Of a DNA stretch of 44,656 bases, positions 1 through 44,656 are shown one piece after another; position 1 is the stretch's first letter, and every line of letters begins with the position of its first letter. The stretch comes from Gracilibacteraceae bacterium (GTDB taxonomy: Bacteria; Bacillota; Desulfitobacteriia; Desulfitobacteriales; Syntrophobotulaceae). Location of the stretch: assembly GCA_031266805.1 (NCBI GenBank), contig JAISAH010000108.1:1-44656 (forward strand), read 5' to 3'. The notes below the pieces were generated by a model. That model was not told where the DNA came from. It made no database searches and saw only the letters and a list, made by a program, of their open reading frames with translations. The translations under genes were made by a program, and so were the position numbers.

Positions 1-1377
1 GCCCGTAAGGGTCAGGCCCGTCACGTTCACATTCTTATTCGCGCCGGCGGCGGCATTGTCGAAAACGGCGGCTGCCCCGCTCAGATCCACAGAGACGTCG
101 TCCGCGCCCACTTTGCCCGTGAGGACCGGCGTCCCGGCGAGCTTGGCGGCGGTCGTCCCGTTATACGTCTTGGTCTCGACGCTCAGACCGGTCAGCGTCA
201 GGGCCTTGGGTGCGATGGTGAAACTGACAGACGCCGCGGCGCCGGTGGTTCTGTCAACACCGGCGACGGTGTAATCTCCGGCTTCCGAAGGCTTGACCGC
301 AGTCGGGCCGTAGGCGACCACGCCGTCCCGCAGCGTGCCGGAGTAGGAGTAGTCAATATTGGCGCTGTTTGCCCCTCTGACCTGAGGATTAGCCAATTGG
401 CCACCATAAACGGCGCCGGCTTGGGTCAGAGTAAAAGAGATGGGAGAACCGCTGCCGCCCGTGTTTTGCGGGGTGTAGAGGAAATAGGGATCGCCGTTTC
501 CGTCTGTAACGCTTTCGTCCGTGTTTACTGCAGTGTCGCTTAATCCGGTGATAGCGCTCCGAGATGGTAGATAGTTGTAATCAATATAAAGATATTCCAG
601 CGCGGGGTTATTGCTTACGTCCAACTCCGTCAGTTTGTTGCCGGAGCAGAAAAGGTGTTCCAAAGGGTTATTGCTCACATCCAGCGCAGTCAGTTGATTG
701 TTCGCACAATAAAGCATCCTCAGTCCGGAGTTATTGCCCACATCCAGCGTCGACAGTTGATTGTCGCCGCAGTTAAGGTAATAAAGCCCCATATTGTTGC
801 TTACATCCAGATCTGTCAGCTGATTGCCGTCACACCAAAGCGTCTCCAGCATGAAGAAATGCTCTATCCCCGCCAAGCTGGCGATATTACGGCCGCTGAC
901 ATCTAAACTGGTTATATCCATGACATCCGAGTCATAAATCGGGTCGCTGGGAATACCTGTCATTTCACGCACAGCCGCCAGAAAATTCGCGTCGATAAAA
1001 TCATCTGTTATATCGTTGGGACCACCGCCGCCGCTGGCAGACCTGATGACTGTAACCAGACAATCGGCGGTTTTATCACCGACCGCGGCCGTAATCGTCG
1101 CAACGCCTGTAATATGCCCCGCCCTCACTTCGCCGTCAGTCACCGTCGCCACGTTCGAGTCGGAACTCGTCCAAATAGCGGTTATATCATCAGTAGTGTT
1201 ATCCGGGTCATAGATTACGTTCAGCGCGAATGTCCTGCCTGTTCCCAGATTAAGCGACGTTTGATTTAAGGAAATGGACTGCAAAGGAACCGCCGCCAGC
1301 GCGCCGCCAGCCGGAACCAGAGTCAGCAGCAATACCAGAGCGACTAAAATGATAAGCAGGCCTTGAGTTTGCTTCAT
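1..1377 (-). CDS. Exported leucine-rich-repeat surface protein, 3' end cut by window edge
   Basis: The frame stays open for 459 codons from an ATG at 1377 to the window edge, so the C-terminus is missing. A signal peptide is clear: Lys near the N-terminus, a run of Leu/Val/Ile, then an Ala-rich cleavage region near residue 28. Residues ~30-112 look like a bacterial Ig-like (Big_2) domain. Residues ~150-290 hold about six leucine-rich repeats of ~21 residues with the recurring pattern L..L.C..NQLT.LDVSNN. Residues ~330-400 look like an MBG-type beta domain. The last ~60 residues match the YDG-type adhesin repeat (start VETKTYNGTTAAKL). An AAGGAG site lies ~10 nt before the ATG. The protein is probably wall-attached or secreted and may act in adhesion; that role is inference. 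It has a ~510-nt leader containing a repeat module shared with the gene starting at 25156. Confidence 0.85.
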   Translation of the reverse strand, partial: MKQTQGLLIILVALVLLLTLVPAGGALAAVPLQSISLNQTSLNLGTGRTFALNVIYDPDNTTDDITAIWTSSDSNVATVTDGEVRAGHITGVATITAAVGDKTADCLVTVIRSASGGGGPNDITDDFIDANFLAAVREMTGIPSDPIYDSDVMDITSLDVSGRNIASLAGIEHFFMLETLWCDGNQLTDLDVSNNMGLYYLNCGDNQLSTLDVGNNSGLRMLYCANNQLTALDVSNNPLEHLFCSGNKLTELDVSNNPALEYLYIDYNYLPSRSAITGLSDTAVNTDESVTDGNGDPYFLYTPQNTGGSGSPISFTLTQAGAVYGGQLANPQVRGANSANIDYSYSGTLRDGVVAYGPTAVKPSEAGDYTVAGVDRTTGAAASVSFTIAPKALTLTGLSVETKTYNGTTAAKLAGTPVLTGKVGADDVSVDLSGAAAVFDNAAAGANKNVNVTGLTLTG

Positions 1378-1400
1378 GATTGAAGGCTCCTTCCTTTTTT

Positions 1401-1453
1401 TGGATTCCGGGAGTTTCCGGGGGCATGGATTCTGGGACAAACCCAGAATGACG
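1401..1453. repeat. Dispersed palindromic repeat, locus 1
   Basis: A half copy (1401-1410) is followed by a full copy (1426-1453) that reads TGGATTCTGG...CCAGAATGACG and can fold into a hairpin. It belongs to the repeat family found at eight other intergenic loci in this window. Confidence 0.75.
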
Positions 1454-1708
1454 GGGGACGAGACTGTTGCATTGCGCCTCCCTTGGCCGGAGGGCGGGAC
1501 GGGCAAGCCCGTCCCCTACGGGGATCATCGTACCTGCTTCCGGACTTCTGCCCGTCCCGTGTATTGGGATGGATGCCGGGACGTCGGGACGCCGTCCCCT
1601 ACGTCATTCCGGCTTCATGCTGGAATCCATGCCTCCGCCCGGGCGTCACCCGGGGGGGGCGTCCGCCCCTGCGGACGGAGGGGTTCAAACCCGAAGTCCC
1701 CCGCCCGA
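1454..1708. other. GC-rich intergenic DNA with short inverted repeats
   Basis: No convincing gene is visible. The stretch has a GGGACGGG/CCCGTCCC hairpin at about 1497-1516, one dispersed-repeat copy, and a CGTCCGC/GCGGACG hairpin near 1659-1680. Overlapping open frames exist in all three plus-strand frames but have no ribosome binding site, use very Pro/Arg-rich codons and run across the repeats. Confidence 0.6.
1602..1629. repeat. Dispersed palindromic repeat, locus 2
   Basis: This is a 28-bp copy, CGTCATTCCGG...CTGGAATCCA, with a TTCATG loop. It is in the opposite orientation to the copy at 1426. Confidence 0.8.
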
Positions 1709-1878
1709 ATGTAACATTTTATCTAAAATGTTACATCCCCCCGGAAACCCTTGGGAAATCAGGCGTACAAAAAACCGCCGGAGGGCCGGCGGCGGGATTT
1801 CAGAAGCGAAGGAGGCGCGGAGAGACAGAGAAAATCAAGGTCTTCGGCTTATGTAACATTTTAGATAAACTGTTACAT
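1709..1878 (-). promoter_or_regulatory. Leader module copy 1 (two TGTAACA palindromes around a conserved core)
   Basis: A perfect 13-bp inverted repeat (1709-1721/1724-1736, arms ATGTAACATTTTA) and a near-perfect one (1851-1878) flank ~115 bp of sequence. The same layout and much of the same core recur at 25303-25475. On the minus strand the core holds GAAGACCTTGATTTT, a CCTCCTT motif, and a GC hairpin at 1775-1792 (CCGCCGG/CCGGCGG) followed by six T, which is a textbook intrinsic terminator. The module lies between the probable promoter (1896-1936) and the LRR gene. It may be an attenuating leader, a short RNA, or a miniature mobile element. Confidence 0.7.
1769..1792 (-). terminator. Terminator-like hairpin inside leader module copy 1
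   Basis: On the minus strand a 7-bp GC stem (1786-1792 with 1775-1781, loop of 4) is followed by TTTTTT. It lies ~390 nt upstream of the LRR gene start, so it could act as an attenuator or end a short leader RNA. Confidence 0.65.
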
Positions 1879-1895
1879 TACATCCTTTAAAGACC

Positions 1896-1936
1896 AGTAT
1901 ACCATATTCCGGTCACACAGCGGTCACAAAACGCAA
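1896..1936 (-). promoter_or_regulatory. Putative promoter block of the LRR gene
   Basis: The minus strand reads TTGCGT at 1936-1931 and a TATACT -10 at 1901-1896, separated by 29 bp that contain an 11-bp tandem unit (TGTGACCGCTG then TGTGACCGGAA). The same block with the same 29-bp gap lies upstream of the gene at 25156, and a version lacking one unit drives rnhA at 18428-18457. The 29-bp gap is too long for an ordinary sigma-A promoter, so an activator is likely. Confidence 0.55.
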
Positions 1937-2030
1937 TATTTTTTTCGCGCGACAAATTTCCCCTCCTTCCCGATGAATTTTTCTGTTCTATATTATAGCC
2001 ACTTACCGCGCCTCATGGTATAATTATTCT

Positions 2031-2556
2031 ATGAACGCATACCTCAACCCGGGAAACATGCCGTTTTTCATGGCTCGCAATTCCGAGATTTACATTGACA
2101 AATCCGGGCTGTTGGCGCGCCTCAACCGGCTGATCAACACGAAGCAGCGGTTCGTCTGCGTCAGCCGGCCGAGACGCTTCGGCAAGACTATGGCGGCGGA
2201 GATGCTGGCGGCGTACTACAGCCGGGGCTGCGATTCCGCGGAGTTGTTCCGCGATCTAAGGATTGCTCATGACGCTTCCTATGAAGCGCATTTGAATCGC
2301 TACAACACTATTTTCATAAATATCCTTTCGCCAATGATATGGTGAGTTTCGAGTCCAAGGATGACGTGCTGACTTTGCTCATCCATCTGGGCTACCTGGG
2401 CTACGATGAGGAAACCTGCGAGGTCTTTGTGCCGAATCTGGAAGTGTCCTCAGAGTTTGAGGCGGCGGTGCGCCTGAATGGCTGGAACTGATCGGCGTGA
2501 ACTACGACAAAAAGGCGCGTACCCACGAGTGCCTGATCGAAAAGTTTGTGATTTAG
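2031..2556 (+). pseudogene. Broken AAA-ATPase gene (AAA-ATPase-like / PD-(D/E)XK family)
   Basis: The first 99 or so codons encode the N-terminus typical of the AAA-ATPase-like family: a Y.DKSGLL segment and the P-loop region with SRPRRFGKT. The frame then stops at 2343. In another frame, from about 2327, the family's later segment ESKDDVLTLLIHLGYLGYD appears and stops at ~2488. A third frame gives the C-terminal piece LIGVNYDKKARTHECLIE, ending at 2554-2556. Intact members are about 500-550 residues long, so at least two internal deletions have joined three remnants. A TATAAT sits only a few bases before the ATG. Confidence 0.85.
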
Positions 2557-2584
2557 ATTCAATTCAATTGATTCCGCGCCGGGC

Positions 2585-2613
2585 TTGACAAGGTGAATCG
2601 CGGGGGTTATAAT
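2585..2613 (+). promoter_or_regulatory. Promoter of the infC operon
   Basis: TTGACA (2585-2590), a 17-bp spacer and TATAAT (2608-2613) form a full consensus sigma-A promoter. It lies ~170 bp before infC, leaving room for a structured leader. Confidence 0.92.
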
Positions 2614-2619
2614 AATTTT

Positions 2620-2770
2620 TGTCAAGAAGAGGCCATCCGCTTCTCACCTCATACCTGCGGTACATGAGGTCGCCTGGTTCGTTAGTTACATGAACAATGG
2701 TAAACGGGTGGTTTGCGCCCGTTTTTTGTTGTGCTGAAGTTCAAGGGCGCGGAGGACGCGGTAAAATTAT
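2620..2770 (+). ncRNA. infC leader with attenuator
   Basis: The leader folds into an ACCTCAT/ATGAGGT hairpin (~2648-2672) and then an intrinsic terminator (2703-2727) before the infC ribosome binding site. Leaders with a premature terminator upstream of infC-rpmI-rplT are known in Firmicutes, where L20 binding or related control represses the operon. The match to that class rests on position and architecture. I could not run a covariance model. Confidence 0.6.
2703..2727 (+). terminator. Attenuator terminator before infC
   Basis: The stem AACGGG (2703-2708) pairs with CCCGTT (2718-2723), followed by a run of T. It lies between the promoter and infC, so it can only act as an attenuator. Confidence 0.75.
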
Positions 2771-2785
2771 GTGGAGGTGATATCC

Positions 2786-3301
2786 ATTAGCAAAGAGTTA
2801 CGGATTAACGATGAAATCCGGGCTCGGGAGGTTCGGCTTGTAAGCGGGGAAGGCGAGCAGCTCGGGATTGTTCCGTTGAAAGACGCGCTGGCGATTGCCG
2901 TGGAAAAGGATTGCGATCTGGTGGAAATTGCCCCGGCGGCGAAGCCTCCGGTTTGCAAACTGATGGACTACGGCAAGTATAAGTACGAGCAGGCCAAAAG
3001 GGACAAGGAGGCGCGCAAGAAGCAGAATATCGTCTCGATCAAAGAGGTGAAGATGCGCCCGAATATCGAGGACCATGATTTCAACACAAAAGCTCGCAAC
3101 GCGCAGAGGTTTTTGGCGGACGGCGACAAGGTGAAAGTGACCGTCATGTTTCGCGGCCGGGAACTGTCTCACCCGGAGCAGGGCAGACAGCTTTGCGTGC
3201 GTTTGGCGGCGCTGCTGCGCGAGGAAGCGAATATCGAGCGGGAAGCGCGGGTGGAAGGCCGTTATATGATCATGATCCTGACGCCGCGGCAGACGGCATA
3301 A
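2786..3301 (+). CDS. infC: Translation initiation factor IF-3
   Basis: The product (171 aa) binds the 30S subunit, prevents early 50S joining and checks start-codon choice. The N-terminal domain begins SKELRINDEIRAREVRLV and the C-terminal domain carries the family motif FRGRELSHPEQG. The start is ATT at 2786. The GTG at 2771 lies inside the Shine-Dalgarno sequence GGAGGTGAT and cannot be the start. Non-canonical ATT/ATC starts are a known feature of infC and allow IF-3 to repress its own translation. It is the first gene of the infC-rpmI-rplT operon, whose promoter is at 2585-2613. Size and order are normal for Firmicutes. Confidence 0.97.
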   Translation: MSKELRINDEIRAREVRLVSGEGEQLGIVPLKDALAIAVEKDCDLVEIAPAAKPPVCKLMDYGKYKYEQAKRDKEARKKQNIVSIKEVKMRPNIEDHDFNTKARNAQRFLADGDKVKVTVMFRGRELSHPEQGRQLCVRLAALLREEANIEREARVEGRYMIMILTPRQTA

Positions 3302-3337
3302 GAAAGAACAGCAAAAAAGTAAACGGAGGGGATCGTC

Positions 3338-3538
3338 ATGCCCAAAATGAAAACCCATCGGGGGGCGGCTAAACGCTTCAAAAAGACGGCTACCGGAAAA
3401 ATAGTCCTCCGGCACGCCTATAAGAGCCATATTTTGGAAAAAAAATCGCCCAAACGCAAGCGGAATCTGCGCAAATCGGCCATCATGCATAAAACTGACG
3501 CTAAGCGGCTGGAGCGGCTTATCGTATACATGAAATAG
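3338..3538 (+). CDS. rpmI: 50S ribosomal protein L35
   Basis: The 66-aa, very basic protein begins [17 protein letters not shown], the L35 signature, and is full length for the family. It belongs to the large subunit. The ATG is preceded by GGAGGGGATCGTC. It lies 36 bp after infC and 13 bp before rplT in the conserved infC-rpmI-rplT order. Confidence 0.98.
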
Positions 3539-3551
3539 GAGGGGTTTTGTC

Positions 3552-3911
3552 GTGGCTAGAGTTAAAAGAGGGGTAAGGGCGCATCAGCGCCATAAGAAAA
3601 TACTAAAATTAGCCAGGGGATATCGCGGCCGGAAAAGCAAACTGTTTAAAGTCGCCAGACAGCAAGTCGTGCGTTCCATGGCTTTCGCCTATGTTCACCG
3701 CAAACAGAACAAGCGGAATTTTCGCCGCCTGTGGATCGCCCGTATCAACGCGGCGGCCCGGATGCAGGGGATTACTTACAGCCGCCTGATGTACGGCCTG
3801 AAGCTGGCCGGCATCGACATGAACCGCAAAATGCTTTCCGAGCTGGCGATAAGCGACAGCGCGGCTTTTGCCCAATTGGCGGATAAAGTCAAGGAAAGAC
3901 TGGCCTGTTGA
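3552..3911 (+). CDS. rplT: 50S ribosomal protein L20
   Basis: The 119-aa protein begins [19 protein letters not shown] and contains the basic [17 protein letters not shown] segment typical of L20, a 23S rRNA-binding assembly protein. The start is GTG at 3552 with an AGGAGGGG site upstream. L20 is a likely feedback repressor of this operon through the leader. The stop overlaps the start of the next gene by 4 bp. Confidence 0.98.
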
Positions 3912-4708
3912 CGGCGCGGGCGCCGCGAGCGGAGCGGCGGCCCGTAATCAGCTCGCCGGATAACGATACAGTCAAACTGCTGGCCGCGCTGCGCCGCGGC
4001 CGCGCTCGCCGGGAGAGTGGGCTTTTTCTCCTGGAAGGCCGGCGGCTCCTGCGGGAGGCTCTGTCGCGCGGCGCGGAGATCGAAAAAATATTCGTCTGTC
4101 CGGAGAGCGCCGGGGACGAATGGGAATTTTCCCGGCCTGACATCGCCGTCCAAGCGGTTTCGCCAGTTGTGATGCGCAAGATCAGCACTCTGGAGACGCC
4201 GCCGGGCGTCGTGGCTCTGGCGCGCATCCGCCGGGAGACGGCGATCGGGCCGCCCGCTCCGGGGGAGATCGTGCTGGCGGCGGATAACATCCGCGATCCC
4301 GGCAATCTCGGCGCGATCCTGCGCACGGCTTTGGCGGCCGGCGTGGATAAAATATGTCTGACGGCAGGCACGGCCGATCTCTGGAATCCTAAGACGGTGC
4401 GCGGCGCGATGGGCGTTTTTTTCAATCAGCATATCCTGACCGGGCTTTCCGCCGCGGCAGTCGTCGCCCTGTGCCGGAAATGGGGCGCTGTGCTGGCGGT
4501 ATGCCGGATGGACGCTCCGTCGGTTTTTACGGCGGTCCGGCCGGTGAATACCCCGCTGGTGCTGGTGGTAGGCAGCGAAGGGGCGGGGGTGGCGGAGGAG
4601 TTTAAAGCGGCGGCGGATATGAGCGTGGCCGTGCCGATGCGGGGTGGGGTCGAGTCGCTTAACGCCGCGGTGGCGGCGGGTATTTGCCTATATGCCCTAA
4701 ACAGATAA
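3908..4708 (+). CDS. TrmH/SpoU-family RNA 2'-O-ribose methyltransferase
   Basis: The 266-aa protein has an N-terminal substrate-binding domain ([11 protein letters not shown] at ~38-48) and a SPOUT catalytic domain. The three SpoU motifs are visible: [15 protein letters not shown] (motif 1), [13 protein letters not shown] (motif 2) and [18 protein letters not shown] (motif 3). Such enzymes methylate a ribose in 23S rRNA or tRNA using S-adenosylmethionine; the exact target is not known from sequence. The TTG start at 3908 overlaps the rplT stop by four bases, with AAGGAAAG upstream inside rplT, so translation is probably coupled. A SpoU-type gene after rplT is common in Clostridia. Confidence 0.9.
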
Positions 4709-4741
4709 CCTATTTTATACTTATGAAAAGGCGGGAATAAG

Positions 4742-6037
4742 GTGAACTATTTTCAACGGGAAATGGAATGCGCTTCACGGGAAACCATGCGGGATCTCCA
4801 GTCGGCCCGGCTCGCGGAAACGGTGCGCCACGTTTATGATAACGTCGCCTATTACCGGCGGCTCATGGACGAACGCGGCGTGACCCCGGCGGACATCCGT
4901 TCGGTGGACGATTTGCCCAAATTGCCCCTTCTCACGAAAGACGATCTGCGCGACGCTTATCCCTACGGTTTGCTGGCCGTGCCGCTGGAGGAGACCGTGC
5001 GCATCCAGTCGACCAGCGGTACCACGGGACGGCGGGTCGTGGCCTTTTACACGCAGCCGGACATCGACATCTGGGACGAGTGCTGCGCCCGCGCCATCGT
5101 CGCGGCGGGCGGGACCCGGGCGGACGTGGTGCACGTCTGCTACGGCTACGGCCTTTTCACGGGCGGCCCCGGTCTCAACGGCGGTTCCCACAAGGTAGGC
5201 GCCCTGACTTTGCCTATGTCCTCCGGCAACACGGAACGCCAAATCCAGTTTATGGTAGATCTCGGCGCGACCATTCTCTGTTGCACGCCCTCTTACGCGG
5301 CTTTTCTGGCGGAGACGATCATCGAAAAGGGGCTGCGCGATAAAATCAAGCTCAAGGCCGGTATTTTCGGCGCCGAGGCCTGGAGCGAGGAGATGCGGCG
5401 GGATATCGAGCAAAAACTGGGCCTTAAAGCCTATGATATCTACGGGTTGACCGAGATCTCCGGGCCGGGGGTTTCCTTCGAGTGCGCGGAACAGACGGGG
5501 ATGCATGTGAACGAGGATCATTTTCTCGTCGAGTGCATCGACCCCGATACGGGCGAGCCGCTGCCGGAAGGGGAAAAAGGCGAGGCCGTTTTCACCAGTA
5601 TCAGCAAAAAAGCCTTCCCGCTCCTGCGCTACCGGACGCGGGACATTTGCGTCCTGAGCCGCCGGCCCTGCTCCTGCGGGCGCACGCTGATCAAGATGTC
5701 CAAACCGATGGGCCGCACGGACGACATGCTCATCATCCGCGGCGTCAACGTTTTCCCGTCCCAGATCGAGGCGGTGCTGTTGAATTGCGGCTTCCCGCCG
5801 AATTATCAGATAATAATAGACCGGGTGAACTATACCGACAATTTTGAGGTCCAGGTGGAAATGACGCCGGAGATGTTCTCGGACACCGTAAAGGACATAG
5901 CCGCCAAGGAAGACGAACTGCTGGGTTCGCTCAAGTCCATGCTCGGCATTTCGCCGAAAGTGACGCTGACCGCGCCGCGCAGCATCACCCGCAGCGAAGG
6001 CAAGGCTGTCCGCATCATCGACAAACGCAAGATCTGA
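4742..6037 (+). CDS. paaK: Phenylacetate-CoA ligase family (PaaK-like) adenylate-forming enzyme
   Basis: The 431-aa protein activates an aryl carboxylate with ATP and joins it to CoA. The AMP-binding motif STSGTTGRRVV is at ~85-95, the YGLTEISGPGVSFEC segment is typical of PaaK, and the C-terminal hinge region reads GRTDDMLIIRGVNVFPSQIE. Length fits the family. The start is GTG at 4742 behind AAGGCGGG. It is followed after 14 bp by an ACT-domain gene, a pair often found in anaerobes that make or use aryl-acetyl-CoA from aromatic amino acids (sometimes with indolepyruvate oxidoreductase, not seen here). The true substrate may be phenylacetate, indoleacetate or a related acid. Confidence 0.92.
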   Translation: MNYFQREMECASRETMRDLQSARLAETVRHVYDNVAYYRRLMDERGVTPADIRSVDDLPKLPLLTKDDLRDAYPYGLLAVPLEETVRIQSTSGTTGRRVVAFYTQPDIDIWDECCARAIVAAGGTRADVVHVCYGYGLFTGGPGLNGGSHKVGALTLPMSSGNTERQIQFMVDLGATILCCTPSYAAFLAETIIEKGLRDKIKLKAGIFGAEAWSEEMRRDIEQKLGLKAYDIYGLTEISGPGVSFECAEQTGMHVNEDHFLVECIDPDTGEPLPEGEKGEAVFTSISKKAFPLLRYRTRDICVLSRRPCSCGRTLIKMSKPMGRTDDMLIIRGVNVFPSQIEAVLLNCGFPPNYQIIIDRVNYTDNFEVQVEMTPEMFSDTVKDIAAKEDELLGSLKSMLGISPKVTLTAPRSITRSEGKAVRIIDKRKI

Positions 6038-6051
6038 AAGGGGAACGACTG

Positions 6052-6480
6052 ATGGCGATTGAACAGATTTCTGTTTTTGTGGAAAACAGACCGGGCGCTC
6101 TGGCGGAAGTCACGGCGCTTCTGGGCGGCGCCGGCATTGATTTGCGCGCGCTGTCCATCGCGGATACGGAAAATTTTGGGATCCTCCGCCTCATTGTCAG
6201 CGAGCCGCGGCGGGCGCTGGAAGTCTTGCGCGCCGCCGACTACGTGGGTTCGGCCACGCCGGTGCTCGCCGTGTCTCTGGCGGACGCCCCGGGAAGTCTG
6301 GCCGGAGTTTTGCGGGTGCTGGCGGACGCGGAGATCAATTTGGAATATCTGTACGCTTTTATCACCCGTCAGGCCGGCCACGCCTATGTCGTGCTGCGCG
6401 TGACCGATAACGACCGCGCCGAGGCGGTTTTTGCCGAAAAAGGCGTGGAGATCGCGGATCACGGGGAGATATTCGCCTAA
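6052..6480 (+). CDS. Tandem ACT-domain protein
   Basis: The 142-aa protein consists of two ACT domains (about residues 1-68 and 70-140). Each starts with the regulatory-fold pattern, for example VENRPGALAEVTALLGGAGI and then LADAPGSLAGVLRVLADAEI. ACT domains bind amino acids or related ligands and regulate partner enzymes. The gene lies 14 bp after the PaaK-like gene and likely forms one unit with it, so it may control aryl-CoA ligase activity in response to aromatic amino acids; this is inference from the pairing. Confidence 0.9.
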   Translation: MAIEQISVFVENRPGALAEVTALLGGAGIDLRALSIADTENFGILRLIVSEPRRALEVLRAADYVGSATPVLAVSLADAPGSLAGVLRVLADAEINLEYLYAFITRQAGHAYVVLRVTDNDRAEAVFAEKGVEIADHGEIFA

Positions 6481-6527
6481 ATTTTGGAATGACGGCATAA
6501 AAATTTGAATTGTAGGGCATTTTGCTC

Positions 6528-6556
6528 TTGACAATTTAGGAATAATAAGCTATGAT
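6528..6556 (+). promoter_or_regulatory. Promoter of the iron-uptake operon
   Basis: TTGACA (6528-6533), a 17-bp spacer and TATGAT (6551-6556). The predicted start is near 6563, at the edge of an inverted repeat. Confidence 0.88.
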
Positions 6557-6563
6557 TGTTAGC

Positions 6564-6587
6564 GCAAGCTAATTAGCGGTAGCTTGC
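6564..6587. promoter_or_regulatory. Operator-like inverted repeat at the iron-operon start
   Basis: A perfect 8-bp inverted repeat, GCAAGCTA (6564-6571) and TAGCTTGC (6580-6587), covers about +1 to +25 of the transcript. It does not look like a Fur box. Its half-sites match the palindrome before the MarR gene (17846-17859). An additional direct repeat TTAGCG is present at 6559 and 6573. Confidence 0.6.
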
Positions 6588-6614
6588 CACTTTTGCAAGA
6601 GAGGGGGTGAATAA

Positions 6615-7820
6615 ATGCCAAAAATAACGGTTTTGCCCGTCCTGGCCCTGATGCTCTTTTTCGGGGCGGCGGGGGCGGTCGCCGCGGCGGACTATAATTC
6701 CTGGGGGGAAATAGTGGACGAGATGGCGGCTGTGTGCGACGAGGCGTATGAAATCTATTTGACGGGCGATATCGCCGGCGCCAAAGCTCAGGTCGACGTC
6801 GCTTACTACAGTTTTTACGAAAAATTGGGTTTTGAAAAAACCGTTATGGCTTATGTTTCCGGTGACCGGGCCGCTCAGGTCGAGTACCAGTTCAGCCTGA
6901 TCAAGAAAGCCATGACGGCGGCTGAACCGCAAGGCGCTATCCGGGAGGATCTGGACACTCTGGTGCGTTTTCTGCGCGAGGACGCCGGTCAGCTGGACGG
7001 TAAGACGGAGGATCCCACCGCTGTTTTTCTGGCTTCGTTTCTGATCATCTTGCGTGAAGGCTTCGAGGCTATCATCATCGTCGGCGCGATCATCGCTTAC
7101 CTGATCAAAAGCGGCAATAAGCAAAAGACTGGGATGGTTTACTGGGGTTCGCTTCTGGCTCTCGGGGCCAGCGTGATCATGGCTTTTATCCTGAACGCGC
7201 TGTCCGGCGCGAGCGGAGCGCAGCAGGAGATCGTCGAGGGAGCGACGATGCTTTTGGCTGTGGTCGTACTCTTTTATGTCAGCAACTGGATGGTGGGAAA
7301 AGCGGAAGCTGACGCTTGGAGCGGATACATTGAAGGGAGGGTGAAAAGCTCTATCGCCAAAGGCAGTGTTTTTTCACTGGCTTTCGCGGCGTTTCTGGCG
7401 GTTTTCCGCGAGGGAGCGGAGGTGATTCTGTTCTATCAGGCGCTGCTGGCGGATACCGAGACTTACGCCAATATGATCTGGACGGGATTTGGCGTCGGCT
7501 GCGCCGCGCTCGTCGTCGTTTATATCGTTATTCGGGTTCTGAGCATCCGTTTGCCGCTCAAGCCCTTCTTTCTCGGCACGAGTGTTTTGCTGTCCATCAT
7601 GGCGATTTCTTTTACCGGGTCCGGAGTCAAGGAACTGCAGGAGGGCAATGCCGTCAGCGTCACGCCGGTAGCGGGGATCTCCTCGGTCGATCTGCTCGGC
7701 ATATACCCGACGCTGGAAACATTGATCCCGCAAATTGTTTTGCTGGCCATCACGGTCGTTACATTCACTATTCAAATGAAAAAATGGAAAAAACCAGCTA
7801 ATTCTCAAGCTAATTCTTAG
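6615..7820 (+). CDS. FTR1-family high-affinity iron permease
   Basis: The 401-aa protein has a signal peptide (to about residue 24), an extracytoplasmic helical region (~25-130) and about seven membrane segments. Two REXXE iron-binding motifs are present: REGFE at 147-151 and REGAE at 265-269. These carry Fe3+ through the FTR1/EfeU pore. A GAGAGGGGG site precedes the ATG. It is the first gene of an operon whose order matches the P19-type iron system of Campylobacter and relatives (FTR1 permease, P19 lipoprotein, DUF2318, two FtsX permeases, ATPase, redox proteins). The last few codons use a CTAATTCT repeat. Confidence 0.93.
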   Translation: MPKITVLPVLALMLFFGAAGAVAAADYNSWGEIVDEMAAVCDEAYEIYLTGDIAGAKAQVDVAYYSFYEKLGFEKTVMAYVSGDRAAQVEYQFSLIKKAMTAAEPQGAIREDLDTLVRFLREDAGQLDGKTEDPTAVFLASFLIILREGFEAIIIVGAIIAYLIKSGNKQKTGMVYWGSLLALGASVIMAFILNALSGASGAQQEIVEGATMLLAVVVLFYVSNWMVGKAEADAWSGYIEGRVKSSIAKGSVFSLAFAAFLAVFREGAEVILFYQALLADTETYANMIWTGFGVGCAALVVVYIVIRVLSIRLPLKPFFLGTSVLLSIMAISFTGSGVKELQEGNAVSVTPVAGISSVDLLGIYPTLETLIPQIVLLAITVVTFTIQMKKWKKPANSQANS

Positions 7821-7832
7821 GAGGAAAAGGAA

Positions 7833-8465
7833 ATGAAAAAGGCGTTCTCGATTCTGTTTGTTATCGCATTGATTTTGGTGACAGCGGTGGCTTGCTCCGG
7901 CGCCCCTTCCGCGGCCCAGACTCCGCCCGCCGCCAGCACTCCGCCCGCCGAGCCCGCTCCGCCCGCCGAGACTCCCGCTGTCGCCCCCGGCGACGTGGCC
8001 GGTTTTGAGGAATTTCCGATTGGCGATGATATCGAACTGGGACCGCTGAACGTCGCCGGCGTGTATTTCCAGCCCGTGGACATGGAACCGGCCGGCAACA
8101 GCTTGCCCGCCTCCGAGTCCGATATGCATATGGAAGCCGACATCTCCGCTCTGGCCGCCAATGACTTGGGCTACGGCGCCGGAGACTTTGTGCCCTATCT
8201 GACCGTCAGCTATGAATTGGAAGATGAGAGCGGCAATATACTCGAGGGTAATTTCATGCCCATGAGCGCGAGCGACGGCCCGCATTACGGCGCTAACATC
8301 AAATTCCCGGCGGCCGGAACGTATAAAGTCCGTTTCATCATCTCGAATCCCGAGGCCCAGGGTTATTTGCTGCACGTCGATCCGACGACCGGCGTTGACG
8401 GCCGTTTCTGGAGCGAACCCCTCGTCGCCGAGTGGGACTTTGATTTCGTGCCGCGCACCTGGTAA
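7833..8465 (+). CDS. P19/Tp34-family iron-binding lipoprotein
   Basis: The 210-aa precursor has a lipoprotein signal with the lipid Cys at residue 21 (VTAVACSG), then a Pro/Ala-rich linker to ~50. The rest matches the Fe2+ transport protein family (P19, Tp34): FPIGDDIELGPLNVAGVY, metal-ligand region DMHMEADI, and C-terminal GRFWSEPL...WDF. The family binds Cu2+/Fe at the membrane surface and passes iron to the FTR1 permease. It lies 12 bp after the permease gene with AGGAGGAAAAGG upstream. Confidence 0.92.
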   Translation: MKKAFSILFVIALILVTAVACSGAPSAAQTPPAASTPPAEPAPPAETPAVAPGDVAGFEEFPIGDDIELGPLNVAGVYFQPVDMEPAGNSLPASESDMHMEADISALAANDLGYGAGDFVPYLTVSYELEDESGNILEGNFMPMSASDGPHYGANIKFPAAGTYKVRFIISNPEAQGYLLHVDPTTGVDGRFWSEPLVAEWDFDFVPRTW

Positions 8466-8485
8466 AGTCAGCGTCCTGATTAGCA

Positions 8486-8519
8486 GAGCGCCGGGCCGAA
8501 AAGCGCGGCGCTCGTTTCT
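8486..8519 (+). terminator. Intra-operon terminator-like hairpin
   Basis: A perfect 8-bp GC stem, GAGCGCCG (8486-8493) and CGGCGCTC (8506-8513), is followed by T-rich GTTTCTCGTTTT. It lies between the P19 lipoprotein and DUF2318 genes, so it may lower transcription of downstream genes or stabilise the upstream mRNA. A weaker hairpin (GGAAG/CTTCC, ~8532-8558) follows before the next ribosome binding site. Confidence 0.6.
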
Positions 8520-8576
8520 CGTTTTGGTTAAGGAAGTGCTGGCTAATTCTGTGCTTCCCTAAGGAGGTCCCGCCTT

Positions 8577-9839
8577 ATGCTGCGTTATTTCATTCTGGTG
8601 CTGCAAAACTCGCTGACGGTTTTTATTTTGCTGGCGTTGATCTTATCTCAGGTGTGCCGCGGCCGGAGCGCGGCGTGGAAAAAATGGCTCCCGCCCGCCG
8701 CCGGGGCCGGGGTGCTTTTCGCCTTGGCGGTGGCGGTTTTGCGCCGCTCGACTAATTTGATTAACCGCGAATATTGGAACGTCGGTATTTTGTCCGTGTC
8801 GATCATCGCGGCTGTTTTTTTTATAGCCGCTCTTTGGCTCGAGCGGGATGACGACGCCGGCGGACGTCTGCCTAGCTGGATATACCAGACGGCGGCGGCC
8901 TTGCTTTGCGCTTCCTTGCTTTTTTACACATTGACGGACATTTTTTTGTACCCGGCGGAATTTGTCCTCGTCGGCGAAAGCCTGATCAGCACGGCGTTTC
9001 TCTTTAAGTTCATCGGGTACGCGGCGGCTTTGCTGCTGATCGCCCTCACGGGCTGGGGGCTGTTTCGGGGCAATGGTTATCTCCGCGCCGCCGGGAACTA
9101 TCTGAGCCGGATCCTCCTGACGATCGCGCTGGCCGTCAACCTCGTCAGTCAGGCCGCGGCCATCCTGCAATTTTTATACGGCCGGCGCCTGATCCCGACG
9201 TCCAGAGCTTTTTTCGGCGTGCTGAAACAAATCATCAATTATCATGATTTTTTCCTTTACGCGATCATGGGACTTACCTTTCTCATCCCCTTGGTGGTTT
9301 GGCGCGCGAGCCGGCGCGCCGGCGAAACTTTCGCCAATCCGGCCGAAAAACGGAAAAGCCGGGCGGCCGCCCGAGGGCGCGCCCGCTGGAGCGCCGTGAT
9401 CATCTTGGGCTACGCGCTGGTCGTCCTCAGTTTGACCGCCGGGCGGGCTTTCGATGAAAAAGAAGTCGTCCTTTCCCCGGTGGAGCCGATGGAAATAATA
9501 GGCGCGGAAATCATCATCCCGGCGGAAAATATCAATGACGGACATCTGCACCGTTTTGTGTACACGACTGAGGACGGAGTGGGCGTGCGTTTTATCGTGA
9601 TCAAAAAAAATGAGTCCTCCTACGGCGTCGGTCTGGACGCCTGCGACATCTGCGGCCCCACGGGCTATTATGAGCGCGAGGACGAAGTGGTTTGCAAACT
9701 GTGCGACGTGGTCATGAACAAATCGACCATCGGTTTCAAAGGCGGCTGCAATCCCGTGCCTTTCCCCTATGCGATGCGGCAGGGGAACATGGTGATCAGG
9801 ACCGCGGATCTGGAAAACGAGAAAAGTCGCTTCAAATAG
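8577..9839 (+). CDS. DUF2318 membrane protein of the iron operon
   Basis: The 420-aa protein has about nine membrane segments in its first ~300 residues and then an extracytoplasmic DUF2318 domain. That domain carries Cys pairs in the pattern CDICGPTGYYERE...CKLC and a later GGCNP, typical of the family and suggestive of metal binding. The family occurs with FTR1/P19 genes, and the Campylobacter homologue (Cj1660 position) belongs to the iron system; its exact reaction is not established. AAGGAGGTCC precedes the ATG. Confidence 0.9.
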   Translation: MLRYFILVLQNSLTVFILLALILSQVCRGRSAAWKKWLPPAAGAGVLFALAVAVLRRSTNLINREYWNVGILSVSIIAAVFFIAALWLERDDDAGGRLPSWIYQTAAALLCASLLFYTLTDIFLYPAEFVLVGESLISTAFLFKFIGYAAALLLIALTGWGLFRGNGYLRAAGNYLSRILLTIALAVNLVSQAAAILQFLYGRRLIPTSRAFFGVLKQIINYHDFFLYAIMGLTFLIPLVVWRASRRAGETFANPAEKRKSRAAARGRARWSAVIILGYALVVLSLTAGRAFDEKEVVLSPVEPMEIIGAEIIIPAENINDGHLHRFVYTTEDGVGVRFIVIKKNESSYGVGLDACDICGPTGYYEREDEVVCKLCDVVMNKSTIGFKGGCNPVPFPYAMRQGNMVIRTADLENEKSRFK

Positions 9840-9861
9840 CCGAGCCTAAAGGAGTCAGAAT

Positions 9862-11142
9862 ATGTTTTTGCGCATGGTCAAAGGAGCGCTGTTCCGGCAA
9901 AAAGGGAAAATGCTCATGATCGCTTTTACCATCGCCCTCGGCGCTTCACTGGCTACGGCCATGCTGAACGTCATGCTGGACGTGGGCGACAAGGTGAATC
10001 AGGAGCTCAAGACTTACGGCGCGAATATCAATGTGCGCCCCAAAGAGGCGTCGCTGCTGGACGATCTGTACGGCATGGAGGAAAACGCCGCCGAGACCGC
10101 GCGGTATTTGCGGGAAGACGAGCTGGGAAATATCAAGACGATATTCTGGGCCTTCAATATCGTGGATTTTGCCCCTTATCTGGAAACGCGGGCCCGGCTG
10201 AACGGCGCGGATGAGGTCAGGCTGGCCGGCGTCTGGTTCGATCATCATCTGGAACTGCCGACCGGAGAAAGTCTGGACACCGGGCTGGCCCGGATGAAAA
10301 ACTGGTGGGATGTGACGGGAGAGTGGCCCAGCGACGGCGATACGGACACGGCGATCGTCGGCGGCCTGTTGGCGCGCCGTTTTGGCATTCAGCCCGGCGA
10401 CCGGTTTACGCTGACCATCGGCGCTCAGGACGTGGATTTGCTGGCCGGCGGCGTATTTGACTCCGGCGGCGCCGAGGATGAACAAATATTTGTCCCTCTG
10501 CCCGTCGCCCAAAAACTGGCGGAGAGGCCTGGGCTGGTCAGCCGGGTGGAAGTCAGCGCCCTGACGACCCCCGACAACGAGCTGTCGCGGCGGGCGGCCC
10601 AAAATCCCAAGGGCCTTTCGATCAAAGAATGGGAAACCTGGTACTGCACCGCTTACGTCAGCGCCATCTGCTATCAGATCGACGAAGTGATGAGCGGCGC
10701 CGTTTCCAAGCCGATCCGCCAAGTGGCCGAGTCGGAAGGCGCCATTTTGGAAAAAACGCAGCTGCTCATGCTGCTGATCACCATCCTGAGCCTCCTGGGC
10801 TCGGCGCTGGGCATCTCGAACCTTGTCACGGCCAGCGTCATGGAGCGCAGCCGGGAAATCGGCCTTTTGAAGGCGGTGGGGGCGAATAACTCGCCCATAG
10901 CCGGACTGGTGCTGGCGGAAATAACGGTGACGGGCCTTTTGGGCGGGGTGGCCGGCTATTTTGCCGGACTGGGCTTCGCGCAGATCATCGGCCGTTCGGT
11001 TTTCGGCTCAGCTATTGAGATAAAACCGATGGTCATTCCCATCGTCGCGGTGCTCGTTTTTGTCATCACGCTGGCCGGCAGCATCCCTTCTATCAGATAT
11101 ATGCTTTCCCTCCATCCGGCGGAAGTTTTGCACGGCAGGTGA
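9862..11142 (+). CDS. FtsX/MacB-type ABC permease, subunit 1
   Basis: The 426-aa protein has an N-terminal membrane helix (~15-35), a large extracytoplasmic domain (~36-290) and three C-terminal helices of the FtsX fold. The segment MERSREIGLLKAVGAN is the conserved cytoplasmic loop that contacts the ATPase. The second permease and ATPase follow at once. This is the Cj1661-like position of the P19 iron operon, where the ABC part is thought to supply energy or move reductant; the substrate is unknown. Confidence 0.9.
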   Translation: MFLRMVKGALFRQKGKMLMIAFTIALGASLATAMLNVMLDVGDKVNQELKTYGANINVRPKEASLLDDLYGMEENAAETARYLREDELGNIKTIFWAFNIVDFAPYLETRARLNGADEVRLAGVWFDHHLELPTGESLDTGLARMKNWWDVTGEWPSDGDTDTAIVGGLLARRFGIQPGDRFTLTIGAQDVDLLAGGVFDSGGAEDEQIFVPLPVAQKLAERPGLVSRVEVSALTTPDNELSRRAAQNPKGLSIKEWETWYCTAYVSAICYQIDEVMSGAVSKPIRQVAESEGAILEKTQLLMLLITILSLLGSALGISNLVTASVMERSREIGLLKAVGANNSPIAGLVLAEITVTGLLGGVAGYFAGLGFAQIIGRSVFGSAIEIKPMVIPIVAVLVFVITLAGSIPSIRYMLSLHPAEVLHGR

Positions 11143-11146
11143 CAGA

Positions 11147-12280
11147 GTGAAAAAACGGACTTTTTATTTGAAAATGATCATCAGCTCTCTGGCCCGCCGG
11201 CGCTCGCGCATGTTCGTCGCCTTGCTGGCCGTGGCCATAGGCGCGACGGTGCTTTCGGGCCTGGTGACGATCTATTATGACATCCCGCGCCAGATGGGGC
11301 AGGAATTCCGCTCTTACGGCGCGAACCTGATCCTCATGCCCGCCGGGGACGAGCAGACGCTGACGCGGGAAAAAACCGAAACCGTCAGGTCGATTTTTCC
11401 GGCGGAGAGCGTGACCGGCATGGCCCCCTACCGCTATCAGTCCGCAAAAATAAACGAGCAGCCTTTCATGGCCGCCGGCACGGATTGGGCCGAGGCGCGC
11501 GCCGCCAGCCCGTATTGGTATGTGACCGGCGAGTGGCCGCTTGACGCGGGTGAAACGCTCATCGGCCAGGAGGTGGCCGATACGATCCGTCTGCTGCCGG
11601 GCAGCGTTTTCACCTTGACGGGAACGGGCGAGGGCGGCGAGATCTTCAGCCGTGATTTTACCGTGACCGGAGTCGTGCAGACAGGAGGCACGGAGGAAGC
11701 GTTTATCTTCATGTCGCTCGCCGATTTTACCGCCTTGATGGGCGAAGGGCAGTTCGACGTGGTGGAGTGCAGCATCCGGGCCTCCGAGACGGAACTGGCG
11801 GCATGGGCGGCGGAAATAGAGAGCGAGGTCCCCGGGGTGACGCCGCGGCTGGTCAGGCAGGTCACCCAATCCGAAGGCGCGGTGCTGGGCAAGCTGCAGG
11901 CTCTTGTTTACCTGGTCACAGCCGTTGTGCTGCTCTTAACGATGATTTGCGTGGCGACCACGATGATGGCGGTGGTGACGGAGCGCCGGCGGGAAATAGG
12001 TTTGAAAAAAGCCCTCGGGGCCTCTAACCAGGAAGTGGTCAATGAATTTTTAGGCGAGGGCGTGCTGCTGGGCGCCATTGGCGGACTATTGGGCGTGGCG
12101 CTCGGTTTTTTCTTCGCTCAGGCCGTGAGCATGAATGTTTTTAACCGCCCGATCGCTTTTCAGCCGCTTCTGGCGCCGGGCACGCTCATAATATCGATGC
12201 TGATCACCGGGCTGGCTTGTCTCCCGCCGGTGAAAAGCGCGGCCGACGTCGATCCGGCTATTGTTTTGCGCGGCGAGTGA
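11147..12280 (+). CDS. FtsX/MacB-type ABC permease, subunit 2
   Basis: The 377-aa protein has the same layout as the previous one (N-terminal helix, extracytoplasmic domain, three C-terminal helices, loop TERRREIGLKKALGASN), so the two probably form a heterodimer. I chose the GTG at 11147, four bases after the upstream stop and with AGGTGA just before it. The open frame continues upstream to 11060, but that part overlaps the previous gene and does not match the family. Confidence 0.88.
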   Translation: MKKRTFYLKMIISSLARRRSRMFVALLAVAIGATVLSGLVTIYYDIPRQMGQEFRSYGANLILMPAGDEQTLTREKTETVRSIFPAESVTGMAPYRYQSAKINEQPFMAAGTDWAEARAASPYWYVTGEWPLDAGETLIGQEVADTIRLLPGSVFTLTGTGEGGEIFSRDFTVTGVVQTGGTEEAFIFMSLADFTALMGEGQFDVVECSIRASETELAAWAAEIESEVPGVTPRLVRQVTQSEGAVLGKLQALVYLVTAVVLLLTMICVATTMMAVVTERRREIGLKKALGASNQEVVNEFLGEGVLLGAIGGLLGVALGFFFAQAVSMNVFNRPIAFQPLLAPGTLIISMLITGLACLPPVKSAADVDPAIVLRGE

Positions 12281-12292
12281 GGGGGAGGAAAG

Positions 12293-12970
12293 ATGGCTCT
12301 TCTGGAATTAAATGGAATAAAAAAGATCTACGGCAATGTCCGGGCCCTGTGGGACGTGAGCATTTCGGTCGGGCAGGGAGAGTGGATAGCCATCATGGGA
12401 CCGTCCGGCTCCGGCAAGACGACGCTGATGAATATAATAGGCTGTATGGATAAACCGTCGGAGGGATCGGTTATTTTAGACGGCGTGAATATCTCCAAGG
12501 AAAGCGCCAGAAATCTGACTGCCTTGCGCCGCGATAAAATCGGCCTGGTTTTTCAGCAGTTTCATCTCATCAATTACCTCACCGCGCTGGAAAATGTCAT
12601 GGTGGCCCAATATTACCACAGTCTGCCTGATGAAGCCGAGGCGCTGCAGGCTTTGGGACGGGTCGGCCTGCAGGAGCGGGCCAGGCATCTGCCGAGCCAG
12701 CTGTCCGGGGGCGAGCAGCAGCGGGTGTGTATTGCCCGCGCTTTGATAAATTATCCGATGCTGATCCTCGCCGACGAGCCGACCGGTAATCTGGACGAGG
12801 CCAATGAAAAAATAGTTCTGTCCATTCTGCGCAATCTGCACGCGGAGGGCAGTACGATCATCGTGGTGACTCACGACCCGGAAGTGGCGGAAGAAGCTCA
12901 GCGCACCATCGTGCTGGAACATGGGCTCATTGCCGCTGTCACGGAGAATAAACGGGAGAAGGCGGAATGA
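12293..12970 (+). CDS. ABC transporter ATPase (LolD/MacB type)
   Basis: The 225-aa ATPase has Walker [10 protein letters not shown] (36-44), a Q-loop at VFQQFH, signature [15 protein letters not shown], Walker [13 protein letters not shown] and the H-loop VVTHDPE. It should energise the two FtsX-type permeases just upstream. A GGGGGAGGAAAG site precedes the ATG, and the stop overlaps the next start by four bases (ATGA). Confidence 0.95.
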
Positions 12971-13386
12971 AGGCGCGGATTTTTTGGCTGGCGGCGCTTT
13001 GGACGTTTTTCTGTGTCCTGAGCGGCTGCGGAGGGAGCGCTCCGGCGTATGAGGACGGAGTTTTTTCCGGGCGCAGCGGCGCCGACGATACGGGCGCTTA
13101 CGGCGAAGTGACTGTGACGGTAACGGATGGGGTGATCACGGACTGCCGTTTTGTCACCTGGCAGGAGGACGGCAGCCCGAAGGATGAAGAATATGGCAAA
13201 GTGAACGGCGCGATTTCCAATCAGGCCTATTATAACAGCGCCCAATTGGCGGTGCGGGCAATGGAGCGTTACGCCGAGCAATTCGTGGAAGTGAAAACTC
13301 TGGACGAAGTCGACGCTATAACCGGAGCCACGATCTCGCACGATCAGTTTATCGAGGCGGCGGAGGAAGCGCTGGCGGGAGCTTAA
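12967..13386 (+). CDS. FMN-binding-domain lipoprotein
   Basis: The 139-aa precursor has a lipoprotein signal (FCVLSGCGG, Cys21) and one FMN_bind domain (~30-137). The C-terminal motif DAITGATIS fits the D..(S/T)GAT flavinylation signal, in which ApbE attaches FMN covalently to a Thr (probably Thr122). It is therefore likely an electron carrier on the outer face of the membrane. Its start overlaps the ATPase stop, which places it in the iron operon, so it may supply electrons for iron reduction at the surface. No apbE gene is visible in the window. Confidence 0.9.
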   Translation: MKARIFWLAALWTFFCVLSGCGGSAPAYEDGVFSGRSGADDTGAYGEVTVTVTDGVITDCRFVTWQEDGSPKDEEYGKVNGAISNQAYYNSAQLAVRAMERYAEQFVEVKTLDEVDAITGATISHDQFIEAAEEALAGA

Positions 13387-13391
13387 GTGAA

Positions 13392-13847
13392 ATGAAACGC
13401 GAGGAGGCGCCTGGAAGCTCAGCTATTCTCAACGGATTTGGGCGGGTCGATTATATTGATTCGTATCAAATTACAAAATCTACCGATGAAAGCATTGAGG
13501 AAATTTCGGCGCAAATATTCAAATTGCCGGCCTGGGTCAATTTGCTGATGAAAATGAGGAACGCGCTGGTTCGGCCCTTTGGCCTGAAGGGGAAAGAGGA
13601 TGAAGATGAAAGCGCCGGCCGGGAATTTTTTACGAAAATAGAGCAAACCGAGAATGAGCTGGTCATGGGAGAAAACGACCGGCATTTAAATTTCCGGGTG
13701 TCGGTATTGGCCGACAGAGCGGTTTCGCTTGTTTATGTGACGACAGTTGTGCATTATAATAATAAGATGGGCAAAGTATATTTCTTTTTTGTAAAACCTT
13801 TCCATAAAATAATTGTGAGATCAGTGATGAAGCGGTATGGAAGGTAG
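13392..13847 (+). CDS. DUF2867-like small protein
   Basis: The 151-aa protein begins six bases after the FMN-binding lipoprotein gene and is likely the last gene of the iron operon. The segment GRVDYIDSYQI near the N-terminus and a predicted mixed alpha/beta fold fit DUF2867. No signal peptide or catalytic motif stands out. Its role with iron uptake is not known. Codon use is more A/T-rich than in the upstream genes. Confidence 0.7.
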   Translation: MKREEAPGSSAILNGFGRVDYIDSYQITKSTDESIEEISAQIFKLPAWVNLLMKMRNALVRPFGLKGKEDEDESAGREFFTKIEQTENELVMGENDRHLNFRVSVLADRAVSLVYVTTVVHYNNKMGKVYFFFVKPFHKIIVRSVMKRYGR

Positions 13848-13861
13848 AAAATGACAGGGTG

Positions 13862-13890
13862 TGGATTCCGGGACAAGCCCGGAATGACGG
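13862..13890. repeat. Dispersed palindromic repeat, locus 3
   Basis: This is a full 29-bp copy, TGGATTCCGGG...CCCGGAATGACGG, with an ACAAG loop, 15 bp after the end of the iron operon. Confidence 0.85.
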
Positions 13891-13929
13891 AGGTGGATCC
13901 GGACGAATGATACGCGGGATCCGCTCGCC

Positions 13930-14121
13930 GGGAAAAGCGCCAAAGGGCGATGAGTCCGCTCTTTGGCGCTTTTATTATTTATGATAAACACTATACGTAC
14001 AGTGGAATTTTTTGGCGGTTCGGCATAAGCTGGCCGCTGCGGACCCGCGGGGTTTGCTCCCGGGGCGTTTTGCTTTTTCCGCAGGAGAGGCTTATGCCCA
14101 ACTAACGATTGTTTGTTAGTT
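13930..14121 (-). ncRNA. Candidate small RNA of unknown class
   Basis: A perfect sigma-A promoter on the minus strand (14128-14156) would start RNA near 14121 and the first terminator lies at 13973-13933, giving ~185 nt. No gene fits inside. The RNA would begin with an AACTAAC/GTTAGTT hairpin (14100-14121), then a long stem: a 9-bp outer helix GGCATAAGC/GCTTATGCC (14022-14030 with 14090-14098) and an inner 7-bp helix CTGCGGA/TCCGCAG (14037-14043 with 14078-14084) enclosing a GC-rich apical part. A further near-palindrome lies at 13989-14004. I could not match it to 6S RNA, SRP RNA or a riboswitch class by eye. Confidence 0.5.
13933..13977. terminator. Strong bidirectional terminator
   Basis: A perfect 13-bp stem, AAAAGCGCCAAAG (13933-13945) and CTTTGGCGCTTTT (13961-13973), has T runs on both strands. 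It ends the iron operon on the plus strand and the candidate small RNA on the minus strand. Confidence 0.9.
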
Positions 14122-14127
14122 AATTAT

Positions 14128-14156
14128 ATTATAATATACGCGTGCTTGTATGTCAA
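14128..14156 (-). promoter_or_regulatory. Perfect-consensus minus-strand promoter
   Basis: On the minus strand TTGACA (14156-14151), a 17-bp spacer and TATAAT (14133-14128) match the sigma-A consensus at all 12 positions. It points to the candidate small RNA, since no coding gene follows. Confidence 0.8.
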
Positions 14157-14178
14157 TAGGGAAAATAAAAAAAATCCC

Positions 14179-14206
14179 GCCAAATTTGTCGCACCACAAA
14201 TTTGGC
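14179..14206. promoter_or_regulatory. 11-bp inverted repeat upstream of ccdA
   Basis: GCCAAATTTGT (14179-14189) and ACAAATTTGGC (14196-14206) form a perfect inverted repeat with a 6-base loop. It lies 83 bp before the -35 of the ccdA promoter and 23 bp from the small-RNA promoter. No T run follows, so an operator is more likely than a terminator. Confidence 0.5.
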
Positions 14207-14288
14207 GCACACCCGTATTTTGGAATTATTTAACCTATTGTGTTACAAAATGGACTATGATATTTTTTTGGCGGCGGCGGCCTTTTTT

Positions 14289-14318
14289 TAGACAAAATAT
14301 ATCCGCCCGTGCTATACT
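14289..14318 (+). promoter_or_regulatory. Putative promoter of ccdA-tlpA
   Basis: TAGACA (14289-14294), an 18-bp spacer and TATACT (14313-14318). The resulting leader of ~170 nt contains the dispersed repeats. Confidence 0.6.
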
Positions 14319-14338
14319 AAAATCAATTTGTAGGGTTC

Positions 14339-14453
14339 CGTCATTCCGGCTTCATGCCGGAATCCATCCCCGCTTTCTATTTTTTGGATTCCGGGCGGGG
14401 CCCGGAATGACGGGAGGGGATCCTGAGTTTTGGGGCGGGGCCCGGAATGACGG
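14339..14453. repeat. Dispersed palindromic repeat, locus 4 (cluster)
   Basis: There are two full copies in opposite orientation (14339-14366 and 14385-14413) and one truncated copy (14430-14453). They sit in the leader of ccdA and could form hairpins in its mRNA. Confidence 0.85.
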
Positions 14454-14493
14454 ATCATTAAATCATTGAAAAGTTTTCAGAAAGACGGAATCA

Positions 14494-15159
14494 ATGCAAT
14501 ATCTTCTGTTATTTTTAGAGGGAGTTATCACCTTTATTTCTCCATGCCTGCTGCCCATGCTGCCGATATATGTCTCTTATTTTGCCGCGAACAGGACGGG
14601 CAAAAGGAAAACGCTGACCAACGCGCTCGGCTTCGTATTGGGATTTACCTTGGTGTTTGCGGCTATGGGGACCTTTGCCGGAACGCTGGGGAAGTTATTG
14701 GTAAAATATGGAACTTTATTAAATGTAGTGACCGGATTGGTCGTCGTCGTATTCGGACTGAACTTTTTAGGGATTCTCCAGATCGGATTTTTAAACCAAA
14801 CCAGAGGCGGGAACGCCAATGTGAAAAATCTCGGGTTTTTTTCGTCCATACTGTTCGGTTTAATATTTTCCGTCAGCTGGACGCCGTGCGTGGGCGCGTT
14901 TTTAGGCGCGGCTTTGATGACGGCGGCTCAAAGCGGCACCGCGGGGCAGGGGACTTTTATGCTTTTGGTCTTTTCCCTGGGACTTGGGGCGCCGTTTCTT
15001 TTCAGCGCGGTTTTAATTGAACAACTGAAAGGAACATTTGATTTTATCAAGAAAAACTATAAGGTCGTCAACGCGTTTTCCGGGGGACTGCTGGTCGTCG
15101 TCGGTATTTTGATGGCGGCTGGACTGATGGGGCGTTTTCTGGCTTTATTAACATTTTAG
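14494..15159 (+). CDS. ccdA: CcdA/DsbD-type membrane thiol-electron carrier
   Basis: The 221-aa protein has six predicted membrane helices and the two conserved Cys segments of the family, ISPCLLPMLP and SWTPCVGAFLG. CcdA moves electrons from cytoplasmic thioredoxin to thiol proteins outside the membrane. The TlpA-like gene follows after 13 bp and is its likely partner. Start: ATG at 14494, with only a weak AAAGACGG site. Confidence 0.93.
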   Translation: MQYLLLFLEGVITFISPCLLPMLPIYVSYFAANRTGKRKTLTNALGFVLGFTLVFAAMGTFAGTLGKLLVKYGTLLNVVTGLVVVVFGLNFLGILQIGFLNQTRGGNANVKNLGFFSSILFGLIFSVSWTPCVGAFLGAALMTAAQSGTAGQGTFMLLVFSLGLGAPFLFSAVLIEQLKGTFDFIKKNYKVVNAFSGGLLVVVGILMAAGLMGRFLALLTF

Positions 15160-15172
15160 GGGGGTATTTGCC

Positions 15173-15757
15173 ATGAAAAAAAGGACCGCAATTATTTCAA
15201 TCGTTGTATTCGCGGCGGTTTTGGGGATTTCCGCGTACGCGTATAACGCGCTGAGCGCCAAGGCGCGGCCCGAAACGAATCTTTCGGTCGCCGCCGGTCA
15301 GGGAGAGGTCGCCGGCAGCCGGGAAAACGCCGAAAGCGAAAAAACGAAAGCGCCGGATTTTACCATGCTGGACGCGGCGGGCAATGAAGTGAAATTGTCG
15401 GACCTGTTCGGCAAGCCGATCGTGCTGAATTTTTGGGCGAGCTGGTGTCCTCCCTGCAAAACGGAAATGCCTGAATTTGACAAGGTATATAAGGAATCCG
15501 GCGGCGACGTGCGGTTTATGATGGTCGACCTGGCTGACGGCTGGCAGGAAACAACGGAAAAAGGCCTGCAGTACGCTGAGGATCAGGGGTTTTCTTTCCC
15601 GGTTTATTTTGACACGCGGCAGGAAGGCGCGTATATATACGGGATCCAGGCGATCCCCACTACTATTTTCATTGACGGGGACGGATATATCGTCACCGCG
15701 GCGCAGGGCGCGATCGATGAAAAAACATTGCTGAAAGGCCTCGATTTGATCAAATGA
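15173..15757 (+). CDS. Membrane-anchored TlpA/ResA-like thioredoxin
   Basis: The 194-aa protein has an N-terminal signal anchor (~5-25), a low-complexity linker to ~58, and a thioredoxin fold with the active site WASWCPPC (Cys92, Cys95) and a cis-Pro at AIPTT. It probably works as an extracytoplasmic thiol reductant fed by CcdA, for cytochrome maturation or for other thiol proteins. In Campylobacter two TlpA-type genes end the P19 iron locus, so a link to the iron operon upstream is plausible. Its stop lies one base from the stop of the opposite-strand gene. Confidence 0.93.
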   Translation: MKKRTAIISIVVFAAVLGISAYAYNALSAKARPETNLSVAAGQGEVAGSRENAESEKTKAPDFTMLDAAGNEVKLSDLFGKPIVLNFWASWCPPCKTEMPEFDKVYKESGGDVRFMMVDLADGWQETTEKGLQYAEDQGFSFPVYFDTRQEGAYIYGIQAIPTTIFIDGDGYIVTAAQGAIDEKTLLKGLDLIK

Positions 15758-15758
15758 G

Positions 15759-17363
15759 TCACTCATCCCCGCGCAGACGGGCCGTAAGCTCGCGGCGGTT
15801 TTTGGTCCCTGTTTTGGCAAACAGTTCCGCCATATGATACTTGACCGTCCGCTCGGTGATTTGGCAGGTTTCCGCGATCCGGGCGTTGGACAAGCCCCGC
15901 AAAACGCCGCGCAGTATCTCTGCCTGCCGCTGGCGGATGCCATATGTGTGAACGGCTTTGGCCACAAGCGCGTCCGCCCCGCTTTCCGCGACGGTCCTGA
16001 TCTTGTTCAGGATATTTTTCTGGTGGACTTCCATTTCGGCAGGCGATATATGCAGGCGGCGGGCGATATCATGGCGGGTCAGGCCGTCGATAAAAAGCGC
16101 GGCTATGGTCTGTTCGATCTCCAAAAGCCCGGCCCCCGCCATTCCGGGCGGGTCCAGCGCCGCTAAGGCGGGACCATTCTCGGTGATTTCCGGCTCCCGG
16201 AACAGCGCGCTCAAGAGAGAGGCCACGAAAGTTTTTTCGCTGCGCCGGTCGAATATGAGCAGCGCCGCGGCCAGAAGCAAAATCACCAGCGCCGCCATGA
16301 CGGCGATATGCCCGGCGGACAGCGTTTCCCCCGGGAAAAAGACCGGCGCCAGACTTTCAAAGGCCCAGAGGGAAGAAGCCGTGAGGATATCCAAGGCCAT
16401 GCCCAGGGAAGCCATGAGGACCGGTTTGTCGGTCCGGGAAAAAAACATGATGGAAAACCCGACGACAAAAAAGTCCGAGTAAGCGCCGCCGACGCCGTCC
16501 GCGATGATGAGCGCCGGCAGGAGATCCGGCTCCCCCTGCCGCAGCAGGGCCAGAATCAGGCCCAATAAATATAAGGAAAAACCGACGATCATCGCCTGTT
16601 TTTCCCGCAGCCTGTCGGTAAACAGGGCGTAAACGCTCAGGCTCACGGCGGGGAGCAGCACGCCGCCGGCAAAAAGCAGCGGGTCGCCGCGCAGGCCCTC
16701 CGCGAGGAAATAGCTGTGAAACAGATCCGAGGCGAGATCGAAGGCGCATATGAGCAAAAATATCGCCGCCGCTAAAACGACGTACCGGGGCTGCAAAAAC
16801 AAAAACGCGCCCGCGCGCGTGGAAGGCTCACAAACAGGCGGTTCCCGCCAAGCGACGGCGGCGTAGGAAATAAGGCCGGCCGCCGCGGGGAAAAGGAATT
16901 GGCCGAAGGGCGGGAACATGAGCGTCCGCGCCAAGAGAAGCCAGAGAGCGTGGGCGAAAATGGCGGCGGTAATCGCCGTCATAAAAGCCGTTAATTTCCA
17001 TTTTTCTCCAGCGGAGGTCACGACGCCGTAACAGCAGCGCAAGATGAGCGGTGCGATGAATACGGGCGATATGATGAAGAGGGCGACAAAACCCGGCGGG
17101 GGCAGGAGCGGCATGACGATAGTGCCGGCCAGCCCAACGGGAGCGCTGAAGCGGGCGATCCGCGCCACGGCCCCGATATTGTCGCCGCAGACGGCGCCGA
17201 GGGCGATCATGGGGACGGCAAGCGCCAAAGAGAACCAGAACATATTCATGCTCCGGGCATAAATCGTAGGGTCGTAGCTTTGGTATACGGAGAAATACCA
17301 AGCGGTCAGCGCGAAAAGACCGAACCACTCCCGGCGCGCCACCGGGTTAAATGCCTTGAGCAT
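15759..17363 (-). CDS. Membrane-bound LuxR-family regulator with MFS-like N-terminal domain
   Basis: The 534-aa protein has about 12 hydrophobic segments (residues ~1-380), then a cytoplasmic tail with two HTH segments. The first (TRHDIARRLHISPAEMEVHQ) is degenerate. The second (GLSNARIAETCQITERTVKY) is a canonical LuxR HTH. Fusions of a transporter-like domain to a LuxR HTH occur in gut Actinobacteria and some Clostridia and probably sense a ligand in the membrane. I place the start at 17363 because GGAGG lies 8 bases upstream; the open frame extends to 17399. It overlaps the end of the MarR gene by 17 bp, so the two are one unit. Confidence 0.87.
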   Translation of the reverse strand: MLKAFNPVARREWFGLFALTAWYFSVYQSYDPTIYARSMNMFWFSLALAVPMIALGAVCGDNIGAVARIARFSAPVGLAGTIVMPLLPPPGFVALFIISPVFIAPLILRCCYGVVTSAGEKWKLTAFMTAITAAIFAHALWLLLARTLMFPPFGQFLFPAAAGLISYAAVAWREPPVCEPSTRAGAFLFLQPRYVVLAAAIFLLICAFDLASDLFHSYFLAEGLRGDPLLFAGGVLLPAVSLSVYALFTDRLREKQAMIVGFSLYLLGLILALLRQGEPDLLPALIIADGVGGAYSDFFVVGFSIMFFSRTDKPVLMASLGMALDILTASSLWAFESLAPVFFPGETLSAGHIAVMAALVILLLAAALLIFDRRSEKTFVASLLSALFREPEITENGPALAALDPPGMAGAGLLEIEQTIAALFIDGLTRHDIARRLHISPAEMEVHQKNILNKIRTVAESGADALVAKAVHTYGIRQRQAEILRGVLRGLSNARIAETCQITERTVKYHMAELFAKTGTKNRRELTARLRGDE

Positions 17364-17814
17364 CGCGGCGTCCTCCGTCTTTTTCGATCTGCGCGTCAAG
17401 CCCCGCGCTCAGTTTTGTGAGCAAGCGAAAAAGCCGCTCTTTCTCCGCCGCGGTGAGATTCCCGCCCCATTCCTCCAGCATTTCCCGGCTTTCGTCGCGG
17501 TACTTTTCTCCGAGCGCCCGCCCGCTTGCGGTCAGGAACACGTCAAAGGTGCGCCTGTCGCTCGCGTTTGCCTTTCGCCTGACGTAACCGCCCTGCTCCA
17601 GCTTGGCGATCAGCTCCCCGCATGACGAGGACGTGATTTGCAAAAACCGCGTCAGCTCCCGCTGCGTCAGGCCGTCACGCTCCAGCAGGATCTTCAGGAT
17701 TATGCCCTGCTTTAAGCCGATCCCCTGACCGCCGGGTTTGCCGTCCGGAGTGGCGTGGATCAGCTTGATGCATTGCTCGTGACAGCGGTGTACAAGGACG
17801 TAGATTTTTTCCAC
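17347..17814 (-). CDS. MarR-family transcriptional regulator
   Basis: The 155-aa protein has the MarR winged helix: recognition-helix region TQRELTRFLQITSSSCGELIAKLEQ... and wing GYVRRKANASDRRTFDVFLT (the DxR wing motif is present). A GTG at 17814 is the start in frame; an ATG two bases upstream is out of frame. MarR dimers bind palindromes near their own promoter. A perfect 14-bp palindrome lies at 17846-17859, between the promoter and the gene. It is co-transcribed with the LuxR-type gene. Confidence 0.88.
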   Translation of the reverse strand: MEKIYVLVHRCHEQCIKLIHATPDGKPGGQGIGLKQGIILKILLERDGLTQRELTRFLQITSSSCGELIAKLEQGGYVRRKANASDRRTFDVFLTASGRALGEKYRDESREMLEEWGGNLTAAEKERLFRLLTKLSAGLDAQIEKDGGRRDAQGI

Positions 17815-17845
17815 ATAATTCTCGATGATACGCGCCCCCCGGAAC

Positions 17846-17859
17846 TCAAGCTAGCTTGA
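17846..17859. promoter_or_regulatory. Palindromic operator of the MarR gene
   Basis: TCAAGCTAGCTTGA is a perfect 14-bp palindrome ~15-28 nt downstream of the predicted start of transcription, the usual place for an autorepressor site. The half-site CAAGCTA/TAGCTTG recurs at the iron-operon promoter (6564-6587). Confidence 0.7.
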
Positions 17860-17880
17860 CGCAAGGCCTCCATATTCAGG

Positions 17881-17909
17881 ATTGTAGCATATTCGCGGCC
17901 GCATTTCAA
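17881..17909 (-). promoter_or_regulatory. Promoter of the marR-luxR unit
   Basis: On the minus strand TTGAAA (17909-17904), a 17-bp spacer and TACAAT (17886-17881). The -35 overlaps the last codons of rnhA. Confidence 0.8.
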
Positions 17910-18358
17910 CGAAGAATCTCTTCGCCGCCGGAACGGACCGCCGCCCGCGCCAGGGCGTCACAGCGGTTGTTCTGCTGATTATCGGCGTGGCCTTTTACCT
18001 TGTGCCAGCTCACCGCGTGCGTTTGGGCCAGGGCCAGCAGCGCCCGCCACAAATCCTGATTGTCCACCGCTTCCTTTTTTGAGGTCAGCCAGCCGTTGCG
18101 CTGCCATTTGTCCAGCCAGCCCTGCGTAAAAGCGTTGATCAGGTAAGCGCTGTCACTGTATAATTCCACCCGGCACGCCTCTGTCAGCTGTTCCAGAGCG
18201 CGGACGGCCGCCGTGAGCTCCATGCGCTGGTTGGTCGTATCCGGCGCGAACCCGCTCACCTCTTTGCTGGTTTCGCCGTAAGTCAAAACGGCCCCCCAGC
18301 CGCCCGGGCCCGGATTTCCGGAGCAGGCGCCGTCAGTGTAAATAACGACGGTTTTCAT
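17906..18358 (-). CDS. rnhA: Ribonuclease HI
   Basis: The 150-aa enzyme cuts RNA in RNA-DNA hybrids. The catalytic residues are Asp9 (in IYTDGACSGNPG), Glu47 (MELTAA), Asp69 (YSDSAY) and Asp134 (NRCDALA), with His124 in the flexible loop (KVKGHADNQQNN). I place the start at 18358, where GGAGGGGAGGGAAGGGA precedes the ATG. The open frame extends to 18415, but the extra 19 residues do not match the family. Confidence 0.97.
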   Translation of the reverse strand: MKTVVIYTDGACSGNPGPGGWGAVLTYGETSKEVSGFAPDTTNQRMELTAAVRALEQLTEACRVELYSDSAYLINAFTQGWLDKWQRNGWLTSKKEAVDNQDLWRALLALAQTHAVSWHKVKGHADNQQNNRCDALARAAVRSGGEEILR

Positions 18359-18427
18359 CCGCGTCCCTTCCCTCCCCTCCTTGATTTGGATGCTGGATCC
18401 GCGCGCCGTCTCCATATTTCAGGGATT

Positions 18428-18457
18428 ATTATATCACCGGCGGGCCACAAAACGCAA
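18428..18457 (-). promoter_or_regulatory. Promoter of rnhA
   Basis: On the minus strand TTGCGT (18457-18452), an 18-bp spacer and TATAAT (18433-18428). The block is nearly identical to the promoter blocks of the two large surface-protein genes, but lacks one 11-bp unit between -35 and -10. Confidence 0.8.
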
Positions 18458-18461
18458 TCCA

Positions 18462-18597
18462 GCCAAACTCGGAAGTAAATAACGGCCAAACTCGGAAGTA
18501 AAATCAGGCCAAACTCGGAAGTAAAACTAGGTCAAACTCGGAAGTAAAACTAGGCCAAACTCGGAAGTAAAAGCTTGACAAACTCGGAAGTAGAGGC
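18462..18597. repeat. Six-copy 23-bp tandem repeat array (iteron-like)
   Basis: The core CAAACTCGGAAGTA recurs six times with an exact 23-bp step (copies start near 18463, 18486, 18509, 18532, 18555 and 18578). Spacers between cores are short and partly conserved (AACTAGG). The last copy overlaps the spacer of the promoter at 18575-18603. It is too short and too regular to be a CRISPR array. An operator array for a cooperative binding protein is the best reading. Confidence 0.9.
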
Positions 18598-18603
18598 TAT
18601 CAT
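18575..18603 (+). promoter_or_regulatory. Promoter of the DUF4143 ATPase gene
   Basis: TTGACA (18575-18580), a 17-bp spacer and TATCAT (18598-18603). The -35 is created by a single variant base in the sixth repeat, and the spacer is the repeat core itself. The predicted start (~18610) excludes the ATG at 18608. Confidence 0.82.
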
Positions 18604-18637
18604 TTAGATGTATCCTGCACTTTGGAGGCCTTGCGGC

Positions 18638-19903
18638 ATGAAACGGAAATATTTAAAGCGTATCGTGGACGATGTGCTGAATGCCGCGCTGGAGTCGTCC
18701 GGCGCGGTGCTGATAGAGGGTCCGAAATGGTGCGGAAAGACCCGGACGGCGGCGGAATGGGCCGCCAGCAAACTGCTCATGCAAGATCCGGACTATGCGG
18801 AAGCATATCTAAAAAGCGCCGATATAAAGCCTTCGCTGCTGCTGAGAGGCGAAACGCCGCGCCTGATCGACGAATGGCAGACGGCCCCTGTGCTTTGGGA
18901 CGCGGTTCGTTTCGCGGTAGACCAGCGGGGAGAGAGCGGGCAGTTTATCCTGACCGGATCAGCCGTACCGGAAGACGACGTCGTTCGGCACACCGGCACG
19001 GGTCGAATCGCGCGGCTGCTTATGCGGCCGATGACCTTATTTGAATCGCTGGAATCCAGCGGCGACGTTTCACTAAAAGCCTTATTTGACGAAGACTGCG
19101 GCGGAGAGGGGCTGTCCGCGCTCTCCGTCGAGCGGATAGCCTATGCGCTGACGCGGGGAGGATGGCCCGCCTCGATCGGCGAAAAGGAGTCGGCCGCCCT
19201 GCGGCGCGTATATGATTACGTCGACGCGGTCATCAACATCGACGTGTCCCGCGTGGGCGGCGTTGAAAAAAGTCCCGCCCGCGTCCGCGCTTTAATGCGC
19301 TCTCTGGCGAGGAATGTCTCCACGATGGCGAATTTTACGACCATAAAAAATGATATCGCCGGCGATGAGGACACAATTTCCGAAAAAACGATATCCTCCC
19401 ACCTGAACGCCCTGCGCCGTATTTACGTTGTGGAGGATTTGCCCGCTTGGAATCCGGCTATGCGCTCCAAGACCGCGCTGCGAACTTCCCCCAAACGCCA
19501 TTTCACCGATCCGTCCATCGCCGCCGCCGTACTCCGCGCCACGCCGGACAGCCTGCTTGCCGACTTCAATACTTTCGGGCTGTTGTTTGAGTCTCTTTGC
19601 GTGCGCGACTTGCGTGTATACGCGCAAGCGATAGACGGCGAGGTTTTCCACTACCGCGACAAAAGCGGGCTGGAAGCGGACGCGGTCGTCCATTTGAAAG
19701 ACGGGCGCTGGGGCGCGGTCGAGGTCAAGATGGGGGCGAAGGAAATTGAAACCGCCGCCGGGAACCTGAAAAAACTCCGCGAAAAAATCAACGCGGACAA
19801 AATGCGGGAGCCGTCATTTTTGATGGTGCTGACCGCCACGGAATTAGGGTATCGCCGGGCCGACGGCGTGTATATCGTCCCGATTGGCTGCCTGAAACAC
19901 TGA
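18638..19903 (+). CDS. AAA-family ATPase with DUF4143 domain
   Basis: The 421-aa protein has a Walker A motif (EGPKWCGKTRTA, ~26-37), a Walker B region (RLIDEWQ), a sensor segment (FILTGSAVP) and a C-terminal DUF4143 domain with a PD-(D/E)XK-like core (DKSGLEADAVV...WGAVEVKMG). This widespread family has no settled function; toxin-like or defence-related roles have been proposed. I place the start at 18638 because GGAGG lies just upstream and the promoter would start RNA after the earlier ATG at 18608. The 23-bp array covers its promoter, so tight control is likely. Confidence 0.88.
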   Translation: MKRKYLKRIVDDVLNAALESSGAVLIEGPKWCGKTRTAAEWAASKLLMQDPDYAEAYLKSADIKPSLLLRGETPRLIDEWQTAPVLWDAVRFAVDQRGESGQFILTGSAVPEDDVVRHTGTGRIARLLMRPMTLFESLESSGDVSLKALFDEDCGGEGLSALSVERIAYALTRGGWPASIGEKESAALRRVYDYVDAVINIDVSRVGGVEKSPARVRALMRSLARNVSTMANFTTIKNDIAGDEDTISEKTISSHLNALRRIYVVEDLPAWNPAMRSKTALRTSPKRHFTDPSIAAAVLRATPDSLLADFNTFGLLFESLCVRDLRVYAQAIDGEVFHYRDKSGLEADAVVHLKDGRWGAVEVKMGAKEIETAAGNLKKLREKINADKMREPSFLMVLTATELGYRRADGVYIVPIGCLKH

Positions 19904-19940
19904 GGCCATACCTTCCCGGAATCCGCGGAACCAACCCCCG

Positions 19941-19968
19941 CGTCATTCCGGGCTTGTCCCGTAATCCA
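19941..19968. repeat. Dispersed palindromic repeat, locus 5
   Basis: This 28-bp copy, CGTCATTCCGGG...CCCGTAATCCA, has one mismatch in the stem. It lies between the DUF4143 gene and the terminator of the CWB2 gene. Confidence 0.8.
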
Positions 19969-19975
19969 AAAAATG

Positions 19976-20013
19976 GCAATAGGCCTGCCCCTTTACTCGG
20001 GCGGGCCTATTGC
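19976..20013 (-). terminator. Terminator of the CWB2 surface-protein gene
   Basis: A 15-bp stem (19976-19990 with 19999-20013, one wobble pair) is followed on the minus strand by CATTTTTTGG. It lies 38 bp after the stop of the minus-strand gene and may also stop plus-strand readthrough. Confidence 0.88.
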
Positions 20014-20050
20014 GTTACGAGTATTACTTATTCAGTTGCTTGTTCAGGTC

Positions 20051-23000
20051 TCAGACCGCCGGGCCGCCGAAGCCGTAGACTTTGGTTTCCGGGGTCACGG
20101 GGCCGAGGTTCAGGCCAACCGGATCGTTTCGCGGCGTGAGCAGGACGACCGACCGAGTCTTGGCCGCCAGAGCCGAACCGGTCAGCGCGTCCACCAGCGT
20201 GACGCCGTTCGCGAAATACACGATGTCGTACATAAAGGTGAGAGAATCACGCATACTTTGGTTCGTGGCGTAACGGTCCTCGCCGTAGATCCGGGTCAGG
20301 CCGCTCACGTCCTGCACGAGACTCGGGCCGCCCAGGACATAGCCGCCGAGAGAGGAGTCGCCGCCGAATGCCGCGTCGGGAGCGGCGATCTGGATCACAT
20401 AGCCGTTGGCCGCCGCGAACGAGGCTGCGGACACCGCGTCGGCTACGGCGCCATAACCTACGACAAACGTTCCCTGCGGGGCCGTGATGCGGGCGTTGAT
20501 CAGTTTAGCCGTCTCCACCCGGTTCGCGCCTTGCAGCACGATGATCTCCATGGCCGGGAAGCGCGCTTGGAGCTGATCGGCCACGCCTTGGCCCAGCGAG
20601 CCCACAACATAGGCTTTGCCGGCGCCGAGCCGCGCGATCTCTGTGAACACGTTTTCACGGATGCTGTTGTTTAGCACGAGCAGAATCGGGATGTCGTCCT
20701 GTCCGGCGAGGGAGGAAACGGAGAGAGCGTCGATGATATGGTCGTTGTCGCCGGGGGCGAGGATCACGGCCTCAGCGGAGGTCCAGCCGGCTTTCGAGAT
20801 GGAGATGGCCGTCTCTGTTCTGTCCGCGCCGTAGATATAGCTGATGGCGGACGTGGGCAAAGCAGCCAGAGGAACTTCTTCCTCCGTGACGATGATGGAA
20901 CCGCCGCCCCCGCCGCCGCTGTCGCTGCTGGGCGCGGGGAATATGGCCGGGAATTTCGCTGTAACTGTCTGGTTAACAGCGTCATATCCGAGACCGCCTG
21001 TCGCGCCGGGGATATTGGTTATACCAATCAGCGCGTAATTGGGATTAGGCAGGCTGATTTTGGCGGCATACGGGGTGTAGGCGGCAAAAGCCGCATGAGA
21101 CGGCTCCCACTCCACAGTCAGCGTAAACTCGCCCATGGTGATATTGGTAACAGGCGTGCCGCCTATACTTGGAGTCAGGATAACCGGTGCGGTGACGGTC
21201 ACAGGCCGCGGATCAACGGTGAAATGCAGCGCGACCGAACGGGTAGCACCGCTGCCGCTGACGGTCAGAACCGCGTTGTAGGTTCCCGCGGACAGTCCGG
21301 GCACCGGACTGATACTGACGCTCACTGTATCATTCGCGTCTACATCGAAAGAGCCGATGGGGTCAAGTATCTCGAAAGCGTCAGGGTCAGTCCCTTCGAG
21401 ACTTAAACTCACATTCTTCCAGTCTACAGCGCCGGTGTTGGAGATAGTGACGGGTTTCGGGTCAATTGGGTCATAGCCGTAGTACACGGCGGTAAAAGTG
21501 GTGTCAGGTGTGACGGAGTAGGAACCGCTGACCGGGGGATCCGGAGGCGTTGAGGTTTCCGGTGTGATCGTGATAGTCAATGATTTCGTGGCATCGCCCG
21601 CGTTGTTTGCGGCTTTCACGGTGAAAGTCGCCGTTTCTGCCGTCGTGGGCGTTCCGGAAATTTCACCTGTGGCGGAGTTCAACGACAAACCGCCCGGCAA
21701 ACTTCCGATTTCAACGCTCCATGTGATAGGCGCGTCGCCATTGGCCGCGAGGGTTTTGCTATAAGACTCGCCTACTTTGCCGTCCAGCAGACTTGTCGTG
21801 GTAATCGTCGGCGCTGTGAGGGCCGGCAGAGCGGGATCTATGACGATAGACAGTTCTTTTGAGTCATCGCCCGCGCTGTTTTCGGCCTTCACGGTGAAAG
21901 TCGCTGTCTCTGCCGTCATGGGCGTTCCGTAAATCACGCCTGTAGTGGTGTTCAACAACAAACCGCCCGGCAAACTTCCGATTTCAACGCTCCATGTTAT
22001 GGGTGCGTCGCCGTCGGCCGTGAGGGTTGCGCTATAAGACTCGCCCACTTTGCCGCCCAGCAGAGTTGTTGTGATGATGCTCGGCGCCGTTGGCGCAGGA
22101 TCTATGACGATAGACAGTTGTTTTGTGTTATTGCCCGCGCTGTTTTCGGCCTTCACTGTAAAAGTCGCCATTCCAGCCGTCGTGGGCGTCCCGTAAATCT
22201 CTCCTGTAGTGGTGTTCAACAACAAACCGTTCGGCAAACTCCCACTGCTGGGTTCAATGCTCCATGTTATGGGTGCGCTGCCATCAGCCTCAAGGGTTTG
22301 CTTGTATGCCGCGCCTACTGTGCCGCCCAGCAGACTTGTTGTGGTGATGTTTGGCACCGCTGTCACCGTAGCCATGCCCTCTGTCTCAGCGATCACTGTA
22401 TTATCTGAAGCTTTTACCTTTATACTATATTTAAAGGTTCCGGCCTTTTCCCCCTTGACTTTCAGAGCTACATAACCCGTTCCCTTCGCCAGATCAAATG
22501 CTGGGAAATTGATTGTTCCGGTACCATCACTATTGTCTGTTATCGTCAATGATTGATAACCACTGCCGTCGCCGGGATCATACTCCAGATCCAAGTCGCT
22601 TACGGCCAAACCGTCAAAATCGCTCAGTTCAATGACCGCTGTCACATTCGGCACTTCCTCCGTGCTGGTGGACTCAACGCGCGCTTCACTCCACTTTCCG
22701 GCCACCAAATCGCCAAGCCCTTTCGCTTCTATTCCAGACGTTGGAATGGCGACCAGTAATTCTTTTTGGGCCAGTGAGAAGGTGTAGCTCTGCGAATTAT
22801 ATTTGAACTGCGCTTCCGCAGTAACTGTGACTGGACCGGTGGCGTCGGGAGCTTTAGCATAGAGTATATTGCCCTGAATTTCAAAGTCGTTGTCGTTGTC
22901 CAAGGCATACCGGAAACTGATACCCATATTTTCGATGAATGCTTTATACTTGTCATCATAGACTAAATCGTCGTAATTTGTGGCCAACGAGTACAACGGC

Positions 23001-25156
23001 TCTTTGTAGTAACTGGGATTCTCATTGGTTGCTGTAATTGCTACCAAGCCTTTGCCGCTGATGTAATCAGCCACGTAGTGGATGTTGTTGTAAATCTTTG
23101 TCAGATAAACTTTCAGCTTACTGACTTCTGCTGTATTAGCGGCAATGAGACCATTGATGAAATTAGCCGCTTTAACATAATTTTTGGCGATAACCTTGGC
23201 TGCCGCTGGAGTCAGCGTCCAGTCATCATCAGCGAATACATACCCCCACAACTCATCGCCGTCAGGTACAGCAGCGGACAAGGCGGACAAGGATGATGGC
23301 AATGCATCTTTGACAATTTGGAGCAAAGAGTCGTCAAGCAAATTTATGATGTATTCTTCGACCTCGGATCCGCTAACGTTGAGATAATCATTAAGGAATA
23401 TTTTGACAGCGGTCACTTTTGTTTGCAAGGGGGATGGGGTTTGGGATGGATCTTCGCCTAATAAATAGTCCGCACTCATTTTAAGATAATTTTTTAGCAA
23501 TTTGGCGACAGCGTCTACCTGTTTAGATGCTGGATCCGTGAATATTATGCCTCGTTCTTTTAATTCTTTAATGATTTTTTCAATGATAGGGTTAATAGTG
23601 TTTTCGTTAGCAGTCCATAATTTGGCAAATTCGGTGTATAATTTCTCCAAGTCGGTTGTCGGATCAGTAAGCGGAGTAATTGGGAAAAGGCTCATCATAG
23701 ACATTGTCTGCGGTTTGGGATCTTCATAATCTTCCAGTAGTTTCTTGACTAATGCCTTTGCCTTATCAATGATGGTCTTCTCATCCAAAAATCCCTTCAA
23801 CTCATTTATAATATCGGAAGGAACGCCTGCTTTTTCCAGCGCGTCCAGTTCTCCTGCCAGACCGCCGATTATAATGCCCGCTTGCTTCTCTAACTCAACA
23901 AGCGTTAATGTGTCATTCTGTAAATCCAATGCAAGATCATTGAGTTTCTTTACCGTTCTGGTGAAAGTATCACTCAGCACTTTTTTGAGAGTACCCTCAT
24001 CAATGTCCAGATATCCCAAGGCCTTGCCAATGTCCACATCTAAAACCGCGCCAGCATCATCCACTACCAATATGCCGGAAGCAGCTAATAGATCTTTCAA
24101 AGTGGCCTTTTGTAGATCAGGGTCAGGATCGTCGGAAAAAAGATTGGCGAGTCCTTCCAGTTCTGCCTGGAGGTCGGCCATGGTGTGCGCGTCCTGGAGA
24201 TAGGCTTTCGCCAAATCGACAAGTGCAGGCTCACCCGCCAGAACTTCTTCCGCCACGTATTCTACCAAGATATCCGCTATAGAAACGAAATTTTCTGTCT
24301 CATCTTTCGTTTTATCCCCAGTAAGAATGGCATTTACTATGGTGCTTTCATGGCCAGAATAGGTTATACTCTCAAGCGCATCAATAGCATCAAGAAAAGG
24401 TTTTAGAGTATCCAAATCTTCCGCTAACTGCGGCAAAACAGAAAGAATATCGCCATTAGACAGCGAAGCGCTGTATGTTGAAAAATCCACCAGTTTCAGA
24501 GCATCAAAAGCGGCATCCAAGTCGATATTGCCTTTGTTTTCAGAGTTAATGTGAGTCGAACCACTACTAAATGTCACCGCCCCTTTTTGAGTAGCTAAGA
24601 CATTAAATAGGTAATTTAATTCTACAATATAGTTAACATTGCTAATGCTATTTGTTTGGCCTAAGAGTACGATTAAACGTTCAGATAATTTTTGATCTGC
24701 AGTGCCTGCATTAGCGTTATCCACAACAGCCCGCAGGATATGTTCCAATGCTGAACGCAGTTCAGCGGGAACACTATCGCCTTCAATGAACTTTTCCACA
24801 TAGTCTTTAAATATATCATTGAATTGTTTTTTAGAAGCATCATTTAGTTTGAGGATTTTCCCAGCATATGCTGAAGCGATTATTCCAAACGATGACATGA
24901 TGCCAGATCCGTTATCAGGATCAGGGTCACGTTGGTCATAACTTGTAAATAGCCAAGTAGCAAAATCATTATAGCTAAAATCATATGCGTGACGAGTTAA
25001 ATAGCTGTTCAATCGTTCAGGGTAAATACTGATAAAATTATCAACATCACCCTCGCCATAAGCACTTGCCGTCCCCGGCGGCAGTACCCCGAATATCAGC
25101 ATCGTGACCAGCAGCAACGCAATCGTTTTCGACAGTATGGTTTTCCATCCGCGCAT
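20051..25156 (-). CDS. 1701-aa surface protein with Ig-like repeats and three cell-wall-binding (CWB2) repeats
   Basis: A signal peptide (residues ~1-32, ending TASA) precedes ~800 residues of mostly helical sequence that I do not recognise. Residues ~935-1200 hold three He_PIG-type Ig-like repeats of ~88 residues (pattern ITTTSLLGG.VG..Y); these are also near-identical in DNA (about 21556-22355). A beta domain (~1205-1330) and a Gly-rich linker (~1415-1425) follow. The last ~265 residues contain three CWB2 repeats (first begins YIYGADRTETAISIS), which anchor proteins to wall polymers in Clostridia. The start at 25156 follows GGAGGG; the open frame extends to 25234 but the extra part overlaps a dispersed repeat. 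No protease or glycosidase motif is seen. Confidence 0.9.
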   Translation of the reverse strand: MRGWKTILSKTIALLLVTMLIFGVLPPGTASAYGEGDVDNFISIYPERLNSYLTRHAYDFSYNDFATWLFTSYDQRDPDPDNGSGIMSSFGIIASAYAGKILKLNDASKKQFNDIFKDYVEKFIEGDSVPAELRSALEHILRAVVDNANAGTADQKLSERLIVLLGQTNSISNVNYIVELNYLFNVLATQKGAVTFSSGSTHINSENKGNIDLDAAFDALKLVDFSTYSASLSNGDILSVLPQLAEDLDTLKPFLDAIDALESITYSGHESTIVNAILTGDKTKDETENFVSIADILVEYVAEEVLAGEPALVDLAKAYLQDAHTMADLQAELEGLANLFSDDPDPDLQKATLKDLLAASGILVVDDAGAVLDVDIGKALGYLDIDEGTLKKVLSDTFTRTVKKLNDLALDLQNDTLTLVELEKQAGIIIGGLAGELDALEKAGVPSDIINELKGFLDEKTIIDKAKALVKKLLEDYEDPKPQTMSMMSLFPITPLTDPTTDLEKLYTEFAKLWTANENTINPIIEKIIKELKERGIIFTDPASKQVDAVAKLLKNYLKMSADYLLGEDPSQTPSPLQTKVTAVKIFLNDYLNVSGSEVEEYIINLLDDSLLQIVKDALPSSLSALSAAVPDGDELWGYVFADDDWTLTPAAAKVIAKNYVKAANFINGLIAANTAEVSKLKVYLTKIYNNIHYVADYISGKGLVAITATNENPSYYKEPLYSLATNYDDLVYDDKYKAFIENMGISFRYALDNDNDFEIQGNILYAKAPDATGPVTVTAEAQFKYNSQSYTFSLAQKELLVAIPTSGIEAKGLGDLVAGKWSEARVESTSTEEVPNVTAVIELSDFDGLAVSDLDLEYDPGDGSGYQSLTITDNSDGTGTINFPAFDLAKGTGYVALKVKGEKAGTFKYSIKVKASDNTVIAETEGMATVTAVPNITTTSLLGGTVGAAYKQTLEADGSAPITWSIEPSSGSLPNGLLLNTTTGEIYGTPTTAGMATFTVKAENSAGNNTKQLSIVIDPAPTAPSIITTTLLGGKVGESYSATLTADGDAPITWSVEIGSLPGGLLLNTTTGVIYGTPMTAETATFTVKAENSAGDDSKELSIVIDPALPALTAPTITTTSLLDGKVGESYSKTLAANGDAPITWSVEIGSLPGGLSLNSATGEISGTPTTAETATFTVKAANNAGDATKSLTITITPETSTPPDPPVSGSYSVTPDTTFTAVYYGYDPIDPKPVTISNTGAVDWKNVSLSLEGTDPDAFEILDPIGSFDVDANDTVSVSISPVPGLSAGTYNAVLTVSGSGATRSVALHFTVDPRPVTVTAPVILTPSIGGTPVTNITMGEFTLTVEWEPSHAAFAAYTPYAAKISLPNPNYALIGITNIPGATGGLGYDAVNQTVTAKFPAIFPAPSSDSGGGGGGSIIVTEEEVPLAALPTSAISYIYGADRTETAISISKAGWTSAEAVILAPGDNDHIIDALSVSSLAGQDDIPILLVLNNSIRENVFTEIARLGAGKAYVVGSLGQGVADQLQARFPAMEIIVLQGANRVETAKLINARITAPQGTFVVGYGAVADAVSAASFAAANGYVIQIAAPDAAFGGDSSLGGYVLGGPSLVQDVSGLTRIYGEDRYATNQSMRDSLTFMYDIVYFANGVTLVDALTGSALAAKTRSVVLLTPRNDPVGLNLGPVTPETKVYGFGGPAV
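21556..22355 (-). repeat. Three tandem ~265-bp repeats inside the CWB2 gene
   Basis: The three Ig-like units are highly similar at the DNA level. Such in-frame repeats can expand or contract by recombination and change the length of the surface protein. Confidence 0.8.
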
Positions 25157-25205
25157 AATTAATCCCTCCATAAAATTAATAAGTAACCTTCCCAAGATGG
25201 ATTCA

Positions 25206-25233
25206 TGGATTCCGGCATAAAGCCGGAATGACA
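25206..25233. repeat. Dispersed palindromic repeat, locus 6
   Basis: This is a full copy, TGGATTCCGG...CCGGAATGACA, with a CATAAAG loop, in the leader of the CWB2 gene. Confidence 0.85.
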
Positions 25234-25302
25234 CTTCATGATAGATAACCGTCTATGTCAACCGTTTCCGGTAGTAGTGAGAGGGAGTCCCTTTGACGCG
25301 TT

Positions 25303-25475
25303 ATGTAACAGTTTACCTAAACTGTTACATTCCTGCGGAAACCCTTGACACATCAGGCGTTCAAGAAACCGCCGGGGGCTCCGGCGGCGGATTTTTCAGT
25401 AAAAAGGAGGGGGCGAAAAGGCGGATAAAATCAAGGTCTTCGCGATTATGTAACAGTTTAGGTAAAATGACACAT
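25303..25475 (-). promoter_or_regulatory. Leader module copy 2 (two TGTAACA palindromes around a conserved core)
   Basis: A perfect 13-bp inverted repeat (25303-25315/25318-25330, arms ATGTAACAGTTTA) and a degenerate one (25448-25475) flank a core that matches copy 1 at 1709-1878. On the minus strand it shares GAAGACCTTGATTTT, CCTCCTT, a CCGCCGG/CCGGCGG hairpin, CGCCTGAT and CAAGGGTTTCCG. It lies between the probable promoter and the CWB2 gene. Confidence 0.72.
25362..25387 (-). terminator. Terminator-like hairpin inside leader module copy 2
   Basis: On the minus strand a 7-bp GC stem (25381-25387 with 25369-25375) is followed by TTTCTTG. The T run is weaker than in copy 1. Confidence 0.5.
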
Positions 25476-25487
25476 CAGCCTGAAATT

Positions 25488-25528
25488 ATTATATCACCTC
25501 CCGGTCACACGGCGGTCACAAAACGCAA
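25488..25528 (-). promoter_or_regulatory. Putative promoter block of the CWB2 gene
   Basis: On the minus strand TTGCGT (25528-25523) and TATAAT (25493-25488) are separated by 29 bp with two 11-bp units (TGTGACCGCCG, TGTGACCGGGA). It has the same layout and spacing as the block at 1896-1936. Confidence 0.58.
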
Positions 25529-25598
25529 TATTTTGGTTCGTGGGAAAATTTTTTATTGTGATTATTTTCACTATGTACATGCTCGAATTGTAATTTTT

Positions 25599-25668
25599 TG
25601 GATTCCGGCATAAAGCCGGAATGACGCGAGGGATCGAATCCAGATTCTGGGACAAGCCCGGAATGCAA
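25599..25668. repeat. Dispersed palindromic repeat, locus 7 (two copies)
   Basis: A full copy (25599-25626) is followed by a second, partly degenerate copy (25641-25668, ATTCTGGGACAAGCCCGGAATG). Confidence 0.8.
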
Positions 25669-25699
25669 CAAGGGGCGGAGTGCAACCGCAACCCCGTCC

Positions 25700-25742
25700 C
25701 TGCGCGTGCATTAGAGTGGAGAGTGTGGAGGAGAGTGGAGAG
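25700..25742. repeat. Short purine-rich direct repeats
   Basis: GAGTGGAGAGT occurs twice with GTGGAG between, just after the stop of the permease gene. It is a low-complexity stretch with no T-run terminator. Confidence 0.5.
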
Positions 25743-27137
25743 TTATTCGGCGCGGATCGCGTCTAGGGCGCTTAGTTTCATCGCCCGCCTCGCCGGCAAA
25801 TACCCGGATATGAGGCCCACTAGCGAGCTCATTCCCAGCGCGGCCAGCACCAGCCAAGGCGGAATGATGGATATTTTATCCACAGCGCCGCCCATGCTCT
25901 CGCTGGACGCCGCCAAGGTATTGATGATCCGCGACAGCAAATAACTTAGCCCTACGCCGAGCAAGCCCCCCATCAGGCCGATGATGGCCGATTCTAGTAA
26001 AAAAAGTGTGCGTATATCATATATAGCCGCGCCGATAACCTTCATCACCCCTATTTCGCGCGTGCGCTCGTAAATAGACATGATCATCGTGTTCGTGATG
26101 CCGATGGCCGCCACGAGCAGCGATACGGCGCCGATGCCGCCCAAAACGAGCTGGACCGTGTTGAAGGTGCCCTCGACCGAGTTCAGGTATTCGGCGTCGC
26201 TGTAAGGCTGATAGCCCATATTTTGAATGACGTCCTGCACGGCGAGCACGTTTTCCACATCGTCGACCTTGACGCGGATCAGGTCGTATTTTTCCTCCGT
26301 ATTCCGCCCGCTCCGCTGCTGGGTCCCCGACTGAACGCCTTGGATCTTGTCGTTGTCCTTGATGATCTTATTCAGCGCGGTGATATCCATATAAACGTTC
26401 CAGGTGTAATTCCAGTTGTCGTCGTCGAGGATGCCGACGGCCGCCGCCTTGTAGAGCTTGGGTTTGGCGCCGCTCGCCCCCTGACCCGCGTCGCTGTACT
26501 GACGACGGTTGCCGTAGGAATGGTCAAAAGTTAAGGATATTTTTCCTTCCTCCAGCACGTCGACGGGCGGGGGCTGCGAATCGTCAAAATTCGCCCAGTC
26601 CTGCCGCCGGGGGTCATAAAAATTGTACAGGGCGTAATGGCCGAAAACCATCCCGTCTTCCCCGGGCGCGAGCAGCCGGCCGGCCTCCAGGTTGAATCCA
26701 AAATTTTCCATCTGGGCGGCGTCCACGCCGATCACGCTGACGTCGCCCACCAATTTACCGCAGACGAGCCGGATATAAGCGTTTTTTTCCGGCGAAACGG
26801 CGACGACGTGGTCGAGCGCGGCAAAATTCTTTATGGCCTCGGCGTTCAGCGTCGGCCTTTCATTGCGCGAGGAGGAGGAACCGCTGACGAACGCCACCGC
26901 TCTGCCGCCGCCCATACTGACCTCGCTGTATTCATAGCTCTCGTTCACCTGGATCATGGTCAGGCTGCCCGCCCCGCCCAGCTGGCTGCGCAGCGCCTCC
27001 TTCATGCCAAAACCGAGGGAGAGCATGGTGATGATGGAGGCGGCGCCGATGATCACGCCGAGGACCGTGAGAAAAGTGCGCAGTTTGCGGCGCAGAAGAT
27101 TGCCGAATCCCAGGATAAAAATGTCAATCAATCTCAT
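25743..27137 (-). CDS. MacB/FtsX-type ABC permease
   Basis: The 464-aa protein has an N-terminal helix (GNLLRRKLRTFLTVLGVIIG), an extracytoplasmic domain (~45-330) and three C-terminal helices with the loop YERTREIGVMKVIGAAIYDI. This is the MacB permease fold, used for mechanotransmission or export of proteins and peptides. I place the start at 27137, inside the end of the upstream gene (14-bp overlap) and behind CGGAGACGACG; the open frame extends to 27164. The cognate ATPase is not next to it in this window. Confidence 0.9.
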   Translation of the reverse strand: MRLIDIFILGFGNLLRRKLRTFLTVLGVIIGAASIITMLSLGFGMKEALRSQLGGAGSLTMIQVNESYEYSEVSMGGGRAVAFVSGSSSSRNERPTLNAEAIKNFAALDHVVAVSPEKNAYIRLVCGKLVGDVSVIGVDAAQMENFGFNLEAGRLLAPGEDGMVFGHYALYNFYDPRRQDWANFDDSQPPPVDVLEEGKISLTFDHSYGNRRQYSDAGQGASGAKPKLYKAAAVGILDDDNWNYTWNVYMDITALNKIIKDNDKIQGVQSGTQQRSGRNTEEKYDLIRVKVDDVENVLAVQDVIQNMGYQPYSDAEYLNSVEGTFNTVQLVLGGIGAVSLLVAAIGITNTMIMSIYERTREIGVMKVIGAAIYDIRTLFLLESAIIGLMGGLLGVGLSYLLSRIINTLAASSESMGGAVDKISIIPPWLVLAALGMSSLVGLISGYLPARRAMKLSALDAIRAE

Positions 27138-29232
27138 CGTCGTCTCCGTTTTTCCGCCGGCCAAGCCACTTCCGCACAGGGCCCCTTTTGCGCAGCAGGA
27201 AGAAAAGAACGATCACACCGGCGGCCGCGCCCCACACGACCGGGTTTTTCCACCAAGGCACGGAAGGCGGCGGCATGGCCGGCATGTCGGTATCCGGCGT
27301 GAATTCCGGCATCTCCTGCACATTGAGCGAGAAAGGATAGCGTTCCTCCACATGGTCCCCGGACGGGTCGTCATAGGAAACGACAAAATCGCCCTCCAGC
27401 AGGCCGGGTTCGGACGGTATGATGTTGCCCTCGTAATAGTCGGTGGCGCCCGTGTTAAAATTGCCGACATAGTAGCGGGCGTTATCCGTCTGAAAATCGC
27501 CTTCCATGTTCAACATCAGATTGCTGACATTGGCGCGCCCCGTGTTGTAAAAATTCGTGGAAACACTGACCATGTCGCCGGCGTAAGCCTCAGTCGGCAG
27601 TATCAGCTCGCTCACTTCTATTTTGACGACCTGGCTGACCGGTATCCCGATCAGTTCCTCCGAGGCGTACTCTTTTCCCGTCTCGTCCTCGTACTCTATA
27701 TTGGCCGTCAGCGTGTAAGTGCGGGGGCTGGCGTCCGGGATCGTGTAAAACTGCAGCGTTTTGGCCGAAGTGCCCCTGGGCGCGATAGAGTCGATGAAAA
27801 ACGTGTTGCTGGAACTCACAGGCGAGAAAACGCTGCCCTTGGCCGCGGCGCTGTTGGTGCTGTCGCTGTCGCCCTGCGGCACCGTGAGAAATATTTTGAT
27901 ATTGCGCACGGAACTCGCAGCGCTGGTGTTCAAAAAAGTCATGTTCAAAGTGAAATTTTCGCCGGCGCGGGCGATGACCGGGTCGCAGCTGTAGCGGTCG
28001 AGGATGATCTTCGGCACGGTTTTGCCGCCCTGGCTCGAATCCACCGGCACGAATATCTGCTGCGTTTCCTCAAAATCCTTGCCGTCCCCGTCTGAGTAAG
28101 TGAGTTTTACCGTGAGCGGATAGCTCCCGCGCGTGAGTTCCTGGGCCGGCCGCAGGACAAAACTGACGGGCAGGGAAGCGCCGCCGGCCAGATCGCCCAG
28201 TTTGCGCACATTCGTGTCGGCGGTGAGCGTCAGCGTTTCGGCGGTGAGATCGGTCAGCGCCAGCGTCAGGTTTTTCGCCTCGAACGCGCCCGTGTTTTTC
28301 ACGCTGAGCGCGGCGGTTATATTCCCTTCCGCCGGCGTGAAGGCCATGTCGGCCAGGATGAGGTTGCTGGCCGCGCCGCCTGTGACGTTGATATACACCC
28401 TGTCGGTGATCGCCGTGTCACGGCCGTAGATAGTCCCTTCCGGATCCATGTAGCTAAAGGAGAAAGTCATCGTGTAGACTTTGGTGGCCGCCGCCGGGTC
28501 GATGAGAAAACTGAACGAGATATTGCGCGAGCGGTCGTACTCAATATCTCCCAGATCCTGGATCATGTTGACCCCGTCCGGGGAAAAGACGCTGCCCTCC
28601 TCAAAAACCGGCATTATCTGCACGTTTTTCGCGTTCTCCCAGCCGAGGTTTTCCACCGTGAGCGAGAGGTAGACGCGCTCGCCTGCGTTACCGCTGGGGG
28701 TGGCCCGCGGTTTGAGGCGGAGATACGGGGTGTTGCCGCTGCCGGGGGTGGGTTCCGGGTCGTCGGATGATGATGAGGAGGTAGCGGTGTTTATGTGGAT
28801 AGTGCCTCCGGCAATGGTAAGTTCCGTGCCGTCCGCCCTGATTTTAGCCTTGATCGGTATCTCGTTACGCGTGCCGCCGTCATAAGTGAGCGGAATTTTC
28901 ACATCGCCGGAGATATTACCATCGAACCAGTTCAACTGCGGCAGTTTGGCGTCCTCGCTGCCGTCGGTCAGATAAAAACTGCAAGCTGTTTCATCAATAT
29001 AAAAACGGATATCAGTAGCAGCATCTATCTCAGCTTTATGGACGCCTTCCTGCAACTGGCTTAATGTCAGATGCAGCACGAATGATGTTCCGGGGGTAAT
29101 CCGCGTTTGTCCGCTTAGATTGTAGTTTGTGACGGAAAAATCCTCCCCCGCCGCAAGCACTGGCGGGCAGAGCAAGAGTTGCAGGGCGAGGGCGAGTATG
29201 GCGCAAATAGATATAAGCCGTTTTTTTCTCAT
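27124..29232 (-). CDS. COG1361-like exported protein with a C-terminal membrane anchor
   Basis: The 702-aa protein has a signal peptide (~1-27) and four or more CARDB/COG1361-like beta domains with the recurring pattern LTVENLGWENAKNV / LSVKNTGAFEAKNLTL. A Pro-rich stretch, one membrane helix (WGAAAGVIVLFFLL) and a basic tail (RKRGPVRKWLGRRKNG) follow. Such proteins are often encoded directly before MacB-type permeases, as here, and may act as the extracytoplasmic partner of the transporter. No enzyme motif is visible. The nearest purine-rich site (GGAGAAAGAG) is ~15 bases before the ATG. Confidence 0.85.
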   Translation of the reverse strand: MRKKRLISICAILALALQLLLCPPVLAAGEDFSVTNYNLSGQTRITPGTSFVLHLTLSQLQEGVHKAEIDAATDIRFYIDETACSFYLTDGSEDAKLPQLNWFDGNISGDVKIPLTYDGGTRNEIPIKAKIRADGTELTIAGGTIHINTATSSSSSDDPEPTPGSGNTPYLRLKPRATPSGNAGERVYLSLTVENLGWENAKNVQIMPVFEEGSVFSPDGVNMIQDLGDIEYDRSRNISFSFLIDPAAATKVYTMTFSFSYMDPEGTIYGRDTAITDRVYINVTGGAASNLILADMAFTPAEGNITAALSVKNTGAFEAKNLTLALTDLTAETLTLTADTNVRKLGDLAGGASLPVSFVLRPAQELTRGSYPLTVKLTYSDGDGKDFEETQQIFVPVDSSQGGKTVPKIILDRYSCDPVIARAGENFTLNMTFLNTSAASSVRNIKIFLTVPQGDSDSTNSAAAKGSVFSPVSSSNTFFIDSIAPRGTSAKTLQFYTIPDASPRTYTLTANIEYEDETGKEYASEELIGIPVSQVVKIEVSELILPTEAYAGDMVSVSTNFYNTGRANVSNLMLNMEGDFQTDNARYYVGNFNTGATDYYEGNIIPSEPGLLEGDFVVSYDDPSGDHVEERYPFSLNVQEMPEFTPDTDMPAMPPPSVPWWKNPVVWGAAAGVIVLFFLLRKRGPVRKWLGRRKNGDDDEID

Positions 29233-29299
29233 AAGCGGTTTTGTTCACTCTTTCTCCGGAATCAAAATTTTCCGGCGCATAAAAAAATGTTCTTTTTTC

Positions 29300-29329
29300 A
29301 TTATACTATATACCCTTCTGAAATGTCAC
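29300..29329 (-). promoter_or_regulatory. Promoter of the COG1361-permease unit
   Basis: On the minus strand GTGACA (29329-29324), an 18-bp spacer and TATAAT (29305-29300). It lies ~70 bp upstream of the gene. Confidence 0.72.
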
Positions 29330-29361
29330 GTTTTTTCGCCATGTTTTCTAAAGCCCGCCGT

Positions 29362-29430
29362 TCCGGTTCCCGGCTTGTCGCGGAATCCGGGATCAATCCT
29401 CCCGTCATTCCGGCTTCATGCCGGAATCCA
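29362..29430. repeat. Dispersed palindromic repeat, locus 8
   Basis: A degenerate copy (about 29362-29388) and a full copy (29403-29430, CGTCATTCCGG...CCGGAATCCA) are present. A TGCCG/CGGCA hairpin lies at 29461-29476. Confidence 0.8.
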
Positions 29431-29483
29431 TGTTCCCGCCTTCCATTTCAGGTGCGAGACTGCCGTTTTAGCGGCATAGTGTT

Positions 29484-29512
29484 TGGATTCCGGGACAAGC
29501 CCGGAATGACGG
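29484..29512. repeat. Dispersed palindromic repeat, locus 9
   Basis: This full copy has the same sequence as locus 3, TGGATTCCGGG...CCCGGAATGACGG. Confidence 0.85.
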
Positions 29513-29542
29513 GGTTTGAAGTGTATATGGTCTGAACGGCGC

Positions 29543-29571
29543 TTGGCAAGGTGATCCTTTCATGGTATGAT
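29543..29571 (+). promoter_or_regulatory. Promoter of the HD-domain gene
   Basis: TTGGCA (29543-29548), a 17-bp spacer and TATGAT (29566-29571), ~79 bp before the gene. Confidence 0.72.
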
Positions 29572-29649
29572 GAAACAGCGCCAAAAGCGCGAACGCGGCG
29601 GAGCGAACGTATCGGATCTGTTGAATAAACGCGGAAAGAAGAGGGAAAA

Positions 29650-30240
29650 ATGAGTTATTTGCCTGACAGGAAAGAAGCCTGGTCGGTACTCACGCGGTAT
29701 AACAAAAACGATTTCCATCTGCGGCACGCCTTAACGGAGGAAAGCGTGATGCGCTGGTTCGCCGTAGATGCGGGGTATGAGGCGGAGGCGGACTTTTGGG
29801 CCTTGGCCGGTCTTTTGCATGATCTGGATTTTGAATGTTGGCCGCAGGAGCATTGCCGGAAAACAGAGACCCTCATGCGGGAACTCGACTGGGACGAACG
29901 CCTGATCCACGCCGCCGTTTCGCATGGATACGGGCTGGTGACGGACGTCCGGCCGGAACACGAGATGGAAAAGATCCTGTTCGCCACGGACGAGCTGACG
30001 GGACTAATCGGCGCGGTGGCCATCGTGCGGCCTTCCCGCAGCGTCGCGGATCTGGAACTCAAATCGGTGAAGAAAAAATGGAAGACCGAGAGTTTCGCGG
30101 CCGGCTGTTCGCGAAGCGTGATAGAACAAGGCGCCGCCATGCTGGGCTGGGAACTCGACGCGCTGATCAGCCGCACTATTCAGGCCATGCGCGCCTGTGA
30201 AGCGGAGATAAACGCGTTTTTTACCGCTGGGAAGCACTGA
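29650..30240 (+). CDS. HD-domain hydrolase
   Basis: The 196-aa protein contains an HD metal-binding core: His26, then LLHDLDFE (His57, Asp58), and later HAAVSHGYG and ATDELTG. It resembles predicted HD-superfamily hydrolases (COG2316-like), which probably act on nucleotides or other phosphoesters; the substrate is unknown. AAGAAGAGGGAAAA precedes the ATG. It is convergent with the transglutaminase-like gene, with a 6-bp gap. Confidence 0.88.
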   Translation: MSYLPDRKEAWSVLTRYNKNDFHLRHALTEESVMRWFAVDAGYEAEADFWALAGLLHDLDFECWPQEHCRKTETLMRELDWDERLIHAAVSHGYGLVTDVRPEHEMEKILFATDELTGLIGAVAIVRPSRSVADLELKSVKKKWKTESFAAGCSRSVIEQGAAMLGWELDALISRTIQAMRACEAEINAFFTAGKH

Positions 30241-30246
30241 TTGATT

Positions 30247-31437
30247 TTACCGTTCCAGCACCGTGATGATGCGCAAATCATCAGATAAAAAATAGGATAT
30301 GCGGGGATTCGAACTGACGGTGAATATGTTTTGGCTGTCGAACAGGTCGCGCTTCGCTTCGGAGTACGCCTCCGCCGACGAAAATCTGACGGCTGACAGG
30401 CCGGAAGCGTCAAGGTCTTCCCTCATGGCGCGGGAAAGAGCGGCTCTGTCGTATTTGTCAAACAGCCGGCCCATGACGTTGAAATAGTTGAGGCGCGTGG
30501 CCGCGCAGTCCGGCAGCGCGTATTTTACGTCCGGCTGGTGCGTGGCGGCCATATCCGCGGATGTGACGAGAAAATAATCATATGAGGCGTAGGTGTTTTT
30601 GGACAGGTCGGGATCGCCCCAGGTGGCGTCCAAATAATAGTAATCGCCTTCCGCCAGCACCAGGTTCCAGGCATGAGGACCTAGACCGGCGGCTTCGCCC
30701 GGAATGACGGCCGAGGCGATGCCGAGCCGCCGCAAAAGATATTGTGTCGCTTTGGTATACCCCATACAGACGGAACGGCCGTTGAGAAACACGCTGACGA
30801 TGTCCTGGCTGTATTCGGCGGTTATGTCATACTTGGTATGACTGATGATATAGTCATAAACATAAAGGATCTTGCTGAAATCGTCAGCCCCGCTGCCTAA
30901 TCCGCTCAGGCAGGCGCTCACCCATTCGTCGATTTTTTCCTGCGCTGCGTCGCGTTCCGCCGCGGTCATCGTAAAATTGAAGGTAACGCGCAAATAGGCG
31001 TCTTGAGAAAAAGGTGAGACGCCTGTGTAAATATAGCTGTCCGCCCAGAAAATTTCCGGGTAGTCGCAGATAACGGCGTAATAAATATCAATGACGTCAA
31101 ACGTGCCGAGTCCCCGCGCTTCGTCCCGGGAGAGCACGGCGCTTGGCTCCATCTTCTGCAGGGCCTCGCGCAAACGGTCATACACCGTTTTTTCGCCCGG
31201 GGTCAGCTGCTCATAGATATAGCGGATCGGTCCCTCCGGGGACGGCGCCGCCGATTGGGCGGGAAGCGGTTCCGGCGCGGGCGGCTGGCTTGCCGCCGGT
31301 TGGACGGCGGCGACGGCCGGGGGCGAAAAAGCGGCCGGGGAGCGCGGCGGCTGCGGCAAAAAGAAGAACATGCCAAAGACAAGGGCGAGTAACGCGCACG
31401 GCAGAAAAATGATCAGCGCTGTTTTTATGTTTCGCAT
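30247..31437 (-). CDS. Membrane-anchored transglutaminase-like protein
   Basis: The 396-aa protein has an N-terminal membrane helix (~8-27), a Pro/Ala-rich linker (~28-70) and a transglutaminase-like domain with the triad Cys224 (GRSVCMGY), His255 (GPHAWNL) and Asp270 (YYLDATWGDP). The family includes proteases and crosslinking enzymes at the cell surface; the substrate is unknown. It lies 28 bp after the DegV gene on the same strand and is probably co-transcribed with it. Confidence 0.88.
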   Translation of the reverse strand: MRNIKTALIIFLPCALLALVFGMFFFLPQPPRSPAAFSPPAVAAVQPAASQPPAPEPLPAQSAAPSPEGPIRYIYEQLTPGEKTVYDRLREALQKMEPSAVLSRDEARGLGTFDVIDIYYAVICDYPEIFWADSYIYTGVSPFSQDAYLRVTFNFTMTAAERDAAQEKIDEWVSACLSGLGSGADDFSKILYVYDYIISHTKYDITAEYSQDIVSVFLNGRSVCMGYTKATQYLLRRLGIASAVIPGEAAGLGPHAWNLVLAEGDYYYLDATWGDPDLSKNTYASYDYFLVTSADMAATHQPDVKYALPDCAATRLNYFNVMGRLFDKYDRAALSRAMREDLDASGLSAVRFSSAEAYSEAKRDLFDSQNIFTVSSNPRISYFLSDDLRIITVLER

Positions 31438-31465
31438 TGTCTAAGACTCTCCCCGAAGCGCGTCG

Positions 31466-32308
31466 CTACTTCTCGATATAAGCCAGCGCGACGGCGCCCG
31501 GCCCGACGTGCGTGGCGATGACGGGGCCGATGATCACATCCAGCGGATCAGGCAAAGGGACGCCCTTGCCGCTGAGATGTTTGACCATAGCGGCCAGGGC
31601 CTGCGGCGCGTTACTATGGCCGAAGCAAACCGGGTATTCGCCGCTCATGCCCGTGGCGTTGACTTTGTCGCCCACCCATTCAAAAGATTTGGTCATGCTG
31701 CGTTTTTTCTCCACGACGACGACTTTGCCTTCTTCCAAGGTCAGAATGGGCTTGATATTGAGCAGTTCACCGATAAAAGCGGAGGAAGCGGGCAGACGGC
31801 CGCCCAGTTTCAGGTAATGTAAGGTGTCCAGGCATATGAGCAGGCGCAGTTTCGGGCGCAGGCTCTCCAGCTTGGCGTGGATCTCCGCCGCCGGGAGACC
31901 GGCGTCCCGCAGCTGAACGGCGATGCGCACCATGAGCGCGAGAGAGCAGGTGGCGGCGTGAGAGTCAAACAGAAAGATCCGGTCGCTGGAGAGAGCGTTT
32001 TTCGCGAATACGGCGGATTGGTAAGTACCGCTGATGGCGCTGGACAAGGACAGCGACACTATATCGTCGCCCGCCTCCAGAACGCGGGTGAAAATTTCAT
32101 TGAACTCGCCCGGGGTCACCTGACTGGTGGTCGGCAAGGTTTTCTCGGCGGACAGTTTTTCATAAAACCGCTCTTTGCTGAGGGTCACGCTGTCCGTGTA
32201 TTCCTCCGTCCCGAACATCACTTTGAGCGGAATGACGTCGACTCCGCGCGCCTCCGTCCAAGATCTGTCAATGTCGCAAGTGCTGTCACAGATGATTCTA
32301 ACAGCCAT
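31466..32308 (-). CDS. DegV-family fatty-acid-binding protein
   Basis: The 280-aa protein starts with the DegV signature (IICDSTCDI), followed by VIPLKVMFGTEEYTDSVTLS and the SLSSAISGTYQSA segment. DegV/FakB proteins bind a fatty acid for phosphorylation by FakA, so that host or recycled fatty acids enter phospholipids. Length is normal. No fakA is visible in the window. Confidence 0.95.
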   Translation of the reverse strand: MAVRIICDSTCDIDRSWTEARGVDVIPLKVMFGTEEYTDSVTLSKERFYEKLSAEKTLPTTSQVTPGEFNEIFTRVLEAGDDIVSLSLSSAISGTYQSAVFAKNALSSDRIFLFDSHAATCSLALMVRIAVQLRDAGLPAAEIHAKLESLRPKLRLLICLDTLHYLKLGGRLPASSAFIGELLNIKPILTLEEGKVVVVEKKRSMTKSFEWVGDKVNATGMSGEYPVCFGHSNAPQALAAMVKHLSGKGVPLPDPLDVIIGPVIATHVGPGAVALAYIEK

Positions 32309-32370
32309 CAGTCCATGCCTTTCCGCGAAGACGCCGAAACAGCCCCTTCGCCATGTATTTAGTACTTGTA

Positions 32371-32399
32371 AGAATACCGCAAAAGGAGGGAAGTGTCAA
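32371..32399 (-). promoter_or_regulatory. Promoter of the degV-transglutaminase unit
   Basis: On the minus strand TTGACA (32399-32394), a 17-bp spacer and TATTCT (32376-32371). Confidence 0.8.
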
Positions 32400-32425
32400 A
32401 ACAATTCGTCTTTATTTGTGTTTAT

Positions 32426-33172
32426 TCAGACCACAGCCGCCATGACCTCGCCGATAGGCGCGTTGACGACCAGATTGGCTCTCCTGTCATAAGGAGTGGC
32501 GGATTTGTTGATCAGCACGAGGTTTTTTCCGTTAAAATAATTCAGCAGCCCCGCCGCGGGATAAACCACCAGGGACGTGCCCCCGACTATCATGGTGTCA
32601 GCCGCTTCGATGGCGGCGATCGCCCCGCTCATCACCGCGCTGTCGAGCGGTTCTTCATAGAGTACGACGTCCGGTTTGACGATCCCGCCGCATTTGGCGC
32701 AGCGGGGGACGATGGCGTCCGCGCCCGTACAGGCCTCGGGCCGGAGAGTATAGGCCGCGTCATACGAGGCGCGGCAGTTTTCGCAGTAATTGCGTTCTAT
32801 GGAGCCGTGCAGCTCAAAAACAATTTTGCTGCCCGCCTTCTGGTGCAGCCCGTCGATATTTTGCGTGACGACCGCCTTGAGTTTACCCATCTCCTCCAGA
32901 CGGGCCAGCGCGATATGGGCCGCGTTCGGTTCAGCCGTGAAGACAAGGTTTTCCTTGTAGTACGCGAAAAAAATCTCCGGCTGCGCGACATAAAAAGAAT
33001 GACTGAGCATTTCTTCCGGGGAACGGCCATATTTCGACTTAGCGTGGTAAAGGCCGTTTTCCGACCGAAAATCCGGGATGCCGCTTTCCGTGGAGACGCC
33101 GGCCCCGCCAAAAAAGACGATATTCCGGCTCTCGTTGATGATTTTCCTCAGATCCTCATACAATTTATCCAC
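32426..33172 (-). CDS. Sir2-family NAD-dependent protein deacylase
   Basis: The 248-aa protein has the NAD-binding motif GAGVSTESGIPDFR (23-36), TQNIDGLHQKAG, the catalytic His in ELHGS, and a four-Cys zinc site (CENC and CAKC). It removes acyl groups from lysines using NAD. I place the start at GTG 33172, because the promoter (33183-33211) would start RNA there; the open frame to 33211 covers the promoter itself. The mRNA may be nearly leaderless. Confidence 0.93.
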   Translation of the reverse strand: MDKLYEDLRKIINESRNIVFFGGAGVSTESGIPDFRSENGLYHAKSKYGRSPEEMLSHSFYVAQPEIFFAYYKENLVFTAEPNAAHIALARLEEMGKLKAVVTQNIDGLHQKAGSKIVFELHGSIERNYCENCRASYDAAYTLRPEACTGADAIVPRCAKCGGIVKPDVVLYEEPLDSAVMSGAIAAIEAADTMIVGGTSLVVYPAAGLLNYFNGKNLVLINKSATPYDRRANLVVNAPIGEVMAAVV

Positions 33173-33182
33173 CCCGTTTTCC

Positions 33183-33211
33183 AGTATAGCACAGGGCGCG
33201 GGATCAGGCAA
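33183..33211 (-). promoter_or_regulatory. Promoter of the sir2 gene
   Basis: On the minus strand TTGCCT (33211-33206), a 17-bp spacer and TATACT (33188-33183). It is back to back with the tRNA promoter. Confidence 0.75.
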
Positions 33212-33217
33212 TTATTC

Positions 33218-33246
33218 TTGCGTATTTTCGCCGCGCGTGCTATAAT
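33218..33246 (+). promoter_or_regulatory. Promoter of the tRNA-Ser locus
   Basis: TTGCGT (33218-33223), a 17-bp spacer and TATAAT (33241-33246). It is the only good promoter before either tRNA copy. The complete tRNA lies ~225 bp downstream of the predicted start. Confidence 0.82.
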
Positions 33247-33284
33247 GCGGTCGTCGCTTCTAATAGAAACGACTTCGGATAACC

Positions 33285-33323
33285 GGAGGAGTACCCAAGT
33301 GGTGAAGGGGTCGCACTCGAAAT
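33285..33323 (+). pseudogene. 5' fragment of tRNA-Ser(CGA)
   Basis: These 39 bases are identical to the first 39 of the complete tRNA at 33478, from the acceptor 5' strand through the D arm, anticodon 5' strand and anticodon loop. Identity stops just after the anticodon loop. The fragment has the promoter; the complete copy does not. Confidence 0.95.
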
Positions 33324-33477
33324 CAGGTCAGCTTGACGGAAGGGGAAATCGTGGAAACCCTTGATGTATGGCCATTTCCTGGCCGGATCGAAAACTGAAA
33401 ATCTGCTATGTCTGCTCTGAATGTCTGCTCAATTTCCTGAAAAGATTTTGATTCATTCAGAGACTGAACATATACCT
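33324..33477. other. 154-bp insert between the two tRNA-Ser copies
   Basis: No gene is credible here. The stretch has a GGCCA/TGGCC hairpin (33370-33384) and two direct copies of ATGTCTGCTC (33408-33417, 33421-33430; 13-bp step), which resemble recombinase arm sites. The segment looks like the remnant of an element end inserted at the tRNA. Confidence 0.5.
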
Positions 33478-33565
33478 GGAGGAGTACCCAAGTGGTGAAG
33501 GGGTCGCACTCGAAATGCGATAGGCCGGCAACGGCGCGTGGGTTCAATCCCCACCTCCTCCGCCA
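33478..33565 (+). tRNA. tRNA-Ser (anticodon CGA)
   Basis: The 88-nt class II tRNA has a 7-bp acceptor stem (GGAGGAG/CTCCTCC), an anticodon stem TCGCA/TGCGA with loop CTCGAAA (anticodon CGA, reads UCG), a long variable arm (GCCG/CGGC), a T arm GTGGG-TTCAATC-CCCAC and an encoded CCA. Its 3' end overlaps the end of the integrase gene on the other strand. Confidence 0.96.
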
Positions 33566-34800
33566 GAAATCTTCCCCAGCGATGTTTTCTCGATCCAGGT
33601 CATGGCGTTTGCGGATTGCAGCTTGGAATTGAATTCCAGATGCGCGTAGGTATTTGCTGTGATCGCGAAGTCGCTGTGTCCAAGCCATTCCTGAATCTGT
33701 TTGAGGGAGATCCCGGCCGCCAGTAATAGACTGGCGCACGAGTGTCTCAAATCGTGATAGCGCATCCTGCGGAACCCGTTCTTCTCTAAAAACTCCGGAA
33801 ACGCTGTTGTGAGGTAGCCCGGTTTGATCCGTTTCCCAAGCTGATTCACATAGACGTATTGCCCTTCTGCTTTGTCATATGAATTTCCACACAACTTACG
33901 ATAGGTTTCTTGCGCCTGTTTCAGTTCCAGCAATTTTGCCCGAAATTGCGGAACCAGCGGCAGAGTACGAAAACTGGATTTGCTTTTTGTGGTGTCATCT
34001 TCGATGATATAACTTTTACCTTCAAATCTGGTCGTGGTCACGGTATGCTCAATGGTAACGGTGTTCGCCTCAAAATTGATCGCGCTCCATTTCAAACCGA
34101 CCACTTCGCCGCGCCGTAAGCCATAGAAAGCCCCCAAAATAACACCCAATTCCAGTCTATGCCCTTTAACCGCTTCAAACAGTTCAACCGCTTCGGATTG
34201 TTTGAGGAATTTGCCTACAAACCGCTCCGCCTTAGGGCGTTTCACCTTCGCCATGACCGAATGTTCAATCCAGCCTTTTTGAAGCGCCCACTTCAACGCC
34301 TTGTGCATATTGGCATGATATTTATGGACAGAAGTGGCCTTGATGCCTTGCAGTTTTTCAACATAGAAATCATTGATATTGTCCGCTGTCAGATTCTTTA
34401 GCAGAATGCCGCGCTCCCGGAACCATGGAGCAATCACGCTTTTCACATTGAGCCAGTAACCGCCATAGGTCGTCAACTTTATTTCCGTTTTGATAACCGG
34501 CAGCCAACGATGCTCCATAAAATCCGCGAAAAGCATATTCCCCATATCGCCCGGCGCGACGGCCAGCTTCTCCCGAAGTTCAACCATCAGCACATTTTCC
34601 AACTCGGCGCATTTGTCGCGGAGCATCCCCTCCGCCCGTTTCTTGTTGCCCTTGACCGATAGCCCGGTCGAGAGACTTTTGCGGTCGCGGGTTCCGTCCG
34701 GCAGTTTCCAACTGAGCGCCATTTGAAATATGCCGCGCTTTTCCTCGAGATGACCCGCCACTTTGATTTTTTGGTGTTCTTGCAGGTGTGTTGTGTTCAA
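33544..34800 (-). CDS. Tyrosine recombinase (phage/ICE integrase)
   Basis: The 418-aa integrase has an N-terminal arm-binding part, a SAM-like core-binding domain and a C-terminal catalytic domain. All active residues are present: Arg in GLRRGEVVGL, Lys in TTKSKSSFRTL, His-x-x-Arg in HDLRHSCASLL, His in WLGHSD and Tyr in TANTYAHLE. I place the start at the TTG at 34800, because GGAGGG lies 7 bases upstream; the open frame extends to an ATG at 34848. The last codons (Gly-rich) run into the tRNA-Ser 3' end, as expected when int borders the attachment site. Confidence 0.93.
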   Translation of the reverse strand: MNTTHLQEHQKIKVAGHLEEKRGIFQMALSWKLPDGTRDRKSLSTGLSVKGNKKRAEGMLRDKCAELENVLMVELREKLAVAPGDMGNMLFADFMEHRWLPVIKTEIKLTTYGGYWLNVKSVIAPWFRERGILLKNLTADNINDFYVEKLQGIKATSVHKYHANMHKALKWALQKGWIEHSVMAKVKRPKAERFVGKFLKQSEAVELFEAVKGHRLELGVILGAFYGLRRGEVVGLKWSAINFEANTVTIEHTVTTTRFEGKSYIIEDDTTKSKSSFRTLPLVPQFRAKLLELKQAQETYRKLCGNSYDKAEGQYVYVNQLGKRIKPGYLTTAFPEFLEKNGFRRMRYHDLRHSCASLLLAAGISLKQIQEWLGHSDFAITANTYAHLEFNSKLQSANAMTWIEKTSLGKISGGGGGD

Positions 34801-34922
34801 AAATAAACCCTCCGTTCTAACAACAAAGATTCCACCCGCCATTGACAATAACAGTCTAACAGGTGGAATCGGCCGCGTCTACGAGTGCTGCACTTTTCAT
34901 AAAAATTTTATCTTTTGTTTTT

Positions 34923-35132
34923 TTATGCTTCGTCTGCAATTCGCAGATAGCGGATGATATTAACTTTAGGTATCTTGTACTCGCGCCCTACTTTGAGGCA
35001 ATCAACGGAGCCTTGCCGCAAAAGGCGATAGGCCGTCTTTTTGCTGACCGAGAGCAGCTTGCTCATCTGCTCCACATCCAAAATGTCGGGATATTCCCGA
35101 AAAACCGTTTTATAAGCTTCCTGCCGGTTCAC
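34923..35132 (-). CDS. Excisionase-like HTH protein
   Basis: The 69-aa protein has a MerR-like/excisionase helix-turn-helix: DILDVEQMSKLLSVSKKTAY, then RLLRQGSVDCLKVGREYKIP. Such proteins direct excision with the neighbouring integrase. The GTG start at 35132 follows CCGGAGGTATGAGAC. It lies between int and the zinc-ribbon gene on the same strand. Confidence 0.88.
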   Translation of the reverse strand: MNRQEAYKTVFREYPDILDVEQMSKLLSVSKKTAYRLLRQGSVDCLKVGREYKIPKVNIIRYLRIADEA

Positions 35133-35162
35133 GTCTCATACCTCCGGTTTTCTATTTTTCGT

Positions 35163-35348
35163 TCATTGGAGCTTCTTCCTTCTCTCTTTGGGCGTGATTT
35201 CGTAGTCGTAGCCGTACCGGACGCCGCAGTAGGTGCATTTTTCCTGGTAGTCCTGATCCCCCCTGACGCGCCGCACCTTCGCGCCCGTGTTTTCAAACGC
35301 AGCCCGGCATTTGGCGCAGAGCGTTAAGATATATGGCTTTTTCATCAT
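35163..35348 (-). CDS. Small zinc-ribbon protein
   Basis: The 61-aa protein carries two Cys pairs, CAKC and CTYC, typical of a zinc ribbon, followed by GYDYEITPKERRKK. Similar small proteins are common in Clostridia integrative elements. I place the start at 35348 (second ATG at 35345), with GGAGCAA just upstream. The open frame extends far upstream but that part has no family character. Confidence 0.75.
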   Translation of the reverse strand: MMKKPYILTLCAKCRAAFENTGAKVRRVRGDQDYQEKCTYCGVRYGYDYEITPKERRKKLQ

Positions 35349-35917
35349 TTGCTCCTTCTTTGTTTTTATTGAGAAACAGAAGGATAGGCGGAAAAACGGT
35401 GTTTTCCGCCCATAGTTTCCATTTCCCAAGAGCGCGGCCCAAACCGCGCCGCTTGTAAACAGATTTTCCTGTTCCGTATTTATCCTGCCCCCGGAACCGG
35501 GCGCCGCCCAAGCCGCCTTTAGTATCGGCGTCATAGCGCCGCGGCGCCGCTCGCGCGGTGGCCGCAGCATCTCTCCCCCGTTCTGAGGAAGCTGCCCCTT
35601 ACAGTGACGTTAGCCAGACAGAAGTACCATTGTTGGAACTGCGGGTCGTCGCGATCAAGCCGTACCAATAGGCTTGTTCAAGCTCGGCGCTTATCGCTCG
35701 TCCGGCTGCCTGGCGCTTTTTTCAGCGCCGGGGCCGGATGTCCTGGCGGCGTCAGCTTCGTCGCTTTGCCTTTCGGGCCTCGCAGTCCTGATGTACCTGG
35801 GTTGCGGATATAACCGGCAGAGCGCCGATGTTTTTCAAAGAGCGTTGGAGGTTTAAAACCCCCTCACTATTAAGCCGAAAAAACGGGGTGGTCTATGCGC
35901 AAAAATCTGAAAAAAAT
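35349..35917. other. Intergenic stretch with no confident gene
   Basis: A perfect 9-bp inverted repeat (GGCGGAAAA/TTTTCCGCC, 35387-35410) is present. Plus-strand open frames at 35604-35813 and 35674-35856 overlap in two frames and lack ribosome binding sites. They may be remnants of element genes or chance frames. Confidence 0.5.
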
Positions 35918-36073
35918 TTATTTCTCGAGCATGTTTCGTAATTTGAGAAGGATCCGCGCCTCTTTGCGGCAGATGTTGGACTGACTGATGCCGAGTTCCG
36001 CCGCGATATATTTCTCGCGTAACTTCAATGACCCGGTCGTCAAGCCGGATCCTGTATTTCCTTTTTTCCCCAT
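35918..36073 (-). CDS. 51-aa helix-turn-helix protein (sigma region 4-like)
   Basis: The short gene has a strong site, GGAGGAAAG, seven bases before the ATG at 36073. The product contains REKYIAAELGISQSNICRKE followed by ARILLKLRNMLEK, which looks like the last helices of a sigma-70 region 4 or a small HTH protein. It is divergent from the RAMP operon, so it may be its regulator or a leftover of a sigma gene. Codon use and the spacing of hydrophobic residues support a real gene. Confidence 0.7.
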   Translation of the reverse strand: MGKKGNTGSGLTTGSLKLREKYIAAELGISQSNICRKEARILLKLRNMLEK

Positions 36074-36188
36074 TTAGCTTTCCTCCGATTTTTCAGCATT
36101 TGTAATCACTGAAAATTGGAGGGGGGATATATGTATGGCATTGATTTGTCCTCTCGAAAAAAACAAAGTCTTTGAACTCCACGCGGGT

Positions 36189-36218
36189 AATCCACCTCTC
36201 CTAAAATTATAGTGGATT
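36189..36218. promoter_or_regulatory. Operator-like inverted repeat over the RAMP promoter
   Basis: AATCCAC (36189-36195) and GTGGATT (36212-36218) form a 7-bp inverted repeat with a 16-bp gap. The right arm contains the whole -35 hexamer, so a bound repressor would block RNA polymerase. Confidence 0.55.
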
Positions 36219-36241
36219 GCTGTGTAAGAATATGGTATAAT
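36213..36241 (+). promoter_or_regulatory. Promoter of the RAMP operon
   Basis: TGGATT (36213-36218), a 17-bp spacer and TATAAT (36236-36241). The -35 is weak, which fits a regulated promoter. Confidence 0.68.
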
Positions 36242-36333
36242 TTGATTTGAGGCTTAATTGGGACCACTTCAGCGTTCACGGTATACTTAACCGCATAAAG
36301 TCAGAGACGGCGATCGAAAGGAGCAAGAGAAAC

Positions 36334-37863
36334 ATGGGCATACTCGCGGTTTATGACACAACCAGTATTCAAAACTACATCTTCTCGTCAAACCAGCTCG
36401 CGGAGAACGTTGGCGGGTCGAAACTGGTCGCTGACATTTTCCATAATGTTTTCTCAAAGGTTCTTCGGAAAATTGAGCCGGAAATGCCGGAATGGCGTGA
36501 CGGCGGAAAGCTAAATCCCGCGTTACAAGCTGCGATCATCTATCAAGGCGGCGGTAATGCCTATGCCGCTTTCGCGGATTATAATACTTTTCAGGACGCG
36601 ACAAAAGACTTTCTGATAGAGGCAAACGAGACCGCGCCGGGTATCGGTATAGCCGTCGCGGCTGTGGAAACGAACTTCGTGGACTATAGATCTGATTTTG
36701 AGATATTGAACAAGCGCTTGACCAGTGTCAAGGGCGGGTTTAATACTCCGGCCTTTGCCGGCAATCAGCCTATTACCAAGCAATCCGAGCGAACAGGGCT
36801 GCCTGTCGTCACAAGGGAAGACGACGAGTTTCTGGATGAAAGCCAAGTGAAAAAACGCGCCCGATATAGGAAATACTGCCAAGAAGAACGAAAGAGCGAG
36901 CTGAAAGACTTCAATGAACTTGCGTTTGAAAAAAACGTGGACAGTCTGATTGCCATTGTTCACGCGGACGGCAACAGTATAGGCACGCGGATAAAAGAAT
37001 TTATGGAACAGGAGCAGCTTGGGAGTTACACTGAAGCCGTTCCTAAGATGCGCAAATTGTCTCAGGCAATTGATGCTTGCTACGAGACTGCATTAAAAGA
37101 TACAATTGACGCATTCGAGTCGGCATATGCCGGGTATATTGCAGCGCTTCGCGCAGAAAACCCTGGCAAGATATACAATGACAAATCTCCAATTCTTGAA
37201 CTCATCAGAGACGGCGACGACATCACGTTTGTAATAGGCGGACGGTTTGCGATTGACTTTGCGACTCGATTGCTGAGAGAAATTGAAAGACAGCCAGATC
37301 CGTTTGGAAACGGTAACGCGCCGTATGCCTGCGCCGGCGTAGTCATATTTCACAGCCATTATCCTTTCTCGGAGGCCTATAAACTGGCGGAAGAGCTTTG
37401 CGCGAGCGCAAAAAAATCTTCCCGGGATTGCGCAGGTTCCTATATCGACTTCCATCTGCACCAGTCGGGAAACGTAGCGGGATTGCAAAGGCTGCGCGAG
37501 CGGCAGTATATGGTTGACAGGAAAACAATATTGCGCCGTCCGTGGCGGATTACAGCCGGCTCTGAAAACGCGCGCCCAAACTTCAAGTGGTTTGAAGGAA
37601 ATGCCAGAGCGATCACAAAAATGCTGCGCAACTCAAAAATAGCGCGTAATAAGATAAAAGCCGTTCGCAACGAGATCGGCGCAGGGGACGGCGCGGCCAA
37701 ACTCGCTATAAATCAACTTCGAGACGCGAGACTACCCACATTCCCTCCGCTCCAAGAAGACGGAGACAGGAGTAAATACGCGGCCTTGTTTGATATTCTG
37801 GAACTTTACGATACCTATGAAAATTTACTGAACAAGGAGGACGCGGCCAATGGTAACGAATAA
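36334..37863 (+). CDS. cas10: HD-less Cas10-like palm-domain protein of a type III effector
   Basis: The 509-aa protein begins GILAVYDTTSIQNYIFSSNQ, a Cmr2/Cas10-type palm start. The first palm region contains QGGGNAYAAF (71-80). The second has HADGNSIG (210-217), RDGDDITFV (292-300) in place of the usual GGDD, and CAGVVIFHSHYPFSEAYKLA (333-352). Cas10 is the large subunit of type III complexes; its palm makes cyclic oligoadenylates after target RNA binding. No HD nuclease domain precedes the palm, so DNA cutting by Cas10 is unlikely. Both acidic residues of DD remain, so cyclase activity is possible. I place the start at 36334 behind AAGGAG; the frame extends upstream to 36247 but has no site there. 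It overlaps the next gene by 14 bp. Confidence 0.85.
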   Translation: MGILAVYDTTSIQNYIFSSNQLAENVGGSKLVADIFHNVFSKVLRKIEPEMPEWRDGGKLNPALQAAIIYQGGGNAYAAFADYNTFQDATKDFLIEANETAPGIGIAVAAVETNFVDYRSDFEILNKRLTSVKGGFNTPAFAGNQPITKQSERTGLPVVTREDDEFLDESQVKKRARYRKYCQEERKSELKDFNELAFEKNVDSLIAIVHADGNSIGTRIKEFMEQEQLGSYTEAVPKMRKLSQAIDACYETALKDTIDAFESAYAGYIAALRAENPGKIYNDKSPILELIRDGDDITFVIGGRFAIDFATRLLREIERQPDPFGNGNAPYACAGVVIFHSHYPFSEAYKLAEELCASAKKSSRDCAGSYIDFHLHQSGNVAGLQRLRERQYMVDRKTILRRPWRITAGSENARPNFKWFEGNARAITKMLRNSKIARNKIKAVRNEIGAGDGAAKLAINQLRDARLPTFPPLQEDGDRSKYAALFDILELYDTYENLLNKEDAANGNE

Positions 37864-39943
37864 GACCATAAAAGTCACTTTGCTTTCCGACCTATGCCCG
37901 GCTTCAGGTGATGGTTTCGCGGGCTTTGTGGACACTGACGTGTGCTTTGACGATAAGGGCCTGCCGTATATCCCGGGCAAACGGCTCAAAGGCTGCCTGC
38001 GCGAATGCGGATTGGATATTATCAGTGTTGACGGAAGCTATGTGGCCGCGTTTGCGAAACTGTTTGGCGAAACCGGGAAACTCGTTCCCGGCGCGCTGAA
38101 TCTCGGAAATGGGCGGCTTGCGGGTTATGATAACATTGCCAGCGCAATCGGCGGCGCTCACCGTTCGGAACTTGCGGAAATCTATACGAGCATTCGCTCC
38201 CGCACGAAAATGGAGGACGGAAAAGCCGCGCCCGGAACGCTTCGTACCGCCAGAGTCCTGAATAAGGCGCAGATATACGAGTTTCCTGTTTCACTCGCCG
38301 ACGATGCTAAAACTGAAACTTATGGTTTTTTCGAAATGTGCGTGAAGTCGCTCCGTTGGATGGGGTTGAATCGCTCCCGCGGACTCGGTGAAATCAAATG
38401 CGCCGTCTTTGATGGCACACCCCAAGGCGGGACAGCATTAAACCTTTCGGATTATGGCGACCAAAAAACGATCTCTTATATGATCGAACTGATAGAGCCC
38501 GTGATTTCCGCGGAGCGCGGCGGAAAACCGCGGGGCTGCGAGGAATACATCTTCGGCAGTTCCATACTTGGCGCGTTCGCGGTCCGGTACATTGAAAAAT
38601 ACGGTGAAAGAAACGGCTTTTCGCGCGAGAACGCATATCAAAACAATGATTTCAGGCGCATATTCCTTGACGGCGCGGTTATTTTCACGGCAGCGCTGCC
38701 TTACAAGGACGGCGCCGTTTTTCACCCTGCTCCCGCGACGCTGAAAACAAACAAGCTTAAGACAAGATTTGCGGACGAATCAGGAGGCATTCCGGATGAA
38801 ACAGAAGGTGAGCTGATTGGTAAATCGCTTGGCGGCTTTGTATCTGTGGATAACGGGCTTGTGAGACGTAGGGACGCGGAAAAAACGACATTTATCCACC
38901 ATGCCAGACCTGCTGACAAAGGCAAAGGACACGCGGGCAAAACCGGCGGCGAGATGTTCACCTATGAGGCGCTGGCGTCCGGGCAGACTTTCGCCGGAAG
39001 CGTGATCGGAAGCGAGGATGACTTGCTGCTGCTGTCCGACCTTTTCGCCGGCGACAGTATTTTAAGGATAGGCCGCTCCCGCACGGCTCAGTATGGCAAG
39101 GCCGAAATCAAGCAACTCTCAGCCGGCGCCAAGGCAAATGAGATAACGCTAAAAAACGGTGATACTTTTCGCCTTGTCGCTGTCACGCCAATTATTCTCG
39201 AAGATGAAAACGGCATAAACACAACGGACATAAATATCATTAAAAACGCGCTGGGCGCGGATTTGGAGATCATTCGCCGCACCTGCTCCGAAACGGTGAT
39301 CGCTGGGTATAACGGCAAATGGCTGTTATCGCGCGGACAAGAGAGAGCGATCGCCGAAGGCGGCGTGGTCGTGTTCAGGTATATAGGGAGCGGCGCGACG
39401 CTGCGGATGAACTTCATTGGCAAGCGTACAGGCGAGGGTTTTGGTCAGATCCGCCTTGAAAACGTGCCTCAAGCGGGAGCGGGTGTGTTCAGGTTATGCG
39501 GGGATGACGCGGCGGCAACGGTCGTCATGGGCAGTACTCTGCCAGAAGTCATCCAACTCCGCAAGATAAAAGCCGCTATAGCCGAAGGCGCGGAATACGG
39601 CGATAAGTTCAAAAATCCCCCGCGAAACGCGAATATGCAAAGGGTTATCGCCGCGTTGCGTGATTCAAACGATTTAGGCGCGTTTGCTAGAAAATTGTGC
39701 GATATCAAACAAGCGGAACAGGAAATTGCGGCGCTGGAGTTCGCAACGGGCAAAGAGAAACGATATTTTGAGACTGACGCGGCGCATTTAGCGGAAAATC
39801 ACATAACAGAATTGCTGACACTGAGAAGCTATAACTTCGTCGCGTATCGAAAATTCCTGTCAGCCGCCGCGCAAAGAATCAAACAAAAAAGACGCGCCAA
39901 TAGTGGATATGCAGGAGAAGGTGGTGACAGCAATGAGGAATGA
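37850..39943 (+). CDS. csx10: Fused Csm3/Csx10-like RAMP protein
   Basis: The 697-aa protein joins several RAMP parts. Residues ~5-190 are Csm3-like, with DDKGLPYIPGKRLKGCLREC (34-53) and the Gly-rich loop NRSRGLGEIKC. Residues ~205-425 fit Csx10 (EEYIFGSSILGAFA; TYEALASGQTFAG; RIGRSRTAQYGKAEI). Residues ~430-540 form a third RAMP-like unit ending GKRTGEGFGQIRLENV. The last ~125 residues are helical and charged. Csx10 marks type III-D systems, where RAMPs coat the crRNA. The helical tail could play the Cas11 role, since no separate small subunit is present; this is inference. AAGGAGG precedes the ATG. Confidence 0.82.
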   Translation: MVTNKTIKVTLLSDLCPASGDGFAGFVDTDVCFDDKGLPYIPGKRLKGCLRECGLDIISVDGSYVAAFAKLFGETGKLVPGALNLGNGRLAGYDNIASAIGGAHRSELAEIYTSIRSRTKMEDGKAAPGTLRTARVLNKAQIYEFPVSLADDAKTETYGFFEMCVKSLRWMGLNRSRGLGEIKCAVFDGTPQGGTALNLSDYGDQKTISYMIELIEPVISAERGGKPRGCEEYIFGSSILGAFAVRYIEKYGERNGFSRENAYQNNDFRRIFLDGAVIFTAALPYKDGAVFHPAPATLKTNKLKTRFADESGGIPDETEGELIGKSLGGFVSVDNGLVRRRDAEKTTFIHHARPADKGKGHAGKTGGEMFTYEALASGQTFAGSVIGSEDDLLLLSDLFAGDSILRIGRSRTAQYGKAEIKQLSAGAKANEITLKNGDTFRLVAVTPIILEDENGINTTDINIIKNALGADLEIIRRTCSETVIAGYNGKWLLSRGQERAIAEGGVVVFRYIGSGATLRMNFIGKRTGEGFGQIRLENVPQAGAGVFRLCGDDAAATVVMGSTLPEVIQLRKIKAAIAEGAEYGDKFKNPPRNANMQRVIAALRDSNDLGAFARKLCDIKQAEQEIAALEFATGKEKRYFETDAAHLAENHITELLTLRSYNFVAYRKFLSAAAQRIKQKRRANSGYAGEGGDSNEE

Positions 39944-41267
39944 TAATCTCAACCCGGTAATCAGGCGAATCGCGGTTAAAGCTAACTGTATTCTGCGAAC
40001 TCCCGCGCTCATCGGCAGCGGTTTTGGCGAAAACACTGACAGCGATGTCCTGCGCGACGCGAGCGGCGCCCCGTTCCTGCCCGGCTCAACCGTCGCCGGC
40101 GTGCTGCGTTTTCTCTGCAGTGAAGCGGAAACATTGTTCGGCGAAGCAGATAGCGTCAGCCCGCTGTGGGTATTTGATTCCGAGTTTTTAGGCGCAAGCG
40201 TCGTTGAATTTAACGGCGTTGAACTCGACTATGATAATAAAGTCACGCGTGAAAAGAAAAAATATGATTTTGAAGCGATTGACACAGGAGCAGGCTTTAC
40301 GTTGCGCCTGTTGCTCACAATTCGTGAAGACGATAAAAGCAAAGATTATGAAACGCTTCTGAAAAAACTGCTCGGCGCGCTAAAATTTGGCGGTCTCGCT
40401 TTTGGGGCGAAAACAAGGCGCGGTTTTGGGCGTGTGGAATGTGTATCTGTGGATCAGCGCGCCTTTGAATTGACAGAGGGGAATAAGAAAGGGCTTCAAA
40501 ACTGGTTGGATTTTCTTGAATACGATGAAGAATCACGGATTGACGGGTGGAAACGCCCTGATGGTTGGGAGAAGGCGTCAACTGATGAATTCTCAAGCAA
40601 ATATTCTACTCTCGCTGCCACTCTGACAATTGACGGCAGTATCATGATTCGTGACACGCGGAATGTATATCGCGGCTTGCGTGAAGGGGAGAAAGCAGCT
40701 GACTGCGCGCATATTTCAAGCGCCGGCGAACCTGTCGTCCTTGGCACTTCCTGGGCGGGCGCCTTTCGTTCCGGACTGTACAGGTTGCTGAAACAGAAAT
40801 TCCCTGCAAAAGCCGAAACATATCTCAACTCCGTATTCGGCTATGTTAAAGAAGCGAGCTATGACAGGAAAACTGTTGCCGCGGTTTCGCAGATTATATT
40901 CGGCGCGTCGTTTCTCGAAGCGGTTGATGAAAATATTGACGGGTACAGGAATATTACCCGCGTAAAAATCGACAGATTTACAGGCGGCGCAGCCAACGGC
41001 GCGCTGTTCAGCGAAAAACCCTGGTACGGCGGCAAAACAACAGTTGAAATACGTTTCCCGAAAGGCAGAGACGACATAAAAGAACTGCTATTGCTGGGAC
41101 TTGACGGCATTGACAAAGGTTTAATGCAAGTAGGCGGCGAGACAGCGGTCGGGCGTGGATTCTTTCAATTAGCGGACGACGCGGCCGTTGACGGGATAAA
41201 AACGACAGTCAGCGGGCCGAAACTGAAACTTGCGGACGCAATTCAGAAAGCGGGTGAATCGGTGTGA
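39933..41267 (+). CDS. Tandem Csm3-like RAMP protein
   Basis: The 444-aa protein has two RAMP domains. The first (~10-172) has GENTDSDVLRDASGAPFLPG (32-51) followed by STVAGVLRF, and a Gly-rich loop AKTRRGFGRVE. The second (~225-425) has VVLGTSWAGAFRS and GGETAVGRGFFQL. Csm3 subunits form the backbone and cut target RNA with an Asp before the PG(S/T) loop. Asp residues (38, 42) are present in domain 1, and domain 2 has Asp257 in a similar place, so slicing may be retained; this needs a structural check. I chose ATG 39933 behind AAGGTGGTGA; the frame extends to 39903. It overlaps the upstream gene by 11 bp. Confidence 0.82.
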   Translation: MRNDNLNPVIRRIAVKANCILRTPALIGSGFGENTDSDVLRDASGAPFLPGSTVAGVLRFLCSEAETLFGEADSVSPLWVFDSEFLGASVVEFNGVELDYDNKVTREKKKYDFEAIDTGAGFTLRLLLTIREDDKSKDYETLLKKLLGALKFGGLAFGAKTRRGFGRVECVSVDQRAFELTEGNKKGLQNWLDFLEYDEESRIDGWKRPDGWEKASTDEFSSKYSTLAATLTIDGSIMIRDTRNVYRGLREGEKAADCAHISSAGEPVVLGTSWAGAFRSGLYRLLKQKFPAKAETYLNSVFGYVKEASYDRKTVAAVSQIIFGASFLEAVDENIDGYRNITRVKIDRFTGGAANGALFSEKPWYGGKTTVEIRFPKGRDDIKELLLLGLDGIDKGLMQVGGETAVGRGFFQLADDAAVDGIKTTVSGPKLKLADAIQKAGESV

Positions 41268-41821
41268 ATATAGATTACGGCAGGATCAAAGCGGCGTTTC
41301 CCGGCAAAGCCTGGGCTTACACGGAGCAGTATGACAGCGTGAAAATCGGTAAGTGGGACGGCGCCGGGTTTTTGTTTTACGAACCGCTCGCGGAGGAATA
41401 CCTGCTTCTGTTGCGTGTGTTTGACGAAAACCGCGAACTTAAATTCAGCGGTGACAAATGCCGCGATACGGAGAATTACCCTGACGGCGATTTTATCCCG
41501 AAATTCACCAGAGTGAAATATTATATGTACGGAGAGAAAACCGGTTGGAGAGAAAATGATAAACCTCAGGCTGAGTTCACGCCATTATGGGAAGATCGGG
41601 GCGCTGCGATATATTTCCCGGCGGCGCTGAATTTCCCCCAAGATATTGTAGCCCTGAAACTGGGCATCCGGAATTTCGCGCGGTATAACGTAGTTCCTGT
41701 TCTGCCAGAAGGCAAAGAGTATGATTTCGGTTTGAGCGCAAGCGGGGCGGGCGCGCTGGAAATCGTGGATCACGCCTACACGGGATTTTATTATGCTGAC
41801 GGAAAGGCGGTGGAGTTGTGA
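41264..41821 (+). CDS. csx19: Csx19-like protein of a type III-D-like system
   Basis: The 185-aa protein has no RAMP loop. Its order of features fits Csx19 (TIGR03984): an N-terminal AYTEQYDSVKIGKWDGAG, then LLLRVFDENRELKFSG, a middle LWEDRGAAIYFP, and FARYNVVPVLP near the end. Csx19 occurs only in type III-D operons and its function is unknown. The GTG start overlaps the upstream stop by four bases (GTGA), and its own stop overlaps the next start, so translation is coupled. The family call is from memory of its pattern, not a search. Confidence 0.68.
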   Translation: MNIDYGRIKAAFPGKAWAYTEQYDSVKIGKWDGAGFLFYEPLAEEYLLLLRVFDENRELKFSGDKCRDTENYPDGDFIPKFTRVKYYMYGEKTGWRENDKPQAEFTPLWEDRGAAIYFPAALNFPQDIVALKLGIRNFARYNVVPVLPEGKEYDFGLSASGAGALEIVDHAYTGFYYADGKAVEL

Positions 41822-43665
41822 GCAATTATTTCTACGATAACGGCAACCAGTCCGATCAATTTGTAAATCCGTATAACTTTATTTCACTCAGCGCCAACTG
41901 TAACAAAACAGTCGACGGGTCCAAGCATCAGGCAAAAGAAGAATTAAGCGGAACTATCTCTGTGGAATTGGAAACACTTACCCCCTTGTTCATCCCGAAT
42001 ACAACAACGGAAAAAGCCTTTCCATCCACAAACACTGTTAATCAAAAAACAACTTCCGGTAAAGCATATGATTTCTTCAGCTACGAAGATTTGGCGCAGA
42101 TCATCGACTGCACCAGCCGCTACGCGCGTCCGATCGTCCCTGGCAGCTCAATTCGCGGCGCGGTGCGGGCTGCCTTTGAAGCGGTGACTAACAGCTGTCT
42201 TTCAACCTGTGACGATAACGTGCTTCTCCATAGGCGCGCCAACGTGGCAAAATCTCAATACGGAATACTCACGAAGGGCGCGAACGGCTATCAATTGTTC
42301 AACGCCAGGAAAGTCATGCTTAATACCGCAGTATATCACGGAAAAACACATTCTTTTGGCGCAGCTATCAGACGCTCAAATTACCACATTGATGTTGAGG
42401 GAACCCAAAAGAAAACCGGAGATACTGTTTATATCCGAACAACCCGAACAACTTATATGACCTCAAGAGGATTCCGAACGCCTCTTTGTGGTGTTGACAG
42501 GCTATCGGCTGCTGCCGGCAGGGATCTGGAACGCGGCATACTGTTTCTCGGTGAAAGATTTCAAAGAAAACACCATGACTCGGTATTCATACGATTACAG
42601 ACATCACACATGATTTCAAGTGATGACTATAACAGATTTTTCAATGTGTGGAAACAATATCAGGCTGATTCGCCCGGTTCGTATCCAAACTATATCACGC
42701 TTAACGAAATCCCCGTTTACTTCAGTACGGTAGGCGCAACGCTTTATATGTCGCCTGCCTGCATATCAAAAGAAGTGTTCGATGCAAAACTCTCGACACT
42801 TCTCGGCGACCATAGCCGTTGCCTCTCGGCAAACGCTAAAATTTGCCCTGCTTGCGCGTTATTCGGATTGATCAGCGATGAAAAAGACGGCGCATTGGCG
42901 TCCCGTCTCATGTTTCGAGACGCGGTTCCCATTGGTTATTCTGAAGAAAATCCTTCGGACTTCTATGAAGAACCTCGTCAGTTACCAATACTCGGGACGC
43001 CGAAAATCTCGGCCACGGAATTTTATACCGAAGACTATAGATCTGACTATAAGGTGTGGAACTATGATTATGGCAGACTCAGGCGCCAAAACCAACCTAA
43101 ACGTTTTTCGCCTAAACTGCGCGGCAGGAAGTTCTATTGGCATAAAAAAGAACTGACTCCTTCTGGCAGAGACGACCGCGCGGATTTAACGGTAAAAGTC
43201 AGAGCTGTTAAGGATGGCAAGAAGTTTCAATTTAAGATAATGTTCGACAGGCTTACTAAAAAAGAACTGGATTTATTGCTATATGTGCTGACTTTCGGCG
43301 AGAGAAGCTCAACCCACGCGCACAAACTCGGTCACGGGAAGCCGATTGGGTATGGCAGTGTAAAATATACAGTAAAGGAAACTCAATTATTCAAACTGCG
43401 AGATGATCTGACTTTTTGTCCTCCAGAAGATTCCAAATACGAAGTCAATTACAATGATGTCAACTTAGTGCAATCAGACAGTTTGAGGGATTACCTGATC
43501 ATGACAAGATTCGATAAAGTCCCGGAAAATATTTCATATCCGAAAGGCGCAAGAGGCAATAACAGCGGTGTTTATCAGTGGTTCAGCCAGAACAAAGGCA
43601 GTATGGGCAACCCGGAATTCAGGCAGGTCTTGGCTAAGCCGCAAGAAATCATGCCATTGGATTAA
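41818..43665 (+). CDS. Large multi-domain RAMP protein (TIGR03986 type)
   Basis: The 615-aa protein begins with the family's NPYNF motif (18-22), then a RAMP start with RPIVPGSSIRGAVRAAFE (~104-121). A Cys pair in ICPACALFGL (~342-351) matches the zinc-like CPAC.LFG element of this family. The end has HKLGHGKPIGYGSV (~501-514). TIGR03986 RAMPs occur in type III-D-like loci together with Csx19 and Cas6. It probably contributes several backbone or cap units to the complex. The GTG start overlaps the csx19 stop by four bases. Confidence 0.82.
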   Translation: MSNYFYDNGNQSDQFVNPYNFISLSANCNKTVDGSKHQAKEELSGTISVELETLTPLFIPNTTTEKAFPSTNTVNQKTTSGKAYDFFSYEDLAQIIDCTSRYARPIVPGSSIRGAVRAAFEAVTNSCLSTCDDNVLLHRRANVAKSQYGILTKGANGYQLFNARKVMLNTAVYHGKTHSFGAAIRRSNYHIDVEGTQKKTGDTVYIRTTRTTYMTSRGFRTPLCGVDRLSAAAGRDLERGILFLGERFQRKHHDSVFIRLQTSHMISSDDYNRFFNVWKQYQADSPGSYPNYITLNEIPVYFSTVGATLYMSPACISKEVFDAKLSTLLGDHSRCLSANAKICPACALFGLISDEKDGALASRLMFRDAVPIGYSEENPSDFYEEPRQLPILGTPKISATEFYTEDYRSDYKVWNYDYGRLRRQNQPKRFSPKLRGRKFYWHKKELTPSGRDDRADLTVKVRAVKDGKKFQFKIMFDRLTKKELDLLLYVLTFGERSSTHAHKLGHGKPIGYGSVKYTVKETQLFKLRDDLTFCPPEDSKYEVNYNDVNLVQSDSLRDYLIMTRFDKVPENISYPKGARGNNSGVYQWFSQNKGSMGNPEFRQVLAKPQEIMPLD

Positions 43666-43699
43666 TGAAACAGAAATCCTGGAGACAGGGGGGTTGAAG

Positions 43700-44554
43700 A
43701 TGAACAAACTGATGCTGGCAAAATACCGATTCACCCTCCGTTTCACGGAGCGAACCATGTTGCCGCCGTTTATCGGCAATACCATCCGCGGCGCGCTGGG
43801 GCGGGCCTTGTACGGACAAATCCCTCACGCGGCCGAATATGACTGCGACACTGTGGACTGCGGGTATAATAACAGCGTATACGGTTGCCGCAACGGCTGT
43901 GTCTATGGCAATGTGTTCAAAGTCAAAAGCGATGTGAGTATCCCAAATCCTTACACTGTTTCCGTGCCCTTCCCGAGCAAAGGCGAATACGACCAGGGCG
44001 AGGCGCTGACGTTTTTCATCACGCTGTTTGGCCGGGCGGCGGATTACGGCGCGGAAATAGCAAGCGCGGCCCGCAGTATAGGCATAGGCAGTCTGCGGCA
44101 CGCCGTGTGCCGTGAGGACGGTTTGGTTTACGCGCGCACCTGGAGTGACGAAGGCGCGGACGGGCTGCCCTATTGCGACGCGCTGACCGTGAGGTTTATC
44201 ACGCCGGCGGAGATCCTGTGCGACAAGGAGCCGGTAACGAAGCCGGATTTCAGTACGTTTATCAACAGCTTATTCGGAAGGATAGCGGGAATAATCGACA
44301 ATTACGGCGAAAGCCCGTTTGTGATTCCCTATTCGCTGCTGGCGGCGAAACCGTTTATTAAAAGCGAATATGACATTGCGCCCATGAATTTCCATACAGG
44401 TACAGGGGGGCGGCAGCCGGTTAACGGGTTTGTCGGCGTAGCGCGTTATTTCGGCGATATAACTCCTTACCTGCCGTATATTGATCTCGGCAGCCAACTC
44501 CACATCGGCAAGAAAACAACGCGCGGCTGCGGAGAATATATTTTTGAGATGTAA
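43700..44554 (+). CDS. cas6: Cas6-like pre-crRNA endoribonuclease
   Basis: The 284-aa protein begins with a RAMP fold and LPPFIGNTIRGALGRALYG (21-39), then a Cys-rich segment (Cys49, 54, 63, 67) followed by VYGNVFKV. The C-terminus has GVARYFGD and a Gly-rich loop KKTTRGCGEYIF. These fit the Cas6 C-terminal family (PF10040). Cas6 cuts pre-crRNA in the repeat, so its presence argues that a CRISPR array is used, although none is seen in the window. I place the start at 43700, with GGGGGTTGAAG before the ATG; the frame extends upstream into the preceding gene. The catalytic His cannot be fixed by eye. Confidence 0.8.
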   Translation: MNKLMLAKYRFTLRFTERTMLPPFIGNTIRGALGRALYGQIPHAAEYDCDTVDCGYNNSVYGCRNGCVYGNVFKVKSDVSIPNPYTVSVPFPSKGEYDQGEALTFFITLFGRAADYGAEIASAARSIGIGSLRHAVCREDGLVYARTWSDEGADGLPYCDALTVRFITPAEILCDKEPVTKPDFSTFINSLFGRIAGIIDNYGESPFVIPYSLLAAKPFIKSEYDIAPMNFHTGTGGRQPVNGFVGVARYFGDITPYLPYIDLGSQLHIGKKTTRGCGEYIFEM

Positions 44555-44656
44555 GGCTTGACTTTGACGGTCAAAAAAATGAAAGCTTGAGTTTTCCGGG
44601 GGTTCCGGAACTAGAAAATACGCGTACCACTACATTTGCCTATATATGGAAATTTG
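44555..44656. other. Sequence after the RAMP operon
   Basis: These 102 bases hold a TTTGACGGTCAAA palindrome and a TTCCGG/CCGGAA inverted repeat. No repeated unit is seen before the window ends, so I cannot tell whether a CRISPR leader or array begins here. Confidence 0.5.

Follow-up and report, generated by a model that had tools for sequence, protein, structure and literature searches.

What is a module of about 170 bp doing in front of two large surface-protein genes, and why does it carry a palindrome at each end? The question arises from a 44,656-nucleotide stretch of DNA from a Gracilibacteraceae bacterium (the window), in which a first-pass annotation had read the two copies as leaders that might act through RNA, either by attenuation or by releasing a short trans-acting transcript. 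Part of that reading stood, in that the module is a terminator-bearing leader between promoter and gene that recurs before surface-protein genes. No support was found for an attenuating or trans-acting RNA as the main mechanism. The module is very probably a phase-variation switch of the cwpV type, an invertible terminator in the 5' leader of mostly surface-protein genes that is inverted by a tyrosine recombinase.

Anatomy of the two modules in the window

Sequence checks and alignment returned the two copies at exactly the positions first given for them, 1709 to 1878 (170 bp) and 25303 to 25475 (173 bp), with 73 to 79% identity over aligned blocks. Both contain the parts described as shared, namely the end palindromes, a core with GAAGACCTTGATTTT, the motif CCTCCTT, and a minus-strand hairpin followed by a T-run. 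Both also hold these parts in the same order and orientation before a large minus-strand gene with a signal peptide, with a promoter-like block on the outer side. The ends of each module are near-palindromes of 28 bp. The first-pass annotation did not mention that, within a module, one palindrome is the inverted repeat of the other and has the same 6-bp centre, TATCTA...TAGATA in the module at 1709 and TACCTA...TAGGTA in the module at 25303.

The first module precedes gene A (1 to 1377, minus strand, incomplete at the window edge), for which the open reading frame and Pfam matches indicate a large secreted surface protein with a signal peptide and Big_2, LRR_4, and YDG domains. Sequence and a genome pattern search place its putative gene-side recombination site, ATGTAACATTT-TATCTA-AAATGTTACAT, at 1709 to 1736; the promoter-side site, ATGTAACATTT-TAGATA-AACTGTTACAT at 1851 to 1878, has a centre that is the inverse complement of its partner's. 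Between them lies the predicted invertible core (1737 to 1850, minus strand), which an orientation test and in silico inversion assign to the OFF, or terminating, state relative to gene A. Within it, an intrinsic terminator at 1769 to 1793 (minus strand; hairpin GCCGCCGGCCCTCCGGCGGT and then a T-run, about -15 kcal/mol) is gone once the core is inverted in silico. Outside the invertible segment is a predicted promoter block (1894 to 1945, minus strand) with a -10 element, TATACT, at 1896 to 1901 and two TGTGACC boxes, 11 bp apart, at 1911 to 1916 and 1922 to 1927.

The second module is laid out in the same manner before gene B (20051 to 25156, minus strand; start codon at 25156 or 25171), which by open reading frame and Pfam encodes a secreted surface protein of about 1,700 amino acids with a He_PIG domain and 273-bp internal tandem repeats. 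Its putative sites, located by sequence and genome pattern search, are ATGTAACAGTT-TACCTA-AACTGTTACAT on the gene side (25303 to 25330) and ATGTAACAGTT-TAGGTA-AAATGACACAT on the promoter side (25448 to 25475). The core between them (25331 to 25447, minus strand) was likewise assigned to OFF relative to gene B by the orientation test and in silico inversion, so that both window copies read as OFF in the assembly. Folding and in silico inversion identified its intrinsic terminator at 25361 to 25387 (minus strand; hairpin CCGCCGGAGCCCCCGGCGG and then TTTCTT, about -14 kcal/mol). The predicted promoter block, again outside the invertible segment, spans 25485 to 25534 on the minus strand, with TATAAT at 25488 to 25493 and TGTGACC boxes at 25503 to 25508 and 25514 to 25519, 11 bp apart.

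The promoter block at 1894 to 1945 is common to C108b, C136, C69a, C69b, C59, C115, C149, and C14, making nine loci including one with a solo site (contigs of the window's own genome, G000, are numbered with C). The paired TGTGACC boxes suggest that an activator is involved. Blocks with the paired boxes also occur without a switch at G000 C35:11354-11401, C76:5202-5249, and C117:17463-17495 and at G002 C3:507-559, which suggests a wider activator regulon, perhaps under an OmpR-type response regulator.

Several other features of the window were recorded. At 18425 to 18615, promoter-block-like sequence is followed by six 23-bp direct repeats (CAAACTCGGAAGTAAAA...) just before an AAA_14/DUF4143 ATPase gene (18608 to 19903); the repeats could be an operator array. 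The segment from 33279 to 34848, likely an element integrated at a tRNA gene, contains a tRNA-Ser gene (33478 to 33565), a 45-bp duplicate of the 5' part of the tRNA, and an adjoining 444-amino-acid integrase. A row of genes with Cas10/Cmr2-palm and RAMP domains at 36247 to 44554 represents a type III CRISPR-Cas effector module. Finally, a short dispersed palindromic repeat, TGGATTCCGGGACAAGCCCGGAATGAC, is found at 1426, 13862, 14385, 19941, 25206, 25599, 29404, and 29484; many of its copies are intergenic, and both orientations occur.

Sites in the genome and in its relatives

The genome of the window comprises 3.38 Mb in 152 contigs, the window being contig C108. Searching it for the palindrome, a check that had been recommended at the outset, gave 34 forward matches to the 28-mer pattern and none to the reversed control, far more than chance would supply. 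Nearly all matches were paired, with start-to-start distances mostly of 142 to 146 bp even though the cores differ, and further relatives emerged when the module served as query in a BLAST-type search. Complete pairs were present at no fewer than 16 loci (C12, C14, C15, C30, C58, C59, C69, C93, C97, C102, C108 [two], C115, C128, C136, and C149). Additional copies are cut by contig ends (C21, C54, C98, and C142), and one site, C69b, stands alone. Because contigs break inside modules, these counts are lower bounds, and we estimate about twenty switches in this bacterium.

Relatives of the module family came from the same genus and from two Oscillospiraceae metagenome-assembled genomes (MAGs). 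A search of 73 genomes from the order found the sites in the genus alone, and the recombination site was absent from the viral contigs scanned. All genomes were MAGs or single assemblies, and a few low-quality pairs in shifted register or arising by chance (four arm mismatches in one site) were excluded from the counts. MAG Gx481_bin119 (G025) contained 56 sites.

Matched centres within each site pair

The 28-mer consists of two 11-bp arms, ATGTAACANTT and AANTGTTACAT, flanking a 6-bp centre. The arms account for its palindromic look and the centre gives the site its direction. Across 57 two-site loci in six genomes, the centres of a pair, compared in inverted orientation, were mismatched at 0 of 342 positions, while the arms were mismatched at 108 of 1,254. 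The corresponding probability (4e-14), which treats the loci as independent, is no more than indicative; the 21 distinct centres found among the 57 loci, each matched within its pair, are the sturdier argument. In G000, TATCTA was the centre at most loci, with TACCTA at C59, C108b, and the cut copies C21, C54, and C142, and with TACTAA and ATACAT at single loci. A sister genome, G003, has the same arms with a centre of its own at each locus (TTAGTA, TAATAA, TATGAA, TTAATA, TAGAAT, ATACGA, and TTGAAT), pair-matched throughout. When partners were shuffled within genomes, the full set of matches was reached in 1 of 10,000 shufflings for G003 (7/7) and in 0 of 10,000 for G000 (16/16).

Tyrosine recombinases need the same sequence between the cleavage positions of both partner sites, and this overlap can differ from locus to locus. 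Centres that are matched within pairs and variable between loci are thus the signature expected of tyrosine-recombinase inversion sites, and an operator or an RNA hairpin would have no need of them. Since centres differ between loci, a site would recombine only with its partner at the other end of the switch. A fully symmetric centre, TATATA, was observed in G025 at C204, C235, C283, C306, C345, and C351 (L220, L204, L219, L212, L216, and L217), before varied downstream genes; such a centre cannot distinguish inversion from deletion.

Cores in opposite orientations

Comparisons between paralogous loci, which stand in here for the two states of one locus, revealed cores in opposite orientations. 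The promoter block of C14 is that of C115, C149, and C108a, while its core can be aligned only when inverted (gene-sense orientation). Against C115, the C14 promoter was 81% identical, and the core was 46% identical forward and 74% inverted. Against C108a, the core alignment scored a z of 0.8 forward and 16.1 inverted. A BLAST-type search agreed, placing the promoter and core of C14 on opposite strands. Similar cases were found in relatives. In G003, the promoters of C191 and C46 were 78% identical and their cores 35% forward versus 81% inverted; in G025, the gene-side flanks of C111 and C298, which precede paralogous genes (MKKHLQIHG...), were 86% identical and the cores 48% forward versus 86% inverted. 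The core of G025 C244 was inverted relative to seven relatives, and core alignment put that of C12 in the second orientation as well.

Terminators on one strand only

In the common orientation (A), 20 of 32 modules carried a hairpin and T-run terminator directed toward the gene, compared with 0 of 32 after in silico inversion (B) and with 5% of base-shuffled cores. The remaining 12, mostly outside G000, lacked a clear intrinsic terminator, so that Rho or another mechanism would be needed there. The pyrimidine fraction of the OFF strand was 0.59 to 0.74 in most modules versus 0.33 to 0.37 in flipped copies, a bias that could help to recruit Rho. CCTCCTT, which had been listed as an element of the shared core, turned out not to be strictly conserved: sister copies have CCGCCTT, CCCCCTT, or other variants, and only a pyrimidine-rich tract is kept. 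From these features, the orientation of the core would set the expression of the gene.

The solo site C69b (G000:C69:14446-14473; L050:13447-13474) has a canonical promoter block on one side and a gene-side flank on the other, and precedes a gene for an LRR_5 (BspA-type) surface protein. It looks like the scar of a core deletion that would leave the gene permanently locked ON.

Genes downstream of the modules

Most proteins encoded downstream appear to be secreted, with signal peptides read by eye and Pfam domains that include CWB2, LRR, YDG, Big_2, aBig_2, NEAT, FMN-binding, and papain plus lectin-like domains. As the module recurs before surface-protein genes, it would co-regulate them. Non-surface targets comprise TnpB (C58 and C128), an FkbM methyltransferase (C30), and a Crp-family regulator (G003 C73). 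The two TnpB genes are near-identical, are of the IS605 type with a Cas12f1-like TNB domain, and are directly preceded by modules (L048:7754-9090, G000:C58; L055:1-2377, G000:C128); they are possibly phase variable.

A candidate recombinase

A family-wide PF00589 scan, together with extraction of proteins from the genus, identified a tyrosine recombinase of 191 amino acids, about the size of FimB or RecV (G000 C135:7483-8055). It is present in one copy in all five genomes of the genus (58 to 98% identity), including one that is 67% complete and in which no site was detected (G004), and is absent or only distantly represented elsewhere in the family. The protein consists of the PF00589 catalytic domain alone, without an N-terminal core-binding domain, and all six residues of the catalytic R-K-H-R-H-Y set are invariant among 16 homologues. 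Its scores against the NCBIfam "tyrosine-type DNA invertase" models fell below the cut-offs (PRK09871, 49.7 bits versus 222; PRK09870, 28.1 versus 221), and it is not filed as FimB or FimE.

In G000 itself, the gene adjoins no switch and lies near chromosomal genes of the rpmH/rnpA/mnmE type (named by eye from translations). Among relatives, G025 has five homologues with 57 to 71% identity, and a matched site pair adjoins four of these and one in G026 (MAG Gx485_bin225) at a distance of a few dozen to about 50 bp. Such pairs separate the recombinase from a divergent gene, and in three or more instances the product of that gene is secreted. More distant homologues occur beside a site or site pair in G014 and G028 and inside a pair of matched inverted sites of about 830 bp in G020 (L157) and G027 (L161); the latter arrangement makes up a self-contained cassette, possibly the form from which the system arose. 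Because homologues sit beside or inside site pairs, the enzyme family is tied to the site family, and the 191-amino-acid protein is the one we infer to invert the modules in G000. A set of tyrosine recombinase paralogues of about 300 amino acids (G000 C72, C79, C83, C89, C104, and C144) was set aside because it had only one relative in the genus (G003 C113) and no adjoining sites.

DNA inversion weighed against other explanations

Matched centres, inverted cores, and recombinases beside or inside site pairs in relatives can all be read from the sequence, as can the site anatomy and the one-sided terminators. The first three argue for switching by DNA inversion and not by RNA refolding, and from the sequence we infer that inversion takes place in living cells. 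An attenuating leader, whose RNA would respond to a signal by changing between folds built from the palindromes, core, and terminator, thereby ending transcription or letting it continue, would account for a terminator in the leader. It would also fit predicted folds in which the palindromes and subterminal CCTTG/CAAGG segments pair across the module, although inverted repeats pair in this way automatically. It leaves unexplained the locus-specific, inverted-matched centres and the inverted cores (C14, C191, C244, and C111/C298), and no Rfam family matched the modules, the sole Rfam match in the window being the tRNA; we regard attenuation as highly improbable. No better placed is a short trans-acting RNA of about 100 nucleotides that ends at the terminator and pairs through CCTCCTT with Shine-Dalgarno sequences. 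The OFF state does offer a defined promoter-to-terminator unit of about that length, and such an RNA could be its by-product. However, CCTCCTT was rejected as an anti-Shine-Dalgarno element owing to its lack of conservation across copies (in the ON orientation it reads AAGGAGG, without a start codon at a usable distance), the second palindrome and the fixed 142- to 146-bp spacing would be superfluous, and inverted copies would not produce the RNA.

Mobility of the module itself would be suggested by its dispersal in about 20 copies that end in inverted repeats, and by the TnpB genes that follow two of them, as in a MITE-like nonautonomous transposable element with 28-bp ends. Yet conserved sequence extends past both ends into the promoter block and the tcgg-type gene flank, and the ends vary between loci while matching within a locus at six central bases. 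Scattered copies and target-site duplications had been named in the first-pass annotation as marks of such an element; the copies were found in gene leaders, with conserved flanks on both sides, and those examined had no target-site duplications. We give transposition very little credence. Equally hard to credit are Xer/dif-like sites, comparable to plasmid pdif modules, worked by the housekeeping XerC and XerD. The 28-bp 11-6-11 layout fits them, and the module arm resembles a XerD arm, but the two arms are symmetric, where XerC and XerD halves would differ. Moreover, Xer-type proteins occurred in 25 of 25 family genomes searched, whereas the sites were found only in this genus, and in relatives it is the small recombinase, not Xer, that sits at the sites.

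Under the favored explanation, an invertible terminator, the recombinase encoded on C135 would act in trans, binding all four 11-bp arms in a pair of inverted 28-bp sites, and strand exchange across the identical 6-bp centres would invert the core of about 115 bp. The external promoter would always fire into the module. In the OFF state, the transcript would meet the GC-rich hairpin and T-run, together with the pyrimidine-rich tract, and end after about 100 nucleotides; in the ON state, no terminator would form and the gene would be transcribed. If such switching is real, about 20 independent switches could give a population of this bacterium as many as 2^n different sets of surface proteins.

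A broader scheme is possible, though we would sooner doubt it than adopt it: a barcoded, genome-wide combinatorial coat switch in which one recombinase family serves 20 to 30 invertible terminators per genome, each with its own 6-bp "address" (as in G003 and G025), and in which G000 loci sharing TATCTA also recombine with one another, shuffling promoters, cores, and surface genes or deleting the core. The hypothesis of shuffling between loci draws on the shared centres of G000, the apparent locked-ON scar at C69b, and the odd flank of C30, a promoterless module whose outer flank resembles the gene-side flank of other loci.

Comparison with known systems

To our knowledge, invertible terminators have been described at very few loci, chiefly in Clostridioides difficile, and a mostly open-access literature yielded no account of these sites as a family or of any genome so rich in such elements. 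In these uncultured Clostridia-like bacteria, the modules would constitute a multilocus invertible-terminator regulon whose recombination code can be read, with identical arms flanking a variable 6-bp overlap matched only within each locus. Dozens of natural site pairs would be available for testing how overlap identity governs the choice of partner. The family also offers a simple sequence signature for spotting such switches in metagenomes and a compact candidate recombinase together with its sites.

The closest known system is cwpV of C. difficile, with an upstream promoter, an invertible segment in the leader, an intrinsic terminator proposed to form only in the OFF state, and a tyrosine recombinase, RecV, that is encoded elsewhere (Emerson et al. 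2009, PMC2784873). Both systems place inverted repeats around a segment shorter than about 300 bp in the leader of large cell-wall protein genes, with the promoter outside and a terminator in one orientation. They differ in that cwpV is a single locus whose 195-bp segment is bounded by imperfect repeats of 21 bp, whereas here some 20 loci share a near-palindromic 28-bp site around a core of about 115 bp. Several of the targets carry CWB2 domains, as do the Cwp proteins. RecV serves several C. difficile switches, whose inverted repeats in strain R20291 are mostly unrelated in sequence (PMC5903667). One of these, the flg switch, has a 154-bp invertible segment in the leader and acts after transcription initiation, the OFF state requiring Rho (PMC7446863). 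The invertible leader segment is common to flg and the modules, while most G000 modules have intrinsic terminators, though Rho could act on their pyrimidine-rich OFF strand as well.

Mpi of Bacteroides fragilis inverts promoters. According to the citation in PMC5903667, this one enzyme acts at 13 or more loci. The likeness lies in a master recombinase that serves many loci and targets surface structures; Mpi is a serine recombinase, whereas the enzyme proposed here is a tyrosine recombinase acting on terminators beneath an external promoter. A survey of invertons in gut bacteria likewise treated promoters as the moving part and named terminators as future work (2025; PMC11892184). With FimB and FimE, the candidate shares a length of about 190 to 200 amino acids, a catalytic domain without further domains, and weak matches to PRK09871 and PRK09870, but its scores are far under the cut-offs, and it forms a distinct clade with sites of its own.
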